Shown here one piece after another: positions 1-64,000 of a stretch of 64,000 nt of DNA. The stretch is from Caballeronia sp. LZ062 (GTDB lineage Bacteria > Pseudomonadota > Gammaproteobacteria > Burkholderiales > Burkholderiaceae). A program made the position numbers and the translations under genes. A model generated the notes under the pieces. That model was not told the DNA's origin. It saw only the letters and a program-made list of their open reading frames with translations, and searched no databases. The stretch is from assembly GCF_031450785.1 (NCBI RefSeq), contig NZ_JARTWB010000003.1, positions 186,001-250,000 of the forward strand. The letters are read 5' to 3'. How positions within the stretch are numbered: position 1 is the first letter of the stretch; each line of letters begins with the position of its first letter.

Positions 1-2
1 AT

Positions 3-821
3 GAGCGATTCGATCCGTCTGTCGCTACGCTGAACGGTGCGCCGCTGCGCTGCCCGAGGGGCGCAGACACCGGAGATCATTGCTTGTCAGACGCGCAAAT
101 CGAGGCGTTGAAGACAATCAATTCACCCACGTTGCTGCGGTTTCGGCTGGCGAGCGGCGAGACTTACTATCCCGGGTATAACGTGTGGGGCGCCGATCTT
201 GGCATCACGACCCGCACTTCACCGGTCGAACCGGTGGTCACGTTCCTCGCATTCGGAACTTCGCAGCCGGCCGAGCCGATGCCGCTCACAGCGCCCTACA
301 TCAGCGTTCTCACCGATCAATGGATCGAATATGCGGTCACGCGCGATCCGAACTTCAATTCGCTGTCGCTCGACCCGGAGCAACCGGGCGTGTGGGCCAA
401 CCGTATCAGCGATCTGAGCCAGCAACTCGACGCAAGCACCGATATCGCAGCTTTCAGGCGGCGTGGCGGCAAGCTCCTGCTCGTTCACGGACAATCCGAT
501 GTACTCGTCAGCACCCGTGCTACGGAGTTGTACTATCGACGGCTGCAAGAGCAGTTCGGTGTCCACCGCGTCGATTCGTTCGTCCGCTTCTATGAGATCC
601 CCGGCATGGGCCACGCTGCCAGCAGCACCTTCAATGCCACCTGGGACTCTCTGTCGGCGCTCGCGCAGTGGGTCGAGAGAGACAGGGAGCCAGTCGCGCA
701 GGTGACGACCGACACGGCCGGCGTGCCGGGCCGCACGCGACCGCTCTGCGACTATCCAAAGTGGCCCCGGTATGAAGGCGGTGACGTCAACGACGCTGCT
801 TCCTTCCGGTGTGTGCATTAA
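3..821 (+). CDS. Tannase/feruloyl esterase family protein, C-terminal part (5' end outside window)
   Basis: The reading frame is open from the first bases of the window, so this is the 3' part of a longer gene; a TTG at 84 is not a convincing start because the frame continues upstream. The visible part contains a CLSDAQIEAL segment, a GYNVWGADLG-type stretch and, near the C-terminus, LLLVHGQSDVLVS followed by GMGHAASSTF. These fit the acid-Asp and His regions of the alpha/beta-hydrolase fold of the tannase/feruloyl esterase family, which hydrolyses galloyl or feruloyl esters of plant phenolics, usually as a secreted enzyme. The nucleophile serine and signal peptide would lie upstream. The substrate cannot be told from this fragment. 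Confidence 0.8.
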   Translation, partial: ERFDPSVATLNGAPLRCPRGADTGDHCLSDAQIEALKTINSPTLLRFRLASGETYYPGYNVWGADLGITTRTSPVEPVVTFLAFGTSQPAEPMPLTAPYISVLTDQWIEYAVTRDPNFNSLSLDPEQPGVWANRISDLSQQLDASTDIAAFRRRGGKLLLVHGQSDVLVSTRATELYYRRLQEQFGVHRVDSFVRFYEIPGMGHAASSTFNATWDSLSALAQWVERDREPVAQVTTDTAGVPGRTRPLCDYPKWPRYEGGDVNDAASFRCVH

Positions 822-1455
822 GCGAGAAAGAGCCGTCGAGCACGGGCAACGACGGCCATTTTGCTCGGTCGATCCGTGCCGTTTGCGACGCTTCATTGGT
901 TCGGCAAAGGCTTAATGCGCGGCACTCGCGGTACCGTTTCAACGAGCCTCGAAGAGCACGCCGTCGCCCGGCGTGCATCCTCTTGACGAGAGAACCGACC
1001 GGCAGCGCTTGCCTTGTCCTGCTCAAAGCGTGCCGCGCCCGCTGAATGCGAAGCGGGCGTCACCACATTTCGCGTTGAGCGGCCGCTAGCCGGATCGAAC
1101 GTGGCGTCCGGGCATTGTGAATGGACATGTTTTGCAACGTCCGGCAAGCGACGTCAGGACGGTCCTGACGTTCGCATAAGAGGGACGCGAAGCTCGGGAA
1201 ATCGGTAAGCGGGACGGTGTTTCGCTTTCGAACCGACGAATAGCGCAACATCGCCCGTCCGAATTCGGCGACCGCGTTCTGGCCTGCCATGCGTCAGAGG
1301 GCAAACCACATTGCGAGGCGCAAGTGCTTACCGAGCCGCACCCAGTCAGCGACTGATTAAGGATTTGGCTCAACGCGAACGTGACCCCGCGGCTGACTCG
1401 CCAGCAGCATCTTCCGAACTGAGTTCCAAAGAGCTGTACTTCAAATCCGCGTGAC
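822..1455. other. Gene-poor stretch downstream of the esterase
   Basis: No convincing gene on either strand; the open frames have no recognisable motif or ribosome site. It holds a GC-rich hairpin at 1036-1059 (8-bp arms, 8-nt loop, no T-tract) and a perfect palindrome at 1151-1171, listed separately. Confidence 0.5.
1151..1171. repeat. Perfect 10-1-10 inverted repeat
   Basis: The arm ACGTCAGGAC at 1151-1160 is followed by one G and then its exact reverse complement GTCCTGACGT at 1162-1171. The near-zero spacer suits a dimeric DNA-binding protein better than an RNA hairpin. No gene starts close to it: the esterase ends 330 bp away and the nearest small gene on the minus strand ends at 1456. 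Its function is unknown. Confidence 0.6.
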
Positions 1456-1638
1456 CTATTCGGCCGCCGCCTCCACCTCCACATGTTCGGGTTCAAACCC
1501 CTGTTCGCTAACTGCGAGCCTGACAATCTCTGGGCTCGCGCAACCACTAATCCCACCGATCACGTCTCCATTGACGATCAGATGCCCGGACCATTGCCCG
1601 CTCGGCGCACGAAATATCTTGAGTATGAGCGACTTCAT
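1456..1638 (-). CDS. Small conserved-looking hypothetical protein (60 aa)
   Basis: A 60-codon frame starts at an ATG (MKSLILKIFRAPSGQW) and ends in an acidic tail with FEPEHVEV. The composition is protein-like: alternating hydrophobic residues, a glycine pair in GGISGCASPE and an acidic C-terminus, unlike the arginine-rich shadow frames nearby. It resembles small hypothetical proteins I associate with Burkholderiaceae, but I cannot name a family or function. The upstream ribosome site is weak. The same frame stays open to 1749, but the upstream residues look non-coding, so the internal ATG was chosen. Confidence 0.45.
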   Translation of the reverse strand: MKSLILKIFRAPSGQWSGHLIVNGDVIGGISGCASPEIVRLAVSEQGFEPEHVEVEAAAE

Positions 1639-1787
1639 TGAATTAGAACCTATGACGTGAAAGACGAGGCAGCGTGATGAGCTCGCCGAGAAGTCGCCTG
1701 CCAATGCTCCGATACGCAATGCAGATAACCACCATGCCACGGCGGACATTGCGCGGCCACACCTGATAGAACGGCAAATGCACGTCC

Positions 1788-1829
1788 ACGAAAGCAGAAA
1801 GCAGAAAGCGCCCTAACTTTGCAGGCGCT
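1788..1829 (-). terminator. Candidate Rho-independent terminator of the atzF-gntR operon
   Basis: On the minus strand the gntR stop codon runs into a stem AGCGCC (1829-1824), an 11-nt loop and GGCGCT (1812-1807). A T-rich tail made of repeated TTTCTGC units follows. The position at the end of a ten-gene operon supports the call; the stem is only 6 bp. Confidence 0.5.
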
Positions 1830-2539
1830 CAGCCTACGAACGGCAGCTTGCGCTCACGCGCCTGCGCCAGCATCGATACGGTGATCTTCCGCACCTCCAG
1901 CTTGCTCTGCGTGATGTGCGAGCGCAGCAGCATGGCCGCTTCACCGCACTTGCCACGGTCGATGAAGCGAAGCATCTTCGCGTGTTCCTCGTAAGTTGCG
2001 CTGGTGCGGTGCGGCTTCAGAAAATCCAGACGGCGCACGATGCGGATGCGCTCCGTCACTTCGTCGTGCACGCGCAGCATCTCGCCGTTGCCGCTTGCGC
2101 GAACGAGTCCGCGATGGAAGTCCTCGTCCATGCTGAACATCGCGACGGGATCGGTTTCGCGCGCCTCGGGCGGCACGCACCACACGGCCTTCAGCGCACC
2201 GATGTGCGGATGTGGCGGCGCAGTCGACGCGAGCTTGTCGAGCGAAGCGGTCTCGAGCACGATCCGCAAATCATAGAGTTGGTCGAGCTGCGCGAAGTCG
2301 ATCTCGGACACCTTCCAACCGCGCCTGAAACCCACTTCCAGATAGCCTTCGCGCAACAGGCGAAACAGCGCATCGCGCATCGGCGTGCGGGACACGCCGT
2401 AGTATTGCGCAATGTCCGTCTCGGAGAACCGGTCGCCCGGAAACAGGCGAAAGTTGAAGATGTCCTGCTTCAGCCGCTGGTACACCTGTTCGGCGAGCGG
2501 ATTCGCGGCCTGAATGACGCGCACGGTGGCGCGTTCCAT
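1829..2539 (-). CDS. GntR family transcriptional regulator, FCD type
   Basis: A 236-aa regulator. The N-terminal winged helix-turn-helix covers about residues 10-75, with LAEQVYQRLKQDI and the recognition segment YGVSRTPMRDALFRLLREGYL. An all-alpha FCD effector domain follows, with likely metal ligands in DEDFHRGL, EEHAKML and RSHI. It is the last gene of the biuret/allophanate operon, so it probably senses a pathway compound and controls its own operon. A site of the type CTTGTATACAAG, common for this subfamily, lies upstream of atzF. The ATG at 2539 was chosen because it precedes the first conserved residues. A TTG at 2596 overlapping the hpxZ-like stop would add 19 residues and cannot be excluded. 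Confidence 0.85.
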   Translation of the reverse strand: MERATVRVIQAANPLAEQVYQRLKQDIFNFRLFPGDRFSETDIAQYYGVSRTPMRDALFRLLREGYLEVGFRRGWKVSEIDFAQLDQLYDLRIVLETASLDKLASTAPPHPHIGALKAVWCVPPEARETDPVAMFSMDEDFHRGLVRASGNGEMLRVHDEVTERIRIVRRLDFLKPHRTSATYEEHAKMLRFIDRGKCGEAAMLLRSHITQSKLEVRKITVSMLAQARERKLPFVG

Positions 2540-2592
2540 GAGTTTGGACGATTCGATTCCGGGTCTCCTGCAAGGGCTGCTCGAAGGGTTGC

Positions 2593-3021
2593 TCAAAGGC
2601 TAATCGAAGGGCTTCCTCTGGGCGTTTCGATCAAGCTCACGTGCGCGGCGACGATCATCCATCCCGCGAATGCGTTCGTCCTGTCCGAAAGCCGCGCCCA
2701 TGTCTGCATCTGGCGGCCAAGCAAGGGCGTCGCGTCGCTCGTGAACTCGGTGCTCACCGTGGCATGATCTGCGCCGAATGTCGTCACCACCGTGCGATGC
2801 AGCCGCCGGGAACGAGGCACCGGCGCACAGGTCTCGCGCCACTGGCGAATGGCATCGCCGCCATGCTGCACTTCCGCGATGCCGTAGCGCACCGTTTGCG
2901 GCGCGTGCCAGAAGAGCGCGTTCATCGTGGCGATATCGTTATCGACGAGCGCCCGTTCATATGCAACGAACGCCCGCTCCACTTCAGCTACGATATCCGG
3001 GCGGTTCACTTCCATCGTCAT
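2593..3021 (-). CDS. HpxZ/AtzH-like (NTF2-fold) protein of ureide nitrogen metabolism
   Basis: This 142-aa protein begins VNRPDIVAEVERAFVAYERALVDNDI and carries the NALFW...TVRYGIAE signature of the DUF3225/AtzH-like family, an NTF2-like fold. Relatives sit beside oxalurate (hpx) and cyanuric-acid/allophanate (atz) amidohydrolase genes; their biochemical role is not established. The start lies 3 nt after the stop of the upstream hydrolase gene, indicating one transcript. A second ATG two codons in is possible. The C-terminal end RGSPSISL looks unconserved. The partner here is unknown: no AtzE/AtzG pair is present, only AtzF at the head of the operon. Confidence 0.75.
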   Translation of the reverse strand: MTMEVNRPDIVAEVERAFVAYERALVDNDIATMNALFWHAPQTVRYGIAEVQHGGDAIRQWRETCAPVPRSRRLHRTVVTTFGADHATVSTEFTSDATPLLGRQMQTWARLSDRTNAFAGWMIVAAHVSLIETPRGSPSISL

Positions 3022-3024
3022 GGG

Positions 3025-3684
3025 TCAGGCTTCCTTTAGATCGGCAAGTGTCGCCGTCCATCCGACGATACCGCCTTGCGAGCGAATCATCTCGATCGTC
3101 GCGGTCTTGAACGCGGGAATGTAGCTCGCCGTCGCATCCTCGATCAGCACGCATTCGTAGCCGCGGTCGTTCGCTTCCCGCATACTCGTCTGCACGCACA
3201 CTTCGGTCGTCACGCCCGCGAAGACCAGATGCGTGATGCCGCGTTGCGCCAGTTCTTCGCCGAGACGCGTCGCATAGAACGCGCCTTTGCCCGGCTTGTC
3301 GATCACCAGCTCGTTCGCGACGGGCGCAAGCTCATCGACGATGGCGTTGCCCGGCTCGCCGCGCACGAGGATGCGGCCCATCGGTCCCATATCGCCGATG
3401 CGCGCCTGCGGTGCGCCGCGCAGCCGCTTCGCAGCGGGACAATCAGAAAGATCCGGCGCATGCGACTCGCGCGTATGCACAACGAGCCAGCGCTCGTTGC
3501 GCGCGTGGTCGATGAGCCGCGCCACCGTCGGCACAATCGACGCGAGCAGCGACACATCGTTGCCGAGCGCTTCGCCGAAGCCGCCGGGCTCGATGAAATC
3601 GCGCTGCATGTCGATGACGATCAACGCGGTATGCGACGCCTCGAAGATGAACGGCGCCGGCCGGGCGCGCGTGATGGTCGGCAC
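3025..3684 (-). CDS. Isochorismatase-family cysteine hydrolase, possible triuret hydrolase
   Basis: A 219-aa cysteine hydrolase of the isochorismatase fold. The catalytic triad is visible as Asp in IVIDMQRDF, Lys in DKPGKGAF and Cys in TTEVCVQTS; the GVTTEVC cis-peptide region is intact. It is clearly related to the biuret hydrolase at 6295-6993 (shared [16 protein letters not shown] and MREANDRG blocks) but has diverged. Known relatives hydrolyse biuret, triuret, ureidoacrylate or carbamoyl amides. In the described triuret pathway TrtA works upstream of BiuH and AtzF, so a TrtA role would fit the gene set; this is inference. The GTG at 3684 was chosen: it lies 4 nt past the stop of the formamidase gene, and no other start codon precedes the catalytic Asp. 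Confidence 0.75.
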
Positions 3685-3688
3685 GGCG

Positions 3689-4687
3689 TCACCGCTCGTA
3701 GCGTCGTTCGGGCGCCGGAAACCCGCACGGCGTGCCGTCCGTGACGACGACATCCGCTTCCCACGGCAAGCGATATTCCCCGCGCACCATGTCCTGCATG
3801 AACGTGTACGGGCAATCCTGCGCGCCGCCCTTCACGGCCACATAGCCGCGATGCCCCAACTGATAGATGTTGTTCTCGACGCCCCAGTGAATGCGCGCTT
3901 CGCGCACGAGATCGGGCCGCATTTCGCACGTGATGATTTCGTCGGGACGATGGCTGCCTTCCACCATCACCGCGCCGTCGAAATCGCAGAACATGCCCTC
4001 GCCCATCGAGTCGAAGGTGCCGTCGCTGCCGCACAGACACACGCTCGCGGTCTGCGCGAGATTCTGGAACGCGTTCGACTGATTGGTGATCTTCCATGCA
4101 TGCCGGATCGGCGCGGTATAACCGGCCGTGCGCAGAATGATCTCCGCGCCCTTGTACGCGGCTTCGCGCGCCATCTCCGGAAACATGCCGTCGTGACAGA
4201 TGATGAGCGAGAGCTTCGCGCCCTTCGGCCCGATGCACACCGGCACGCCGACATTGCCCGGCTCCCACGGCTCGACCGGCACCCACGGATGCATCTTGCG
4301 GTAGTACAGCGCGATCTCGCCCTGATCGTCGATGATGATGCCGCTGTTATACGGATTGCCGCCCGGATTGCGCTCCATGATGGAGAAGCATCCCCAGATG
4401 CGATGCTCGACGCAGGCCGCCTTGAATGCCGCCACTTCGGGGCCGTCGAGCGAGCACATGATGGCGTCGTCGGTGCTCATCGACAGACCGTGCAGCATGT
4501 ATTCGGGGAACACGACGAGATCCATCGCCGGATTGTTGCGCCGCGCCTTGCCCACCATCTCGACGATGCGCCGCGTCTGCGCGGCGAGCTGCGCAGGCGT
4601 CGCCACATCCGGATTCTGCAACTGCACGAGTCCCACGACGATGCCTTGCGGCGACTTGTTCAACCCACCGAGACCGCTCGAACTCAT
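3689..4687 (-). CDS. amiF: Formamidase / aliphatic amidase (nitrilase superfamily)
   Basis: A 332-aa nitrilase-superfamily amidase with the triad Glu62 (FPEYMLHG), Lys131 (YYRKMHPW) and Cys164 ([10 protein letters not shown]). The [15 protein letters not shown] and [13 protein letters not shown] blocks match the formamidase AmiF subfamily in spacing and length (about 334 aa) rather than general nitrilases. Formamidase releases ammonia and formate from formamide; paralogues act on short aliphatic amides. It lies within the biuret operon, 18 nt after the ABC ATPase gene, so its real substrate may be a small carbamoyl compound that the importer brings in. Ammonia release suits a nitrogen-scavenging operon. 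The start ATG is preceded by a purine-rich ribosome site. Confidence 0.85.
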
Positions 4688-4705
4688 TCTTCCTTGCTCC
4701 TTTCT

Positions 4706-6298
4706 TTATGCGTGGACGGTGACGGGCACGGACGTATCGCGCGTGGCGCTTTCGACGTGGCCTGCCATGTGTCTTCCCAACGCGACGCGATCCGCGCCGC
4801 TTGCAGCCGTTTCATGAACGAGCCGGCCTTCCGCGATCACCGCGATGCGGTCCGCCAGTTCCAGCAGTTCATCGAGGTCTTCGCTGACGAGCAGCACGGC
4901 CGCGCCGCTATCGCGTGCGGCGAGGATGCGCGCGTGAATGTCCGCCACCGATGCGAAGTCGAGCCCGAACACCGGATTCGCGACGATCAGCACATCGACC
5001 GCCTGTCCGAGTTCGCGCGCGAGCACCGCGCGCTGCACGTTGCCGCCCGACAGCGTGCCGATGGCGCGGGCAGGCACCGGCGGCCTGACGTTGAATTCGG
5101 CGATGAGCCGTTCGGCCCGCTCGCGCATCGCGCGGCGATCGAGCCGCCAGCCGTGGCGCTTCATCGGCGCGCGATCGAAGTCCCGCAGCGCGAGGTTATC
5201 CGCAACGCTCATGTTCGCGACGCAGGCGTTTCGCAACGGTTCCTCGGGCAGCGCGAACACGCGCAGCCGCGTCATTTCCGCCCGCGTCGCGCGATACGGC
5301 TTGCCGTGCATGCGCATCTCGCCCGCCACGACGCGCCGCTGGCCGACGAGCGCCTCGATCAATTCCTTTTGTCCGTTGCCCGATACGCCCGCGATGCCGA
5401 GGATCTCGCCCGACTTCACCGCGAGCGAGACTTCGCGCACCGCAGCATGTCCGCGATCGTCGATGACGCTCAGGTTTCGCAACGCGAGGCGCACGGGCGC
5501 ATCCGACGGACAAGGCTTTCGTGCAGGCCGCGTCTGGACCAGTTCTGGATCGTCCGATGCGGCTTCGCCGCCCATCATCCATGCCGCGAGCCGGTCGCGG
5601 CTCGTGTCCGCCACCGCGCTCGTGCCGACGAGCCGGCCTTTGCGCAGCACGGTGACGTCATCGGCGTAGGCCATCACTTCCCGGAACTTGTGCGTGATCA
5701 TCAGCACCGTCAGTTCGCCGCGCGCGGCGAGATCGCGCATCAGGCCGAGCACTTCGTCGGCTTCCTGCGGCGTCAGCACGGAAGTCGGTTCGTCGAGAAT
5801 CAGAAAACGCTGCTGGAGATACAGCTGCTTCAGGATTTCGAGCTTCTGCTTTTCGCCTGCGGCAAGACCGGCGACCGGCGCGTCGAGCGGCAGACGGAAG
5901 GGCATCGACCGCATGAAGGCTTGGAGCGCCGCGCGTTCCTTCGCCCAGTCGATCTTCCACGGCAGACGTCCGCGCGCGAGCAGCAAATTTTCTTCCACCG
6001 ACAAGCCCGCCGCCAGCGTGAAATGCTGATAGACCATGCCAATGCCGAGCGCCTGCGCATCGCGCGGCGACGCGATCTTCACCTGCCGCGCATCCGCGAT
6101 AATCTCGCCGTCGTCGAGCACGCCATAGCCGACGAGCCCTTTCACGAGCGTGCTCTTGCCCGCGCCGTTCTCGCCGAGCAGCGCATGGACGGTGCCCGCG
6201 CGCACCCTGAGCGTCACGCCGTCGAGCGCGGTGAAGGCGCCGAAGCGTTTCGTCGCGCCTAGCACTTCGACGCCCATCGCCCTCATCGAAGCATTCAT
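4706..6298 (-). CDS. ABC transporter ATP-binding protein with two ATPase domains (BMP/nucleoside type)
   Basis: A 530-aa protein with two ABC domains in tandem. The first has a full Walker A (GENGAGKST, about residues 42-50), an atypical signature LAAGEKQ and Walker B LILDEPTSVL. The second has a degenerate P-loop GVSGNGQKEL, a good signature LSGGNVQ and Walker B IVANPVFGLD. This asymmetry is typical of ATPases that pair with BMP-family binding proteins and YufP/YufQ-like permeases, which import nucleosides and related small nitrogen compounds. The ATG overlaps the stop of biuH by four bases (ATGA), so the two are translationally coupled. Frame extensions upstream of 6298 lie inside biuH and look non-coding. 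Confidence 0.9.
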   Translation of the reverse strand: MNASMRAMGVEVLGATKRFGAFTALDGVTLRVRAGTVHALLGENGAGKSTLVKGLVGYGVLDDGEIIADARQVKIASPRDAQALGIGMVYQHFTLAAGLSVEENLLLARGRLPWKIDWAKERAALQAFMRSMPFRLPLDAPVAGLAAGEKQKLEILKQLYLQQRFLILDEPTSVLTPQEADEVLGLMRDLAARGELTVLMITHKFREVMAYADDVTVLRKGRLVGTSAVADTSRDRLAAWMMGGEAASDDPELVQTRPARKPCPSDAPVRLALRNLSVIDDRGHAAVREVSLAVKSGEILGIAGVSGNGQKELIEALVGQRRVVAGEMRMHGKPYRATRAEMTRLRVFALPEEPLRNACVANMSVADNLALRDFDRAPMKRHGWRLDRRAMRERAERLIAEFNVRPPVPARAIGTLSGGNVQRAVLARELGQAVDVLIVANPVFGLDFASVADIHARILAARDSGAAVLLVSEDLDELLELADRIAVIAEGRLVHETAASGADRVALGRHMAGHVESATRDTSVPVTVHA

Positions 6299-6993
6299 GG
6301 CCGGCTTCCCAGCGCGGCAAGCAGCGCCTTTGAATCGGACACCGTGCCGAACACGCCGCCCTGCATCAGCACCATGTTGAGCGCCGCGTCGTGGTTGCCC
6401 CGGTCGGTCGCGCCGCAGCAGTCCGCCAGAATCGTGCACTCGAAGCCGCGGTCGTTCGCTTCGCGCATCGTCGTGTGGACGCAGACGTCCGTCGTGATGC
6501 CGGTCAGCACCAGATTGACGATGCCGCGCGTGCGCAGCACCATTTCGAGGTCGGTGGCGCAGAACGAGCCTTTGCCCGGCTTGTCGATGACGATCTCGCC
6601 ATCTACCGGCTTCAGTTCGTCGATGATTTCCCAGCCCGGTTCGCCGCGCACGAGGATTCTTCCGCACGGTCCTTCATCGCCGATGCCCACGCCTTGCGTT
6701 CCCGCGCGGCGGCTTCTCCATCGCTTGTTGGCGGGCAGGTCCGAGAGATCCGGCCGATGCCCCTCGCGCGTGTGGATGATCGTGAAGCCCTGCTCGCGCA
6801 TCAGCGTGAGGACGTTTTTGATCGGCTCGATGGGGGCGCGCGTCATCGAGAGGTCGTAGCCCATCTTGTCCACATAACCGCCGACGCCGCAGAAATCCGT
6901 CTGCATGTCGATGATGACGAGCGCGGTGTTCGTGGGGAGCAGGTTGCCGTCGTAAGGCCACGGATAGGGCCGTGCTTCGATGAAGCGGGTCAT
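6295..6993 (-). CDS. biuH: Biuret hydrolase (biuret amidohydrolase)
   Basis: This 232-aa isochorismatase-fold enzyme matches the biuret hydrolase family closely over its whole length: an N-terminal PYPWPY block, [62 protein letters not shown] and TTDVCVHTTMREAND. The triad is Asp29, Lys138 and Cys171. BiuH hydrolyses biuret to allophanate and ammonia in the cytoplasm; allophanate is then cleaved by AtzF, encoded at the head of the same operon. A 3-residue insertion near residue 100 is the only length difference I notice from the Rhizobium enzyme. It follows the second permease after a 44-nt gap and overlaps the ATPase gene by 4 nt. Confidence 0.88.
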   Translation of the reverse strand: MTRFIEARPYPWPYDGNLLPTNTALVIIDMQTDFCGVGGYVDKMGYDLSMTRAPIEPIKNVLTLMREQGFTIIHTREGHRPDLSDLPANKRWRSRRAGTQGVGIGDEGPCGRILVRGEPGWEIIDELKPVDGEIVIDKPGKGSFCATDLEMVLRTRGIVNLVLTGITTDVCVHTTMREANDRGFECTILADCCGATDRGNHDAALNMVLMQGGVFGTVSDSKALLAALGSRP

Positions 6994-7011
6994 GGGTTCG
7001 CTCCGCGATTT

Positions 7012-7047
7012 GATCAACGAGTGGATCAACGAGTGAATCAACGAGTG
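7012..7047. repeat. Three 12-bp tandem repeats spanning the permease stop codon
   Basis: The unit GATCAACGAGTG occurs at 7012-7023 and 7024-7035, and with one mismatch (first base A) at 7036-7047. On the minus strand each unit carries TGA in the permease frame, so the permease ends in three in-frame stops 12 nt apart. The array fills most of the 44-nt gap before biuH and probably arose by slippage. Confidence 0.8.
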
Positions 7048-7964
7048 AGGCTGAGTTCGCCGGGCGCGCCGGCGAGCGTGCGGTCCGGCCGGCAGTTGAC
7101 GAGCATGATGGCGAGCGTCAGCACATAGGGCGCGGCGTTGAAAAGGTAGTAGCCGCTTGTGACGCCGATCGCCTGAAGCGCCGGCCCCAGCGCGCCCGCG
7201 GCTCCGAAGATCAACGCGGCCCACAGGCACCGCAACGGCTGCCAGCGCGCGAAGATGACGAGCGCGACGGCCATCAGCCCTTGTCCGCTCGACAGGCCTT
7301 CGTTCCAGCTGCCCGGATACACGAGCGACAGATACGCGCCGCCGACACCCGCGAAAAAGCCGCCGGCGGTTGTCGCGAGAATGCGCACGCGCGTGATCGG
7401 GTAACCCATCGCGCGGGCGCTTTCGGCATTCTCGCCGACGAGACGCAGCGCCAAACCCCAGCGCGTATGACGCAAACCCCATTGCAAGGCGAAAGCCAGC
7501 AGCACACCAGCGATGAACAGCGGATTCACATGCAGCGCGTTGTGCAACTGCGGCGACGACGTCCATGCGCCGAGGTCGATCGACGGCAGCATCGGCGCCT
7601 GCGGCTCGATGAACGGCTTGCCGAGATAGAACGCGAGGCCGGTGCCGGCGAGCATCAGCGCAATGCCGAATGCAATATCCGACACGCGCGGCAGCGAGCA
7701 CACGAGACCGTGGAGGCAGCCGAGCAGCAGCCCGGCGCAGCCGGCGGCGAGCACGCCGAGCCACGGCGAACCGGAGAGGTACGCGGCGGCATAACCGGTC
7801 ATCGCGCCGGAAACGAGAATGCCTTCAAGCCCGAGATTGACGCGGCCACCCTTCTCCGTCAGGCATTCACCGATGCTCACGAACAGATAGGGCGTGCTGA
7901 CGCGGATAGCGCCCGCAAAGAGCGACAGCAAGAGCACGGCAACGGGTGAATGTGCATCAAACAT
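7038..7964 (-). CDS. ABC transporter permease (second permease, BMP/nucleoside type)
   Basis: A 308-aa inner-membrane permease with about eight to nine hydrophobic segments and the BPD_transp_2 hallmark GECLTEKGGRVNLGLEGIL near residue 32, followed by an EAA-like GENAESARAMGYPI loop. It corresponds to the YufQ/NupQ-type subunit that pairs with the product of the preceding gene. The ATG at 7964 overlaps the first permease gene by 8 nt. The frame can be read further upstream to 8261, but that part is an arginine- and serine-rich shadow of the first permease. The C-terminus ends in a triple in-frame stop created by a 12-bp tandem repeat. Confidence 0.88.
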   Translation of the reverse strand: MFDAHSPVAVLLLSLFAGAIRVSTPYLFVSIGECLTEKGGRVNLGLEGILVSGAMTGYAAAYLSGSPWLGVLAAGCAGLLLGCLHGLVCSLPRVSDIAFGIALMLAGTGLAFYLGKPFIEPQAPMLPSIDLGAWTSSPQLHNALHVNPLFIAGVLLAFALQWGLRHTRWGLALRLVGENAESARAMGYPITRVRILATTAGGFFAGVGGAYLSLVYPGSWNEGLSSGQGLMAVALVIFARWQPLRCLWAALIFGAAGALGPALQAIGVTSGYYLFNAAPYVLTLAIMLVNCRPDRTLAGAPGELSLTR

Positions 7965-9072
7965 GGGTGCCCTCCAGTCCCGAAGCAGAACGCGCGGTCG
8001 ATATCGCCTGCAAGCGGATGCGCCATGCCGCGAGACGGCCGCCCATCGCTTCCCACGCGAGCAGATTCGCGAACAGGAGACCCTGCAAGACGAGCGTGGT
8101 GGCGTCGGGCAAGCCCAGACGGCGCTGCAAGAGCGACCCACTCGCTTCGATGCCGCCGACGAGGACCGCGCACAACGCGATGGCAAGCGGATTCTGGCGC
8201 GCCGCGAACGCGACGAGAATGCCTGCATAGCCATAGCCCGCGAGCAGCGAGGCGTTCGCACTGCCCTGCACTGCCGCGACTTCGAACATGCCGGCGAGAC
8301 CCGCTGCCGCGCCGCCCATCGCGCATGCAGCGATGGCGAGTCTGTTCACCGGTAAGCCGACGAGCTTCGCCGCATGATTGTTGCCGCCCGCGACGCGCAT
8401 CGCGAAGCCCTTGGTGCTGTGACGCACGAAGACCCATGCCGCGATGCACGCGAGCGCGCCCCAGAACAGGCCCCAGTGCACGTCGAGTCCGGGCAGCGAA
8501 CCGATGGCAAGCGCATCGGGGACCGGTGGCGTCGACGGCTTGTTGAGGCTCGCGGGATCGCGCAACGGCCCTTCGACGAGATGCTTGAACAGGGCAATCG
8601 CAATATACGACATCAACAGGCTGCTGATGGTCTCGTTGACGCCGCGAAGTTGCCGCATCGCCCCGACCGCGCCGATCCACACGCCGCCCGCGAGCATGGC
8701 GGCAAGCGCCATCAGCGGTGCGGCGGCGAACCACGGCATCGCGGCGGGCACACGCGCCGCCACGACGGCCGACGCCAGTCCGCCGAGCGCGAGCGCGCCT
8801 TCACCCCCGATCACGATCAGTCCGACTTGCGCGGGCAGCGCGACGCACAACGCCGTGAGCATCAACGGAGCGGCGCGCAACAACGTGCTCTGCCATGCGA
8901 ACGACGAGCCGAACGCGCCCTGCGCGATCAGCACCAGCGCATCGTAGGCGGGTTGGCCCTGCACGAGCAGAAACAACGAGAACAGCACCAGCGTGCCGGC
9001 GAGCGCGCACAGCGTCGGTAACGCGGGCAATGCGCCGACGGCTGCGCGCGATAACAAGGAAGAAGATGGCAT
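7957..9072 (-). CDS. ABC transporter permease (first permease, BMP/nucleoside type)
   Basis: A 371-aa inner-membrane permease with an N-terminal membrane anchor and roughly nine to ten hydrophobic helices. The GLIVIGGEGALALGGLAS segment and the RGVNETISSLLMSYIA motif mark the YufP/NupP-type subunit of BMP-family importers. It forms the translocation pore with the product of the following gene. It starts at an ATG 24 nt after the binding-protein gene. The substrate is not shown by the sequence; from the catabolic genes in the same transcript a urea-derived compound such as biuret or triuret is inferred. Confidence 0.88.
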   Translation of the reverse strand: MPSSSLLSRAAVGALPALPTLCALAGTLVLFSLFLLVQGQPAYDALVLIAQGAFGSSFAWQSTLLRAAPLMLTALCVALPAQVGLIVIGGEGALALGGLASAVVAARVPAAMPWFAAAPLMALAAMLAGGVWIGAVGAMRQLRGVNETISSLLMSYIAIALFKHLVEGPLRDPASLNKPSTPPVPDALAIGSLPGLDVHWGLFWGALACIAAWVFVRHSTKGFAMRVAGGNNHAAKLVGLPVNRLAIAACAMGGAAAGLAGMFEVAAVQGSANASLLAGYGYAGILVAFAARQNPLAIALCAVLVGGIEASGSLLQRRLGLPDATTLVLQGLLFANLLAWEAMGGRLAAWRIRLQAISTARSASGLEGTHV

Positions 9073-9096
9073 CTCAGCTCCGCTTCGCGAACCCAG

Positions 9097-10194
9097 TCAG
9101 ATCTGCCCGACCACGCCCGAGACGAGATAGTTCATGCTCTCCAGCTTGATATCCGTCTGTGCGTAAGCGGTGCCGGACGCGATGGCGCTGCCGCCCTTGT
9201 TGTCCTTCAACGGGCCTTTGAAGATGACATATTCGCCCGCCGCCATCTTCGACTTGATCGCATCGGCGTTGGTGCGGGCGTCCGGCGTGACCTTCGCGCC
9301 ATAGGGCGACATCTTCACGAAGCCTTGCTTGAGGCCGCCGCGCAGGATGTTCGCTTGCGGCTTGCCGGTCTGCGCATCGGTGACGATTTCCTTGAACGGC
9401 GTCTGCCAGTCCCACTCCGCTCCGGTCAGATAACCCTTCGGCGCAAGCGCGGCCTGGCTCGCGTGATAACCGCAGCTCATCGCGCCGCGTTTCTCCGCTG
9501 TTTCGATGACGACCTTCGGGCCATCGACGTGGCAGGTGAGCACGTCGCATCCCTGATCGACGAGACTGTTCGCCGCTTCCGCCTCCTTGACCGGCATCGA
9601 CCAGTCGCCGGTGAAGATGACATGCGTCGTGATCGACGGATCGACCGATTGCGCGCCGAGCGTGAACGCGTTGATGTTTCGTAGTACTTGCGGGATCGGC
9701 TTGGCGGCGACGAAGCCGAGCTTCTTGCTCTTGCTCGCGTGACCAGCGACGACGCCGTTGAGGTACTGGCACTCATCGATATAGCCGAAGTAACTCGCGA
9801 TATTCGACGGGTCGCCCTGCTTCCACAGACCGCCGCAATGTGCGAACCGGACCTTCGGATACTTCGCGGCCATCTTGAGCACGTGCGGATCGAAATAGCC
9901 GAACGAGGTCGCGAATATCAGCGTCGCGCCGTCCTGCTCGATCATCGCTTCCATGGTCTTTTGCACGGCAACGGTCTCGGGCACGTTCTCTTCCTCGACC
10001 ACTTTCACGCCCGGCATCTTGCGGATGACCGCCGCGGCCTGCGCCTGCGCCTGGTTGTAGCCGTAATCGCCCTTGGCGCCGACATAGATCACGCCGACGG
10101 TGAGGTTGCTCGCGCCGAACGCGAGATCGAACGGCAAGGCGCTGCCGAGCGCGAGCGCGCCCGCGCCCTTGATGAACTGGCGGCGATTGGTCAT
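9097..10194 (-). CDS. BMP family ABC transporter substrate-binding protein (Tat signal)
   Basis: A 365-aa periplasmic binding protein. The N-terminus NRRQFIKGAGALALG is a twin-arginine signal (the motif is RRQFIKG), with likely cleavage after AFGA near residue 28. The mature part starts LTVGVIYVGAKGDYGYNQA, the typical Bmp/PnrA lipoprotein-like fold, here soluble and without a lipobox. Export in folded form is common for this subgroup. It should deliver the nitrogen compound to the two permeases encoded immediately downstream. It lies 28 nt after atzF. Family members bind nucleosides; a shift to ureides here is inferred from context only. Confidence 0.88.
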   Translation of the reverse strand: MTNRRQFIKGAGALALGSALPFDLAFGASNLTVGVIYVGAKGDYGYNQAQAQAAAVIRKMPGVKVVEEENVPETVAVQKTMEAMIEQDGATLIFATSFGYFDPHVLKMAAKYPKVRFAHCGGLWKQGDPSNIASYFGYIDECQYLNGVVAGHASKSKKLGFVAAKPIPQVLRNINAFTLGAQSVDPSITTHVIFTGDWSMPVKEAEAANSLVDQGCDVLTCHVDGPKVVIETAEKRGAMSCGYHASQAALAPKGYLTGAEWDWQTPFKEIVTDAQTGKPQANILRGGLKQGFVKMSPYGAKVTPDARTNADAIKSKMAAGEYVIFKGPLKDNKGGSAIASGTAYAQTDIKLESMNYLVSGVVGQI

Positions 10195-10221
10195 GGTGTG
10201 GCTTCCTGTGTGAATGGATGG

Positions 10222-12030
10222 TCAGAGTGGGGATGCGACGCTGTGCCGGTACGCGCGCCAGCCGCCGAACGAAGTGATGTCGCGTGCGCCGCTTTCCGGC
10301 GCGACGGCGGCGGGTTCGCAGATGAAGCCTTTGACCTCGCGGCCATCGCCGGTCGTGATCGTGCCGATGCCGAGCGGCGCGGGAATCGCCGCGACGAATG
10401 CGCCGAAGCTGCGCACGGGCATCTCCCATAGTTCGATGGCGATCGCGCCGCCTTCCCCGCGCGTGCGCACGAGGCCCGGCTTGGGCGGCACCGTCTCGGC
10501 AAGCGCGAAGAGCTTGTAATCCGGCGACGTCACGCTTTCTTCGACGAAGCGGGCACCCGCCTGCCTCATCTGCCATTCGAGCGGCATGCCGCGCAGATGC
10601 GCCCCGACGACGGCGAGCGTGACGACAGGCTCCTGAATCGGCAAGGGATCGATGACCGCGTCGCGCGCAGCGTTGTTCAGAAGCGCCTCGATGCGCGCGG
10701 CCAGAACCGCGAGCCGCTGATCGGCTCCCGCCGGTCCGATCAGTGTGATGCCGGCGGGCAAGCCATCGGCGCGCGCGACGCCGGGCACGGCGAGCGCGCA
10801 CAGATCGAGCAGATTGACGAAGTTCGTGTAGACGCCGAGACGGCTGTTCATCTCCACTGGATCGGCCCGCACACTCGCGATGGTCGGATGCGTCGGCGTC
10901 GTCGGAACGATGAGCACGTCGGTGCCTTCGAACAGTGCTTCGGTTTCGCGCCTGAGCAGCATGAGTGCGTACTGGCCGTCGAAGGCATCGGCGGCGGAGA
11001 ATGCATCGGCCTTGCCGATCACTTTTGCGACGGTCGGATCGATATCGCCGTGATTCGACGTAAAGAAATCGCCCAACGCCGCGCGGCGTTCCGCGACCCA
11101 CGGACCGTCGTAGAGCAGCGCGGCGGCGCGCTGCATCGGCGCGAAGGAGAACGTCGCGGGTGTCATTTCCAATCTGTCGAGCGTGGCGGCGAAGGCATCG
11201 GCCGCTTGCGTGTCGCCGAAGAATTCGAGCGTATCGGGTATCGCCACGCGTGGCGCATCCCGCAGCAAGCCGAGCGATGCGACACGGCGCGAGTAACCGT
11301 CGAGCGCGTCGAAAGCGGCCATCTGTTGCAGAACCAGCCACGCATCGCCGACGTCGTGCGCGAAGATCGAGAGTGTGTCGAGGCTCCTGCACGCCGGTAC
11401 GACGCCGCGCTTGCTGACGAGCCCGAGCGTCGGCTTCAGTCCGACGATGCCATTGAAGCCCGCCGGCACGCGGCCCGATCCGGCGGTGTCAGTGCCAAGC
11501 GAGAACGCGACGATGCCTTGCGCCACCGTCACAGCCGAACCCGAACTCGATCCGCCCGAGACATAGTCCGGGTGATCGACTTGTCGCACGGCGCCGAAGG
11601 GCGAGCGCGTGCCGACGAGGCCGGTCGCGAACTGGTCGAGGTTCGTCTTGCCGATCAGGATCGCGCCCGCATCGATTAAACGCTGCACGGCGAACGCGGT
11701 CTCGTCCGGCGTATAAGCGAACGCGGGACACGCGGCGGTCGTCGGCAGTCCCGCGATGTCGATATTGTCCTTGACCGCGAACGGCACGCCGAACAACGGC
11801 TTGCGCGCCAATAGCGCAGCGCCGATGTCTGCGAGTTCGCGTGCGAGCGCCGCCGCCGTGGCTTCGAGTGCGGATGCGGAAACGACGAACGTCCAGGCCT
11901 CGGGGCGGTCGCTGGCTTCGATACGCGCGAGCGTCGAAGCGACGACCTGCAACGGATCGATATCGCCGCGTGCGTACGCTTCGATGAGTGAGCGGACAGT
12001 GATCGGGATATCAGCCACGGACGCTTCCAT
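10222..12030 (-). CDS. atzF: Allophanate hydrolase
   Basis: A 602-aa two-domain enzyme. The amidase-signature domain (about residues 1-440) has the Lys of FAVKDNIDIAG, the GGSSSGSA motif and DTAGSGRVPA of the Ser-cisSer-Lys triad. The C-terminal domain (about 450-602), with FVEESVTSPDYKLFAL and PPKPGL, is the small allophanate-hydrolase domain that removes carboxylated products. AtzF-type enzymes convert allophanate to ammonia and carbon dioxide, the last step of biuret or cyanurate use; the length matches the roughly 605-aa AtzF. It heads the operon. The ATG at 12030 was chosen; a GTG at 12018 with GGAAG five bases upstream is a serious alternative. A GntR-type operator lies 9 nt upstream of the ATG. 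Confidence 0.92.
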   Translation of the reverse strand: MEASVADIPITVRSLIEAYARGDIDPLQVVASTLARIEASDRPEAWTFVVSASALEATAAALARELADIGAALLARKPLFGVPFAVKDNIDIAGLPTTAACPAFAYTPDETAFAVQRLIDAGAILIGKTNLDQFATGLVGTRSPFGAVRQVDHPDYVSGGSSSGSAVTVAQGIVAFSLGTDTAGSGRVPAGFNGIVGLKPTLGLVSKRGVVPACRSLDTLSIFAHDVGDAWLVLQQMAAFDALDGYSRRVASLGLLRDAPRVAIPDTLEFFGDTQAADAFAATLDRLEMTPATFSFAPMQRAAALLYDGPWVAERRAALGDFFTSNHGDIDPTVAKVIGKADAFSAADAFDGQYALMLLRRETEALFEGTDVLIVPTTPTHPTIASVRADPVEMNSRLGVYTNFVNLLDLCALAVPGVARADGLPAGITLIGPAGADQRLAVLAARIEALLNNAARDAVIDPLPIQEPVVTLAVVGAHLRGMPLEWQMRQAGARFVEESVTSPDYKLFALAETVPPKPGLVRTRGEGGAIAIELWEMPVRSFGAFVAAIPAPLGIGTITTGDGREVKGFICEPAAVAPESGARDITSFGGWRAYRHSVASPL

Positions 12031-12678
12031 GAGTTCAATCTTGAATACAAGTTCGAACTCACAATGCACTGTCCGTGCCAAGCGAGCTTATCGGTTGCGA
12101 ATCAACGACTTGGTGCGATGCGGCCGATAGATGTCGATGCGGGCTGACCCATTCGAGGTCACGAAGCGGCCAGCGACGGTGCGTCTAATCCCTTTAGGAG
12201 TGCACTGACGGAACGTACATGTCGCGATGCAATTAGCCGCGGCTGTCGTGGCGAGTCTCTAAGTTGCACCTGCCGATCGAACAACTCGTAGGTGAATTGC
12301 GCTTTGTCGGACAGCACGCAACGTGGCGCGTCGCGAGAAAGCCCGGCGGAATGCCGGGAACAGCGATTGGCACGTTAATGGGTTGAAGTCGTCAACATTC
12401 GCCTCCAGTGGCTGCGCGAAAGAAGCGCCGCGGTCGATCGCTCGCCGCATGCGTTCGCGCGATTGTGCTGGCGGGCTTGCCGGATTACGCCGCCTGTCAG
12501 CAGCGCACGAGCGATACATGGCGTGACGTGCGGCAGTGGACGCGCATGTCATCTTCGATACTGCGCGTTCGGGAGATAGAAGATGCGCGTGCAGTGAAGA
12601 CCGACCTCGATCGGTCATGATGTGCCGGGATGAAGTCTGGTCGGCGCTGGCGAAATACACATCATCGCGAGATCACAC
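12031..12678. other. Intergenic region: atzF promoter side and catA 3' side
   Basis: About 650 bp with no supportable gene; the longest frames are arginine-rich and motif-free. It must contain the promoter of the atzF operon at its left end. I see no clear sigma-70 boxes. Confidence 0.5.
12040..12051. promoter_or_regulatory. Candidate GntR (FCD-type) operator upstream of atzF
   Basis: CTTGAATACAAG matches the palindrome CTTGTATACAAG, typical of many FadR/FCD-subfamily regulators, in 11 of 12 positions. A second perfect 10-bp palindrome, AGTTCGAACT, follows at 12050-12059. The site lies 9 nt before the atzF ATG, where bound protein could block transcription or initiation. The regulator encoded at the end of the operon (1829-2539) is the likely binder. 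Confidence 0.55.
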
Positions 12679-12699
12679 GCGACGGCAGCTAGCCGTCGC
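12679..12699 (-). terminator. Hairpin downstream of catA, possible terminator
   Basis: GCGACGGC at 12679-12686 and GCCGTCGC at 12692-12699 form an 8-bp GC-rich stem with a 5-nt loop. It starts 9 nt after the catA stop codon on the minus strand. No T-tract follows, so it may work with Rho or as a 3'-end stabiliser. Confidence 0.45.
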
Positions 12700-12708
12700 T
12701 TCGCGGAC

Positions 12709-13644
12709 TCATGCCGTCGCGGACGTGCGCTGACGACTGACAAGTTGATTGTCCTTGCCTTCGACGAGGCGTGTCAGCGCGATATCGAACTCGATCTCCT
12801 TGTAGACGTCGTCCTTAAGACCGAGCGCAGCGCCACCCGTCTTCTCGACGACGTGAGGGATCAGTTCCTCGCGCGTGGCGTACGCGAAGTCATCCCAGAT
12901 TAGCGGGTCGCCCTCGATGTTGATCTGCGTCGTCAGCTTGCGGAAGTTGTCGCTCGTCACGAAGAAATGGACGTGTGCCGGACGATTGCCATGCCGCGCG
13001 AGCACGTTCAGCAACTGTTGCGTCGAACCGTGAGGCGGGCATCCGTAGCCTACGGGCATGAGCGTGCGGAACTCGTACTTGCCGTCCGGTCCCGTCCGCA
13101 CCGCGCCGCGCAGGTTGAAGTCACTCTGGGCGCCGGTTGTGTCGAAATGCGAGTAGAAGCCTTTCGAGTTCGCATGCCAGCACTCCACGACGGCATTCGC
13201 GACGGGCTTGCCATCGGGACCCGTCACGGTGCCGCGAACAATGAGCGGCCCGGCGGCTTCGTCGGGATCGACGTCGATCTTTGCAACCGCATCATGCAAC
13301 GGCGCACCCGCCACATACAACGGACCTTCGATGGTGCGCGGTGTGCCGCCGTGAATGTCTGCGTGACGATCCTGCGCATCCATGCGAATGTCGAGAAACT
13401 TCTCGAGACCGAGGCCTGCTGCGAGCAAGGCCGCTTCTCCGTCGCGACCGAGCCGGTTGAAGTAGTTCACGCCCGCCCAGATTTCATCGGGCGTCATATC
13501 GAGATCGTCGATGGCCTTGAACAGATCGCTCAGCAGCCGATGAGTGATCTGCTTCGCACGGCCATTGCCCTGCTCGCTGCCGAGATTGGCCGCTGCCGAA
13601 AGCAGGTCCTGAACTTCCTTGGTATCGAAAACTTTGACGCTCAC
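12709..13644 (-). CDS. catA: Catechol 1,2-dioxygenase
   Basis: A 311-aa intradiol dioxygenase that opens catechol to cis,cis-muconate with non-haem Fe(III). The ligands fall at the positions expected for the family: Tyr164 (KGFYSHFD), Tyr200 (MPVGYGCPP), His224 and His226 (RPAHVHFF). The N-terminal helical dimerisation region with the hydrophobic lipid tunnel is present (first ~100 residues). It is the third gene of a minus-strand catB-catC-catA set, 67 nt after catC. It takes catechol produced by the neighbouring indole-acetate pathway. The N-terminus MSVKVFDTKEVQDLL is a standard CatA start. Confidence 0.95.
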   Translation of the reverse strand: MSVKVFDTKEVQDLLSAAANLGSEQGNGRAKQITHRLLSDLFKAIDDLDMTPDEIWAGVNYFNRLGRDGEAALLAAGLGLEKFLDIRMDAQDRHADIHGGTPRTIEGPLYVAGAPLHDAVAKIDVDPDEAAGPLIVRGTVTGPDGKPVANAVVECWHANSKGFYSHFDTTGAQSDFNLRGAVRTGPDGKYEFRTLMPVGYGCPPHGSTQQLLNVLARHGNRPAHVHFFVTSDNFRKLTTQINIEGDPLIWDDFAYATREELIPHVVEKTGGAALGLKDDVYKEIEFDIALTRLVEGKDNQLVSRQRTSATA

Positions 13645-13711
13645 GATGTTGTCTCCTTAGGGTATTGGGGCTACGACGCTGCCTGGCTGTTGTGCGACGC
13701 GACGCTCGGAC

Positions 13712-14002
13712 TCACGCGTCGTCTTCGCGAACGGACGACGGATGACGGCACAACGGCGTCACCGAGATGCGCATGTACGGAAACAACGGCAGCGCAGTGA
13801 GAATGTCGTGCAGTTCGGCATTGCTCTGGACGTCGAAGATGCTGAAGTTCGCGTACTCGCCCGCGAGGCGCCATATGTGCCGCCACTTGCCGCTGCGCTG
13901 CAAGTCCTGCGAATAGGCTTTCTCGCGCGCCTTGACCGCGTTTGCCATCTCGGCGGGCATATCCAGCGGAAGTTTCACATCCATGCGTACGTGGAAAAGC
14001 AT
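13712..14002 (-). CDS. catC: Muconolactone delta-isomerase
   Basis: A 96-aa protein starting MLFHVRMDVKLPLDMP, the conserved N-terminus of muconolactone isomerases, with the typical EKAYSQDLQRSGKWRHIWRLAGEYANFSIFDV and LPLFPYMRISVTPL blocks. The enzyme converts muconolactone to 3-oxoadipate enol-lactone and forms a decamer of ferredoxin-like subunits in the cytoplasm. It lies between catB (24 nt away) and catA. Length is normal for the family (92-96 aa). Confidence 0.95.
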   Translation of the reverse strand: MLFHVRMDVKLPLDMPAEMANAVKAREKAYSQDLQRSGKWRHIWRLAGEYANFSIFDVQSNAELHDILTALPLFPYMRISVTPLCRHPSSVREDDA

Positions 14003-14026
14003 TGCGTCCTCTCGTCGGATGTTGGC

Positions 14027-15163
14027 TTACTTGATGACCGCGACATGTCCGTCGCGTGTGAAGCGTTTGATGCGGGCTTCGTCCACCTCGATGCCGAGGC
14101 CCGCGCCGCTCGGCACGGTCAGTTCGAAGTCGCTGTAATCCAGCGGCTCGACGAGAATCTCTTCGGTGATGAGCAGCGGGCCGAAGAGCTCGGTGCCCCA
14201 ATGCTGATTGGGCAAGGTCGCGAAGAGCTGTGCCGATGCAATGGTGCTGACCGCGCCTTCCAGCATGGTGCCGCCGTAAAGCTCGATTCCCGCCGCATCG
14301 GCGATGGCGGCCACACGTTGTGCCGCGAAGAGACCGCCGCTTTGCTCGATCTTGACTGCGAAGACGTCGGCACCTGCCTGCTTCGCAATCTGGAAAGCGC
14401 TTTCGGAACCTTGCAGGACTTCGTCGGCCATCAATGCGACGGGGAAACGGCGCATCAGGCGCGCGAGCGCCGCCGTGGATGGAACCGGCTGCTCGACCAA
14501 CTCGCAGCCGGCATCGACGAGCGCGGGTATCGCTCGCGCAGCCTGCGTTTCACTCCACGCCATGTTGACGTCGACCCGCACGGACCCGCGTTCTCCGAGC
14601 GCACGCTTGATGCCGGCGACATGCTCGATGTCTGCCTCGATTTCCCTTGCGCCGATCTTCAGCTTGAAGATTTTGTGGCGACGGCGCTCGAGCATCATCT
14701 CTGCTTCCGCGATGTCCTTGTTCGTATCGCCCGATGCGAGCGTCCAGGCGACCGGCAGACGGTCGCGATGCCGGCCGCCCAGCAGTTCGCTAACGGGGAC
14801 GCCGAGGCGCTTTCCCTGCGCGTCGAGCAGCGCGGTTTCCAGCGCACTCTTCGAGAAGTGATTGACCCGCACGAGCTTGCCGAGATAGGCCATGAGCGCC
14901 TGCACACGCGTCGCATCGCGGCCGATGCATGCGGGCGCGAGATACGCATCGGTGGCGAGCTTCATCGACTCGGGGCTCTCCGGACCATAGGCCATGCCGG
15001 CGATGGTCGTGCCTTCGCCAATGCCGACGACGCCGTCGCTGCAGAACACCTTCACCAGCATCAGCGTCTGCCCGTGCATGGTGGCGACGGAAAGCTTGTG
15101 GGGGCGAATCGTCGGCAAGTCGACGAGACAGGTTTCGATGCGTTCGATCGTCGCTGAAGTCAT
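14027..15163 (-). CDS. catB: Muconate cycloisomerase
   Basis: A 378-aa enolase-superfamily enzyme that converts cis,cis-muconate to muconolactone. The general base lies in KLK (Lys167 and Lys169) and the metal ligands begin at Asp198 (VRVDVN), with further acidic ligands in the ELVEQPVP and ADEVLQG segments; Mn2+ is the usual metal. The capping domain starts IERIETCLVDLPTIRPHKLS. The ATG at 15163 was chosen because GGAG lies nine bases upstream; an ATG five codons earlier is possible. It is first in the catBCA order. No catR-like LysR gene is adjacent, so regulation may come from the nearby iac regulators. Confidence 0.95.
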   Translation of the reverse strand: MTSATIERIETCLVDLPTIRPHKLSVATMHGQTLMLVKVFCSDGVVGIGEGTTIAGMAYGPESPESMKLATDAYLAPACIGRDATRVQALMAYLGKLVRVNHFSKSALETALLDAQGKRLGVPVSELLGGRHRDRLPVAWTLASGDTNKDIAEAEMMLERRRHKIFKLKIGAREIEADIEHVAGIKRALGERGSVRVDVNMAWSETQAARAIPALVDAGCELVEQPVPSTAALARLMRRFPVALMADEVLQGSESAFQIAKQAGADVFAVKIEQSGGLFAAQRVAAIADAAGIELYGGTMLEGAVSTIASAQLFATLPNQHWGTELFGPLLITEEILVEPLDYSDFELTVPSGAGLGIEVDEARIKRFTRDGHVAVIK

Positions 15164-15352
15164 GGCGATAGGCTCCATAAGTGCAAGGGTGACGCCGGCG
15201 CTGTCCAGGCTCGCCGCGCGCATATTGCTCGTTGCGGCCCGCGTGGGTTGAGGAGACAAATTAATTCGCCGGCACGCATCGGTCAAATAGATCAAATGTC
15301 GCGTACGTCATCAATGAAATGAATGACGCATAGGTGCCATCGCCGGTGCCCT

Positions 15353-16570
15353 TCAGAACTTGTGGCGAATGCCCACGCGGACTGTGGTTTGACGATCACT
15401 TGTCGATGGCGTGAGGTTGTTGATTGCGGCAACGGCCGCCGCGCCGGTTGAGTCGGTGCCCGATGCCTTCTGATAGACGCCGATCACATATACGTCAGTG
15501 CGCTTCGACAGAAAGTAGTCGGCGCCAAGGGCGCCCTGGTAATACTTCGCGCCCGGATTGTTGCCGGTGGCCGAATCCACGTCGCCGCCATTCGTGTAGT
15601 CGAACGCCGCGCCGAGCACGAGCGCGGGGGTGATTTGATACTTCAAGTTCACTTCCACGTTGTTGAAGATTGCATTGCCGGCGTAGCCGCGTGGATTAGG
15701 TCCGGAGTTCACCGTGTCGCCGAGGTTCTTGAACTGCACGTTCGAATACGTGGCGCCCAGCGTGGCGGGGCCGAATGCGTAAGCGGCGCCAGCCGCGACG
15801 ACTTGATAAGTTCGCGCCGATGCATAGCCGCTATACACCGGCGACGAGATGAAGTTCGCGCTCGCAGTGGCCGGCGTGCTTGCGCCGTTGTCGCCGAAGA
15901 AGCCGACGTTCGGGTTGCGCGCGTTCAGGTATGCGACGCCCAGCGTAAGCGGCCCGTTCGCATAGCCCACCCCGAGGGACCACAGCTGATTGCGGGAAAC
16001 CGCGCCTGCCACGCCACCCAGACTGTAGACGCCGCCGAACGACACGCCGTAGTACGCCTTACTAATGAACTTGATCGCGTTGTTCACGCGATATGCGTTA
16101 TTGAGATTGTCCAGATCGCCTGGATGCGCGCCGATATATCCCGCCCACTGGGTCCCGGACTCGAACGGGCCCACATAGTCCACGACCGAATCGTATTGAC
16201 GACCAAGCAACAGGGTGCCAAAAGCGCTGGACAAGCCCACGTACGCCTGGCGACCGAACATCAGGCCCTGGGTGCTGCCGCGATTCTTCTGTGCAAGCGA
16301 GCCGTTGTTGGGATCGAAGCCGTTCTCGAGTACGAACAGCGCAGCGAGCCCGCCGCCAAGCTCTTCCCTACCCCTCAGCCCCCAGCGGCTTGCCTGCATG
16401 ACGCCGCTCGACAGGTTGTAGAGATTGTGACCGCCGGAGTTCGAGGTCCAGTTAAAGCCATCGTCGACGATGCCGTACAGCGTCACCGCGGTTTGTGCCT
16501 GCGCCGTGCCTGCAACTGCAAGCAGCGCGAGAGAAGTTGCCAAGGCGAGTCTCATACGTGCGGGTTCCAT
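15353..16570 (-). CDS. Outer-membrane porin, Burkholderia OmpC-like
   Basis: A roughly 405-aa general porin (400 aa from the second ATG at 16555). The signal peptide MRLALATSLALLAVAGTAQAQ is followed by TAVTLYGIVDDGFNW, the standard first strand of betaproteobacterial trimeric porins. SRWGLRGREELGGGLAALFVLENGF, FGRQAYVGLSS and the terminal HKF with C-terminal phenylalanine complete the 16-strand barrel signature. The gene is placed between the cat genes and the iac transporter, so it may admit aromatic acids such as indole acetate. It is divergent from the transporter gene at 16893; the two share a promoter region. Confidence 0.92.
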   Translation of the reverse strand: MEPARMRLALATSLALLAVAGTAQAQTAVTLYGIVDDGFNWTSNSGGHNLYNLSSGVMQASRWGLRGREELGGGLAALFVLENGFDPNNGSLAQKNRGSTQGLMFGRQAYVGLSSAFGTLLLGRQYDSVVDYVGPFESGTQWAGYIGAHPGDLDNLNNAYRVNNAIKFISKAYYGVSFGGVYSLGGVAGAVSRNQLWSLGVGYANGPLTLGVAYLNARNPNVGFFGDNGASTPATASANFISSPVYSGYASARTYQVVAAGAAYAFGPATLGATYSNVQFKNLGDTVNSGPNPRGYAGNAIFNNVEVNLKYQITPALVLGAAFDYTNGGDVDSATGNNPGAKYYQGALGADYFLSKRTDVYVIGVYQKASGTDSTGAAAVAAINNLTPSTSDRQTTVRVGIRHKF

Positions 16571-16892
16571 GCGAGTCGTTCTATTGAATGACGCAATAAA
16601 GGCTCATTGCGGAGTTGAAGGAGAAGCGCCACGCAGTCTGCGGTCGCCTGTTTCACACGGCAAATAAGCCAAAAGCATGACCGTCGATAAGCGCGATCGA
16701 TATGTCATTCAAAGCAAGGGTTATCACGTACGGCACGCAAAGGCACATGCACCAGATTCATGTCGTGCATTTTTGTCTCGAATTTGACCGCGGTTATCGA
16801 CGCTCATATCGTGGGCACATCGCATCGATACGACTCGCGCCGCTTCTAGAGCATCAGGGAAGCGGGAACCATCACCTCATGTCTTCCCCACC
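16571..16892. promoter_or_regulatory. Divergent promoter region between porin and MHS transporter
   Basis: A 322-bp AT-richer segment separating two divergently transcribed genes. It contains GATCGATAT and CATCGATAC, loosely similar to the AATCGATT motif upstream of iacF and iacC. I cannot place promoter boxes with confidence. Confidence 0.45.
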
Positions 16893-18245
16893 ATGAACCC
16901 TGAAGCTCTGAACCCCGATTTGGGCACGCTCACTCAAAGCCGAGCCGCCCGTCCCACAAGCACCGTGCGCCGTGCGGTCACTACTGCAGTACTCGGGCAG
17001 ATCCTCGAGTGGTACGACTTCTTTCTGTATGGAACGGCTGCCGCGCTCGTCCTCGGCAAGCTGTTCTTTCCGGTCGGCACTGATCCGCTCACGGGCACCA
17101 TCGCCGCATTCGGCGGCTTCACGGTCGGCTTCATCGCGCGACCCATCGGCGGCGTGCTATGCGGACATATCGGCGACCGTTACGGCCGCAAGGCCGTGAT
17201 GATGCTCACGCTGCTTACGATGGGTACCGCCACGGTTTTGATGGGCGTTTTGCCGACGTATCAGCAGGTCGGCATTGCGGCGCCCGTGATGCTGGTTCTG
17301 CTGCGCATTCTTCAGGGACTGGCTGCCGGCGGCGAATGGAGCGGCAGTATCTTGCTGATTCATGAGAACGCGCCGCAATCGAAGCGCGGAGCACTTGCGG
17401 CATGGAGCCCCTGTGGCGCAGCACTCGGCTTCGTCCTTTCCACCGGCGCGTTCCTTCTGGTGCAGAACCTGCCGGCGGGCGATTTTCAGAGCTGGGGATG
17501 GCGCCTTCCGTTTCTCGCGAGCGCCGCACTCGTTCTTCTCGGCTTGTGGATGCGCCGCTCGGTCGGAGAAAGCGCCGCATTCGCCGAATTGAAGGCGACA
17601 CGCCACGAAAGCCGCATGCCTGTCATTGAAGTACTGCGCCAATGTCCGCGCGAAGTGCTCACCGTGTTCGGCCTGCGCTTCGGCGAGGGCGCGGCGTCCT
17701 ACCTCTTCTTCGCGTTCTCGATCGCATATGGGCAGTTCCTCGGCATCAAGTCGAGCTGGATTCTGAGCGGTCTGTGCATCTCGATGCTGCTCATGATCCC
17801 CGTGTCGCTCTTCTTCGGCTGGATGACCGACAAGGTCGGACGCAAACCGGTGTATCTCGCCGGCGCTATCGCCATCGTGGTCGTCGCGTGGCCCTACTTC
17901 GCGCTGCTCGGCTCGGGCGAATACTGGAAGGTGGTTGCGGCGCTCGTTCTCGCGAACAGCATCACGCTCGGCATCCTCGAAGGCGCGCAGCCCGCGTTCA
18001 TCAGCGAGATGTTGCCAGTGCATCTGCGCTTCTCGGGACTTGGCATCGGACGCGAAGTCTCTTCCGTACTCGGCGGCGGCCTCTCACCGATGATCGCCAC
18101 CGCGCTGCTCGCCCACTATCACAGCGCCGTGCCCGTCGCCATCTACCTGGGCGTACTGGGCCTCATCGCTGTCGCTGCCACGTTGATCGCACGCGAGACG
18201 TATCCCAAAGCAATGCGCGCCGCGCTTCGTGGCCAGCCCGAATGA
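16893..18245 (+). CDS. MHS-family MFS transporter, probable indole-acetate/aromatic acid uptake
   Basis: A 450-aa, 12-helix major-facilitator protein of the metabolite:H+ symporter type, with ILEWYDFFLYGTAAALVLGKLFFP in the first helix, GHIGDRYGRK between helices 2 and 3, LRILQGLAAGGEWSG in helix 4 and DKVGRKPVY in the central repeat. Relatives carry dicarboxylates, shikimate or aromatic acids. It is the first gene of the plus-strand iac set, 36 nt before iacA, and a paralogue lies at 21784-23094. In known iac clusters of Paraburkholderia two transporter genes accompany the catabolic genes. Uptake of indole-3-acetate is therefore inferred, not shown by residues. Confidence 0.85.
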   Translation: MNPEALNPDLGTLTQSRAARPTSTVRRAVTTAVLGQILEWYDFFLYGTAAALVLGKLFFPVGTDPLTGTIAAFGGFTVGFIARPIGGVLCGHIGDRYGRKAVMMLTLLTMGTATVLMGVLPTYQQVGIAAPVMLVLLRILQGLAAGGEWSGSILLIHENAPQSKRGALAAWSPCGAALGFVLSTGAFLLVQNLPAGDFQSWGWRLPFLASAALVLLGLWMRRSVGESAAFAELKATRHESRMPVIEVLRQCPREVLTVFGLRFGEGAASYLFFAFSIAYGQFLGIKSSWILSGLCISMLLMIPVSLFFGWMTDKVGRKPVYLAGAIAIVVVAWPYFALLGSGEYWKVVAALVLANSITLGILEGAQPAFISEMLPVHLRFSGLGIGREVSSVLGGGLSPMIATALLAHYHSAVPVAIYLGVLGLIAVAATLIARETYPKAMRAALRGQPE

Positions 18246-18281
18246 ATGACACCGACACACATTGACCGAGAGGTATCAGCT

Positions 18282-19472
18282 ATGCAAGCCCTTCAAAGCG
18301 AAGCCATCATCGATTCGCAGAGCGACTATCCCGAGTACGCCGGATCGCTGTCGCTCGATGCGCTGATCGAAGAAGTCGAGCGCCGCCGCGACGAGTTCGA
18401 CGCCCTGTCTCACGTGCCGCGCGACATGGTCGGCAAGATGAAGCGCGCGGGCATCTTCCGCGCGAGCACGCCCAAACGTTTCGGCGGCGACGCACTGCCG
18501 CCTGCGCGCTTCCTCGAGATGCTCGAACGCATTGCGATCGCGGACGGTTCGACCGCATGGGTGGCGGCGTTCGGCTCCGCCAACACGTACCTCGCCTCCC
18601 TGCCAGTCGAGACACAGGCGCAGATCTATGCGACCGGTCCCGATCAGGTTTTCGCGGGCGGCTTGTATCCGCTGCAGAAGGCCGAACGTGCGCCCGGCGG
18701 CTTCCGGGTGTCGGGACAGTGGCGCTTCGCGAGTGGCTGCAAGGGGGCGGACTGGATCGGCGTTGGAATCGGCGGCGTACCCGCCGGCGCGGACGACAAG
18801 AACGCCGGCAAGCCCTTTACTGCCGTCTTCCCCGCGAGCGAAGTCGAGATCGTCGACAACTGGAACGTGGTCGGCATGCAGGGCACGGGCAGCCATGATC
18901 TGCGCCTGAAAGACAAATACGTCGAGGAGCAATGGACCTTCGTGCGCGGCGGCACGGCACTGATCGATGAACCCTTGTACCGGTATCCCGCCGTCGCCTA
19001 TCAGGCGCAGGTGCATGCTGCCGTAAACATCGGCCTGGCGCGCGCTGCGCTCGACTTGCTGGCGGAAATGTCCGGAGTAACGAAGACCACGACCGGCGCG
19101 CCGCGTCTTGCCGATCGCGCCTACTATCGTTCCGGGCTTGCGCAGGCGGAAGCGCAACTGCGCAGCGCGCGGGCATTCTTCTTCGAGTCCGCGGAAGCAT
19201 CGTGGCGCACGGTGCTCGCTGGCGATCCGGTATTACCCGCCGAAGCCAACCTGTTGCGTCTGTCCGCGACGCACGCGGCTCACACCTGCGCCGATATCGT
19301 GATGCAAGCGTACAAGATGGCGGGCATCGGCGCGATCTATCGCGAGAACCGGATGCAACGTCTGGTACGCGATTCGATCGTCGTCACCCAGCACGCGTTC
19401 CTCGGCGAAGGCAACTACGACGCAGCGGGCGCGATCTTCGTCGGCATTCCGCCCGTCACGCCGTATCCCTGA
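18282..19472 (+). CDS. iacA: IacA: indole-3-acetate flavin-dependent monooxygenase (acyl-CoA-dehydrogenase fold)
   Basis: A 396-aa protein of the acyl-CoA dehydrogenase-like group D flavin monooxygenases (HsaA/HpaB-C2 relatives): N-terminal helical domain, GGDALPPARFLEMLERIAIADGSTAWV, a beta domain with GQWRFASGCKGADW, and a C-terminal helix bundle ending ITRL-like QHAFLGEGNYDAAG. In the iac pathway IacA hydroxylates indole-3-acetate at C2 using reduced flavin from IacG, encoded next. The start is the ATG at 18282 with GAGAGG eight bases before; an ATG at 18246, right after the transporter stop, lacks such a site. Assignment rests on family plus complete iac context. Confidence 0.85.
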   Translation: MQALQSEAIIDSQSDYPEYAGSLSLDALIEEVERRRDEFDALSHVPRDMVGKMKRAGIFRASTPKRFGGDALPPARFLEMLERIAIADGSTAWVAAFGSANTYLASLPVETQAQIYATGPDQVFAGGLYPLQKAERAPGGFRVSGQWRFASGCKGADWIGVGIGGVPAGADDKNAGKPFTAVFPASEVEIVDNWNVVGMQGTGSHDLRLKDKYVEEQWTFVRGGTALIDEPLYRYPAVAYQAQVHAAVNIGLARAALDLLAEMSGVTKTTTGAPRLADRAYYRSGLAQAEAQLRSARAFFFESAEASWRTVLAGDPVLPAEANLLRLSATHAAHTCADIVMQAYKMAGIGAIYRENRMQRLVRDSIVVTQHAFLGEGNYDAAGAIFVGIPPVTPYP

Positions 19473-19500
19473 ACCCGCGAACCCCGAAAGGACATCAGCC

Positions 19501-20016
19501 ATGACTCACGATCAAGCGCGCGCGCAGTTTCGCAACGCAATGGCCTCGCTCGGCGCGGCCGTCAACGTCATCACCACCGACGGCCCGCACGGACGATGCG
19601 GTATCACCGCAAGCGCCGTATGTTCGGTGACCGATACGCCACCGACGATGCTCGTCTGCATCAATCAATCGAGCTATGTTCACGACGTGCTGCTCAATAA
19701 CGGCCGAGCGTGCATCAACGTGCTGGGCGCGCACGCGCAGCAACTAGCGCGCGTGTTCGCGGGCATGGACGGATGCTCGATGGACGAACGTTTCGCGCGC
19801 TGCGGCTCGCGGCCGGGCGCACTGGACCTTCCCGTGCTCGACGACGCGATCGCGAGTCTCGAAGGCCGTATCGTCGACAGCAAGAAGGTCGGTTCGCATT
19901 CGGTGCTTTTCGTACAGGTCGAGCACATCGGCTCATGCGAAGACGGCGATGGCCTCGTGTACTTCTGCCGGCAGTTTCATCGGCTCGCGCGGGCAGCATC
20001 CTGCGAGGCGGCGTGA
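19501..20016 (+). CDS. iacG: IacG: flavin reductase
   Basis: A 171-aa flavin reductase of the HpaC/FMN-binding split-barrel family, with RNAMASLGAAVNVITTDGPHGRCGITASAVCSVTD, PPTMLVCINQSSYVHDVLLNN and ACINVLG. It reduces FMN or FAD with NAD(P)H and passes it to the monooxygenase IacA. It follows iacA by 28 nt with AAAGGA in front of the ATG, and its stop is 2 nt before the next gene. Catalytic pairing with IacA is inferred from adjacency, as in described iac clusters. Confidence 0.87.
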   Translation: MTHDQARAQFRNAMASLGAAVNVITTDGPHGRCGITASAVCSVTDTPPTMLVCINQSSYVHDVLLNNGRACINVLGAHAQQLARVFAGMDGCSMDERFARCGSRPGALDLPVLDDAIASLEGRIVDSKKVGSHSVLFVQVEHIGSCEDGDGLVYFCRQFHRLARAASCEAA

Positions 20017-20018
20017 CG

Positions 20019-20693
20019 ATGCAAATCTGCCTGTTCCTCATAGGTCCAAGCGGACGAGAATCGCTAGCCGATAGTGCGCAGTTTCAGGACATCGAAGGCT
20101 TGCGCAAACTGATCGTGCACGAGCCGATCATCCAACCGGTCGATCCGCGCATTGCGCCGGCGGCCGATGCGCCTTCGTGCGTCCTGCAGCTCTATTTCGA
20201 TGAACTCGCCACCCTCGAAGCGGCCGCGAGCCGCGATGGGCCTGTGCACCGCGCACTGCGAGCACAGCCGTTAGCGAAGCGCTTCACGCAGCAAGTCATG
20301 GCGGTGCGAGCCCTCGTGTTACCCACGCCGGGACGCGAAACGCGCGCACAGCGGTGTACGTATCTCGTCGCGTACGAAGGCCCGGCCGAAGACTTCGACA
20401 CATGGCTCGCGCACTACCTCCAGCATCACGCGCCGCTGATGTCGACGTTGCCCGCACTGCGCGAGCTGGAGATTTATACGCGCATCGAAAGCACCATCGG
20501 TTTGCCTTGCGCGCGCGCGGATGCGATGCAGCGCAACAAGGTCGTCTTCGACGACGCGTCCGCCCTCGCCGACGCGCTGGCTTCGCCAGTGCGCGACCTG
20601 ATGCGCCGCGACTTCCATGCTTTGCCGCCCTACGAAGGAGGCACGCCGCATTTTGCAATGCGCAGCACATACGGTAACCTCGCCACACATTGA
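20019..20693 (+). CDS. EthD-like protein of unknown function in the iac cluster
   Basis: A 224-aa protein beginning MQICLFLIGPSGRE. The second half has an EthD/dabb-type stretch: TYLVAYEGPAEDFDTWLAHYLQHHAPLM followed by LPALRELEIYTRI. The first half is a more divergent copy, suggesting a fused pair of ferredoxin-like alpha+beta domains. EthD-like proteins are often small accessory factors or isomerase-like enzymes of oxygenase systems. It sits 2 nt after iacG, so it is cotranscribed with iacA and iacG. I do not know its reaction. Frame extension upstream to 19710 overlaps iacG and is not coding. Confidence 0.7.
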   Translation: MQICLFLIGPSGRESLADSAQFQDIEGLRKLIVHEPIIQPVDPRIAPAADAPSCVLQLYFDELATLEAAASRDGPVHRALRAQPLAKRFTQQVMAVRALVLPTPGRETRAQRCTYLVAYEGPAEDFDTWLAHYLQHHAPLMSTLPALRELEIYTRIESTIGLPCARADAMQRNKVVFDDASALADALASPVRDLMRRDFHALPPYEGGTPHFAMRSTYGNLATH

Positions 20694-20735
20694 TCGCTGC
20701 ATGGCGGACCATGCGCTCGTTCGTGAGTCAACCGT

Positions 20736-21656
20736 ATGACGAAGCTGAACCTCGGTCTCGCCGATCTGAACTTGCTGCGCGTATTCCTTGCCATCTGGGA
20801 TCTGCGCAGCCTCACCGCCGCCGGCGACCGTCTCGAGTTGACGCAGCCTGCGGTCAGCCACGCGCTGCGGCGCCTACGCACGATCTTCAATGATCCGCTC
20901 TTCGTGCGCACGCCCACCGGCATGGTGCCGACCGATGCGGCGCATCGGTTGTACCCACCGCTCGCGAAGGCCTTATCGATCATCAACGAGGCGGTCCAGC
21001 AGCTTGCCAGGTTCGATCCTGCGACGGCGCGGCGCGTCTTTCGCATCTCGATGTCGGACATGTCGGAGTTCTTTTTTCTGCCACCGCTCCTCGCATTGCT
21101 CGATCGCGAGGCGCGCGGCATTCGAATCGAAGTCGTCAATGTTCCGGTGGAATCCGTGAGCGCAGCCATGCGCGCGGGAGAGATCGATCTTGCTCTGGGT
21201 TACGTGCCGGGTCTCGACGAGGGGTGCATGAGCCAGACCTTATTCGTCGACGAGCATGTCTGCGTGGTGCGCGCCAACCACCCCTTGGGCAAGTCGCGGC
21301 CCACGCGCGAGGACCTGGCCGCCTTGCGCTACGTCTACGCGAGCACCAGCGCGACGGGCCATCGCATGGTCGAGCAATGGCTCGACGAGCTCAATTTCAA
21401 GCGCGATGTCGTGGTCCGGCTGCCGCATTTCGTCGTGGCACCCGAAATCGTGATGAACACGGACCTCGCCGTAATCTTCCCGAAGAGCATTGCGCGGCGC
21501 TTCAACCGTGGCAAGGCATTTCGCATTCTGCCCTTGCCGTTCGCTCTGCCGCCCATCGAAATACAGATTCACTCGCACACTCAGTTTGCCAACGATCCTG
21601 GCGTCGCGTGGTTGCGGGAGACCATCTCCGAGATGTTCCGTCAGCCCGAGGAGTGA
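20736..21656 (+). CDS. LysR-type transcriptional regulator (NodD-like), iac cluster
   Basis: A 306-aa LysR-type regulator. The helix-turn-helix is in LNLLRVFLAIWDLRSLTAAGDRLELTQPAVSHALRRLRTIFNDPLF (residues ~10-55), followed by the linker and an effector domain with the NodD-type RVFRISMSDMSEFFFLPPLLALL. It belongs to the same subfamily as the regulator at 24163-25083. It follows the EthD-like gene by 42 nt on the same strand. A role as activator of iac genes in response to indole acetate or an intermediate is likely from position. Such regulators often need an inducer and bind T-N11-A sites. Confidence 0.85.
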   Translation: MTKLNLGLADLNLLRVFLAIWDLRSLTAAGDRLELTQPAVSHALRRLRTIFNDPLFVRTPTGMVPTDAAHRLYPPLAKALSIINEAVQQLARFDPATARRVFRISMSDMSEFFFLPPLLALLDREARGIRIEVVNVPVESVSAAMRAGEIDLALGYVPGLDEGCMSQTLFVDEHVCVVRANHPLGKSRPTREDLAALRYVYASTSATGHRMVEQWLDELNFKRDVVVRLPHFVVAPEIVMNTDLAVIFPKSIARRFNRGKAFRILPLPFALPPIEIQIHSHTQFANDPGVAWLRETISEMFRQPEE

Positions 21657-21783
21657 CGTTCATTTGCTGCGCTGATATCACGACGTCTTTTCGGCGAATT
21701 TGACGACGGTCGGACTCGCCTCGACACTGTTTGCCATGCGAAGCCTTCGAGGCCGCAGTCCTACTCTTTCGATGCGAGCAGAC

Positions 21784-23094
21784 ATGGCAACAGTTCCTAC
21801 CCCGACCGCCGCAACCAGCGCAGCAATGCCGGACCGCGCCCTCAAACGTATCGTGATTGCGTCGGTCGCGGGCAATGCGATGGAGTGGTACGACTTCTTC
21901 GTCTATGGCACAGCGGCCGCGCTCGTATTCGGCAAGCTGTTCTTCCCGGCGAGCGCCGATCCGCTGATCGGTACGCTCGGCGCGTTCGCTGCGTTCGCAA
22001 TGGGCTTCGTCGCGCGGCCGCTCGGCGGTATCGCGTTCGGCCATATAGGCGACCGTTACGGACGGCGCGCGTCGCTCGTCTGGACGCTGCTTATCATGGG
22101 CTTTGCGACCTTCGGCATCGGCCTGTTGCCGACTTACGATCACGTGGGTCTTTGGGCTCCAGTTGCGCTCGTCGCACTTCGCCTCTTGCAAGGTGTTGCG
22201 TCCGGCGGCGAATGGGGTGGAGGCGTACTGATGATCAGCGAGAACGCGCCTCCCGAGAAACGCGGCTATTACGCCGCGTGGAGTCAGCTCGGCGTGGGTG
22301 GCGGTTTCGTGCTGTCCTCTGCCGCGTTCCTCGCGGTGCAGGCGTTGCCGCACGAGCAGTTCATCTCCTGGGGATGGCGTCTGCCCTTCCTCGCGAGCAT
22401 CGTGATCTTTGCACTCGGCGTCTACATTCGCCACAGCCTGCCGGAGAGCCGCGACTTCGAGAACGCGGAAGAAGCGGGCAAGACATCGCACATGCCGGTG
22501 CTCGAAGCCATCAAGCGTCATCCGAAGGAAATCCTGGTAGCGATGGGCCTGCGTGTCGCGGAAAACGGCGGCGCCTATATCTTCCTCGCGTTCTCGCTCG
22601 TGTACGGCAAGTTCATCGGCATTCCCAATTCGACGATGCTTACCGGCGTCATGCTTGCCATGATCGTCGAAATGATAGCGATGGTGCTGTGGGGCAAGCT
22701 CTCCGATCACATCGGACGCAAGCCTGTGTACATGATCGGCGCGGCTTCGCTTGCGGTGATGGCCTTCCCGTTTTTCTGGCTGCTCGACACGCATGCGACC
22801 CCGCTCATCTGGCTCGCACTGGTGCTCGGCACTGCCGTCTGTCACGGCGCGATGATCGGCACCTTGCCTGCGCTCGTCGGCGAGTTGTTCAGTACGGAAG
22901 TGCGCTACTCCGGCGTCGCTCTCGGGCATGAGGTGGCCTCGATTTTCGCAGGCGGTCTGTCGCCGCTGCTCGCCACCGCGTTGCTGTCGCACTATCACGC
23001 GTCCTGGCCTGTCGCCGTGTTCCTCATCGTGCTTAGTCTCATTACGGTCGTCACGCTGCGCTTCACGCGCGAAACGCGCCATCAGTCACATTGA
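21784..23094 (+). CDS. MHS-family MFS transporter, second copy in iac cluster
   Basis: A 436-aa 12-helix transporter closely related to the one at 16893-18245: AMEWYDFFVYGTAAALVFGKLFFP, GHIGDRYGRRASL, LRLLQGVASGGEWGG and DHIGRKPVYMIG. The two likely arose by duplication and may differ in substrate, for instance indole acetate against a downstream acid. The ATG at 21784 gives a normal N-terminus (MATVPTPTAATSAAM); an ATG four codons earlier is possible and the frame is open to 21700. The ribosome site is weak. It is followed by 94 bp with the 14-bp motif shared with iacC, then iacF. Confidence 0.83.
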   Translation: MATVPTPTAATSAAMPDRALKRIVIASVAGNAMEWYDFFVYGTAAALVFGKLFFPASADPLIGTLGAFAAFAMGFVARPLGGIAFGHIGDRYGRRASLVWTLLIMGFATFGIGLLPTYDHVGLWAPVALVALRLLQGVASGGEWGGGVLMISENAPPEKRGYYAAWSQLGVGGGFVLSSAAFLAVQALPHEQFISWGWRLPFLASIVIFALGVYIRHSLPESRDFENAEEAGKTSHMPVLEAIKRHPKEILVAMGLRVAENGGAYIFLAFSLVYGKFIGIPNSTMLTGVMLAMIVEMIAMVLWGKLSDHIGRKPVYMIGAASLAVMAFPFFWLLDTHATPLIWLALVLGTAVCHGAMIGTLPALVGELFSTEVRYSGVALGHEVASIFAGGLSPLLATALLSHYHASWPVAVFLIVLSLITVVTLRFTRETRHQSH

Positions 23095-23106
23095 TTCGAT
23101 ACCGCA

Positions 23107-23120
23107 TTTTTAATCGATTT
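23107..23120. promoter_or_regulatory. 14-bp motif upstream of iacF (copy 1)
   Basis: TTTTTAATCGATTT, with the palindromic core AATCGATT, 68 nt before the iacF start. An identical 14-mer occurs at 25127-25140 upstream of iacC. It is probably a binding site for one of the two LysR regulators. Confidence 0.55.
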
Positions 23121-23188
23121 TGCTTATTCGACGGCTGGTACTACTATCGACGCACGGTTTCAGGAAACACCTCGAAAGGAAGGCGATC

Positions 23189-24157
23189 ATGCAAGCTCAC
23201 ACCGTGAAAGTCCGAGTCGACGCGTTGCGCGAGGAAGCGCATGGCGTGCGGTCGTTCAGCGTCTCAAGAATCGACGGCGCGCCGTTCGAACCCTACGAGC
23301 CGGGTGCGCATATCGACGTCACCAGTCCCTCGGGCGTGACACGGCAGTATTCGCTTTGCGGCGATCCCGCCTGTCTCGAGACGCAGGTCTTCGCGGTGAA
23401 GAAGGAAGAACAGTCGCGCGGCGGTTCTCGTTCGCTTCACGAGGAAGTGACCGTGGGCACTGAACTGGCCGTCGGCGCGCCGCGCAATCTCTTCCAACTC
23501 GACCCGGCGGCAAGCGAGCACATTCTCATTGCGGCGGGCATCGGCATCACGCCATTGCTGTCGATGGCGTATCGGCTGGTTGCGAGCAACGCGCGCTTCA
23601 CGCTGCACTACTTCGCGCGCAGCGAGGCGCACGCGGCTTTCATGACGCTGCTGACGCGCGCCCCGTTCAGTGCCCACGTGAAACTGCATTACGGCGTTGA
23701 GCGCAACCAACAGCGCAGCAAGCTCGCCGAATGTATCAGCGATGCCGGTCCTGACGCGCATGTCTACACGTGCGGCCCGAGTGCATTCATGGATGCTGTG
23801 GTGGAGACGGCACAAGCTCGCCTGCCTGCGAATGCGATTCATCTCGAGCGCTTCAAGGCCGAGCCCACCGTAGAGGCCGAAGCATCGCTGGACAGCTTCG
23901 AGGTAGAACTAGCCAGCACCGGACAAACGGTTCGCGTGGACAAGAGTACGTCGATCGTCGACGCACTCGCCGCGATCGGCGTCGAAGTGGATACGTCGTG
24001 CGGCGAAGGGGTGTGCGGTACGTGCATGGTCGACGTCGTGAGCGGCGAACCCGAACATCGCGATCACTGTCTGAGCAAAGCGGAACGCGCGAGCAACACG
24101 GTGATCTGCTGCTGCGTGTCGCGTTCTCGTTCGCCTGTGCTGGTGCTCGATCTCTGA
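23189..24157 (+). CDS. iacF: IacF: ferredoxin reductase with C-terminal 2Fe-2S domain
   Basis: A 322-aa phthalate-dioxygenase-reductase-type protein. Order: FMN-binding barrel (YEPGAHIDV, RQYSLCGDP), NAD(P)H-binding domain (AAGIGITPLLSMA, YTCGPSAFMDAV) and a plant-type 2Fe-2S ferredoxin at the C-terminus with Cys ligands in TSCGEGVCGTCMVDV plus a later Cys in RDHCLS. It passes electrons from NAD(P)H to the Rieske oxygenase IacCD. The ATG at 23189 follows GAAAGGAAGG, a strong ribosome site; the frame extends to 23120 without such support. It is convergent with the LysR gene, 5 nt apart. An iacF role is inferred from the neighbours. Confidence 0.87.
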   Translation: MQAHTVKVRVDALREEAHGVRSFSVSRIDGAPFEPYEPGAHIDVTSPSGVTRQYSLCGDPACLETQVFAVKKEEQSRGGSRSLHEEVTVGTELAVGAPRNLFQLDPAASEHILIAAGIGITPLLSMAYRLVASNARFTLHYFARSEAHAAFMTLLTRAPFSAHVKLHYGVERNQQRSKLAECISDAGPDAHVYTCGPSAFMDAVVETAQARLPANAIHLERFKAEPTVEAEASLDSFEVELASTGQTVRVDKSTSIVDALAAIGVEVDTSCGEGVCGTCMVDVVSGEPEHRDHCLSKAERASNTVICCCVSRSRSPVLVLDL

Positions 24158-24162
24158 CGAGA

Positions 24163-25083
24163 TCACATTTTCTTGAAGCTCGCGAGGGTGTCGGTCATCA
24201 GGCTGCGCATCCACGCAAGGCCTTCGTCTTCGTGGAAGTGCTCGTGCCAGTGCATCGTCACGGCCACTCTCGGCAGCGGCACCGGCATCGCGTAGATGCG
24301 GAACGCGTCGCCTCGATTGAGAATATGTGCGAGCTTTTCCGGCAGCGTGGCGAACAGGTCCGTTGCGGCCAGCACGCCGGGCACCGCGACGAAATGCGGC
24401 AACGCCAGTGCGATATTGCGCCCGACGCCTTGTCCGCGCAGCGCGTCGTCCAGCGCGTCATGGCTGTGCTCAAGCGAGCGAACCTGGACGTGTGAAGCCG
24501 CAAGAAAGTGCTCGAGCTTGAGCTTGTTGCCCGCGGGCAGATCGTCGCGTTCGCGCGTCATGCACACATACGATTCCTCGAAGAGCACGCAATGGCGCGT
24601 GCGCGGCAACAGCGACGGCAAGTTCCCGATCGCAAAATCCAGCCGACTCGAGCGCAACGCCTCTTCTATCTGTTCAATGGGCAATGGCTCGACGACCAGC
24701 TTTGCGCGCGGCGCGGCGTCGTGTAACGCGGCGCAGATCGCGGGGAGATACGCCATCTCTCCCGCATCGGACAGCGACAGGCGAAATGTCCGCGTGCTCG
24801 TGGCCGGATCGAAGCGCTCGGCGTAACGCAACGCCTGCCGCACCGTGTCGAGCGCGCGTCCCACGATCTCGGCCAACTCCAGCGCGACGGGCGTGGGCTG
24901 CATGCCCGCCCGCGTGCGGATGAACAGTGTGTCGTCGAACAAGGTTCGCAATCGTCCGAGCGAATAGCTGACCGCCGGTTGAGAGAGCGCGAGCCGCTCG
25001 CCTGCGCGCGTCAGGCTGCGCTCTTCCACGATAGCCTGGAAAACGCGCAGAAGATTGAGATCGATGTGGTCGATAGAGGTCAT
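24163..25083 (-). CDS. LysR-type transcriptional regulator, divergent from iacC
   Basis: A 306-aa LysR-type regulator: helix-turn-helix in LNLLRVFQAIVEERSLTRAGERLALSQPAVSYSLGRLRTLFDDTLF, then a NodD-like effector domain (STRTFRLSLSDAGEMAYLPAICAAL). It is transcribed away from iacC with 169 bp between the two starts, the classical layout for a LysR regulator and its target. The shared 14-bp motif lies 43 nt upstream of this gene and also upstream of iacF, suggesting it controls both. The ATG at 25083 starts right before the conserved domain; upstream frame to 25197 lies in the promoter region. Confidence 0.87.
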   Translation of the reverse strand: MTSIDHIDLNLLRVFQAIVEERSLTRAGERLALSQPAVSYSLGRLRTLFDDTLFIRTRAGMQPTPVALELAEIVGRALDTVRQALRYAERFDPATSTRTFRLSLSDAGEMAYLPAICAALHDAAPRAKLVVEPLPIEQIEEALRSSRLDFAIGNLPSLLPRTRHCVLFEESYVCMTRERDDLPAGNKLKLEHFLAASHVQVRSLEHSHDALDDALRGQGVGRNIALALPHFVAVPGVLAATDLFATLPEKLAHILNRGDAFRIYAMPVPLPRVAVTMHWHEHFHEDEGLAWMRSLMTDTLASFKKM

Positions 25084-25126
25084 GGCGGACAGTTCCAGAT
25101 ATCGGCCGCACTTATCGAGCGACCCG

Positions 25127-25140
25127 TTTTTAATCGATTT
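25127..25140. promoter_or_regulatory. 14-bp motif in the lysR-iacC divergent promoter (copy 2)
   Basis: TTTTTAATCGATTT, identical to the sequence at 23107-23120, 112 nt before the iacC ATG and 43 nt before the lysR ATG. Its palindromic core AATCGATT fits a dimeric regulator. Confidence 0.55.
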
Positions 25141-25252
25141 GACGCATGATCTTCGAAAAGCGAGACTGATGTCAACGAGAGGATGCGCCGAGTGCACGGC
25201 CAGGCTCGTATTAGTCGCTCAATCAGCCACTCAACTTCTCCCCAGGAATACG

Positions 25253-26536
25253 ATGAGTACGCCGACATACCAGACCATCGACACGAGCGCGCTCGCAAAG
25301 CGCGCGCAGTCCGATCGCATTGCGCCTTCGCTCTACTACGATCCGCAACTCTTCGAGGAAGAACTCGAACGCATCTTCTACAAGACGTGGGTGTGGGTTG
25401 CTCACGACAGCGAGTTGCCGAAGCCCGGCGACTTCGTAACGACGACCATCGGCCGCCAGCCGGTCATCGTCGTGCGGGATAAAACGGGAGCCGTGAACGT
25501 ACTGCAGAATCGCTGCCGTCATCGCGGCGCGACCGTGTGCGAAGAGCACAAGGGCAATGCGAAAGGCTTCACGTGCCCCTATCACAGCTGGTCATACGCG
25601 CTCGACGGCACGCTGCGCGCGCTGCCCTACGGCGACGGCTATGAAGGCGTATGCGAGAAAAAGGATCTGCCGCTCAAGAAGCTGCGCGTGGGCGTCTATC
25701 AAGGGCTTATTTTCGCGAGCTTTAATGAAGATATCGAATCGCTCGAAGACTTTCTCGGCGGTGCGAAGCCTTGGGTGGACCTGTTCATGAAGCAGGGCGC
25801 GGGCTATCCCATCAAGGCCAACGGCGAGCACAAGTTCAGGTTCAAGGGCAACTGGAAGATCCAGCTGGAAAATACGACGGACCTTTATCACTTTCCCGTT
25901 GTGCATAAGTCCTGGATGAAGTCTATCGACGACGAAACGGCCGCCGTCATCACGAGCTTCATGACGAGCGAGGAAGCGTTCTGCCGCTCACTCGGCAACG
26001 GCCATAGCCTCGCGGTACTGGTGCCGGAAATCGTCGATCTCGACAAGGACGACGGCGCCCCGCTGCCCGACCGCTTCTACGAACTCGCCGCGCAACTCGC
26101 GCAGAAGCACACGCCGGAGGAAGTGCGGCGCATCGTGCGTTCGCTGATGGGCGTCGGCTTCAATCTCAATCTGTTCCCGAACCTCGCGTTGTCGATGGCG
26201 TTCTTTCGCGTGCTGCGCCCGATCTCGGCCGAAGAGACGGAAATTCGCCATGTCGCGCTCGCCATGGACGGTGGCCCCGAAGAGGCGAACCGCGTGCGGT
26301 TGCGCATTCATGAACACTTTCAGGGCCCGTTCGGTTTCGGCAGCCCCGACGATGCCGAAGCATGGGAACGCGTTCAGCGCGGCTCATACGCCGGCCCCGA
26401 CGTGCCTATCCTGGTGAACCGCGGCCTGAATCGTGAAACGACCGCTCCGAACGGAGAGAAGACCGCGCACGCAACCGATGAAACCGGCATGCGCGAAGCC
26501 TATAAACAATGGCGCGCGATGATGGAGCAAGCATGA
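25253..26536 (+). CDS. iacC: IacC: Rieske aromatic-ring-hydroxylating oxygenase, large subunit
   Basis: A 427-aa large subunit. The Rieske centre ligands are Cys88 and His90 (NRCRHRG) and Cys108 and His111 (TCPYHSW). The mononuclear iron site has His213 and His218 with Asp210 (TTDLYHFPVVH). Together with IacD and electrons from IacF it acts on an oxidised indole-acetate intermediate, described as dioxindole-3-acetate, on the way to catechol. The ATG at 25253 is preceded by AGGAA; the much longer open frame from 25055 crosses the regulator gene and is rejected. It overlaps iacD by ATGA. Confidence 0.88.
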   Translation: MSTPTYQTIDTSALAKRAQSDRIAPSLYYDPQLFEEELERIFYKTWVWVAHDSELPKPGDFVTTTIGRQPVIVVRDKTGAVNVLQNRCRHRGATVCEEHKGNAKGFTCPYHSWSYALDGTLRALPYGDGYEGVCEKKDLPLKKLRVGVYQGLIFASFNEDIESLEDFLGGAKPWVDLFMKQGAGYPIKANGEHKFRFKGNWKIQLENTTDLYHFPVVHKSWMKSIDDETAAVITSFMTSEEAFCRSLGNGHSLAVLVPEIVDLDKDDGAPLPDRFYELAAQLAQKHTPEEVRRIVRSLMGVGFNLNLFPNLALSMAFFRVLRPISAEETEIRHVALAMDGGPEEANRVRLRIHEHFQGPFGFGSPDDAEAWERVQRGSYAGPDVPILVNRGLNRETTAPNGEKTAHATDETGMREAYKQWRAMMEQA

Positions 26537-27033
26537 TGGACGACCGTAACGCACTTCTCTCCGACCAGACCTTTGCTCGCGCTATCGAATTCATCTGGCG
26601 TGAAGCCGAACTTCTGGACCGGCGCGACTACCGGGCGTGGCTCGAACTGTGGGACCCCGATGGCATCTACGTGGTGCCCATCGACCCCGACACGACCGAC
26701 TACGAAGCGACACTGAACTACGCATTCGACGACCAGCACATGCGCGAACTGCGCGTGCAGCGCATGACGTCCGGCTATTCGGCTTCCGCCAGCGACGCTG
26801 CACGTACGGTGCGCACCGTGTCGCGCTTCACGCGGTCTTCGGATAGCGCGGACCTCATGGAAGTGAAGTCCTCGCAGATCATCATTGCGTACAAGCGCGG
26901 CGTGTCGACTATTTTTGCCGCCGATCTGACGCATAAGATAAGGATGGCTAACGGACAACCGACGCTCGTCGAGAAAGTTATCCGCCTGATCAATTCGACC
27001 GAAGCACTGAACGCCATCGGCTTCCTGCTTTGA
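26533..27033 (+). CDS. iacD: IacD: Rieske oxygenase small subunit
   Basis: A 166-aa NTF2-like small subunit (ring_hydroxyl_B), beginning MMDDRNALLSDQTFARAIEFIWREAELLDRRDYRAWLELWDPDGIYVVP and ending with TLVEKVIRLINSTEALNAIGFLL, the usual C-terminal strand pair. It packs against the large subunit to form the alpha3beta3 oxygenase. Its ATG overlaps the iacC stop by four bases, so translation is coupled. Length is normal for the family. The assignment as iacD follows from the pairing. Confidence 0.88.
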   Translation: MMDDRNALLSDQTFARAIEFIWREAELLDRRDYRAWLELWDPDGIYVVPIDPDTTDYEATLNYAFDDQHMRELRVQRMTSGYSASASDAARTVRTVSRFTRSSDSADLMEVKSSQIIIAYKRGVSTIFAADLTHKIRMANGQPTLVEKVIRLINSTEALNAIGFLL

Positions 27034-27097
27034 TTGCAATCCCGCACCGGCGCCTGCATCGTTCATGCATTGTGCCGGTGCGCTCTCCTATTCGACC

Positions 27098-27472
27098 ATG
27101 CCGACACTCGAAGTCTATCTGCCTCAGGGTCACTCCGACGAGCGCAAGACATCGCTCATCCAGGGTCTGACCCAAGCGACCGTCGACGCGATTGGCGCGT
27201 CCGCCGAGTCCGTGCGCATTCTGCTGTCGGAGCTGCCGGCCTCGAACATCGGACTGGGCGGGAAACTGACACCCGCTGCGTTGCCGGTCATCATCGCGAT
27301 CTTGATTGCGGGCCGCACAGAGGCGCAGAAAGAGGCGCTCATCAAGGATCTTTCGGAGACCAGCGCCTCCGTCCTCGATGTGCCTTTGCAGTCCACGCGC
27401 GTCATGATCAAAGACATTCCCAATACCGATTTCGGCTTGGGCGGCAAGACCGCTCGCGCGTTGGGCCGATAA
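27098..27472 (+). CDS. Fused two-domain 4-oxalocrotonate-tautomerase-like protein
   Basis: A 124-aa protein made of two tautomerase units. Unit 1 starts with the catalytic-type Pro2 (MPTLEVYLPQGHSDERKTSLIQGLTQATVDAIG...ILLSELPASNIGLGG). Unit 2 (from about residue 62) starts PVIIAILIAGRTEAQKEALIKDLSETSASVL and ends IKDIPNTDFGLGGKTARALGR; it also begins with a proline, but internally. Canonical 4-OT subunits are about 62 aa and work as hexamers; fused forms work as trimers. It lies 64 nt after iacD, inside the iac set, although a tautomerase is not among the classical iacA-I genes. It may act on a keto-enol intermediate or on unrelated chemistry. Confidence 0.82.
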   Translation: MPTLEVYLPQGHSDERKTSLIQGLTQATVDAIGASAESVRILLSELPASNIGLGGKLTPAALPVIIAILIAGRTEAQKEALIKDLSETSASVLDVPLQSTRVMIKDIPNTDFGLGGKTARALGR

Positions 27473-27540
27473 GTCGAAGTCGGACCCATTTCTCCGCGAT
27501 CCGTACGCCGGACCTGCTGTTCGGCTCGAAGGCAAACAAG

Positions 27541-27921
27541 ATGACGAACGATACTCGAAGCCTGCCGCTGCGCGTGCTGTTCTGCTGCGGCGTGACGCAG
27601 AATTTCTTCGACTTGCCGCGTGAGCAGATCGGCGAGGTGTGGCAGGCGTACGGCCACATGCTCAGCATCATCGAAGCAATGGAAAACGTACGAGTGCTGG
27701 GCGTCATGGATGATGACCGGCTTGTTGTCGGCAACGCCGACGGGGCACCGTGGACCTTCTACATCATGGCCGACGTCGCCGACTTCGACGCCGCCGTTGC
27801 AGTGTGCAATCTGTATCGCACGACGCCTGTGGGCGCATACAACCTTTGGCGCTACGGGAAGATCGAAGCGCGCGTCGGGCGCGCGCTGACGGTTCCGCCC
27901 GCCGTTCCCAACAAGGGGTGA
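27541..27921 (+). CDS. iacB: IacB-like protein of unknown function
   Basis: A 126-aa protein with a ferredoxin-like (dimeric alpha/beta barrel) look: LPLRVLFCCGVTQNFFDLPREQIGEVWQAYGHML, IEAMENVRVLGVMDDDRL and VGAYNLWRYGKIEARVGRAL. It lacks recognisable catalytic motifs. IacB of known iac clusters is a small protein of unknown role of about this size, placed next to iacI; here it is 3 nt before the iacI-like gene. The symbol is therefore assigned mainly from gene order. The ATG at 27541 was chosen; the frame open from 27034 overlaps the tautomerase gene. Confidence 0.65.
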   Translation: MTNDTRSLPLRVLFCCGVTQNFFDLPREQIGEVWQAYGHMLSIIEAMENVRVLGVMDDDRLVVGNADGAPWTFYIMADVADFDAAVAVCNLYRTTPVGAYNLWRYGKIEARVGRALTVPPAVPNKG

Positions 27922-27924
27922 ATC

Positions 27925-28440
27925 ATGACGGACACGACCATTGAGAGTCTGCAACTGCGCTTGCGCCTGCTGGAAGCGCGCGACGCGGTTCGCAAGACCA
28001 TTGCCCGATACATGGCGCTCTGCGATGTGCCGGCACGCGCGCTGGACGGCGAGTCGCTGGCGGCGCTCTTTAGCGATGATGCCGTGTGGGAAGGCATCGG
28101 TCCGCAGTATGCGGACAAGTTCGGCCGCTTGCAGGGGCCGGGCGCCATCGTCACGATGCTGCAACGCTACTTGCCGCCCACGCCGCACTTTGCCACGAAC
28201 GTTCACTTCCTCACGAGCGAGCATATCGAGGTACACGGCGACACGGCGAAAGGCCGCTGGATCATGTTGCAGGCATCCGGCTATGTCGATGCAAAAGCCG
28301 AACTCATCGCAGCGCGGCTCGAAGTGGATTTCAATCCCTCGCCGCACCGTGAAGACGTGTGGCTGATTCGTCACTTCCGCACAGAGCGCATGTTCGACGC
28401 GCCCTGGCGCATGAACTCGGCGCAAGGAGCCCGTGCATGA
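27925..28440 (+). CDS. iacI: IacI-like SnoaL/NTF2-fold protein
   Basis: A 171-aa SnoaL-like protein: RLLEARDAVRKTIARYMALCDVP...LAALFSDDAVWEGIGPQY, then HFATNVHFLTSEHIEVHGDTAKGRWIMLQASGYV and EDVWLIRHFRTERMFDAPW. The fold is the cone-shaped NTF2 type also used by small subunits of ring oxygenases, as IacI in described clusters has been annotated. The exact step is not established. It is 3 nt after iacB and overlaps iacH by ATGA, so B-I-H-E is a tight transcriptional unit. Confidence 0.75.
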   Translation: MTDTTIESLQLRLRLLEARDAVRKTIARYMALCDVPARALDGESLAALFSDDAVWEGIGPQYADKFGRLQGPGAIVTMLQRYLPPTPHFATNVHFLTSEHIEVHGDTAKGRWIMLQASGYVDAKAELIAARLEVDFNPSPHREDVWLIRHFRTERMFDAPWRMNSAQGARA

Positions 28441-29582
28441 GCGCCTTTCTGCGGATGTTCGATCTCGCTTCGCACGCCGCTGCGGATGCGCCGACAATCG
28501 CAATCAAAGACAGCATCGATGTAGCCGGCTATCCGACGACCGCGGCCAGCCGCGCGCTCGCAGATGCGCCGCCTGCGCCGCGGCATGCAGAAGTCGTTCA
28601 GCGTCTCCTCGATGCAGGCTGGCGCATTACCGGCAAGACGAACATGCACGAGCTCGCGTTCGGCATGACAGGAATCAACGACTTCAGTGGGACGCCCGTC
28701 AACCCGCAAAATCCGGCTCGTATTCCCGGGGGTTCGTCGAGCGGCTCGGCATCGGCCGTAGGCTTGCATCTCGTCGATGCGGCGCTCGGCACGGATACGG
28801 GCGGCTCGGTGCGCTGCCCTGCCGCATGCTGCGGCGTCATCGGACTGAAGCCGACGTTCGGACGCGTATCGCGCGAAGGCGTCGCGCCGCGCCAGACATC
28901 GCTCGACTGTGTCGGTCCTTTTGCACGGGAGATGAATAGCATCATCGACGTGATGCTCGCGATCGATGCGTCGTTCCAGGTCGGCCGTGCGCGCCGCGAC
29001 GTGACCGGACTGCGCGTCGCGCTGCCCGAAGTGGAAGCCGACGGCGAAATCCGCGATGCGGTAGCGGCGGCCGTCGCGCGGAGCGGACTGGCGTCGCGTG
29101 CCGTACAGCTGAAATCCCTGCGCGACGCCTTCACGGCGGGGCTCGCCGTCATCAACGCGGAGACGTGGCATGCGTTCGGTCATCTGGTCGGCAGCGGAAA
29201 GCTCGGTCCGGACATCATGGCGCGCCTCACCGCCGCCGCGAACACGCAGGACTCGGAACTCGTTGCAGCCGAGCGCATCCGTCGCGTCTTCATAGGCCAG
29301 GTCGACCGCGTGCTGGAAGACTCGGACGTCCTCATCCTTCCGACGCTGCCGTCGCCGCCTATCACCATCGAGGCCGCGAGGGCGGGCGCTTCGGTCATTG
29401 CAATGTCGTCGCTTATCCGGCCGTTCAACCTGAGCGGCCATCCTGCGCTGACGTTACCGGTTCCGATCGATGGGACATCGATCAAGGCGGGGTTGCAGAT
29501 TGTCGGCCGACGCGGCGACGACGAGACAGTTTGCGCCGTCGCCGCGTACTTCGAAGCGATGCGCGCTCCCAATGCAAAATAA
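28437..29582 (+). CDS. iacH: IacH: amidase-signature enzyme
   Basis: A 381-aa amidase-signature protein. The triad is visible as Lys in IAIKDSIDVAGYPT, Ser in IPGGSSSGSASAVG and Ser in GTDTGGSVRCPAACCG. The length is short for the family (usually 450-500 aa) but the C-terminal FNLSGHPALTLPV block is present, so it appears complete. IacH is annotated as an amidase in iac clusters and is proposed to act on an amide or ring-opened intermediate. The ATG overlaps the iacI stop by four bases; the frame from 28359 inside iacI was rejected. The true substrate is unproven. Confidence 0.8.
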   Translation: MSAFLRMFDLASHAAADAPTIAIKDSIDVAGYPTTAASRALADAPPAPRHAEVVQRLLDAGWRITGKTNMHELAFGMTGINDFSGTPVNPQNPARIPGGSSSGSASAVGLHLVDAALGTDTGGSVRCPAACCGVIGLKPTFGRVSREGVAPRQTSLDCVGPFAREMNSIIDVMLAIDASFQVGRARRDVTGLRVALPEVEADGEIRDAVAAAVARSGLASRAVQLKSLRDAFTAGLAVINAETWHAFGHLVGSGKLGPDIMARLTAAANTQDSELVAAERIRRVFIGQVDRVLEDSDVLILPTLPSPPITIEAARAGASVIAMSSLIRPFNLSGHPALTLPVPIDGTSIKAGLQIVGRRGDDETVCAVAAYFEAMRAPNAK

Positions 29583-29595
29583 AGGAGCTGACACC

Positions 29596-30339
29596 ATGAC
29601 GAAGAGAGTCGTGCTTGTAACCGGCGCTGCCCGCGGCCTCGGTGAAGCGGTGACGCGCCGCTTCCACGGTGCCGGCTACAACGTCGCGCTGGGCGATATC
29701 GCTGTCGATGCTGCCGAAAGACTCGCGCGCGAGCTAAGCAGCGACGAAGCGAGCGCGTTCGCCGTGAAGCTCGACGTAACGAAGAAGGCACATTTCGAAG
29801 CGGCACGCGATGCGCTGCTCGACCGGTGGGGTGCGATTGACGTGCTCGTGAACAATGCAGGCGTATCGAAGATCGTGCCGGCAATGGATATCACCGCCGA
29901 GCAATTCGACGAGGTGATGGACGTCAATCTTCGCAGCGTGTTGTTTGGCTGTCAGGTGTTCGGGCAGCACTTTGCCATGCAGGGCGCCGGACGCATCGTC
30001 AACATCGCCTCCCTCGCGGGACAGAACGGCGGCTCGGCTACCGGTGCCCACTACGCCGCGGCCAAAGGCGGCGCCATTACGCTTACCAAAACTTTTGCGC
30101 GCGATCTCTCCGCGCACGGTGTGACCGTCAACGCAATATCGCCGGGTCCACTGGATCTGGCTGTCGTGCATGACAGCGTACCGCCAGACATACTGCAAAA
30201 GGTGATTGCGGGCATTCCGGTAGGCCGCCTGGGCTCCGCGAGCTATGTCGCAGACGTCGCCGTGTTGCTCGCATCCGCCGATGCCTACTTTGCCAACGGC
30301 GCGTGCTGGGACATCAATGGGGGACTCTTCATGCGCTGA
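29596..30339 (+). CDS. iacE: IacE: short-chain dehydrogenase/reductase
   Basis: A 247-aa classical SDR. The nucleotide-binding motif is TGAARGLGE (residues ~9-17), followed by NNAGVSK, the catalytic Ser region NIASLAGQNGG, YAAAKGG (Tyr-x3-Lys) and NAISPGPLD. An Asp after the second strand (GDIAVD) suggests NAD preference. In the iac pathway IacE takes part in the early steps from 2-hydroxy-indole acetate to dioxindole acetate. AAAGGAG lies nine bases before the ATG, 13 nt after iacH. It is the last gene of the plus-strand iac set. Confidence 0.82.
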   Translation: MTKRVVLVTGAARGLGEAVTRRFHGAGYNVALGDIAVDAAERLARELSSDEASAFAVKLDVTKKAHFEAARDALLDRWGAIDVLVNNAGVSKIVPAMDITAEQFDEVMDVNLRSVLFGCQVFGQHFAMQGAGRIVNIASLAGQNGGSATGAHYAAAKGGAITLTKTFARDLSAHGVTVNAISPGPLDLAVVHDSVPPDILQKVIAGIPVGRLGSASYVADVAVLLASADAYFANGACWDINGGLFMR

Positions 30340-30404
30340 GCGCCCGATACGCTGCGCACCCTCAGGCAGGATTCGTTGCGGTTCCACCCCACGTCCGGCA
30401 GCGA

Positions 30405-31172
30405 TCACTCGCGCTTGGCCAGATAGGCGTCGATCAGGGCGACCAGCCGGTCCCGTCCGAAGCTCGCGTCGTGTCCCGCGTGGACGACCTGCACGGGCAA
30501 CTCGCGCAGACGCTTCATCGTGCGCACATAGGTCGAGATGTCAGCACCGCCGATCTCGTCAAGCAGCGGGCCATCGTAGATCGCATCGCCGGAAAACAAC
30601 GTGCCGGTGCCCGGCTCCCAAAGACCGATGCTCCCCGGTGAATGGCCTGGCAGATGGAGGACTTCGAAATGCCGGTTGCCGAGATCGACGATATCCCCTT
30701 CTTTCACCGCTTCAGTGACGGACGCAGGTCGCACGCGGTAGTCAGACATCTGGTAATCGGCGCTTGGTAGAGCGGTTATCAGATCGCCATCGAACGGATA
30801 GCCCCACTCGTGGTATCGACGAATCGCCGCATCGCCCAATACTGACGCGAGAAGCGTTCCGTGCTGGCGTGGCGAGCGCAGGTTATCGGCCTCGAGTTCG
30901 TGGACAAGCGTGTGCTCGAACTCGTGATGCCCGCCAACATGGTCCGAGTGCGTATGTGTCGCCACTGCGATCACGTTCTTTTGCAGCAGATGCCGGGCGG
31001 CGTCGCGCAGACTGGCGATGCCCATTCCGGTGTCGATCATCAGGTCCCGGTCGCGGCCCCGAACATGCCAGATATTGCATCGCATCAGTGGCACGACGTG
31101 AGGTTCCCACAGCAGGGTGATTTCGTCACTGATGCGCTTCAGTTCAAACCAACGGTCGGCAATCGGTAGCAT
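30405..31172 (-). CDS. MBL-fold metallo-hydrolase
   Basis: A 255-aa metallo-beta-lactamase-fold protein. Zinc ligands are in THTHSDHVGGHHEFE (H-x-H-x-D-H), LHLPGHSPGSIGLW, FSGDAIYDG and VVHAGHDASF, so both metal sites look intact. The N-terminal half carries an unusually long loop (LVHELEADNLRSPRQHGTLLA) typical of lactonase- or glyoxalase-II-like members. It ends head-to-head with iacE (convergent, 65 nt apart), so it is not in the iac transcript. Possible substrates include lactones, thioesters or sulfated compounds; none is indicated by sequence. No terminator is visible between the two genes. Confidence 0.85.
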   Translation of the reverse strand: MLPIADRWFELKRISDEITLLWEPHVVPLMRCNIWHVRGRDRDLMIDTGMGIASLRDAARHLLQKNVIAVATHTHSDHVGGHHEFEHTLVHELEADNLRSPRQHGTLLASVLGDAAIRRYHEWGYPFDGDLITALPSADYQMSDYRVRPASVTEAVKEGDIVDLGNRHFEVLHLPGHSPGSIGLWEPGTGTLFSGDAIYDGPLLDEIGGADISTYVRTMKRLRELPVQVVHAGHDASFGRDRLVALIDAYLAKRE

Positions 31173-31462
31173 AGTCGTAGAAGGTCACTCAAATACCAAC
31201 GGAAGCGAGGCCAGGGCCAACGAAATCTTGCTGCATGTTCAGGATCTCGTCGAGTTGGAGTATAGCGACCTGACGTGAGCGAAGGTTGACTTCCGGAGCC
31301 GCCGTCACGGTGACCGGCAAACGGAACGCAGCCAGCCGCTGGGATACCGCCTTGCCCGCGGCTCAGGTCGCCCGGGCTGCGACGAACGGCGCTGGTTGGG
31401 TGATTTGAATGTTTGCTGCGAAAGAGGCCCGTGCCGCTAGAGGACACCTTCGACCCGACGGC
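31173..31462. other. Short gene-free stretch
   Basis: About 290 bp between the metallo-hydrolase start and the decayed transferase gene. I see no gene or clear regulatory element beyond the expected promoter of the metallo-hydrolase. Confidence 0.4.
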
Positions 31463-31718
31463 CTAAGCTTGTCTACGCTCGGGCTGCCTCAAGCTAACGA
31501 GCCGCTCGTGTATCGCCTCGCACTGCCGGACGAGGTTCCGCCTCGACATCACGTAGCGCTTCAACGGCGTCTCAATGTCGTCGTAATAGGTGTTGGGGAC
31601 GCAGCGTAAATCGCGGCATCGATGGTGGCCGGCTCAGTCCCGAAGAAAAAGCACCTGTCGCCGAGCAGATTGGCCACCACGCGCAGATCGGCGATGGAAG
31701 ATACTTGCGGGTTGCTAG
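31463..31718 (-). pseudogene. Decayed glutathione-S-transferase-like gene, C-terminal remnant
   Basis: On the minus strand one frame reads RVVANLLGDRCFFFGTEPATIDAAIYA, the hallmark of a GST C-terminal domain (LGD-x-x-FFFG-x-x-P-x-x-IDA). The homology then continues in another frame as NTYYDDIETPLKRYV and NLVRQCEAIHERL, ending in a TAG at 31463. A one-base shift near 31591-31605 breaks the gene. The N-terminal thioredoxin-like half is missing: the remnant abuts the 3' end of the PAP2 gene. So only the last ~85 codons survive. Confidence 0.6.
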
Positions 31719-32348
31719 TTAGAATCGCTTCGATAACCCAACGGCGAAGCCGTGAGGCAGAATCATTACCGATATCGGCGTTTCCCATGTCGTCGTCAGG
31801 TACCCAACGGCTGTTCCAAGCGCCCACCCGCCGAGAACGTCGGTCTGCCAATGCGCGTGCGATTTCATGCGTGCGACGCCGTCATAAAGAGGCAGCAGTT
31901 CGAGCGCCCATACAGCAGGATAGCGCCGTCCATAATGAACGATGAAAGGCGTCACGAAGCTGGCCTGCAGCGTGACTTCCCCGCTCGGAAAACTTTGCCC
32001 ACCTTGGAACCAGGCGTTGGGGCCTTTTCCGGCGGACGGCCGCTGCCGGCCGAATGCATATTTCATCCCCTGAGCCGCAGCCGCAGAAATGGCTTCAGAG
32101 TCCAGCGTCTGCCAGAAAGTGTGTCCGAGTTCACTGTCGTTGCCGAGCCAAAGCGCCCCGCCGACGCCGACTGCAATAGCCGAATATTCGATTGCGAGCT
32201 GAACGTTGCGATTCCAGATGCCGCTGTTGTCATAGGCGATCTCGTGATCCAGTCCTGCCGAAGCGGCCTGGCTCGTTATCACCAATACGACACAAACAAG
32301 CAGGTGCCTGACTGCAGATGTAGCGGACCGAATCGAATTCTCAGACAT
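31719..32348 (-). CDS. PAP2-family phosphatase with altered PSGH motif
   Basis: A 209-aa protein with an N-terminal signal or anchor (LLVCVVLVITSQAASAG) and the three phosphatase blocks: KYAFGRQRP (Lys96 to Arg103-Pro104), SFPSGEVTLQA (121-124) and ARMKSHAHWQTDVLGG (Arg160, His166, Asp170). In the usual motif the second block is PSGH; here the His is Glu, and SR of the third block is AR. The residual nucleophile His166 and Asp170 remain. The protein may be a periplasmic lipid or sugar-phosphate phosphatase, or a variant with changed activity. The C-terminal SVMILPHGFAVGLSKRF looks like an outer-membrane-type end (final Phe). Confidence 0.8.
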   Translation of the reverse strand: MSENSIRSATSAVRHLLVCVVLVITSQAASAGLDHEIAYDNSGIWNRNVQLAIEYSAIAVGVGGALWLGNDSELGHTFWQTLDSEAISAAAAQGMKYAFGRQRPSAGKGPNAWFQGGQSFPSGEVTLQASFVTPFIVHYGRRYPAVWALELLPLYDGVARMKSHAHWQTDVLGGWALGTAVGYLTTTWETPISVMILPHGFAVGLSKRF

Positions 32349-33546
32349 TCACCGCACTCCCAATCGTTCGAACATCGTAGGTGCCTGCTTCAAGGCTAAT
32401 AACGGCGCCTTATGAAACGCTTAAGGCGCGCTCGACAGGCCTGCGATTGGGTTTTTGTTACGGAAAAGCAACGGTGAACAGCGGTTCACGCGCAAGGACT
32501 TCCCGCGCGGCGCCATTGTATGTTTGCAGCCGTTGGCTATGTACGATTTGCAGCGTATCCGTAGCGCACTGCAGCCGGTACCTGCGTCGCAGATCGGCCA
32601 GTCTGGAGCCGCGACCCGGTCGCCTCAGAAAAGTTGCGTCCGCGCTCGCGCATGCCCCACCGATAAACCGATACGGTAGACGTTGCCTACGAAACGATGT
32701 TCGCGGGAGACGACCTAAGCCTTCCCACTAAATCCCGACAACGGTGCGGTAAGCAGGGCTTCCGCTTAGGAACGGGCCTAACATGCCGCGCTTGTTTTGA
32801 GCAAGCGACTCCGGATTCCATTGATCGCCGGCGTTCTATACCTGATCGGCGTCTCCCCTTTCGATGCTTACCGGACGCCGCAATGAGAACGCCTACCAGC
32901 CAGCGCACTTTATTCGTTATGCCAGTGAATGCGCTGGCGGCAAAGACACCGCTGGCCGAGTCCGTATCATCTCGGTGGAACAGCGTTAGCAGTAGACCGT
33001 TGTTCTATGTGCGATCGTCAAATAGTCGCTGCGCGGGCGGCTAGGCTCATCCACCTACGCCATAAGTTTGACTTGAAGCGACGACACCGCGCGGCCAGCC
33101 CCGGGGGTCATATGATGGCGAACCGGGCGATCGGCGTTCGACGCTCATCGACCATAGAACGGCCGTCGCAAGTGAGAGCCGCACGACCGCTGTTGGCGGC
33201 GTGAGAAGCGATGCAGTCGGCCCTAGCCGAGTGATTCGCGGTCTGCCGGTACCATTCCTGCGTCCGTCATCGATGCGATGCCGCAGGCTCCCCGTCGATG
33301 CGGCAACAGCTAAACGCAGTGACATGGTGCTCCAATGCTAAAGGCGCCACTCGCCGGGGCTTCCCCAGTCGGAACGCCCGAGCGCAGCGCCCGCAGTGGG
33401 TCAATGGACATTGCGCATCATCCGCCCAATGCGGCCGCTTTCGCCAGTAGTGAAGCCGGGCTCGCTCGAACCGTGCGCAGGCGTGCAAGTCCTCGAAGCT
33501 GACGCCCGTCGCAGTGGCGGAACTTCATATCCTCGGCGTGCTTCGG
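32349..33546. other. 1.2-kb gene-poor stretch
   Basis: Codon use and composition are unlike the surrounding genes, and all open frames are short and rich in Arg, Ser and Cys. I found no recognisable protein fragment, RNA gene or transposon end by eye. It may hold decayed genes beyond recognition, in line with the pseudogene on its left flank. Confidence 0.5.
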
Positions 33547-35844
33547 CTACTTGCCCACTTGCCACTGCAGAACAGGATGCGAGACACCTGCAACAAAGGT
33601 CCACGTTCCTCCTGGCGCGAAATTCCACGTGGGCCCGAAACTCGATGCCATGCCCATTTGGGCAGTCGTCAGGCCATTCGATGCCGGAATCGGCGTCCCG
33701 CTCGCGGCACCCACGGTCTGACCTGTCACTTGACGGTCCCAATAGACGTCCTTGCCAACGGTGCCCGCGTTCGTCGATGCAATACCGCCGACATAGCCCG
33801 GAGGCAGGCCGGTGGGCAAACTTATCGCGGCGAAGGATTCCTCAATCCGGCCCCCGTTGTACTCTGTCAGTCCGCCGTCTGTGACACCGCCGCCGCTGCC
33901 GGTCGCATACGATTGCCTGATGACGCCCCCGTTGCCCGCCGCAATGCCGCCGACATGAGCATGCGTGCCGCCGCCATAGTCACCGCTTGCCGACGACTGA
34001 ACAATGAGGCCCGAGTTCGATAGCGCGATACCGCCCATCGAGCCTTGCGCGTACATCGACACGTTGCTCGTTGCTCGAGAGATGGTGCCCGAGTTGTCGC
34101 CGACCACCCCACCGATGGCTCCCGCGCCGATTTCTTCGGTGGACATCTCACCTTTGACGCTCACGTTGGCAACCAAGCCGGCGGAAGAGCCCGCCAGCAG
34201 CCCGGCGACCGTTCCCCACGGCGAAGAGTACGCGTTAGTCAAGTTCACGTTGCGAACCACCCCTGAAGCACCAATCGTTGAGAAGGTACCCAAGGGAGGC
34301 GAGTTCGAGTCCGGAGTGGTGCTGACATCGATGCCGTCTATCGTGTGGCCGAAACCATCGAACTGGCCGGTAAATCCGGTCGTGCTGCCAATACCGATTG
34401 GCGTGAACGGACTGTTTGCGGACAAGTCCTTGCCGAGCGCGTAATTGCCGCCGAGGTTTTGCGATATCTTCTCGAGCTCATCGATCGAATTGACAAGCTG
34501 ATACGCCGTCACTTGCGTCTTCAGTCCGCTGAACGGCGCGGCGGCCCAACTCACGTTCGTGCGTATGGTGCCCGGCGCGAAGCGGCCGTTCGAGTCGTAG
34601 AGCACGGCGACGATCCCCGTGCTTTTCGACCAGTCGATCGTGCCCGTGTTCGTCACGCTGCCGTTGTTGTCAATATTCTTCGAATCAGCGCGAAGCAGCA
34701 GGTTGCCTGCCCCTGTATTCGATAGCGTGGTCATGGGTCCGAGCAGAATCGAGTGCCCCGCGCTAAGCGAAAGCGATGCGTCGCCGGTCCACCGCAGCGT
34801 CGAGAGCATGTTGATGTCGCTGCCGGCGTTAATCGTCACCGACGTGCCGTTAGAAAGGCTTCGGGACAGCGCCGCGGAGTTGTGCGGCCCCGCATTCAGC
34901 TTGTCCACGCCGATGTTCCACTCCGATGCCGTCACCGTGCTGTGTTCGAACTCCATTGTCTTACCGGTCGTATCGACCGTGCCGCCGGTGCCGTCGCTGT
35001 TGGTGGCGGTGATCCTCTCGTGCTGTTGCACATCGCCTTGCCGAGCGACGAGCCATACGTGGCCATCGCGCGTGGCGGTGCCTGTCGCGCGCATGGCCGC
35101 GTGGCGGCCGGCAAGGGCGTAGACGTTGCCATCAGCTGCTTCGAGATGGATCTGTGCAGCCCGGATGATGCCTCCGTTCACAACATCGCCAAGACCGCCC
35201 GGCTGTACAAACACTTGCGTGCCGGTCGTCGAGTCCTTCAGCAAGATCTCCTTGCCGGTGACGAGTTCCGCGGTTCCGTGCGGTGCAGCGATGCGGCCTT
35301 CGTTTTCTGTATGGAGAAGGGAGATGAGAAAGACATCCCCACCGCTTGAACTAATGCGGCCGAGATTTACCACGGAAGCCTTACTCGCGCCGGACAGAGT
35401 GATGGGACCGCCAGCCATGAAGCCGTCGTTACTCGTATCCAGCGCAGAAGCGACGAAGCGACCGCCGGTAGTGACGACGCCTTGCCGTCCAATCACCACG
35501 CCCTGCGGATTGATCAGATAGAAGCTCCCGGTGGCGCTCAGATTCCCGTCGATGGTCGAGGCACTCGATCCGGTCACGCGCGATAACGTTGCACCTGAGC
35601 CGTTGTTGACCTTCACGTTGTTGCCCGCGCCGATGGAAAAGCTGTTCCAATCGATCACGCCCCGCGGGGTGCTCTGTGTGATCGTGATTTGGTCCGGACA
35701 CGAGGCAATGCCGCCAGCACCCGCGACGAAGTGGCCGTTTTGCGGAAGGGGGCCTGCCGCGAACGCCACCGATAGTGATGCGCATGTGGAAAGGACTAAG
35801 GCAGGCTTACAAAGCCGACCAGGAACACCGAGAAATCCGCACAT
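33547..35844 (-). CDS. Two-partner-secretion filamentous-haemagglutinin-type adhesin with GLUG-like repeats
   Basis: A 765-aa secreted protein. After a signal region (LCKPALVLSTCASLSVAFA) comes the TPS secretion domain: GVIDWNSFSIGAGNNVKVNNGSGATLSRVTG, SFYLINPQGVVIGRQGVV and a run of beta-helix repeats. The C-terminal third (about residues 480-700) has GLUG-like repeats such as AGLLAGSSAGLVANVSVKG, IGGVVGDNSGTISRATSNVS and GGIAAGNGGVIRQSYATG. Such proteins cross the outer membrane through a TpsB pore and mediate adhesion; no TpsB gene is in the window. At 765 aa it is short for the group. The ATG at 35844 has GGAGG six bases upstream; the frame from 36048 is not supported. Confidence 0.88.
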   Translation of the reverse strand: MCGFLGVPGRLCKPALVLSTCASLSVAFAAGPLPQNGHFVAGAGGIASCPDQITITQSTPRGVIDWNSFSIGAGNNVKVNNGSGATLSRVTGSSASTIDGNLSATGSFYLINPQGVVIGRQGVVTTGGRFVASALDTSNDGFMAGGPITLSGASKASVVNLGRISSSGGDVFLISLLHTENEGRIAAPHGTAELVTGKEILLKDSTTGTQVFVQPGGLGDVVNGGIIRAAQIHLEAADGNVYALAGRHAAMRATGTATRDGHVWLVARQGDVQQHERITATNSDGTGGTVDTTGKTMEFEHSTVTASEWNIGVDKLNAGPHNSAALSRSLSNGTSVTINAGSDINMLSTLRWTGDASLSLSAGHSILLGPMTTLSNTGAGNLLLRADSKNIDNNGSVTNTGTIDWSKSTGIVAVLYDSNGRFAPGTIRTNVSWAAAPFSGLKTQVTAYQLVNSIDELEKISQNLGGNYALGKDLSANSPFTPIGIGSTTGFTGQFDGFGHTIDGIDVSTTPDSNSPPLGTFSTIGASGVVRNVNLTNAYSSPWGTVAGLLAGSSAGLVANVSVKGEMSTEEIGAGAIGGVVGDNSGTISRATSNVSMYAQGSMGGIALSNSGLIVQSSASGDYGGGTHAHVGGIAAGNGGVIRQSYATGSGGGVTDGGLTEYNGGRIEESFAAISLPTGLPPGYVGGIASTNAGTVGKDVYWDRQVTGQTVGAASGTPIPASNGLTTAQMGMASSFGPTWNFAPGGTWTFVAGVSHPVLQWQVGK

Positions 35845-36048
35845 GCGCCCTCCGCTATTACGTAGTACACCGAATCTATAAGTGCATTGCTCAAGGATAG
35901 AACGCGATAGTAAGAATGCAATATGCGCGCAAGCTGGTTCTCGGAACGGGTGTGCGGTTATATGAACGGCGAGCCGTTGTCGCGCAACCTGAAAACTCAA
36001 CAAGAAGGCGGCGCCGTCGGGTAGCCGGGCGTTGCTTCCTATGGACAA

Positions 36049-36696
36049 CTAGGTCCGGTAATAACGCCGGTAAGTCTTCAGCTTCATTGCGGGACCGTCG
36101 ATCAGGTAGATGGAGTCTTTAATCTTGTTATTCGGACGGTCTCCGGTAATGCATTCCGTCGCACCGGTAACGTCTTGCTCCTGGTTGCCTCCGCGGACCA
36201 GCACTCTCGTCGCTGTGCGATCAAGATAGAAGGCGATGTGCCCGCCGCTGCCAGTTGTATGCTCGAAGACGGCGAGGTCACCCTGACGAGGGTTATCCGT
36301 ACCCACCGCGTAGTCCTCGTAGCTCCGAGCCCATGCCGGCATCGAAGTGATGCTGTATCCGCAATGTTGCAGGCACCAGGAGACGGTGGCTGCACACCAT
36401 GACCAGCAGTCGCCCTGGTTCTGGACGTCGAACCCGATCTTGTTGAACATGTCGATGATCAGAGGGTTGGCTGAATGCGTCCAGCGGGTGTTGAATGGCG
36501 GGGTGTCCTTGTCCGTAACACTTCGCTGTTCGCCTTCCATCATCAGGTACGTGACGGTTTCCAGCGGATCGTTCGTTGGCGCGTTAGCAAGTAATGAACT
36601 CGCAGTGTCCTGATCTGCACGAACGGCTATGCCATTAGCGGCACAACCCGTGAGTCCGAGGGCGGCCAAGCCGAGAAGAAGTTGTCGACGTTCCAT
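36049..36696 (-). CDS. Putative lipoprotein with NlpC/P60-like cysteine-peptidase domain
   Basis: A 215-aa protein. The N-terminus MERRQLLLGLAALGLTGC has a lipobox (LTGC, Cys18), so it is probably a lipoprotein anchored in the envelope. The domain from about residue 80 has WSWCAATVSWCLQHCGYS (likely nucleophile Cys in WCAATVSW), then RQGDLAVFEHTTGSGGHIAFYLD, whose GGHIAFY supplies the His, and VRGGNQEQ. This is the arrangement of the TIGR02594-type NlpC/P60 family of putative peptidoglycan hydrolases. It precedes the adhesin gene by 204 bp on the same strand; a functional link, for example opening the wall for export, is only a guess. Confidence 0.72.
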   Translation of the reverse strand: MERRQLLLGLAALGLTGCAANGIAVRADQDTASSLLANAPTNDPLETVTYLMMEGEQRSVTDKDTPPFNTRWTHSANPLIIDMFNKIGFDVQNQGDCWSWCAATVSWCLQHCGYSITSMPAWARSYEDYAVGTDNPRQGDLAVFEHTTGSGGHIAFYLDRTATRVLVRGGNQEQDVTGATECITGDRPNNKIKDSIYLIDGPAMKLKTYRRYYRT

Positions 36697-37194
36697 GATT
36701 CTTGACTCCGCGCGTGCCGCCTTCCTACATCAGTAGGACAAACTAAGCGTGCCATGCAACGGGAAAGGCACCGTGTGTGTGCTGGCACACCAAAGCGTGC
36801 GTGTAGCGCTGATGCAAGCCGCGTTAGCATCGATTACTCGTTTTTCACGCGGACGCTTGGTGCCTTCTTTGTCAGGTTCGAGCGCTAAGCTAACGCTTCT
36901 TGAGCTTCACGTTCGCGGCTGTCAGAAGCGTTCGCAGCGATATCTCGTCCAACGGAAAGAGCTTGGACTTTGACTACTGCGTACACGGGGCGCAACGATC
37001 TTCAAGAGCAGGCGGAATTCCTATGCGGGCGTTAAGACATTTTGTTTAGCCGGCCAGCGAGCGATCCGGACAGTACCGGGTTGTATGGGCGTCAACTTGC
37101 TGTTAAAAAACTTCCAGCGCAAGCAGCGAAGCGATCAACGTTTCTCTTCGAACAAAAGCAGCACCCGCGCGAGCGATATTTACCGGAGCCCACC
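36697..37194. promoter_or_regulatory. Divergent promoter region between lipoprotein and TIR-TPR gene
   Basis: About 500 bp between two divergently transcribed genes. It contains a perfect inverted repeat (listed separately) and AT-richer segments. An open frame in the TIR gene's phase from 37042 has no start support. Confidence 0.5.
36723..36738. promoter_or_regulatory. Perfect 6-4-6 inverted repeat upstream of the lipoprotein gene
   Basis: TCCTAC, four bases ATCA, then GTAGGA, 26 nt upstream of the lipoprotein ATG on the minus strand. The spacing fits a dimeric repressor site close to the start, but no matching regulator gene is adjacent. Confidence 0.4.
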
Positions 37195-40100
37195 ATGCGG
37201 TCCTTGTATATCTGCCATCACCGCGGAAACCGGCCCTGGGCGCTCGCGATGTTCCACCATCTGGAGCGGCTCGGCTATGACGTCGTCTTCGACTTTCTCG
37301 ATGTCGCCGCCGACCGGTACGAAAGCATCGCGCGCACGCACATTCAGGACTGCACGCACTTCGTTGTCCTGCTGACGCCATCGGCGCTCGCCGACCGCAC
37401 GAAGCCCGGCGACAGGCTGCGCCGCGAGATCGAAACCGCAATCGATGCCCGATGCCACTTCCTGCCGCTCGTGATGGGCGGCTGCCCACTCGACGCGCAC
37501 ACGGGCAAGCTCGGGAAAGTCGCGCAATACGAGCCTCTCGTGATCGACGCGGCCCGCTTCGACGATGCGATGACGGAACTGCACCGCCGATGCCAGCACT
37601 ACCAGCCTCGCGACGCCTGGCGGAAACCGCCGCCCGCCGACGCCATCGACGCGGCGCGCGAGGCCGCGCTGAACGAACAAGCCGCTGCGCGTTCGGCGCG
37701 CCCCGTCGCCGCCGATGCGCTCGCTGCGCAGCAGTGCTTCGAGCGAGGCATGTCGGCGGCGGCCATCGACGAGAAACTGAGCTGCTACGGCGAAGCGGTC
37801 CGTCTCGATCCGTTTTATGCGCTCGCCTTTCGGGAACGCGCGCATGTACGCCTGGCGCAAGGCGACATCGATGCGGCGCTGCACGACTATGACGCCGCGT
37901 TGCGCAATCATCCCGACGATCTGGCGAGTTGTCTCGGCCGTGGCCGCGCACGTGAAGCGAAAGGCGACCTGGACGGCGCGCTGCTCGACTTTCGCCGCGC
38001 GGCGGAGATCGGGCGCGGCTGCGTCGAGGCGCACGTCGCGCTGGGTATCGTGCGCGGGGCGAACGGCGACCTGGATGGCGCCATCGTCGATCTGAGCCGC
38101 GCGTTGCGGCTCGCACCGGAAGAAGCCGGCACGTATCGAGAGCGGGGACGCGTGCGCGCGAGGAAGGGCGATGTCGACGGCGCGCTGCGCGATCTCGACC
38201 GCGCGATCCGCCTGCAACCCGCCTGCGCGGACGCTCATCGGCTCAGAGGCGAAGTTCGCGCCCGCTGCGGTGAAACACGCGGCGCGCTGCTCGACTACGA
38301 CCACGCGCTGCGCCTGCAACCGGCCTTCGCCGAAGCGCGGATGGAGCGCGGCTGTCTGCGTCGCCAGTCAGGCGATATCGCGGGCGCGCTCAGGGACTTC
38401 GGCGACATCATCCGGTCGACGCCGGGCAGCGCGGACGCGTACGTCGAATCGGGCGTCACCCGTGCGGGCGCAGGCGAACTGGACGGCGCGTTGCGGGACT
38501 TCGATCGCGCCGTCGGCATCGACGGTCGTCACGCACGCGCATTGTGCGAACGCGGCATGGTCCGCGCACGTAAAGGCGACGCCGATGGCGCGCTGCACGA
38601 CTTCTGCTCCGTGCTCGAGTTGCAGCCCGACCACGCGCGGGCCTATTGCGGCCGCGCCAAGGTGCGGTGCGCCAATGGGGACAGCGACGGCGCCCTGAAC
38701 GATTACGACGCGTGCCTGCGCATCGAGCCGGGCAACATCGATGCGCGTCTGGCGGGCGGCCGCCTGCGGCTGGAACGCGGCGACTCCGATGCCGCCATCG
38801 CGGACTTCGATGCGGCGATCGTCGCGCAGCCGGAAAATGCCGACGCGTACATCGGACGAGGCGACGCGCTTAAAGCGAAGGGCGACTGGCAAGCCGCCGT
38901 GGGAGACTTGAGCGTTGCGATCCGGCTGCGCCCAGCCGACGCCCGCGCCTTCGGGCGCCGGGGCAACCTGCGGGCGAAACTCGGAGAGATCGAAAGCGCG
39001 CTCGACGATCTGGAAAGTGCGATCCGCCTCGCTCCCGACGACGCCGCCGCGCATCACGACCGGGGCGTCGTGCGCGTGCAGAACGGCGATTTCGACGGCG
39101 CCCTGTGCGATTTCGACACCGCGATACGCTTGCGGCCGGACGACGCCGTCGCGCACAACAACCGGGCCAACGTGCTTTGCGACAAGGGCGACATCGACGC
39201 GGCGTTGCGCGATTACGGCGTTGCCGTGCGGCTCGATCCGGGCTACGCCGTCGCCTGGCTGAACCGTGGCAACGCGCGCCGCGAAAAAGGTGATGTGGGC
39301 GGCGCGGTGAGCGACCTCGACGAAGCGATCCGCATCGATCCCGTCTGGGCCGAAGCCTACGGCTTGCGCGCACAGTTGCGGCTTGCGATGAACGACGCGG
39401 GTGCCGCGCTGCGCGATCTCGACGAGGCGATCCGCCTGGAACCGGGGCGCGCATCGGCTTATGTGCTGCGGTCCGCCTTGCGCGCCGACAGTGAGGACAT
39501 GTCGGGCGCGCTCGCGGACCTCGACGAAGCCATCCGCGTCCGGCCGCACTTCGCCAACGCTTACGCCGCGCGGGGCCTGCTGCTCGCGCGAAACGGAGAC
39601 AGGCGAGGCGCGCTGCGCGACTTCGACGAAGCCGTCCGCCAGGACCCCGACGATGCGGACGCCTTCCACCAGCGGGCGAACTTGCGCAGCGACGACGGCG
39701 ACATCGACGGCGCTTTCAACGACTACAACCGCGCCATTCAACTGGCGCCGGATACGGTCGGCATTCGTGTGGACCGCGGCGCGGCGCGCGGACGCGCCGG
39801 CGACTTTGCCGGCGCCATGGAGGACCTCGACCGGGCAATCGGTCTCGCGCCCGACTGCGTCGAGGCGCACGTCAACCGCGGGATCGTCCGGATGGCGATG
39901 AACCGGGTCGACGCTGCGCTCCAAGACTTCGACGCAGCGCTTCGCCTGCAGCCCGGCCTCGCCACCGCGTGCTACAACCGCAGCGTCGCGCGCACGAGAA
40001 AAGGCGACGCCGACGGCGCGCTTGCCGACCTTAACGAGGCCATCGCGCTCGCGCCCGCGTTTGCCGCCGCGCGCAACGACCGGGGCGTGATCCGGGCGGC

Positions 40101-40953
40101 CAGGGGCGACGTGTCCGGCGCGCTACGCGACTTCGACGAGGCGATCCGCTTCGACCCCGCGCAAGTGAACGCGCACGTCAATCGCGGCAATCTCCGCCGC
40201 ACGAACGGTGACCTCGATGGCGCGCTCGGCGACTTCGACCGGGCGATCGAACTCGCGCCCGATCACGCCGCCGCGTATGCGAGCCGCGGCGTGTCGCGAA
40301 TCGGAGCCGGCGACCTCGCCGGCGCGCTCTCGGACTACGACGAAGCGATACGCCTCGATCCCGACTACGCCGACGCTTACGCCCGCCGCGCGAAGGCACG
40401 CTACCGCAACGGCGACGCTGCCGGCGCGCTGCGCGATCTCGACGAAGCCATTCGCCTTGCACCGGAACACGCCGATGCGCTGAACGATCGCGGCGCCGTG
40501 CGCCTCGAACACCGCGATGCGGACGGTGCGCTGCGCGATCTGCATGAGGCAATCCGCCTGCAGCCCGCTCATGCGGATGCCTTCAACAACCGTGGCGTCG
40601 TCCGTCGCGCACTGGGCGACGCGGATGGCGCGCTGCGCGATTTCGACGAGGCGATCCGCCTCGCTCCCGGCGATGCGCTCGCGCATGACAATCGGGCGCT
40701 GGCCCGTCGCGACCGGGGCGAAATCGGAGGCGCCTTGCGCGATCTCGGCGAAGCGGCCCGTCTGCGCTCGCATCGTGCCGCATCGAAGGCCGGTGCCAGT
40801 GGCGCGGGCATCGCGTCGTGGCCCGGACTTCTTGCGCCCGACGCGCGGCCGGAGCGCGCGGGGCTTGATGCGAGAGCCGGTGAACAGCGCATCGCGGTGG
40901 AAGACTGCCGCCGCTATCTGCGGCTTCTCGCCTCGATGCATGGCGGACGATGA
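37195..40953 (+). CDS. TIR domain plus ~30 tandem TPR repeats, giant protein
   Basis: A 1252-aa protein. Residues ~1-100 form a TIR-like domain: RSLYICHHRGNRPWALAMFHHLERLGYDVVFDF, DCTHFVVLLTPSALADR and RLRREIETAIDARCHFLPLVM, where Glu78 sits at the place of the catalytic Glu of TIR NADases. After an Ala-rich linker, residues ~183-1200 are about 30 uninterrupted 34-residue TPR units of the pattern GDLDGALRDFDEAIRLAPxxA, with almost no length variation. The array should form a long superhelix binding a protein partner. TIR proteins act in host manipulation or in anti-phage NAD depletion; neither is shown here. No partner gene lies next to it. The ATG at 37195 follows GGAG; the frame from 37042 lacks a site. 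Confidence 0.9.
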   Translation: MRSLYICHHRGNRPWALAMFHHLERLGYDVVFDFLDVAADRYESIARTHIQDCTHFVVLLTPSALADRTKPGDRLRREIETAIDARCHFLPLVMGGCPLDAHTGKLGKVAQYEPLVIDAARFDDAMTELHRRCQHYQPRDAWRKPPPADAIDAAREAALNEQAAARSARPVAADALAAQQCFERGMSAAAIDEKLSCYGEAVRLDPFYALAFRERAHVRLAQGDIDAALHDYDAALRNHPDDLASCLGRGRAREAKGDLDGALLDFRRAAEIGRGCVEAHVALGIVRGANGDLDGAIVDLSRALRLAPEEAGTYRERGRVRARKGDVDGALRDLDRAIRLQPACADAHRLRGEVRARCGETRGALLDYDHALRLQPAFAEARMERGCLRRQSGDIAGALRDFGDIIRSTPGSADAYVESGVTRAGAGELDGALRDFDRAVGIDGRHARALCERGMVRARKGDADGALHDFCSVLELQPDHARAYCGRAKVRCANGDSDGALNDYDACLRIEPGNIDARLAGGRLRLERGDSDAAIADFDAAIVAQPENADAYIGRGDALKAKGDWQAAVGDLSVAIRLRPADARAFGRRGNLRAKLGEIESALDDLESAIRLAPDDAAAHHDRGVVRVQNGDFDGALCDFDTAIRLRPDDAVAHNNRANVLCDKGDIDAALRDYGVAVRLDPGYAVAWLNRGNARREKGDVGGAVSDLDEAIRIDPVWAEAYGLRAQLRLAMNDAGAALRDLDEAIRLEPGRASAYVLRSALRADSEDMSGALADLDEAIRVRPHFANAYAARGLLLARNGDRRGALRDFDEAVRQDPDDADAFHQRANLRSDDGDIDGAFNDYNRAIQLAPDTVGIRVDRGAARGRAGDFAGAMEDLDRAIGLAPDCVEAHVNRGIVRMAMNRVDAALQDFDAALRLQPGLATACYNRSVARTRKGDADGALADLNEAIALAPAFAAARNDRGVIRAARGDVSGALRDFDEAIRFDPAQVNAHVNRGNLRRTNGDLDGALGDFDRAIELAPDHAAAYASRGVSRIGAGDLAGALSDYDEAIRLDPDYADAYARRAKARYRNGDAAGALRDLDEAIRLAPEHADALNDRGAVRLEHRDADGALRDLHEAIRLQPAHADAFNNRGVVRRALGDADGALRDFDEAIRLAPGDALAHDNRALARRDRGEIGGALRDLGEAARLRSHRAASKAGASGAGIASWPGLLAPDARPERAGLDARAGEQRIAVEDCRRYLRLLASMHGGR
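37741..40794 (+). repeat. 102-bp periodic coding repeat (TPR array)
   Basis: The gene carries about 30 units of 102 bp, each encoding one 34-residue TPR. Units are degenerate in sequence but strictly constant in length, which indicates expansion by in-frame duplication under selection on the helix pair. Recurrent bases encode the GALRDFDEAIRL consensus. Confidence 0.85.
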
Positions 40954-41028
40954 CCTGCCTTGCACGCGAAGTCATCGATGAGAGGCGGGCCGCCATGAGC
41001 CGGCCGACTCCGGCATGAACGCCGCGGT

Positions 41029-43149
41029 TCAGACCGGCCCCGGGTCGCTCGTCGATGGCGCTCCCGTTTCGAGATGCCCCGCGTATCGCCTGACGAAGCC
41101 CTCAAAGTCGATCGACGCGACGCTCAGGTCATACCATCCCGCGCGCTTCGATATGTCCCATCTGTCGTCGAACGTCTCGCCCGGAGCCAGGCTTATCTCG
41201 CGGGCGGGCGCGGTGTCGTAAGCATTGGCGACGCTCAGCCGGCACGGCGCGCGCCCTGCATTCGAGAGACGCAGCGTGCCGACCGACGCCCTCGGATCGA
41301 GCGTCAGGCTGGCTTCGGGAAGCGCATCGCGAGCGGCCGAGCCATGGAATTCGAACAGGCTGCCGTTCGGACCGTAAACGGACAGACCGTAGCGGCCCTC
41401 GGTATCGTGCAGCGTCCAGAAGTCGGCGAAATTGTCGCCGGCGGACATGGTGTACCGGCGCGGCGCGGAATCCACGCGCACACGGTCGTAGACGTAGAAC
41501 GCGACGCCGACCCGGCTCTCGTTGCGGAAGTCGAGCACGAAGCGGCCATCGGAGAGGCGGCCCTTCATCATCAGCGCGTACGGCAGTGGCCGAAGAGGCC
41601 GTGTGCCTCGCTCGCAACCCGGCATCGCCTGCTGATGCGGCACCGCGATGGTCGCGCCTTCCGAGCCCATGCGCGCGACGGGTCCGAGTGCGCCTATCGC
41701 CGTATCCGGCTCCGCAGTGAAGTCGAAGGCCGATGTCAGGTCACCGCACACCGCCCTGCGCCACGCGCTGATGTTCGGCTCCCGCACGCCGAAGCGCGCC
41801 TCCATGAACTGCAGTACCGACGTGTGATCGAACACCTGCGAACACACCCAGCCGCCCTTCGTCCACGGCGATACCACGATCATCGGCACGCGCGGCCCGA
41901 GGCCGATGGGCTGCCGCCCGCCGGGATCGGCGTTCGGCACGAGCGGCGTCTTGTGCCACGGATACTCGTCGAGATCGATGATCTCGTCGCCGAGGCTATC
42001 GACGAGCTGGCGCGACACCAGCCCGCCGCCGCCCTGCCTGCTCGCGAGCGGGGGCATCGGCGGAACGACGTGATCGAACAGGCCGTCGTTCTCGTCGTAG
42101 TTGATGAAGAGCACGGTGCTGCCCCACACCTTCGGGTTGGACGTCAGCGCCTCCAGGACGCGATCGATGTAGTAGGCGCCATCGGCCGGGCAGCCGTTCG
42201 GATGCTCGCAATACATCTTCGGCGCGACCACCCAGGAGACCGCAGGCAGGCGGTTGTCGTCGACATCGCGCTGAAACTCGAGGAGCGTGTGCCGCGACGC
42301 GCCCTTCAGCACGAGCGACGCCGGCGCGTCATGCGCAACCTGGAAACGCTGAAAGAACTCGAGCGAGTTGTTCGTGTAGTTGTCGGTCGGATCGCCGGGA
42401 AGGCCCGTGCCTCCCTGATACACCTTCCATTCGATGCCGGCCGCCTCCAGCCGCTCCGCGTAGGTCGTCCAGCCATAAGGGTCGCTGGCGTCGCGTTCGC
42501 TGAAGCCTGGGCCGCTGCGCAGCGGCCCGAGCCGGTTGCGCGCGTCGATCGTGCCCGTGAAGAGCATCAGGCGGTTGGGCGCGGTATCGGCGTGGACCGA
42601 GCAGAAGTAGGCATCGCAGAGCGTGAAAGCGTCGGCGAGCGCGTAGTGATAGCGCAGGTCCGCGCGCCGCAGGTAGGCCATCGTCAGCGGGTCCTGCTTC
42701 TGGTGGACCCACGCATCGTAACGTCCCTCGTTCCACGCGAGATGACCCGTGCTCCAGCTATGGTCGGTGCCAGGCGTGAACTCGGTCGTCGCCTTCGAAT
42801 CGAGATGGAATGGCAGCACATACGCGGCATCGACCGGCAAGCCCCGGTGACGGTATTCCTTCGTGAACACCGATGCGCCCGGCTGATACCACACCGGCCG
42901 TCCGTTGGCGAGCATGAGCGGCCGCGGATCGCCGAAGCCGCGCACGCCGTGCAGCGTACCGAAGTAGTGATCGAAGGACCGGTTCTCCTGCATGAGGACC
43001 ACGACATGGCTCACGTCCCTGATCGTGCCGGTGCGGCCGGTCGCGGGCAGCGTGAGCGCTGCGTGGATGGACGGGGCGAGCGGCGCGAGCAGCGCACCCG
43101 CGCACGCCGACATCGCGCGTAGAAACTGTCTCCGGGTCGTGGCGGTCAT
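41029..43149 (-). CDS. Tat-exported phospholipase C (PlcN/AcpA type)
   Basis: A 706-aa enzyme of the phosphoesterase family that includes nonhaemolytic phospholipase C and acid phosphatase AcpA. TTRRQFLRAM is the twin-arginine signal. The metal/nucleophile region is VVLMQENRSFDHYFGTLHGVRGF, with FINYDENDGLFDHVVPP and the PMIVVSPWTKGG block later, and two C-terminal DUF756-like beta domains (about 500-700). It cleaves phosphatidylcholine or phosphatidylethanolamine outside the cytoplasm. The start is the ATG at 43149; a GTG three codons earlier is possible, and frame upstream overlaps the BcsR-like gene. It lies 11 nt behind that gene at the end of the bcs operon, which is unusual. Confidence 0.88.
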   Translation of the reverse strand: MTATTRRQFLRAMSACAGALLAPLAPSIHAALTLPATGRTGTIRDVSHVVVLMQENRSFDHYFGTLHGVRGFGDPRPLMLANGRPVWYQPGASVFTKEYRHRGLPVDAAYVLPFHLDSKATTEFTPGTDHSWSTGHLAWNEGRYDAWVHQKQDPLTMAYLRRADLRYHYALADAFTLCDAYFCSVHADTAPNRLMLFTGTIDARNRLGPLRSGPGFSERDASDPYGWTTYAERLEAAGIEWKVYQGGTGLPGDPTDNYTNNSLEFFQRFQVAHDAPASLVLKGASRHTLLEFQRDVDDNRLPAVSWVVAPKMYCEHPNGCPADGAYYIDRVLEALTSNPKVWGSTVLFINYDENDGLFDHVVPPMPPLASRQGGGGLVSRQLVDSLGDEIIDLDEYPWHKTPLVPNADPGGRQPIGLGPRVPMIVVSPWTKGGWVCSQVFDHTSVLQFMEARFGVREPNISAWRRAVCGDLTSAFDFTAEPDTAIGALGPVARMGSEGATIAVPHQQAMPGCERGTRPLRPLPYALMMKGRLSDGRFVLDFRNESRVGVAFYVYDRVRVDSAPRRYTMSAGDNFADFWTLHDTEGRYGLSVYGPNGSLFEFHGSAARDALPEASLTLDPRASVGTLRLSNAGRAPCRLSVANAYDTAPAREISLAPGETFDDRWDISKRAGWYDLSVASIDFEGFVRRYAGHLETGAPSTSDPGPV

Positions 43150-43160
43150 CGCGTTCACCG

Positions 43161-43364
43161 TCAGGGTATCGGGCGATGCTCCGCCGCCGGGGCCGCGAGG
43201 CCCAGCAACCGTGCAAGCGCCGGGCAGCGCCGCCAAGCCGTTTCGTAGGCGCGCGCGGCTTCGTCCTCGTAATAAGTCCGCGGGTCGAGGCCCGGCAGAC
43301 GTTGCGCGAGGCCGCTCACGTCGTTCACCGGCCAGTCTTCGCCTTGATTCGCGGAATCGGTCAT
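43161..43364 (-). CDS. BcsR-like small protein of the cellulose operon
   Basis: A 67-aa protein containing NDVSGLAQRLPGLDPRTYYEDEAARAYETAWRRCPALARLLG. It follows the pattern of the enterobacterial cellulose protein BcsR (Asp-Val/Ile, Leu, an LP-x-LD/ID stretch, Tyr, then Arg-x-Cys/Trp-Pro-x-Leu-Ala), which stabilises the cellulose synthase complex. The ATG overlaps the bcsG stop (ATGA), so the 43364 start is preferred over a second ATG at 43379. In enterobacteria bcsR sits before bcsQ; here it follows bcsG. The homology is weak and only by eye, so the name is provisional. Confidence 0.5.
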   Translation of the reverse strand: MTDSANQGEDWPVNDVSGLAQRLPGLDPRTYYEDEAARAYETAWRRCPALARLLGLAAPAAEHRPIP

Positions 43365-44944
43365 TGTTGGTCCACCCATACGCCATCCGGCGTGCGGACG
43401 GAGTATCCGGCCGCCGTGCCGATCGTCACGGTTTGCTCGTTTTCGCCGACCATGCGCGTGCGCGGCAGGTTCGCGGCATAGTCGGGTAGGGTCGCGCCCG
43501 GCTGGAACGGGCTGCGCGCGACGAGATTCGAGAGCAGTTGCGCGAGCGCGAGAAAGCTCGAAGGCTGCGTGATGACCGTCGCGGGCGGATGCGCCCCGCC
43601 GAACCCGACGAGGCGGATGCCCACCGGACCATGCACGATATGCGGCGTGGGCACTTCGCGCAGCCCCGCGATCTGGTCCTTGTCGCCCGCCAGCGCCGCG
43701 CCGTGCTCCGGCACGAAGACGATCGCCGCACGCCGTCCCGAACTCGCGACGAGATCGGCAAAGCGGTCGAAATCGGTCATGAGCTTCTGCACGCGCCGGG
43801 GATAAGTCTCCAGGCTCGAACCGGGGATGCCCGGCAGGCGGTTGCCGTCGTGCAGGCTGATCGTGTTGTAGTAGAGCGCGACCGGTCCCTGCACCCGCCC
43901 GCGCTGCGCTAACCAGCCGGCGAGCGTGCCGTAGTCCTCGCGAATCGGAGAATCGTCGAACGAGCGCATCTGGACCGGCGCGGCGCCGTTCGGCTGGAAA
44001 GGCACGTTAGCCGCGCCGACATTGCGCGCCACGGTCGACGCGAAGTCGCCGAAGTGGCCGTCGTGATTCAGCAGCACTTGCGGCGTGTAGCCGGCGCGGG
44101 CGAGCGCGCTCAGCAGATAGCAGTCGGCGTCGGCCGCTTCGTAGAGCTTCTGGTGAGGCTCCTGTCCGCACGCCGCGCGCAGCACGCGCACGGCCGCCGG
44201 GCCGCTGTAGCTCGCCGCGGTGCTGAAGTTCGTGAAGACGTAATCGAAGTGGCTCAACATCGGATGATCGCGCGACTTGGCGACATCCAGATCGTTCCAC
44301 GACAGCGAGCAAATATGCAGCAGGATGATGTCGAACTGCGCGTTGGCATCGCTCGTGAGATGCGCGAAGCTCACGCGGCGTTTCGCCTCGTCCGTGCGGA
44401 ACGCGGCGAGCTCTGCATCGTGGCCGGACGCGCCCGTCTGACCCGGCGCGTTGCCCGCGCGCACCGCCAGCGACAGCGCCGCAGGCGAGGTGCCCGCAGG
44501 CGAAACCGCATTGCCCGGCAACTGGATCGCACGGCCGAGTTCATAGACCGGCGCTGTGATGAGCGCGGCGATCACGAGCGTCGACACGCGCAGCCAGCGA
44601 TTCACCACGAGATATCCGACGACCGCGCAGATACCCGTCAGCAGGAGCGCCGGCGGCAAGACGCGCTGCGCGAGCTCGTACCAATAGCCGGCACTGAAAT
44701 GCAGCATCGCGCTGAACTCGCTGACGAGCCGCGAGAAAGGCGGCACTTTCGCTTCGGTGTACATGAGCGGCAGCGCAATCGCGAGCGCCACGAGCAAGCG
44801 CGCAAGACGCGCAAGGTACGCGCGCCAGAAGGACGTCGCGCCGAGCGCGAGCGCGAACGCGAGATTGGCAAGCCATAGCGGGCTGAGATGGCCGGTCGCC
44901 CACAGGTACAGCTTGAGGATGAAGTAGAGGTTCCAGAAAGTCAT
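43361..44944 (-). CDS. bcsG: BcsG: cellulose phosphoethanolamine transferase
   Basis: A 527-aa inner-membrane protein with four to five N-terminal transmembrane helices (FWNLYFILKLYLWATG, SPLWLANLAFALALG and later) and a periplasmic alkaline-phosphatase-like domain. The nucleophile region is FSTAASYSGPAAVRVLRAACGQ, and zinc-ligand segments are visible as IILLHICSLSWND, YYNTISLHDGNR and FVPEHGAALAGD. BcsG adds phosphoethanolamine to cellulose in the periplasm, taken from phosphatidylethanolamine. It is 28 nt after bcsA. Length is slightly below the 559 aa of E. coli BcsG. The ATG at 44944 precedes the first membrane helix; upstream frame belongs to bcsA. Confidence 0.88.
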   Translation of the reverse strand: MTFWNLYFILKLYLWATGHLSPLWLANLAFALALGATSFWRAYLARLARLLVALAIALPLMYTEAKVPPFSRLVSEFSAMLHFSAGYWYELAQRVLPPALLLTGICAVVGYLVVNRWLRVSTLVIAALITAPVYELGRAIQLPGNAVSPAGTSPAALSLAVRAGNAPGQTGASGHDAELAAFRTDEAKRRVSFAHLTSDANAQFDIILLHICSLSWNDLDVAKSRDHPMLSHFDYVFTNFSTAASYSGPAAVRVLRAACGQEPHQKLYEAADADCYLLSALARAGYTPQVLLNHDGHFGDFASTVARNVGAANVPFQPNGAAPVQMRSFDDSPIREDYGTLAGWLAQRGRVQGPVALYYNTISLHDGNRLPGIPGSSLETYPRRVQKLMTDFDRFADLVASSGRRAAIVFVPEHGAALAGDKDQIAGLREVPTPHIVHGPVGIRLVGFGGAHPPATVITQPSSFLALAQLLSNLVARSPFQPGATLPDYAANLPRTRMVGENEQTVTIGTAAGYSVRTPDGVWVDQQ

Positions 44945-44972
44945 CGCTTCTTCCTCCGCACATCGGTCCGGC

Positions 44973-47516
44973 TCACGACCGGGCCCTGGCTGCTTCGACC
45001 CAGGCCCGCGCCGCGCGTGCCGCGTCGCGTCCGAGCCGGCCATAGCCGCGCACGCCGACCTGCACGACATCGCGCAGTCCGCGCAACGGCTTGTCGGCGA
45101 GTTCGGCGTCATGCCATTTGATCCACGCATCCGCGCGGCCGAGCGTCAACTGCACGAGCCGCCGCTCCGCTTCGAGATCGAGACCTTCGAGCTTCACGCC
45201 GAGCTCCCGGCCTGTCTGCCAGACGGAGCGCACCCGGAAGCTGAACTCCTGATCGAGACGCCGCACGCAGACCGACATCGGCTCGCCGGGCGCGAAGCGC
45301 TGTCCATCGGGCAGCGTGAGGCCGAAGCCGCCCAGCGAGCAGTCGCGGGTCGTGCAGGCGATCGAATGGCCGTCGGCGAGCATCAGCATGGCGGGCAGGC
45401 GCATCGGGATGCGCTGGGTGGCGCGCGTTTGCCTCGCCTCGCGCGCCACGCATAGCGCGCCGCCAAGCAGCACGAGGTTATACGTCGTCCACAGCATGTT
45501 CATCAGGACGGTCGGCGCTTCGTAGGCATCGCCCGCAACGAGCGAATAGCAGCCGACCGCGAGGCCCAGCGCGTTCAGCGTGACGAGCAGAATGTAGGGT
45601 CGTGAGACGGCCCAGTCGAAATAGCCCTGATCGATGCGTCCACCCTTGTCGGTGACGTTGAACTTGCCGTGTTTCGGGCTGAGCACGGCGATGGTCGTCG
45701 GCAGCGCGACATACCATGCGAGCACCGATTCGTAGACCTCGGCCCAGAACGAATGCCGGAAGCTGCCCTGCAGCCGCGAGTTCGCGACGTTCGCCAGCGC
45801 GATATAAGGCATCACATACGCGACGATCGCGAGCGCGGGTGCGTGGATGAAATGCATGTGGAAGAAGAGATAGGCCATCGGCATCGTCAGGAAGATCAGA
45901 CGTGGGATGCCGTAGAAAAAATGCAGCATCGCATTGCCGTAGCAGAGCCGTTGGAACGCGGTGAGGCCGCGCCCGAGAAACGGATTGTCGATGCGGAAAA
46001 TCTGCGCCATGCCGCGCGCCCATCGCACCCGCTGGCGGATGTGGCTCGCGAGGCTCTCGGTGGCGAGACCCGCTGCCTGCACCGTCGGCAGATACGCGGT
46101 CGTGTAGCCGCGCCGATGCAGCTTGAGCGCCGTATGTGCGTCCTCCGTCACGGTCTCGACCGCCACGCCACCCACTTCCACGAGCGCGCTGCGCCGGATG
46201 ACCGCGCACGATCCGCAGAAGAACGACGCGTTCCACAGATCGTTGCCCGCCTGCACGAGTCCATAGAACAGATAGCCTTCATTCGGGACGCGGTGGAACG
46301 TCGAGAGGTTGCGCTCGAACGGGTCCGGCGAGAAAAAATGATGCGGCGTCTGCACCATCGCGCATTTCGGTTCGCGCAGGAAAGTGCCCATCGTCGTCTG
46401 CAGGAACGAGCGCGCAGGGACATGGTCGCAATCGAAGATGGCGATGTATTCCCCGTGCGTGCGCTCGAGCGCGCGGTTGATGTTGCCCGCCTTCGCGTGG
46501 CGATTGTCTTCGCGCACGAGATATTCGATGCCCGCCTGCTCGGCGAACGCGCGAAATTCGGGACGCCGGCCGTCGTCGAGCAGATAGACGCGCAGCTTGT
46601 CCGCCGGCCAGTCGATGCCCTGCGCGGCGAGCACGGTCGGGCGCACGACCGAAAGCGGTTCGTTGTACGTCGGAATGTAGACATCGACGGTCGGCCATGC
46701 CGCCGGATTCACGGGCATCGGCACGATCGCGCGCTCGAGCGGCCAGGCCGTCTGCACGAAGCCGAATAGCTGAATCAGCCAGGTGTACGCTTCCGCGCCG
46801 AAAAGCGCATAGCCGACGAGGGTGTCGCCCGGCGAACGGAAGTCGAGCGTCGTGGTTGCGCGCCAGTAGGCGTAGCGCGCGGTCATCAGCAGCGCCATGG
46901 ACGACAGCAGCAACAGCGGCACGCGGCCAGGCATGCGCCGGATGACGAGCGATGCGGCGAGCGACGTGGCGCCGAACTGCAACTGCGCAGTCGTCGACAG
47001 CGACGCGGTGCTCGCGAGCACGAAGAGCGCGCCGCCCAGCAGCATGACGACCGGCAGCATCGGCCACCAGCGCCCCACGACGCCGCTCGCGCTCTCGAGC
47101 CCGGCGGCGAGCGGCACCCACGGCAGCCGGGCGATGGCGGCATCGAGCCGGCGCTGCTGGCGGCGCGCGAACGCGGTGGTGCGGCGCAGAGCGACCGCGG
47201 TTCCGACGACGATCGCGCGCAGCGAGGCGGCCGCCCCGCCCGGGGGAGCCGGCCTGACGAACGCGCGCCACAGCCACAGACGCAGCGGCGCGCGCGCGGC
47301 AAGCTGCCAGTCACCCGCGAGCAGCGCAACAAAGCGGGCGATCAGCAGCTGCGGCACGTCTTTACGGCCAGCGCGCGGCGCATGGAACAGCAGCCGCACG
47401 AACCAGTCGATGCGCGTGCGCGTATCGGCGACGCCCAGACGCGGCGCGAGCCAGTCGGCGAGGCGCGAGCGTGCCGGCGTGCGTGCGGGTTTGCCGAAGT
47501 CGCGGTTCGAGGCCAT
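44973..47516 (-). CDS. bcsA: BcsA: cellulose synthase catalytic subunit (UDP-forming)
   Basis: A 847-aa integral membrane glycosyltransferase. After N-terminal helices the GT2 domain has YIPTYNEP, LLDDGRR, the FDCDHVPA (DxD) motif, TVTEDAHTA (TED) and RQRVRWARG (QxxRW). A C-terminal PilZ domain follows with IPMRLPAM and DCSLGGFGL, which binds cyclic di-GMP to open the gate. It makes beta-1,4-glucan from UDP-glucose and pairs with BcsB. The gene lies 6 nt after bcsQ. All catalytic residues seem intact, so the synthase should be active when c-di-GMP is high. Confidence 0.95.
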   Translation of the reverse strand: MASNRDFGKPARTPARSRLADWLAPRLGVADTRTRIDWFVRLLFHAPRAGRKDVPQLLIARFVALLAGDWQLAARAPLRLWLWRAFVRPAPPGGAAASLRAIVVGTAVALRRTTAFARRQQRRLDAAIARLPWVPLAAGLESASGVVGRWWPMLPVVMLLGGALFVLASTASLSTTAQLQFGATSLAASLVIRRMPGRVPLLLLSSMALLMTARYAYWRATTTLDFRSPGDTLVGYALFGAEAYTWLIQLFGFVQTAWPLERAIVPMPVNPAAWPTVDVYIPTYNEPLSVVRPTVLAAQGIDWPADKLRVYLLDDGRRPEFRAFAEQAGIEYLVREDNRHAKAGNINRALERTHGEYIAIFDCDHVPARSFLQTTMGTFLREPKCAMVQTPHHFFSPDPFERNLSTFHRVPNEGYLFYGLVQAGNDLWNASFFCGSCAVIRRSALVEVGGVAVETVTEDAHTALKLHRRGYTTAYLPTVQAAGLATESLASHIRQRVRWARGMAQIFRIDNPFLGRGLTAFQRLCYGNAMLHFFYGIPRLIFLTMPMAYLFFHMHFIHAPALAIVAYVMPYIALANVANSRLQGSFRHSFWAEVYESVLAWYVALPTTIAVLSPKHGKFNVTDKGGRIDQGYFDWAVSRPYILLVTLNALGLAVGCYSLVAGDAYEAPTVLMNMLWTTYNLVLLGGALCVAREARQTRATQRIPMRLPAMLMLADGHSIACTTRDCSLGGFGLTLPDGQRFAPGEPMSVCVRRLDQEFSFRVRSVWQTGRELGVKLEGLDLEAERRLVQLTLGRADAWIKWHDAELADKPLRGLRDVVQVGVRGYGRLGRDAARAARAWVEAARARS

Positions 47517-47522
47517 GTCGTC

Positions 47523-48284
47523 TCAGTCCGTCCGGCCGCGCCCGGACAGCCAGCCATCGAGCCAGCGGGCGAGACCATGCAAATCGTGGGAAATCTGAGC
47601 GTCGGGCGCGGTGTCGAACACCCATCCGCCGCGGGCGAACGCGTCCGGCAGCGCCGCATCGCGATGCAGCCGCTGAGGCAGGATCGCGCCGTCGCCGACG
47701 CGCGCCCGCAGCAAGGCCAGCACATCGCGATGCGTCTCATGCGTTGGATGTAACTGATTGACGACGATCTGAAACGCCCTGCCCGGCCGCCGCAGCTGAT
47801 CGACGGCCGCGCCCAGCGACACGCATCCCGCCGGCTCGGGCGTCGTCACGCAGAGCACCAGGTCGGCGGCACGCAATGCCTGTTCGGCCTGCTGCGACGG
47901 GTAGCGCGCCGTATCGATCAGGACGGCGGCGCCGGGCCGCCGCTCGATATCGGCGAGCGCGCCCGCGAGCCAGTCCGGCAGCGCGGCGAACGCGGATTCG
48001 CTCGCGCCGATCTGGTCCGCGTCGAGCGCGCCGTATGGCACGAACATCACGCCGTCCTCGTTGCGGAACGACTCGGCGTGCCAGTCGCTCGAATCGAGCA
48101 GCGCGTGGACGAGCCCGCGCGGCGCGAGTGTCTCCAGCCCGAGATACGCGCCGAGAATGTTCTGCGCATCCAGTTCGATTGCGAAGACCTGACGGGACCG
48201 GCGCGCGAGCAGCACCGCGAGCGCGCTGCAGACCGTCGTCCGCCCCGCGCCGCCCGATGTCGAGACGACTGCGATCACGGTCAT
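47523..48284 (-). CDS. bcsQ: BcsQ: MinD-like ATPase of the cellulose operon
   Basis: A 253-aa ParA/MinD-type ATPase beginning MTVIAVVSTSGGAGRTTVCSALAVLLARR; its Walker A is GGAGRTT, so the usual second Lys is Arg. LIDTARY and CVTTPEPAG resemble the switch and base-binding parts. BcsQ localises the synthase at a cell pole and is needed for cellulose output. The ATG at 48284 shares one base with the bcsF stop; the frame open upstream overlaps bcsF. The C-terminus is close to the next gene, bcsA. Whether it hydrolyses ATP with this P-loop cannot be told. Confidence 0.9.
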   Translation of the reverse strand: MTVIAVVSTSGGAGRTTVCSALAVLLARRSRQVFAIELDAQNILGAYLGLETLAPRGLVHALLDSSDWHAESFRNEDGVMFVPYGALDADQIGASESAFAALPDWLAGALADIERRPGAAVLIDTARYPSQQAEQALRAADLVLCVTTPEPAGCVSLGAAVDQLRRPGRAFQIVVNQLHPTHETHRDVLALLRARVGDGAILPQRLHRDAALPDAFARGGWVFDTAPDAQISHDLHGLARWLDGWLSGRGRTD

Positions 48285-48472
48285 CACGCGGTCCCGTCCG
48301 GCGGCCCGCTTTCGCCGCCGTCCGCGCCTACGAGCCGCGTGTCCCTGACGACGCGTTCGAGCCGCAGTCGCGGCTGCGGCGCGTTCTGCATTCGCTTGCG
48401 ATGCCCGATCAGACAAAGCGGTATCGCCATGGCGACACCCGCGCCGACGCATGCGGCGAGCATTCCGATCAT
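48284..48472 (-). CDS. bcsF: BcsF: small membrane protein
   Basis: A 62-aa protein with one N-terminal membrane helix (MLAACVGAGVAMAIPLCLIG) followed by a basic stretch HRKRMQ and a hydrophilic tail. This matches BcsF in size and topology (about 63 aa), which anchors BcsE near the synthase. It overlaps the bcsE stop with ATGA and ends one base before bcsQ. The sequence is poorly conserved in the family, so the name depends on order and topology. Confidence 0.75.
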   Translation of the reverse strand: MIGMLAACVGAGVAMAIPLCLIGHRKRMQNAPQPRLRLERVVRDTRLVGADGGESGPPDGTA

Positions 48473-50268
48473 GCGCCCACCTCGCGCCGGATCGGCAGTG
48501 CGCATCGCTGCGCGTGAGGGCGCGTTGCCGGGCCGTCTTCCGTTCGCCCCTTCACCGCGACGGGCGCCCGGTGCAGCGCGCGGGCCGGCGCGTTCTCGAC
48601 CGGCGTCAGGCGCGGGAGGGACGCGGGCGCTACCGGCAGCACATCGCTGTAGTCGGGCGCCTGCGTGTGCCGGGCGTGCTCGCGCATCACGTCGAGCCGA
48701 TGCACGATCCCGCTTCCCACATACAGCTTGCGGTCGGAGAAGAGTTCCGCGCCGGGCGCATCGAGCAACGGGCCGAGTCGATCGTGCGCCTCGGGCGGCT
48801 CGCACGCGAAGAGAAACACATAGACGTGCGTGGCATCGACGGTCGCAATCCGCCCCGGCTGCCGCGAGAGCGTGGCGCACAGGGCGTCGAGATGCGAGAC
48901 GTCGTCACGCACGGTCAACTCCACCAGCACATGCGGCAGCGCCAGCATGTGCCCGCGTTGCAGTACCGCGGCGACACGATCGCAGAAGCCCGCGAGCGGC
49001 GCATAGCCAGATAGCGCGTCAGGCTGCGCGGCGGCGAGCGCGGCGGCGGGATCATCGACGATCGGGCCTGTGTGCAGATGCCCCTGCAGCGAGCGCAGCG
49101 CCAGCGACAACCGGGAGAACGGCAGATCGCGGGGAAGCACCGCGTCCGCACCGACCCGAAGCAGCAGCAACTCGTGATGAAGGCCGATGCCGTGCCCCCG
49201 CAGTGCGACCGCGATTTTCAGCGCGCCGCCGCGCCGCTTGCGCAGCGAGTGGATCATCGCGCACAGGTCCGCAAGCGGCGTGTCCGGGTCCAGCGCGAAG
49301 ACGATGGACGCGGCGTGAGCGTCACGGCATGCCGCGAACACCGCTGCATTGTCCGCGTAGGGTTCCCAGTCGGCGGGCAGCCAGGCTTCTGCGCCGACGA
49401 GCGAACGCGTGACGACCACGCGCTCTGCGTCGGCTGCGGAAAGTCTCGCCGGGATGCGGCCGTGGGACGGCGGCTCCAGTTCCGCGACGAGCGCGCCCGA
49501 CGCGTTTAGCCGCAAGGCGCACGTCTCGTTGGCGGCGAGCGTCTGCCCGGTCCGCCAGAAGTCGACGTGCCAGCGCAATTCGCCCGCAAGCTCGCCCATG
49601 CGCGCGACGCCGGCAAAGCGCATGTGCAGCGTGCCGGATGTCTCGAACGGATTGGCCGGCGACATCGGCGGCCGGGCGAGATCCGTCTCTACCGGCTCGG
49701 CGCGGAAGATGAGCAGCAGCGAGACGCGGCGCTTCGCGCACCAGCGCGCGAGGAAATCGCCTTCCCGGCTCAGAGCGGCCGGGTCGTCCCATGTGAACCA
49801 GCGCTCCGCGCCCTCGATGATCGACAGGGAACGCGAGCGCAAGCCGCGCCGCACGAGCGCGCGCAGCGCGACGCGCAGCGGCACACCGCTCTCCTCGTCA
49901 GGCAGCGCCAGCACGTTGAGGTAACGCGGCCAGCCGGGCGCGCGTTCGTCGGCGGACAATCCGCGCGCGCGCAACTGCGCCGCGACTTCATCGCGCGGCA
50001 GCGCGCGCACAACCGTGACGTGCTCGCTACCGCCCTCGCGCGCCGTGTCCCAGATCAGCGCATCGCAGGCGCGCGTGCCGGGCGTCGTATAGAGGCCGTG
50101 TACCGCCCCGGGGGCGAACGCCGCCCATTTCTCCGGCAGCCCGTCGATGGCGAGACGTGGCGCATGGCGCCCGCGCGGCGCACGTCGCACCGAGGCGCGC
50201 AAACCGGCCAGCCATCGCGCCGGGCCCCTGGTCGTTCCGCCGAAACTGGCGAAGGTCGCGTCGTTCAT
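48469..50268 (-). CDS. bcsE: BcsE: cyclic-di-GMP-binding cellulose regulator
   Basis: A 599-aa cytoplasmic protein that carries the GIL-type domain of BcsE in its last third (about residues 340-500), with the VGADAVLPRDLPFSRLSLALRSLQG block and the C-terminal degenerate GGDEF-like part ending HDRLGPLLDAPG. BcsE binds c-di-GMP and boosts BcsA output, assisted by BcsF. AGGGAGAGGAGC in front of the ATG is a strong ribosome site. It lies 30 nt after bcsC. The N-terminal ~220 residues look like a NTPase-like inactive domain. Confidence 0.85.
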   Translation of the reverse strand: MNDATFASFGGTTRGPARWLAGLRASVRRAPRGRHAPRLAIDGLPEKWAAFAPGAVHGLYTTPGTRACDALIWDTAREGGSEHVTVVRALPRDEVAAQLRARGLSADERAPGWPRYLNVLALPDEESGVPLRVALRALVRRGLRSRSLSIIEGAERWFTWDDPAALSREGDFLARWCAKRRVSLLLIFRAEPVETDLARPPMSPANPFETSGTLHMRFAGVARMGELAGELRWHVDFWRTGQTLAANETCALRLNASGALVAELEPPSHGRIPARLSAADAERVVVTRSLVGAEAWLPADWEPYADNAAVFAACRDAHAASIVFALDPDTPLADLCAMIHSLRKRRGGALKIAVALRGHGIGLHHELLLLRVGADAVLPRDLPFSRLSLALRSLQGHLHTGPIVDDPAAALAAAQPDALSGYAPLAGFCDRVAAVLQRGHMLALPHVLVELTVRDDVSHLDALCATLSRQPGRIATVDATHVYVFLFACEPPEAHDRLGPLLDAPGAELFSDRKLYVGSGIVHRLDVMREHARHTQAPDYSDVLPVAPASLPRLTPVENAPARALHRAPVAVKGRTEDGPATRPHAQRCALPIRREVGA

Positions 50269-50298
50269 GCTCCTCTCCCTGGTTCTTTGAAGTTTTCT

Positions 50299-53200
50299 TC
50301 AGTAGCTCGAATAGAGGCGAACCGGGCGCGTCTGCAGACTCGTATCGCCTTTGCGGCCGTCGAAGTCGTAGCGCACGTAGATCATGGCCGCGCTCGGCAT
50401 GTAGTCGTGCGAATGTTCGATCGACAGCCGCACGCCCGCGACGAGCTTCGGATTGAACCGGTATTCCAGCACGCCGCGAAACGCATACGAGAAGCCGCCG
50501 CCCGACCCGCCCTTGAACACGTTGTTGGCGCCCTCCTGCACGTTCGCCGACGCAGGCAGCCCGATCGGGAAGTACGCAGAGTCGCGTTCGTAGGTCCACG
50601 ACATGCCCGCGACTGCCTCGACGTCCCACGTAAAAGCGTCGCGGCGTCCGGTCCATTCGACCGGCACGCCGAGCGCCAGATAACGCTGCGGGCTGTAGTA
50701 GCCGCCCTGTCCGTAGGTGTAAAAGCGCAGGTTGTTCGTGTAATGCCAGATGTTGCCGACAAGACCGGTCGACACGCGCATGTCCGGGCGCTCGTAGACC
50801 GGCACGTCGAAGCCCACGCGGGCCGTCACTTCCTGATTGGTCTTGACGTTGTGCCCCGTCAGCACGGCCCCGCCGATGCTCGCGAACAGATTGATCTTTC
50901 CGATGTCGACTGAGCCGCGCACATCGAGACCGTCGCGGCGCACGCCGCCCCACACGGCCCCTGTGACCGGATCGCGCGTGCCCGCGTAGGAAAGCTCGCT
51001 GCCCGTTTCGGGACGGCGCGACGCGCTGACGGTGAGGCTCGCCCTGTCGGTCTCGAAGCGGTACCGAAGGCCGGCGACAACATACTGGACAGGAAACCCG
51101 AGCGGCGTCGTGCCGAGGTCGAAGCGCCAGGCATCGGACTGATAACCCGCACCGATTGCGACGCCGAACGCGCGCTGATGCACCGACGCGGCGAGCGGCG
51201 TGCCGTCCGTACGCGCCGCGAAAGTGCCGAAGGTGTTGCGGGTATAACTGTCGACGTCCGGGTTTTGCAGCGTGCCGGCATCCAGCTGCACCGTATCGAC
51301 ATGCGCGAAGAGATGCCCCGCATAACCGAGCGGCATCTGGCCGTACACGGGAACCTGCTGCGCGCGATACCGGGAAATGCCGTCATCGCCCGACTTGTAG
51401 GCGAACAGGAAACCCGCTTCCACGTCCGGTTCGCGGCGCGCTTCGAGCTGGTCCAGCGCGCGCTGCGCGGGCGACGTGCCGCGGTTGGCCGCGAGGCCCG
51501 ACGCCGTTTCCTGCGCGATCGCCGTCTTGTAGAGCGAAGCCGCTTCTTCGAACTCATAGGAGCGCTGCGCGAGACGGCCCGCCTGCACCGTCACGTCAGG
51601 CCGTTCGGGATACTCCTCGCGCAAGCCCGCCGCGACTGCGCGCGCTTCGTCGGTCTCTTGCAGCGACGCGAGCCGCCGCACGGCGCCGAGCCGCGTGTCG
51701 ACATCGTCCGGCTGCGCTTGCGAGAGCACGCGGCGCGTCATCGTCAGCGCCTCGGTGCGTTCGCCGCTGTCTTCCAGCACGCGAGCGAGCGCGAGCTGCG
51801 CGTCCGCATCGTCCGGAGCCTTTGCGAGCACGGGCTCGAGCTGCGCGCGCGCCGCCGCCAGGTTGCCCTGCCTGCGCTCGACTTCAGCGAGTTCCAGCGT
51901 GTAACGGCGGTCTGTCCGTCCTGCCGGACTCACGGACGCGAGAACCTTGCGGGCGCGCTCGTAATCCGCGTTGTCGAGCGCTTCGTCGGTTTGCCGCAGT
52001 GCGAGCCGCAGCGCCTGATCCTCCAGGCGCGCGAGCTGGCGCTTGTTCAGCCCGCCGCGCTCCCGCAGCGCATACAGCCACGCCTGCAGTTCGCGGTCGC
52101 GGTGAGCACTGCCGAGCAAATCGCCGTAGCGCAAACGGATATCCGCGCCGGCTGCATCGGCATGGGCGTCGATCCAGTCGCGCAGCAACACGACGCCCGT
52201 ATCGGGCTCTCCCTGCTCGATGTACGCCGCGCCGACCGATGCGAGCAGATACGGGTCGGCTCCGGCCTTGTCGCGGGCCTCCGCGAGCGCGGCGGCGGCG
52301 CGCTCGCGCTCGCCGTGCGACGCCGCCTCACGCGACGTTTCGAGCGCCTCGTGGACATCGAGCTTGCGCACCAGTTCGCGCATACCGTCGGTGCGCTCGC
52401 TCTCCGGCAATGGCTCGATGAGCGCCCTTGCGGTGCGGACGTCGTCGAGCGAGTTGTCGTAAAGCGCGGCGGCGTAGCGCATGGAAGGCGCCTGGCTCGC
52501 CGCGAGCCCATCTTCCATCACGCGGCGGCCGAGGTCGGGCGAGCCGAGATCGCGATAGAGCCGCGCGAGCGCGAAGCGCGTCCAGGCCGCGTCGGGGTCG
52601 AGCCTGATCGCGGCTTCGTATTGATCGGCGGCCGGACCTTCCCGGCCATCGGCGTGAAAGCGCTCGGCCTGCTTCACGAGCATTTCGGCGCGCATCTGCG
52701 CGAGCGCGTGCTTGTCTTTCGCGGACGGGACGCGGCGTTGCAGCGAGTCGAAGAGCGCGTCCAGTTCGGCGGCGCGGCCGGTGCGCTCGTACACCGTGCG
52801 CAGCGGCGCGACCGCATCGAGGTTCGGCTTGCGAGCGGCCAGCAGACCGCGCAAGAGAGGCTCCGCGTCGCTCCATCGCTGTTGCGCAACGAGCGCGTTG
52901 GCCAGCAACAGGCGCGCATCTTCGTTCTTCGGCTGGATGCGCAGGGCGGCGCGGGCTGCGCGCTCCGCGTCGGCGGCCCGGCCGTTGGCCAGCGCCTCGC
53001 GGCTTTTGGCAAGCGCGCCCCACAGTTCGGTCGTGCGGGCGAGCCCGATCCACTTGCTGCGATTGTCCGGCGCGTGTTCCGCCGCGCGGATGAACAGCGC
53101 GTGGGCCGCGTCCTGATCGCCGGTGCGCAAGCGCAGCAGTCCGAGGCCGCCGACCGCGTCCGGATCGTCCGGACGCGCCGCCGCCGCGCGCGCCAGCAGC

Positions 53201-54114
53201 GGCTCCGCGCGGGCGAGATCGCCCTGGGCGAGTGCGGCGAGTCCATGCTGGCGCGCGATGTAGGCGGGATCGTGCTCGAGGCGCTGCTGGGCATCGACGG
53301 CCGTTTCGAGTCCGGCAAGGCGCTCTCGCATCTGATCGTCGTCGGGGACCATTTCGACATACGCGCGCAGCGAAGGAAGGAACGCGGGGTCGTCCGATCC
53401 CGCCTTCAGCACGCGTCGCCACACGTCGAGCGATACGTCGCGGTTCACGTCGTCGCGTCCGACGAGACCATGCGCGATCCGCTCGGCCTCCGGCCGCGTC
53501 GCCCGCTCGTTCAGAAGCACCGAAAGCACGAGCGCCGCGTCGACGTCGTTCGGATCGGCCGCCAATGCGCGGCGCAGCGCGGCGATCGCCTGCGGCCTGC
53601 CGGCGTCCGTCGCGCCGAGGATCTTGTTGTACTCCGCGCCGAGCGGGCCATCCGGCGCGCCGTTAGGAAAGAACGCCTTCAGGCGGCGCACGGCTTCGTC
53701 CGCGCGGCCACTGCGTGCAAGCAGGCGGATGCCGGCCATTTCCTGCCGGCCCGTGGTCGCAACGCGATATTCCTCCTGAATGCAGCGCGTCTCACGGGCA
53801 TCCGGCGAGCGCTTCTGCAGGCCATCGAGAATGGCCTTGGCAGACTCCGGCTGGCCGAGCCGCAACAAGATGCGGATCTCTTCGGCGAGCAGCATCGGAT
53901 CTTCCGGCGCGATCAGCAGCGCCTTTTGCAGCTGCGACAGCGCCAGATCATCGCGATGCTTCGCCGCCCACATCCGCGACATGTCGTAGAAGCGCCCGGC
54001 ATCCTCGGGCAACGCGGCAGGCGGCGATGCGCCCGCCGCCCGGCCCGCGCCCGGCGCGAGCAGCAAGGCAGCGACCGCACCGCCGAAGGCGCCCTGTTTC
54101 ACCGCGGCGTGCAT
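50299..54114 (-). CDS. bcsC: BcsC: outer-membrane cellulose export protein with TPRs
   Basis: A 1271-aa protein with a signal peptide (GGAVAALLLAPGAGRAAG), a long periplasmic TPR part (about residues 40-900) and a C-terminal BCSC_C barrel of ~340 residues (from EARREPDVEAGFLFAYKSGD) ending in a terminal aromatic LYSSY. It moves the glucan strand across the outer membrane. GGAG six bases before the ATG at 54114 supports this start; an ATG at 54126 is the alternative. Either way it overlaps the 3' end of bcsZ, as is common in bcs operons. Length is slightly above E. coli BcsC. Confidence 0.92.
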   Translation of the reverse strand: MHAAVKQGAFGGAVAALLLAPGAGRAAGASPPAALPEDAGRFYDMSRMWAAKHRDDLALSQLQKALLIAPEDPMLLAEEIRILLRLGQPESAKAILDGLQKRSPDARETRCIQEEYRVATTGRQEMAGIRLLARSGRADEAVRRLKAFFPNGAPDGPLGAEYNKILGATDAGRPQAIAALRRALAADPNDVDAALVLSVLLNERATRPEAERIAHGLVGRDDVNRDVSLDVWRRVLKAGSDDPAFLPSLRAYVEMVPDDDQMRERLAGLETAVDAQQRLEHDPAYIARQHGLAALAQGDLARAEPLLARAAAARPDDPDAVGGLGLLRLRTGDQDAAHALFIRAAEHAPDNRSKWIGLARTTELWGALAKSREALANGRAADAERAARAALRIQPKNEDARLLLANALVAQQRWSDAEPLLRGLLAARKPNLDAVAPLRTVYERTGRAAELDALFDSLQRRVPSAKDKHALAQMRAEMLVKQAERFHADGREGPAADQYEAAIRLDPDAAWTRFALARLYRDLGSPDLGRRVMEDGLAASQAPSMRYAAALYDNSLDDVRTARALIEPLPESERTDGMRELVRKLDVHEALETSREAASHGERERAAAALAEARDKAGADPYLLASVGAAYIEQGEPDTGVVLLRDWIDAHADAAGADIRLRYGDLLGSAHRDRELQAWLYALRERGGLNKRQLARLEDQALRLALRQTDEALDNADYERARKVLASVSPAGRTDRRYTLELAEVERRQGNLAAARAQLEPVLAKAPDDADAQLALARVLEDSGERTEALTMTRRVLSQAQPDDVDTRLGAVRRLASLQETDEARAVAAGLREEYPERPDVTVQAGRLAQRSYEFEEAASLYKTAIAQETASGLAANRGTSPAQRALDQLEARREPDVEAGFLFAYKSGDDGISRYRAQQVPVYGQMPLGYAGHLFAHVDTVQLDAGTLQNPDVDSYTRNTFGTFAARTDGTPLAASVHQRAFGVAIGAGYQSDAWRFDLGTTPLGFPVQYVVAGLRYRFETDRASLTVSASRRPETGSELSYAGTRDPVTGAVWGGVRRDGLDVRGSVDIGKINLFASIGGAVLTGHNVKTNQEVTARVGFDVPVYERPDMRVSTGLVGNIWHYTNNLRFYTYGQGGYYSPQRYLALGVPVEWTGRRDAFTWDVEAVAGMSWTYERDSAYFPIGLPASANVQEGANNVFKGGSGGGFSYAFRGVLEYRFNPKLVAGVRLSIEHSHDYMPSAAMIYVRYDFDGRKGDTSLQTRPVRLYSSY

Positions 54115-55283
54115 GTCGCGCTCCATGCGGGACGCAAGGCGCCATCGGCGGCAAAGCGATAGCGGCCTTCATACCACCCGATGCCGAATAGCGACAGGAC
54201 GCTCGTGTAGTAACCGGGCGGGCGTTGCGCGTTGAGGCGCTCGACGCGTGCGGCCTGTCCCGACGCGAGCGCGCCCTGCCCGAGCGAAACGAGAAAAGGC
54301 ACCGCCGCCGCCGAGAATCCCGCGTTGCCGTCGTTGGACGCCGCCGTGCCCGAGGCGGCGTCGACGGTTTCAGGCGGCGCGCCGCGTGCCGCGATGAGAT
54401 CGGCGAACGGCACGAAATGGCGGCGCAGTTCGTCGCCATGCGGGTCGTCCGGATCGAGCATACCCGCCCACAGATAGACGCGAATCGCGTTATATGAGCC
54501 GGTGGTGTTATCGGTCGAGCCAGGGTCGCGGTCGAACGCGCGGCCCGCCGTGTACGTCGCCCAGTCGGGGGCGAGCCCGCGTGGCGCCGAGTCCCGGAGC
54601 ATGACGGCACTGCCGTCGACGAGCTGCTGCCAGCGCCGCTCCGTCGCAAAGCGCGTGGCGAGCGATCTCAACACCTGCAGCGGCGCGTAGCTCGGATTGA
54701 CGATCCATGCGTCTTCGGCAGGATGGAAGCCCGTCGTTCCCGGCATCAGAAACCGGCCGACGCCCGCGACAGGAAATGTCTCGTCCTGGAGCACGCGCGC
54801 GGCGAGGCGCGCACCGCGCAGCGTGTACGTGCGCTCGCCCCAGAGCGCGCCCGCCTCCAGCAGCGCATAGGCGATCCACAGATCCGCGTCCGACGCGGAG
54901 TTGGAATCCAGCACCTTCCAGGAACCGTCGCTCGCGTGTCCCCATAGCCACGCGGGTAGACGCGCGGTCAGATCGCCGTCCGCGAGATTGTTTTCGGTCC
55001 AGTGCATGATCGCGTCGAATGCGTAGCGGTCGTTGGCGACAAGCGCGAAAAACAGCGCATACGACTGCCCTTCGGAGACGGTGCGGCGATCCTCTTCGCT
55101 CGTGTCGATCACGCGGCCGTCATCGGACAGAAAGTCGCGCCTGAACTGCTCCCACGCAGGCCACGAACCGCAGCCTTCTGCCGCCCGCACGTGCGGTGCG
55201 GAGAGAAGCGCAGCAAGCCCGAGCCACAGCGCGGCGGCGCCCCAGACGAGCCGAAGACGCAGGGCGGATGCGAAGCCATTCAT
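54099..55283 (-). CDS. bcsZ: BcsZ: periplasmic endo-beta-1,4-glucanase (GH8)
   Basis: A 394-aa glycoside hydrolase family 8 enzyme. Signal peptide to about residue 35 (cleavage after VRA), general acid Glu71 (RTVSEGQSYALFFALV), then TENNLADGDLTARLPAWLWG, DADLWIAYALLEAG and WIVNPSYAPLQVL, the family's (alpha/alpha)6 pieces. It trims or aligns the nascent glucan in the periplasm and helps export. Its ATG is 2 nt after the bcsB stop codon, and the gene overlaps bcsC. Length is near the E. coli enzyme (368 aa) plus a short C-terminal extension. Confidence 0.93.
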   Translation of the reverse strand: MNGFASALRLRLVWGAAALWLGLAALLSAPHVRAAEGCGSWPAWEQFRRDFLSDDGRVIDTSEEDRRTVSEGQSYALFFALVANDRYAFDAIMHWTENNLADGDLTARLPAWLWGHASDGSWKVLDSNSASDADLWIAYALLEAGALWGERTYTLRGARLAARVLQDETFPVAGVGRFLMPGTTGFHPAEDAWIVNPSYAPLQVLRSLATRFATERRWQQLVDGSAVMLRDSAPRGLAPDWATYTAGRAFDRDPGSTDNTTGSYNAIRVYLWAGMLDPDDPHGDELRRHFVPFADLIAARGAPPETVDAASGTAASNDGNAGFSAAAVPFLVSLGQGALASGQAARVERLNAQRPPGYYTSVLSLFGIGWYEGRYRFAADGALRPAWSATCTPR

Positions 55284-55285
55284 CG

Positions 55286-57637
55286 CTAGAAGCCCTGTCG
55301 ACGCTGCGCGAGGCGCTGGAGGAAGTTGAAGGCACCGACGGCGAGCAGCAGCCCGGCAAACACGCCGAGCACGCCGAGGAGCACCGGATGCCGCGACGCC
55401 AGGCCCAGCACGCGGTCACGCCACGGTATCTGCCCGACCGCATAGCGTTCGCCGATGCGCGCGCTCTCTACGACGTCGCCCTGAACCAAGGCGACGTCGT
55501 CGCGGATCAGCCCGACGCGCTCGGGATCGTCGAATGCGTCGAGCAGTTGGCGGGCACGGGTCGCGTCGCTCGCCACCAGCGCGACGACGGAGCGTCCGCT
55601 GGCCACCGGCGACTGGAACCCGTACACCGCCGCAAGCGCGGCATCCGAGTTGAGCCGCAGCGCGCCGCTGCCCGCCTGCGGCGCGTCGGCCTTCGCAAAG
55701 CCGACGCGTTTGACGTCTGCTGACCGGGCATCGACGGCGAGCGGGATGGAACCGCTCCAGGTCCTGACGAGCGGCGCCGCGGGCGAGCCGCCGATCAACA
55801 GTACGTCCTTGTCCGCAAGACGCGCGCTCTCCGATGGCCGCGCGACCTCGACGCGCAACGCCGGATAGCCGGTCCATCTGCCGATGCGGCCGAGCATCGT
55901 AAGCATGGTTTCGAGTTCGTAGGGCGCGGGACGTGCGGGCACGACCACCACTGTCTGCGACAGGTCGGCCATGCGCGTGAACGGAAAGCCGCTGTTAGCG
56001 AAGTATGCGAGGTTGGGCATGGAGGCGTAGTGGACAAAGCGGCTGAAGTCGATCGTCGAATCCGGCTCGATCGACGCGCGGGCGGGATTGCCCGCGGCCC
56101 CCGCACACACGGTGCTCCTTTCGGAGTCGAGGTTGAAGCGGAAGTCGAGCTGGTTCGAGCCGACCAGTTGATACGCGGGGACTTCGAGCTCGGCCGTCGA
56201 GCTGCGCGCGCCCGGTGAATTCGCGCCGCCGGCTTCGCCATTCGGCGTGAGGCGATACGACTTGATCAGTTGCCTGTTCATCTCGATGGACAGCGCCGAG
56301 TTGTTCTTCACGCTCGGCGAGGTATAGCGGTAGTGCACGTCGAGCGGCGCGCCGACATCGTTCCACGACGTGAGGTCAACGGGGACGTGCAATTCCAGGC
56401 TGATCGTCTCGGGCGTACCGCCGAGCGATTGCAATTGCTCGGGACGCTTGACGACCTCCGCGAAGCGCACGGGCCGGTCGACCGGCGTCAAACGTGGTGC
56501 ATCGTAGGGCTTGCGCTCCGGCTCGGGATCTCGCCGGCCGACGTTCGCCATCGGCCCCGATAAGCCGGGCTGACGCAACACGAGCGCATAGGCGGCGCTG
56601 TCGACATCCTGCGCATTCGCACCAGTGACGATCAGCAGCTTGCGGCCAGGAGCAACGGGGTTGTCGCTGATCACGAGCGCGGGGCCGCTCACGCCGACCG
56701 GACGGACAGCCGGCGGCAACTCGTCCAAGGGGGCGACGAGCACGGCATTCTGATCTTTCGGCAGATCCGGCGCGACGGAGAAGCGCGCCTGGCGGTAATC
56801 CGCGAGTGATCCGAACGACGATGCAATTACCGCGGCCGTGCGCAGCGTGGCATCGCTCGCATTCAGCGGCAAAACGAAAGTGAGACGCAGCGGGTTGACG
56901 TCGTGCTCATCGAAGAATGGCGCCGGCAACAGGGCGAGTTCGTTCGGCAGCGCAATGGGCGCTTCATCGAGGACGATCTCGCTGCTCGAACTCACGTCGG
57001 CCCAAAGGCCCGTGTTGCCGGGATCCTCGCAATGATCCATCGAGTAATGCGCAATCAGCTTGAGTTGCAGCGCGCTGTAGTCCGTCATCAGGCGCGGATC
57101 GATGTCGATGTCCTGTGTGACCGTGCGGCCCGCCGCTTCGGCAGTAAAGCGCAATGTCGCCACGACCTGATCGTTGACGGACACTTTGAGATGCGACATG
57201 GAAAACAGCAGTGCGGGAGAATACGAATATACGAGATGCAGTCGCGCCGCCTTGACGAGGCGATCTCGTCGTACGCCGACATTGACTGTGCGAATGTCTT
57301 CGAGTCCGCGCAGGCTGAGCGTTCGATACGCCCCGAGCGCCGAGAACGGAATGTGAACCTTGCCATCGCCCGGGGAGTCTGCCATTCCGGGCGACGCCTG
57401 CGCAGGAACTGCCGCCGCGAGCGCGCCCTGTGGCAGAAGCGCCGCCGACAATGCGCAGAGCATCAAGCCAGCGATTGCGCGTTGCAGCGCCTTTTCGACG
57501 AGCGACCAGCCCGCGCAGCAGCAAAATGCGTCGCGACCGCGCGCGCCCGCCTTGCAGGCGCCCCACCGCATCATTCCTACGATCGTTAGCATCGCTAACC
57601 CCAGCGCACCTCGTTGGCCATTCCTCATGAAAGCCAC
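55286..57637 (-). CDS. bcsB: BcsB: periplasmic cellulose synthase regulatory subunit
   Basis: A 783-aa subunit. After the N-terminal part come two carbohydrate-binding and flavodoxin-like pairs, with VHIPFSALGAYRTLSLRG, LLIVTGANAQDVDSA and SLELHVPVDLTSWNDV, and a C-terminal membrane anchor (HPVLLGVLGVFAGLLLAVGAFNFLQ) that contacts BcsA. The N-terminus is unusual: about 55 residues (RNGQRGALGLAM to KALQRAIAG) precede a hydrophobic stretch that looks like the signal peptide core (LMLCALSAALLPQGALAAA). The start is probably GTG at 57637 with AGGAAG five bases upstream; ATG at 57628 is possible. It heads the bcs operon. Confidence 0.88.
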   Translation of the reverse strand: MAFMRNGQRGALGLAMLTIVGMMRWGACKAGARGRDAFCCCAGWSLVEKALQRAIAGLMLCALSAALLPQGALAAAVPAQASPGMADSPGDGKVHIPFSALGAYRTLSLRGLEDIRTVNVGVRRDRLVKAARLHLVYSYSPALLFSMSHLKVSVNDQVVATLRFTAEAAGRTVTQDIDIDPRLMTDYSALQLKLIAHYSMDHCEDPGNTGLWADVSSSSEIVLDEAPIALPNELALLPAPFFDEHDVNPLRLTFVLPLNASDATLRTAAVIASSFGSLADYRQARFSVAPDLPKDQNAVLVAPLDELPPAVRPVGVSGPALVISDNPVAPGRKLLIVTGANAQDVDSAAYALVLRQPGLSGPMANVGRRDPEPERKPYDAPRLTPVDRPVRFAEVVKRPEQLQSLGGTPETISLELHVPVDLTSWNDVGAPLDVHYRYTSPSVKNNSALSIEMNRQLIKSYRLTPNGEAGGANSPGARSSTAELEVPAYQLVGSNQLDFRFNLDSERSTVCAGAAGNPARASIEPDSTIDFSRFVHYASMPNLAYFANSGFPFTRMADLSQTVVVVPARPAPYELETMLTMLGRIGRWTGYPALRVEVARPSESARLADKDVLLIGGSPAAPLVRTWSGSIPLAVDARSADVKRVGFAKADAPQAGSGALRLNSDAALAAVYGFQSPVASGRSVVALVASDATRARQLLDAFDDPERVGLIRDDVALVQGDVVESARIGERYAVGQIPWRDRVLGLASRHPVLLGVLGVFAGLLLAVGAFNFLQRLAQRRQGF

Positions 57638-57879
57638 CGTTTCTTCCTACGTTAGCGGCTGTTCATTCGTTCTTCGAACCATGTATTGCTGGAGGGACTT
57701 TATTAATCCGCGAAAGACGGCTATGTGCGTCTCCGCACACAGCTTCGCGAAATGCCATTTAGTTTCACACGCCTGTCAAAAAGAAGTGGAAACGCTGTAC
57801 TCTTAGTCCGCTTGCGAGGCATGATGCATTGGTAATCCTAAGCGGTGAGCGCCCCACTTCATAAGCTTGACGAACGATC
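57638..57879. promoter_or_regulatory. Divergent promoter region between the bcs operon and dgkA
   Basis: A 242-bp AT-richer spacer with the bcs promoter on the minus strand and the dgkA promoter on the plus strand. I see no clear sigma-54 or sigma-70 box pair. Confidence 0.45.
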
Positions 57880-58335
57880 ATGCAAACCGAACCGACCGAT
57901 TCGAAGCCGACGCGCAAGCCGCGACGGGCGCCCAATGACGGCGACTACGTGAGTGCAAAAATGACCGGTCCGCTGCGAGGCTTGTTTGCGTTGCGCAACT
58001 CGATCGCCGGGTTCAAGTCTGCCTGGCGAGAAGAGGTCTCGTTTCGCCAGGAGGTCAGCTTATTCGCAGTCTTCACGCCGCTCATCGTCGCCCTGGACAT
58101 TACGGCCATTCAGCGGCTTCTTCTTGCGATTACGGTTTTGCTGGTATTGATCGTAGAACTGATCAATTCAAGTATCGAGGCCGCGATCGATCGCATCTCT
58201 CTCGAACGGCACGAACTGTCCGCCCGAGCGAAAGACTGCGCGAGCGCTGCGGTCACGCTTTCGCTGCTCGTCTGCGTATCGACGTGGGCAACGATTTGCA
58301 TCCCTGTCCTCGTCCGATGGCTGCTTGCGGGATGA
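57880..58335 (+). CDS. dgkA: Diacylglycerol kinase
   Basis: A 151-aa integral membrane protein with three hydrophobic helices and the DgkA signature: an amphipathic RNSIAGFKSAWREEVSFRQEV, then VELINSSIEAAIDRIS carrying the Glu/Asn catalytic residues, and AKDCASAAVTLSLLVC. It phosphorylates diacylglycerol to phosphatidate with ATP. It may recycle diacylglycerol released by BcsG-like phosphoethanolamine transfer and by phospholipase C, both encoded in the divergent operon. The first ~28 residues (TEPTDSKPTRKPRRAP) are an unusual basic N-terminal extension. Confidence 0.92.
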   Translation: MQTEPTDSKPTRKPRRAPNDGDYVSAKMTGPLRGLFALRNSIAGFKSAWREEVSFRQEVSLFAVFTPLIVALDITAIQRLLLAITVLLVLIVELINSSIEAAIDRISLERHELSARAKDCASAAVTLSLLVCVSTWATICIPVLVRWLLAG

Positions 58336-58951
58336 TCAAGCTCGCTGTGACGTCACTCGAACCTGGGCCGGCAACGGTTAGCAAAACGCACCGCGCACCG
58401 CAGCATAAAAGATAGAAGTCGACGCCTCCGCCACAGACACCGCAGCTCTCTGTCGCCGCCGGCTTTGACATTCTGTATTCCTATCCTAATCTGGCGTAAA
58501 CAATGATGGCCCACGTCATAAGCAGGGCTCGCGCACCGCGTGTCACTGCGATCTCACAGCCGAACTTCATCGGTCGCATCAGTCGGCACGAGTCGCTCTT
58601 TCCACGCGAGGCGAACGGATTCGTTTTTAGTCGGACATAAGGAGTCTAGCGAAGTGAAAACCGTCTCCGACCACGAAGCCCGTTGCATCCAGCAGACGTT
58701 AGTTTGCGAACGAGCCATCACATCGGTGCAGCCCTTACGGGTCAGCCGGCGCCGTCAACGATTTCGCGCTGAAGCCGGGAGGGACCGCCTCCATCGCATC
58801 GTCCTGATCCTTTCACATCATCCAAGCCGACGCGCGACGTTTATGTCGCTTCGGGCAAGATACCGTTAGGATCACCAATCGTTCTGAGAAACAGAATGCG
58901 GCAGAGCCGTGCCGTGCTCTCCGGGAATGGGGTCGATCTGCGCGAGGCGGT
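58336..58951. other. Gene-free stretch downstream of dgkA
   Basis: About 600 bp with only short, low-complexity frames. I see no RNA gene, repeat or terminator with confidence. Confidence 0.45.
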
Positions 58952-59173
58952 ATGGAGATCTTGCTGATTATGGCCACCGTTCTGTTCGTGATCGTGGTCG
59001 CGATGTCCATGCTGGCCGTTGCATGCATCCTGCTGCCCGGCCGCCGGCGCAGAATGACGGGCTTGCCCGCAGGCAGGGAACACTATGTCTCAGGGATACG
59101 TCGGCTCTTGCGTTCGCCCGGCACGAAGGCGCCGCGTGAACAGCGGGCGACGGTAGACGACAAGAAACGATGA
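58952..59173 (+). CDS. Possible small membrane protein (73 aa)
   Basis: ATG preceded by GCGAGGCGG, a fair ribosome site. The product has one hydrophobic segment (ILLIMATVLFVIVVAMSMLAV) followed by a basic GRRRRM and a charged tail, a topology like small inner-membrane proteins. I do not recognise it. The frame may be fortuitous: this stretch is otherwise gene-poor. Confidence 0.3.
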   Translation: MEILLIMATVLFVIVVAMSMLAVACILLPGRRRRMTGLPAGREHYVSGIRRLLRSPGTKAPREQRATVDDKKR

Positions 59174-59309
59174 TGATCTAGCTGATGCACCGGGCCGTCG
59201 CCCTACTCTGCGCGCTGACCGAACTGCTTATCGCGCAGCTGGCTCGGTGCGTTGGTGGAGATCGCGGCCGAACGATGCCTGATGCTTATGTAAGCTCAGA
59301 CCTGTTGTG

Positions 59310-59526
59310 TCGTTGGCGGTGCCTGAGCAGAGCTTCTTCAGTCCGCCATCGACACTACGCGTGGCGACGTTCGAGCAGGGTGCCCGTACCGCCTGGCATA
59401 CGCATCGGCTCGGGCAGACGCCACGAAAAGCAGGAGTTCGCTGTCGATTCCGCCGGGCGAAGCACTGGCATGACGCATGTCGCTTTACATGAAGCGCTCG
59501 AGGGCAAGTCGAGCTACTCGACGTGA
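59310..59526 (+). pseudogene. Decayed cupin-domain gene
   Basis: One frame reads STLRVATFEQGARTAWHTHRLGQT, nearly the cupin motif FEPGARTAWHTHPLGQT of mandelonitrile-lyase-like carboxymuconolactone-family cupins. It then passes through AKHWHDA, the second cupin motif, which overlaps out of phase with GMTHVALHEALEGKSS in another frame, ending at a stop at 59526. Comparing with the family pattern, about 25 residues between the two motifs and several before the last block are lost. Multiple deletions and a frameshift make it a remnant. Confidence 0.65.
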
Positions 59527-59788
59527 AGCCGAAGCGGCCATTGAACCGACGCTTGGGGCCGCCCAGCGAGTGACCCGAGTTAGCCGATCCACTGAACTCA
59601 AGCTCGCCGATGATGGCCTGCGCCGAGCGGTTACTGCCTTTCAAGCCGACGCTCAGGCAACTAGCATAATGGTGCTCTGCGCGTGCGTCCGGCGCGTCGC
59701 AAGCGACGAACGCACGCATTACCCCTTGCCATACCGCAACTGCCGGCGAAGCAACTGCAGTCCCCGACGAGCCTTTCAGCAAGCTAGG
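59527..59788. other. Short gene-free stretch before the MFS gene
   Basis: About 260 bp, no recognisable gene or element. A protein-like phrase on the minus strand (ELEFSGSANSGHSLGG) could be a remnant but matches nothing I know. Confidence 0.35.
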
Positions 59789-61096
59789 CTATTTCCGCCG
59801 GACGTTCACCAGTGTTGCAGGAACCAGCAAGACCAGGACGCCGCCGACTACCAGACTCACGGAGAGCCCAAGCACACCAGCTCCTGCGGACCCAGTGGCC
59901 GTTTTGATCACACCGATCAACGATGGGCTGACTACCCCCGAGATGCTTCCTACCGAGTTCGCGAGGGCGAGTCCTGCCGCAGCGGCTGCACCGCCGAGGA
60001 AAGCGGGAGGCAAAACCCAGAACTGCGAGATGGTCGTCATGACGCCCATCGTGCCCAGCGTGAGCGCGACCATAGCCAGCAACGTCGAATTCGCGAACCA
60101 AACGCTCAATGCGAGGCCGAACGCGCCGACGAGTCCCGGGACGATGAGGTGCCAACGACGTTCACCTGTCCTGTCAGAGCTGCTACTGACGAAGACCATC
60201 GCCACTGCGCCCGCTGCATAGGGAACAGACGTCAGAAGCCCCACATTGAACGGGTCCGAGACGCCGCTGGACTTGATTAACGTCGGAAGCCAGAAGCTGA
60301 CACCGTACAAACCCATCGTGTAGAAGAAGTAAATGGTGCTGACCAGCAGTACCTTCGGATTGAGCAGTCCATCGCGCACGGAGTGAAGCGCGTTCGACGA
60401 CGCTTCATCGGTGAGTGACTGCTCCAGGAAATCCTTCTGTCCTTCGCTCAGCCACTTCGCGTCGCGTACCTTGTCGTCCAGATAGAAAAACGCCGCGACA
60501 CCGAGAAGCGCGGTAGGGATGCCTTCCATCAGAAACAACCATTGCCAGCCAGCGAACCCGTGCGACCCGTTGAACGCGGTCATGATCCAGCCGGAGAGCG
60601 GACCGCCGATGACGCCCGACATCGGAATGCCTGTCAGAAACAGAGCAGTGACTTTAGACCGGCGTGACGGCGGAAACCAATAGGTAAGGTAGAGCACAAT
60701 GGCCGGGAAGAAGCCTGCCTCGGCGACACCCAGCAGGAAACGCATGATGTAGAACGTCGTGGGGGTCCTGACAAACATCATGCCGGCAGAGATCAACCCC
60801 CAGGTCACCATGATGCGCGCTATCCAACGCCGAGGACCGACGCGAAGCAATAAGAGGTTGCTTGGAACTTCGAAAAGAAGATACCCGACGAAGAACACGC
60901 TCGCGCCAAACCCATAGACCGCCTCGCTGAAGCCGAGATCGCTCAGCATCTGCAGCTTGGCAAATGCGACGTTGATACGGTCGAGATACGCGAACAGGTA
61001 GCAGACGAAAAGAAAAGGAAGGAGGCGCCACGTTGCTTTTGCAAAGACGGACGTGTCGGCACCTTCTACATAGACGGCGGGGCTGTGGGAACTCAA
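59789..61096 (-). CDS. MFS transporter, anion:cation symporter type
   Basis: A 435-aa 12-helix transporter of the ACS family: LFVCYLFAYLDRINVAFAKLQM in helix 1, then PSNLLLLRVGPRRWIARIMVTWG, FLLGVAEAGFFPAIVLYLTYWFP and GGPLSGWIM. Members import phthalate, tartrate, glucarate and other organic acid anions with protons. It is the third gene of a minus-strand set (GntR, class II aldolase, MFS), 116 nt after the aldolase gene, so it may bring in the same compound. No substrate-determining residue can be read from the sequence. Confidence 0.87.
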   Translation of the reverse strand: MSSHSPAVYVEGADTSVFAKATWRLLPFLFVCYLFAYLDRINVAFAKLQMLSDLGFSEAVYGFGASVFFVGYLLFEVPSNLLLLRVGPRRWIARIMVTWGLISAGMMFVRTPTTFYIMRFLLGVAEAGFFPAIVLYLTYWFPPSRRSKVTALFLTGIPMSGVIGGPLSGWIMTAFNGSHGFAGWQWLFLMEGIPTALLGVAAFFYLDDKVRDAKWLSEGQKDFLEQSLTDEASSNALHSVRDGLLNPKVLLVSTIYFFYTMGLYGVSFWLPTLIKSSGVSDPFNVGLLTSVPYAAGAVAMVFVSSSSDRTGERRWHLIVPGLVGAFGLALSVWFANSTLLAMVALTLGTMGVMTTISQFWVLPPAFLGGAAAAAGLALANSVGSISGVVSPSLIGVIKTATGSAGAGVLGLSVSLVVGGVLVLLVPATLVNVRRK

Positions 61097-61212
61097 TTGG
61101 TGTCTCCTGGGTAGCCTTCAGTATCGGCGGGCGCGTTAGGTGCTCTTCTCCGCCGGGTCGCATCCCGCGCGCGCGCAGTCATACGGCGCGCAGGTTGCCG
61201 TCACAGCGGTGT

Positions 61213-62067
61213 TCAGTCGAACATGTCAGGTTGGGTCGCGACGAGGTCCGTCCAGATGGTCTGGAAGTGCAACCATCCGATGTAGTCGCTGCCGACGTGC
61301 TCGCGGCTATACCGGGCGCGTTCCGGCGTGACTTCGCGGGGCGTGATACCAGTGGCCTCGATCATCAACTGCTGTTGACAGCAGCGTTCCAGCGCGATGA
61401 ACCAGAAAGCGGCGGAATCGATGCTATGACGGCTCGCGGTCAAGAGGCCATGATTCTGATGAATCGCGGCCTTGACGCCAGCGAAAGCATTCGCGACCTT
61501 ATTGCCACCCTTGACCTCGACCGCCACCTTGCCGGCCTCGTCGCCAATCACGACGTGATCTTCGAAGAACGCGGCCGCGTCCTGGGAGATCGGCGCCAGA
61601 GGCTTGCCGAGCGATGCGAAGGCGGTCCCATACACGGTATGAGCGTGGCACATTGCAACGATGTCCGGATGCTGCTCGTGAACCGCGGCGTGAAGGACGA
61701 AGCCCGCGCGGTTGATTGCGTACTCTCCTTCAACGACAGTGCCGTTGTGATCGGCACATATGAGGTTCGACAGCTTCACCTGGGAAAAGTGAACCGCCAT
61801 CGGGTTGGTCCAGTACAGGCCGGGATTTTCCGGATCCCGGACCGTCAGGTGACCAGCAAAGCCGTAGTCGAATCCCTGAAGCGCGAAAGCACGGCAAGCC
61901 GCGACCAATCGCTCCTTCAAATACTGGCGATGTGCCGCAACGTCCTTGAACTGAGGGATCGTCGGAAATACGAGCCCTTCCTGCTCGGGTTCGTAGATCG
62001 AAATCTTTCCCGGCTTGAGAATCGAATCTTGCTTGGACTCTGCCTGTGGCTCGGCAACTGTGGACAT
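61213..62067 (-). CDS. Class II aldolase/adducin family protein
   Basis: A 284-aa protein of the class II aldolase/adducin family. Metal ligands are in AMCHAHTVYGTAFASLG (His-x-His) and AIHQNHGLLTAS (His), with the acidic partner likely Glu in the EGEYAINRAGF region; the FALQGFDYGFAGHLTVRDPE motif starts the domain. Members cleave or isomerise sugar phosphates or decarboxylate aromatic/hydroxy acids; this subtype often occurs with GntR and MFS genes for organic acids. The first ~45 residues are an N-terminal extension. A 14-bp inverted repeat lies 45 nt upstream. Confidence 0.83.
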   Translation of the reverse strand: MSTVAEPQAESKQDSILKPGKISIYEPEQEGLVFPTIPQFKDVAAHRQYLKERLVAACRAFALQGFDYGFAGHLTVRDPENPGLYWTNPMAVHFSQVKLSNLICADHNGTVVEGEYAINRAGFVLHAAVHEQHPDIVAMCHAHTVYGTAFASLGKPLAPISQDAAAFFEDHVVIGDEAGKVAVEVKGGNKVANAFAGVKAAIHQNHGLLTASRHSIDSAAFWFIALERCCQQQLMIEATGITPREVTPERARYSREHVGSDYIGWLHFQTIWTDLVATQPDMFD

Positions 62068-62111
62068 GTAGGCTCCTGAATTGCAATGGTTGAATGAAAC
62101 GTCGCGCCAAC

Positions 62112-62125
62112 TTAGCGCTCGCTAA
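62112..62125. promoter_or_regulatory. Inverted repeat upstream of the class II aldolase gene
   Basis: TTAGCG, two bases CT, then CGCTAA at 62112-62125: a perfect 6-2-6 inverted repeat. It sits 44 nt before the aldolase ATG and downstream of the gntR gene, a fair place for a GntR operator. Confidence 0.45.
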
Positions 62126-62198
62126 CTATTGGGAAGCTCTTAGTCGTAAGCTAGTCATGTAGTAGTTCTAAATGCATTACGTTCGTCGCAGCGTAGCC

Positions 62199-62912
62199 TT
62201 AGCCGGCGAAAGCCTCGTCGACAACACGCACGTCTTCGTGGCTATTGTTCGCCCCCAGCAAGAGGTCAATATCGTCAATGAAATGCGCCTGAGCCCTTTT
62301 GGCGTGCGCATCGGACAAGCTCATCGCAAGGCTGGCGTCTCCTCGCTCGATAGCCTTTGCGATTGCCGCGTGCTCGTCCCATATCGACTCGCGCTGCCCG
62401 GACACCTGCAAGCTCGCACCCATCACGCGTCGAAGGTGAACCCAATGCACACGGGCGGTGTCACTGATTAGCTGGTTGCCCGACGCCGCGTACACTGCGA
62501 AGTGAAACTCCATATCGGCATCTATCATGGCTCGCACGTTGCCAGACGCCCAGGCCGTCCTGCCGCGGCTAAACAACTGCGGGTCCAACCTGGCCTTCTT
62601 GGTGGCGGCAAGTCGCGCGGCCAAGGCATCGAGGGTAGCGCGGACTTCATAGAGGTCACTCAGCCAATCTGAGTTCAAGGGTGCGACGAGCACGCCTCTA
62701 CCCGGGGCGTCTTGAACCAGGCCGTCTTTCTTCAAGAGGCGAAGCGCCTGAAGAACCGGCGAGCGTGATACCGCGAGTTGCTCGGCAATATCCTCTTGCG
62801 TGAGGCGTGTGCCGGGAGCGAGCGAGCCGTCGCAGATCGCATCCGCCAGCGCTTGATAGACTTCCTCCACATAATCCGGTCGCGAGCGAATCTTGAGCAG
62901 GCTGGATGTCAT
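62199..62912 (-). CDS. GntR family transcriptional regulator, FCD type
   Basis: A 237-aa regulator with winged helix in YVEEVYQALADAICDGSLAPGTRLTQEDIAEQLAVSRSPVLQALRLLKKDGLV and an FCD domain (metal-type ligands in DADMEFHFAVY, DEHAAIA and SDAHAKRAQAHF). It precedes the aldolase and transporter genes on the same strand, separated by 131 bp with an inverted repeat, so it may control them and respond to the imported acid. It is only distantly related to the GntR of the biuret operon. Confidence 0.88.
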   Translation of the reverse strand: MTSSLLKIRSRPDYVEEVYQALADAICDGSLAPGTRLTQEDIAEQLAVSRSPVLQALRLLKKDGLVQDAPGRGVLVAPLNSDWLSDLYEVRATLDALAARLAATKKARLDPQLFSRGRTAWASGNVRAMIDADMEFHFAVYAASGNQLISDTARVHWVHLRRVMGASLQVSGQRESIWDEHAAIAKAIERGDASLAMSLSDAHAKRAQAHFIDDIDLLLGANNSHEDVRVVDEAFAG

Positions 62913-63184
62913 GCCTTATCCCCATTCATTGAATCGACATAACGGTGCGCCATTTGTGGTCCTTCAACCGGTCTGCCAGTGAGTCGCTTGCGTCATGCCA
63001 ACGGCCTCTCGCAGGTGCGATGCTGTGGCCCCGCCGCGGCTTGGTGTGCGCCGCTGCGCGGCTCTCGCGATCGAAGTCTCTCGCATACTCGCTGGGTGCA
63101 AACGTCGCATAGCACGCCATGTCGTGTTCCTGAAGATGTTGAGAAAGCCCGCTGCGGCAGTGACTGGCTTGGTGACGCGTCGCT
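62913..63184. other. Intergenic region between reductase and gntR
   Basis: About 270 bp on the minus strand between the end of the reductase gene and gntR. No gene seen. It should hold the gntR promoter. Confidence 0.4.
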
Positions 63185-64000
63185 CTATAGGTCCAGGACC
63201 AACGTTTTGCTCACTGGCCGCGAGACACAGACGGTCAGGAACTCCTGGCGTTCCTCGTCGCTCAGGATGAAGTCGTTGTGCTCGACCTCGCCCTCCAGGT
63301 AGCGGACCTTGCATGTCGCGCACAGGCCAGCGCAACACGACGTCGGAACGTCAACGCCACTCTCGCTCAGCACATCGCACAGGCTCTGGTCAGGCGCTAC
63401 GTGAAGCACTTGACCCGTGCTCGCAATGGTTACTTCGCAACCTTCAGTACTTTCCGTTTCGGCCGGCGCGCGCTTGGGCTGCTCGGGCGCCTTGAAGTGC
63501 TCGAAGTGAACGGTGCCCTTCGGCCAATGACTCGCTGCCTCGGCGCATGCGGACATGAAACCCGCCGGGCCGCAGTAGTACACGTGCGTGCCCGGTGCTG
63601 GCTGGCTAAGTAGTGCACGCAAATCCAGTTGGTTGTGAGCCAGGCCGTCGTCGAAGTGGTAGCTGAGTCTTCCGGCGGCGTGCATCGCCCTGAGTTCGTC
63701 GCTGAACGCCGCAGCCGACGGGCTACGGGCGCAGTAGTGCATTTCGAAGTCGACGCCTCTCGCCTCCAGCTCGTGAGCCATCGCCTTCAACGGCGTCACA
63801 CCGATCCCGCCGGCAATCAGAATGACCTTCGTGGCGTCAGTAGCCAGAGCGAAGTGGTTACGCGGACGACTTATCTTGACGATGTCGCCTGCGCGTATCC
63901 CTTCATGCACCGCTCGCGATCCGCCGCGACCGTTCTCGTCCTTGAGTACGGCAATGACGTATCGCATACGGTCCGCCGGGGAATTGCACAGCGAATACTG
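63185..64000 (-). CDS. Phthalate-dioxygenase-type ferredoxin reductase, C-terminal part (5' end outside window)
   Basis: The frame stays open to the window edge; the first visible residues QYSLCNSPADRMRYVIAVL belong to the flavin-binding RQYSLCN motif, so the start lies outside. The rest shows GGSRAVHEGIRAGD, IAGGIGVTPLKAMA for NAD(P)H binding, YYCGPAGFM and a C-terminal 2Fe-2S domain with Cys ligands in TSCCAGLCATCKVR. It transfers electrons to a Rieske oxygenase or demethylase (VanB-like) that should be encoded just beyond the edge. It differs from IacF, for instance in the extra Cys in SCCAG. Confidence 0.85.
   Translation of the reverse strand, partial: QYSLCNSPADRMRYVIAVLKDENGRGGSRAVHEGIRAGDIVKISRPRNHFALATDATKVILIAGGIGVTPLKAMAHELEARGVDFEMHYCARSPSAAAFSDELRAMHAAGRLSYHFDDGLAHNQLDLRALLSQPAPGTHVYYCGPAGFMSACAEAASHWPKGTVHFEHFKAPEQPKRAPAETESTEGCEVTIASTGQVLHVAPDQSLCDVLSESGVDVPTSCCAGLCATCKVRYLEGEVEHNDFILSDEERQEFLTVCVSRPVSKTLVLDL

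Follow-up and report, generated by a model that had tools for sequence, protein, structure and literature searches.

A SARM1-type TIR domain with altered pocket residues fused to 30 TPR units beside the cellulose locus of Caballeronia

Introduction

SARM1 carries ARM/SAM domains, and AbTir and TcpC are bacterial TIR NADases with a catalytic Glu. TIR domains act as enzymes or as scaffolds, and how one becomes the other is a question on which the protein clade described here bears. SARM1 mutants, including those of Y568, G601, K628, W638 and E642, have kcat/Km values that are 100- to 2000-fold down, and K628D is cited as making the protein non-functional (PMC8266388; here, as for all papers cited by accession, statements refer to the part of the text available). 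The NADase activity of AbTir W204A was lost in one report (PMC11374754) and reduced in another (PMC10937652), and this Trp has been tied to the formation of a cyclic product (PMC11374754, PMC10937652). TcpC with the matching Trp mutated is still active (PMC11374754), and nothing on the Trp was found in the available part of PMC10022894. According to a survey, Glu at the catalytic position is common as well among TIR groups for which no activity has been reported (PMC7075850).

Two described types of bacterial protein combine TIR with TPRs. The actinobacterial group 6 proteins have an N-terminal TIR domain and C-terminal TPRs and are often large, as is the protein studied here, but differ from it by their other box motifs, a distinction made by description alone (PMC7075850). 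Bacterial TIR-NBD-TPR proteins, compared by description only, share the pairing of TIR and TPRs (PMC9153377); no NTPase domain stood among the best 25 Pfam matches for our protein. A 2020 survey, in the part available, reported no bacterial SARM1 homologs (PMC7075850). Literature searches returned nothing for Caballeronia combined with TIR domains; the matches listed for TIR-TPR in bacteria concerned molluscs, going by titles and abstract starts, and by the same signs no paper on a bacterial SARM1-type TIR-TPR protein was found. Here we describe such a gene in 64,000 nucleotides of the genome of the soil bacterium Caballeronia sp. LZ062 (the window, meaning the whole stretch analysed).

Results and discussion

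The TIR-TPR gene, located by ORF calling and Pfam, occupies 37195..40953 on the plus strand and encodes 1252 amino acids plus stop from an ATG with GGAG 6 nt 5' of it; the mechanically called open reading frame opens upstream, at TTG 37042. Its N-terminal domain (residues 1-133; 37195..37593, plus strand), which an earlier, sequence-only reading had called TIR-like, matched Pfam TIR_2 over residues 5-100 (E=1.8e-9), at 38.5 bits against a curated cut-off of 28. When the PDB was searched with a profile of seven family sequences, 19 distinct sequences were matched at E<=1, and all 19 were SARM1 or C. elegans TIR-1 (E from 1.6e-21 for the best to 1.9e-16), with AbTir and TcpC absent from the matches at that threshold. 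By these profile matches the window TIR is of SARM1 type, with a TPR array in place of the ARM/SAM domains of SARM1; with AbTir and TcpC it has the TIR family and the catalytic Glu in common (PMC11374754).

An N-terminal signal peptide requires room of its own, and the first TIR strand of the window protein starts so early, within the first few residues, that there is no room for one. Moreover, no membrane-like stretch was found in the protein, and the only secretion-type gene among the scanned neighbours encodes a TPS-domain protein on the opposite strand. All three observations speak against an exported protein that would disturb TIR or NAD signalling in the cells of a plant, insect or fungus. 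Bacteria living with plants do have such TIR effectors (PMC9298051), but we give this explanation very little credence.

Within the TIR domain, the residue proposed from the sequence as a candidate catalytic Glu, Glu78 (37426..37428, plus strand; context RLRREIETA), aligned with SARM1 E642 (SARM1 residues being counted along the SARM1 row of the alignment), and SARM1 Asp594 and Asp637 are also kept. Codon 74 (37414..37416, plus strand) is Arg at the position of SARM1 W638 and, judged by the spacing of 4 to the Glu and not from the alignment, of AbTir W204. Glu78 is kept in all three Caballeronia orthologues (window, C. grimmiae and C. arationis) and in 213 of 214 relatives, the remaining one having a gap, and the W638 position is Arg in 3/3 orthologues versus Trp in 209 relatives (five lack it). 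These 214 relatives mix a protein set with a locus set (203 distinct rows), and the counts of W, R and E among the loci lean to those letters because one of the two patterns used to find them required W or R, then RREIE. Within two of the relative alignments, Arg at this position occurs only in the Caballeronia trio.

Compared with SARM1, the window copy also has Tyr568 changed to His8, Gly601 to Asp40, Lys628 to Asp and Cys629 to Arg, the Lys628 change being the exact K628D substitution of the SARM1 literature. Both the box 1 Tyr568 and the BB-loop Gly601 are kept in C. arationis, and the Tyr alone in C. grimmiae. Thirty TIR positions reach a conservation of at least 95%. Of these, the window copy retains 17, C. 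grimmiae 20 and C. arationis 25, compared with 30/30 in C. telluris (two rows) and Variovorax. Since K628 is Arg in 192/214 relatives and H640 also differs there, the SARM1 data transfer only in part.

On this alignment evidence, the window TIR probably no longer performs ordinary SARM1-type NAD hydrolysis. The interpretation that we tentatively prefer, placing it just short of an even chance, is that of a cytosolic SARM1-type TIR-TPR receptor or scaffold. In it, the 30-unit TPR superhelix, long and fixed, would serve as a platform on which one partner protein or a small number of them docks, and this binding would bring the N-terminal TIR domains together. The catalytic Glu is retained, the ligand Trp has been lost across the clade and further pocket and BB-loop residues have been lost in the window species; these losses suggest that the signal would most likely pass through assembly of the TIR domains, and that NAD cleavage would be lacking, strongly reduced or directed to a product other than that of canonical relatives. 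Arg74, however, need not abolish catalysis, because the Trp mutant of TcpC is active, and the invariant Glu argues for some chemistry still being selected. The changes at Y568 and G601, positions linked to multimerisation in SARM1, weaken a pure TIR-assembly reading too.

Set against this is the proposal, made from the sequence, of an NAD-consuming immune sensor. In the form considered here, the array would detect a protein of a phage or other invader and an active TIR would kill or signal by NAD cleavage, Arg74 perhaps changing the product, e.g. to linear ADPR and not the cyclic isomer. The link of the AbTir Trp to cyclic product formation (PMC11374754, PMC10937652) fits such a change, and the nearest solved TIRs, SARM1 and TIR-1, are NADases. 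The retention of Glu78 in 3/3 orthologues can also be placed on this side; by itself, Glu78 gives no support to an immune NADase, and for TIR domains from bacteria the presence of the catalytic Glu is not enough to infer NADase activity. The proposal is weakened by the exchange of Trp for Arg in all three orthologues and by the further SARM1-essential residues lost in the window; in addition, PADLOC models gave no match to the window TIR at E<=1. We consider it unlikely, though with an appreciable chance of being right.

The exceptionally long and regular repeat array noticed in the sequence was borne out. A scan with a TPR profile built from the window's own units found 30 units of 34 amino acids over residues 183-1202 (37741..40800, plus strand), all 29 spacings being exactly 34 and units 1 and 30 degenerate, and Pfam assigned TPR_11 to it in 27 stretches (E=2.3e-121). 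Recent repeat expansion is ruled out by the divergence of the units (mean between-unit identity 41%) and by TRF, which found in the array DNA only a 102-bp period of 2.6 copies and a 21-bp period of 1.9 copies; the array is, on its sequence, old at the DNA level. NCBIfam names of TPR proteins, among them PrsT, MamA and PilW, scored above their cut-offs, and the only PADLOC match at E<=1 was PrimPol at residues 760-832; all of these lie inside the array and stem from TPR similarity.

In a tree of 106 of 205 rows, built without SARM1, the Caballeronia trio branches as a clade of its own (support 100/92), with a long stem. Its arrays have 30-31 units, with spacings of exactly 34 throughout the three species, and 28/30 window units have their counterpart at the same index in C. 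grimmiae, 25/30 in C. arationis. At the concave TPR positions 40% are identical in all three, compared with 32% of the convex ones. A hypervariable phage-sensing array is ruled out by this unit-by-unit orthology and by concave positions that are no faster, and an array that is not diversifying also counts against the immune sensor.

Across the three orthologues, to which the selection tests were confined, Ka/Ks is 0.28-0.32 for the TIR domain and 0.24-0.30 for the array; the gene is thus not freely decaying and, on these ratios, is under purifying selection. The open frame is full-length in 3/3 orthologues, which together with Ka/Ks rules out a pseudogene. We also considered that a TIR-TPR gene gained by horizontal transfer is now eroding and has no present function. 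Such a remnant would account for the increasing number of invariant TIR residues lost between C. arationis and the window, and for a Ka/Ks roughly double the value of the adjacent phospholipase C (PLC) gene. It appears highly improbable given the intact frames, the unit spacing of exactly 34 in three species and Ka/Ks values of about 0.3 or below in both TIR and array.

The neighbour scan placed a phospholipase C-type gene (41029..43386, minus strand) tail-to-tail with the TIR-TPR gene at a distance of 75 bp, followed by a cellulose block of bcsG, bcsA, bcsQ, bcsE, bcsC, bcsZ and bcsB (43361..57637, minus strand) and, beyond the far side of that block, by a dgkA-type diacylglycerol kinase gene (57880..58335, plus strand). 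This gene is present in C. arationis, whereas the corresponding site of C. grimmiae showed none. The position beside a cellulose/phospholipase operon remarked on earlier turns out to be kept in 3/3 orthologues, the TIR-TPR gene bordering the bcs-PLC block at either end; as a feature of these sequences, this conserved neighbourhood is new here. Coordinates suggest that the window and C. arationis layouts are one inversion apart. Silent divergence is similar for the array (Ks 0.80/0.87/0.95) and PLC (0.61/0.75/0.78), so the two were probably inherited together.

This shared inheritance and adjacency would suit a scaffold linked to cellulose or the envelope, which might, for instance, hold or regulate proteins of the Bcs system or of lipid turnover and use the TIR as its assembly domain. 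However, the gene lies on the strand opposite to the operon in the window, the three linked cases may represent one ancestral event, and G030 has a related bcs-PLC operon, with gene identities of 49-71% and no bcsZ found, but no TIR-TPR gene in the stretch read. From sequence comparisons of this kind we regard such a role as doubtful. Equally speculative is a fuller evolutionary picture, in which a non-canonical or non-catalytic SARM1-type TIR with a frozen 30-repeat superhelix was recruited to a cellulose/lipid-turnover locus, paralleling the scaffold TIRs of animal receptors from within an NADase lineage.

A TIR-TPR gene was found in 4/58 genus genomes and 5/398 family genomes, and the Caballeronia clade itself in 3/58 genus genomes. 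When the C. arationis TIR was searched against 399 order genomes, the window was the only strong match, ten other genomes giving best E values of 9.5e-6 to 3.9e-4. The rarity in betaproteobacteria suggested earlier thus holds within the genus, family and order samples. By sequence matches, the TIR-TPR architecture in general is not rare: 2718/3192 candidates matched the C. telluris TIR at E<=0.001, and most of the 120 listed have TPR domains.

The patchy distribution (3/58) is a point for the immune sensor. The neighbourhood of relatives may be another, surveyed in 34/78 loci through 132 near and 135 far ORFs of less than 900 aa chosen by length only: defence-model families numbered 55 near (25 shown) versus 22 far, counts of families and not of distinct proteins, and no such family occurred in more than three members. 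Against it, 87 stretches of viral contigs matched a search pattern and no relative of the clade was confirmed among them. No ThsA-type partner, as in Thoeris, was present among the neighbours scanned, a subset of the window genes.

The TIR-TPR proteins of Acidobacteriota, Chloroflexota, C. telluris and Variovorax have the same domain order, a partly conserved linker and a related TIR, in most of which the Trp is kept, unlike the Caballeronia trio on its long stem. In the same scan their loci contain 0-18 TPR units versus 30-31 in the trio; the locus set has no length limit, while array lengths are capped in the C. telluris-TIR protein set because it excludes relatives longer than about 1000 aa. 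These proteins point to environmental bacteria as carriers of a large SARM1-like TIR-TPR family, despite the survey in the available part of PMC7075850. The Caballeronia clade neighbours a SARM1-type lineage in which the pocket is mostly intact among the members sampled. In its three related species pocket residues disappear step by step, whereas the Glu and the array are retained, offering a natural series for the role of Trp638/204 and for whether the Glu alone suffices.

Outside the TIR domain and the array, the linker (residues 134-182; 37594..37740, plus strand), by alignment partly conserved with other TIR-TPR proteins, has A154, A157 and A158 invariant in 20 aligned sequences. The C-terminal tail (residues 1203-1252; 40801..40950, plus strand) lies in the least conserved part of the protein by Ka/Ks and alignment (residues 1169-1252: 0.43 and 0.59 in the two pairs where computable), and ends in a short motif common to the window protein and its orthologues.

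A conserved TIR-TPR protein with a fixed repeat array

The gene at 37195-40953 (forward strand) is a real open reading frame of 1252 amino acids, with GGAG 6 nt 5' of its ATG. A sequence-only reading had described a TIR domain followed by a long regular TPR array, and this was borne out by Pfam, in which TIR_2 matched residues 5-100 (1.8e-9) and TPR families covered the remainder (TPR_11, 2.3e-121). A search for membrane-like stretches in the protein found none. The architecture had also been called rare in betaproteobacteria, which held in our sample: TIR matches were present in 4/58 genus and 5/398 family genomes and, with the C. arationis TIR as query, the window (G000:C3:186001-250000, in a 5.06 Mb genome) gave the only strong match among 399 order genomes. 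Outside the family, TIR-TPR proteins were common: with the C. telluris TIR as query, 2718 of 3192 candidates passed, and a genome scan returned 78 loci, many from Chloroflexota and Acidobacteriota. The gene is genuine and uncommon within its taxonomic group, while the TIR-TPR kind itself is already known.

The named genus genomes with a match were Caballeronia grimmiae R27, C. arationis LMG 29324 and C. telluris LMG 22936. Among genus and family TIR matches, the long form (1240-1283 amino acids, from the start codons that we chose) was limited to the window, C. grimmiae and C. arationis, the latter two having TIR domains 69% and 57% identical to that of the window. These three proteins grouped with each other (support 100/92), on a long stem, in a TIR tree built from 106 of 205 rows, with C. 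telluris placed elsewhere. The two C. telluris copies are shorter and distant, and one has near-identical repeats; their contig also bears plasmid-type genes, with RepL-like and VirC1/ParA-like genes and a resolvase among the neighbours.

The window array comprises 30 units (residues 183-1202), every spacing being exactly 34. A profile derived from these same units counted 30 in C. grimmiae, 31 in C. arationis, 0-18 in other TIR-TPR loci and 0-9 in 123 further proteins, a mostly length-limited set of which 14 had none. Best partners lay at the same index for 28/30 units between the window and C. grimmiae, 25/30 between the window and C. arationis, and 24/30 between C. grimmiae and C. arationis. 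Because units pair index by index, share a mean identity of 41% inside the window array, and are encoded by scarcely repetitive DNA, the array is old and fixed. Sites identical in all three orthologues made up 40% of concave, 32% of convex and 76% of consensus positions, in classes assigned from TPR structure, so that a diversifying groove was not in evidence among the three orthologues. Pairwise Nei-Gojobori Ka/Ks among these three was 0.28-0.32 for the TIR, 0.24-0.30 for the array and 0.14-0.17 for the neighbouring phospholipase C (PLC), which puts the TIR-TPR gene under constraint, about half as strong as that on PLC. Separately, another TIR-TPR protein, P0125, has an extra C-terminal region after its array (residues ~600-746).

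A SARM1-type TIR with an altered pocket

A profile from seven family TIRs matched 19 distinct PDB sequences (E<=1), all 19 being SARM1 or TIR-1, and by this measure we read the window TIR as SARM1-type. A 2020 survey includes an analysis that did not recover bacterial SARM1 homologues (PMC7075850); a 2026 preprint describes SARM1 as sitting within a mainly bacterial clade (PMC13142454).

Numbering along the SARM1 row of the PDB profile alignment confirmed the position of Glu78, the candidate catalytic residue proposed earlier, opposite the SARM1 catalytic Glu642. It is kept in 3/3 orthologues and 213/214 relatives (the remaining one is a gap), these being 203 distinct rows, pooled from searches of which one pattern favoured W/R/E letters. 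Although this glutamate is common to both, the window TIR differs from SARM1 at W638, Y568, G601, K628 and C629. W638 corresponds to Arg74, an Arg in 3/3 orthologues and Trp in 209/214 relatives. Y568 is His8 in the window, and Tyr in C. grimmiae, C. arationis and 214/214 relatives. At G601 the window has Asp40, C. grimmiae has Ile, and both C. arationis and 209/214 relatives have Gly. At K628 the window has Asp67, against His in C. grimmiae, Gln in C. arationis and Arg in 192/214 relatives; at C629 it has Arg68, against Leu in C. grimmiae and Cys both in C. arationis and in 203/214 relatives. Cys7 stands where 209/214 relatives have Ser. Of 30 residues conserved at >=95%, 17 were retained in the window, 20 in C. 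grimmiae, 25 in C. arationis and all 30 in both C. telluris and Variovorax.

SARM1 mutants including Y568, G601, K628, W638 and E642 are reported with kcat/Km down 100- to 2000-fold, and G601P, D627K, K628D and C629S are cited there as abolishing function (PMC8266388). From motif and spacing, unaligned, Cys7 and Arg74 may correspond to AbTir S140 and W204. AbTir S140A and W204A are described as losing activity, the corresponding TcpC Trp mutant as not losing it (PMC11374754); elsewhere W204A is described with reduced activity and an altered product on NAD-RNA (PMC10937652). The Glu78 equivalent is also described as frequent among TIR groups without reported activity (PMC7075850). Given the changed pocket, these mutant data and that frequency, Glu78 is weak evidence for NADase activity. 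Canonical NADase immunity, to which the retained glutamate would otherwise point, is therefore doubtful.

PADLOC gave no match over the window TIR. Around 34 loci of relatives, near neighbours (132 ORFs) matched 55 defence families and distant neighbours (135 ORFs) 22, figures that count families and do not give numbers of distinct proteins; no family occurred in >3 members, and many matched models were near-duplicates (e.g. PD-T4-6, E1-E2). Viral contigs yielded no confirmed relative of the clade.

The protein is a conserved two-part one, free of membrane-like stretches, with an altered SARM1-type pocket. We propose that its TPR superhelix would bind a partner and that its TIR domains would assemble, the output being either this assembly or weak or altered NAD chemistry.

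Linkage to a bcs-phospholipase block

The TIR-TPR gene lies tail-to-tail with PLC (PF04185 plus PLipase_C_C), 75 bp apart. Past PLC come bcsG, bcsA, bcsQ, bcsE, bcsC, bcsZ and bcsB on the reverse strand, and past these dgkA on the forward strand; domain matches on the opposite flank identify CHAP- and TPS-domain proteins. The gene had been noted as standing alone beside a cellulose/phospholipase operon; it does adjoin PLC and lie outside the bcs operon, and a link to the block is seen in all three orthologues. In C. grimmiae the gene likewise adjoins PLC, and dgkA was not found at the far end of the block (L095). In C. arationis it adjoins dgkA at the opposite end, with an IS110-type transposase gene farther out, a layout whose coordinates suggest inversion of the dgkA-bcs-PLC block relative to the window.

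A related bcs-PLC operon in genome G030 (49-71% identity gene by gene), in which bcsZ was not found, had no TIR-TPR gene in the stretch read around it, so that linkage holds in 3 of the 4 loci observed to have PLC adjoining bcsG. Other Caballeronia bcs loci found had 37-54% bcsB identity, and the flanks read of seven held no TIR-TPR gene; one of these loci, in genome G040, has a PLC relative, 44% identical, ~4 kb past dgkA. The 3/4 linkage would favour a scaffold serving the bcs block, yet the window gene is outside the operon and all three cases could go back to a single ancestral event; such a role is distinctly unlikely. We retain partner binding and TIR assembly as the proposed reading.

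The bcs locus itself (41029-58335) combines BcsG, a phosphoethanolamine transferase acting on cellulose, with phospholipase C and a diacylglycerol kinase that could recycle leftover diacylglycerol; the C. arationis locus has this combination too. At 33547-36696, the TPS-domain (two-partner-secretion type) protein directly follows the CHAP-domain protein, which starts with a lipoprotein-like leader, and relatives of the TPS protein occur near other bcs loci in genomes G007 and G039.

Other TIR proteins

The window's genome encodes a second TIR_2 protein (G000:C1:65836-66120, 278-codon frame), unmatched in the TIR-TPR searches. In Variovorax sp. J22P240 (L014:4654-11413), a 1545-aa TIR plus NPHP3_N NTPase protein just precedes a 504-codon TIR-TPR frame, so that two distinct TIR proteins are neighbours. 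A further TIR protein, of 232 aa and lacking a TPR array (L011:1369-3489), comes from a different genus of the family and adjoins a protein with a T6SS Tle1-like phospholipase domain.
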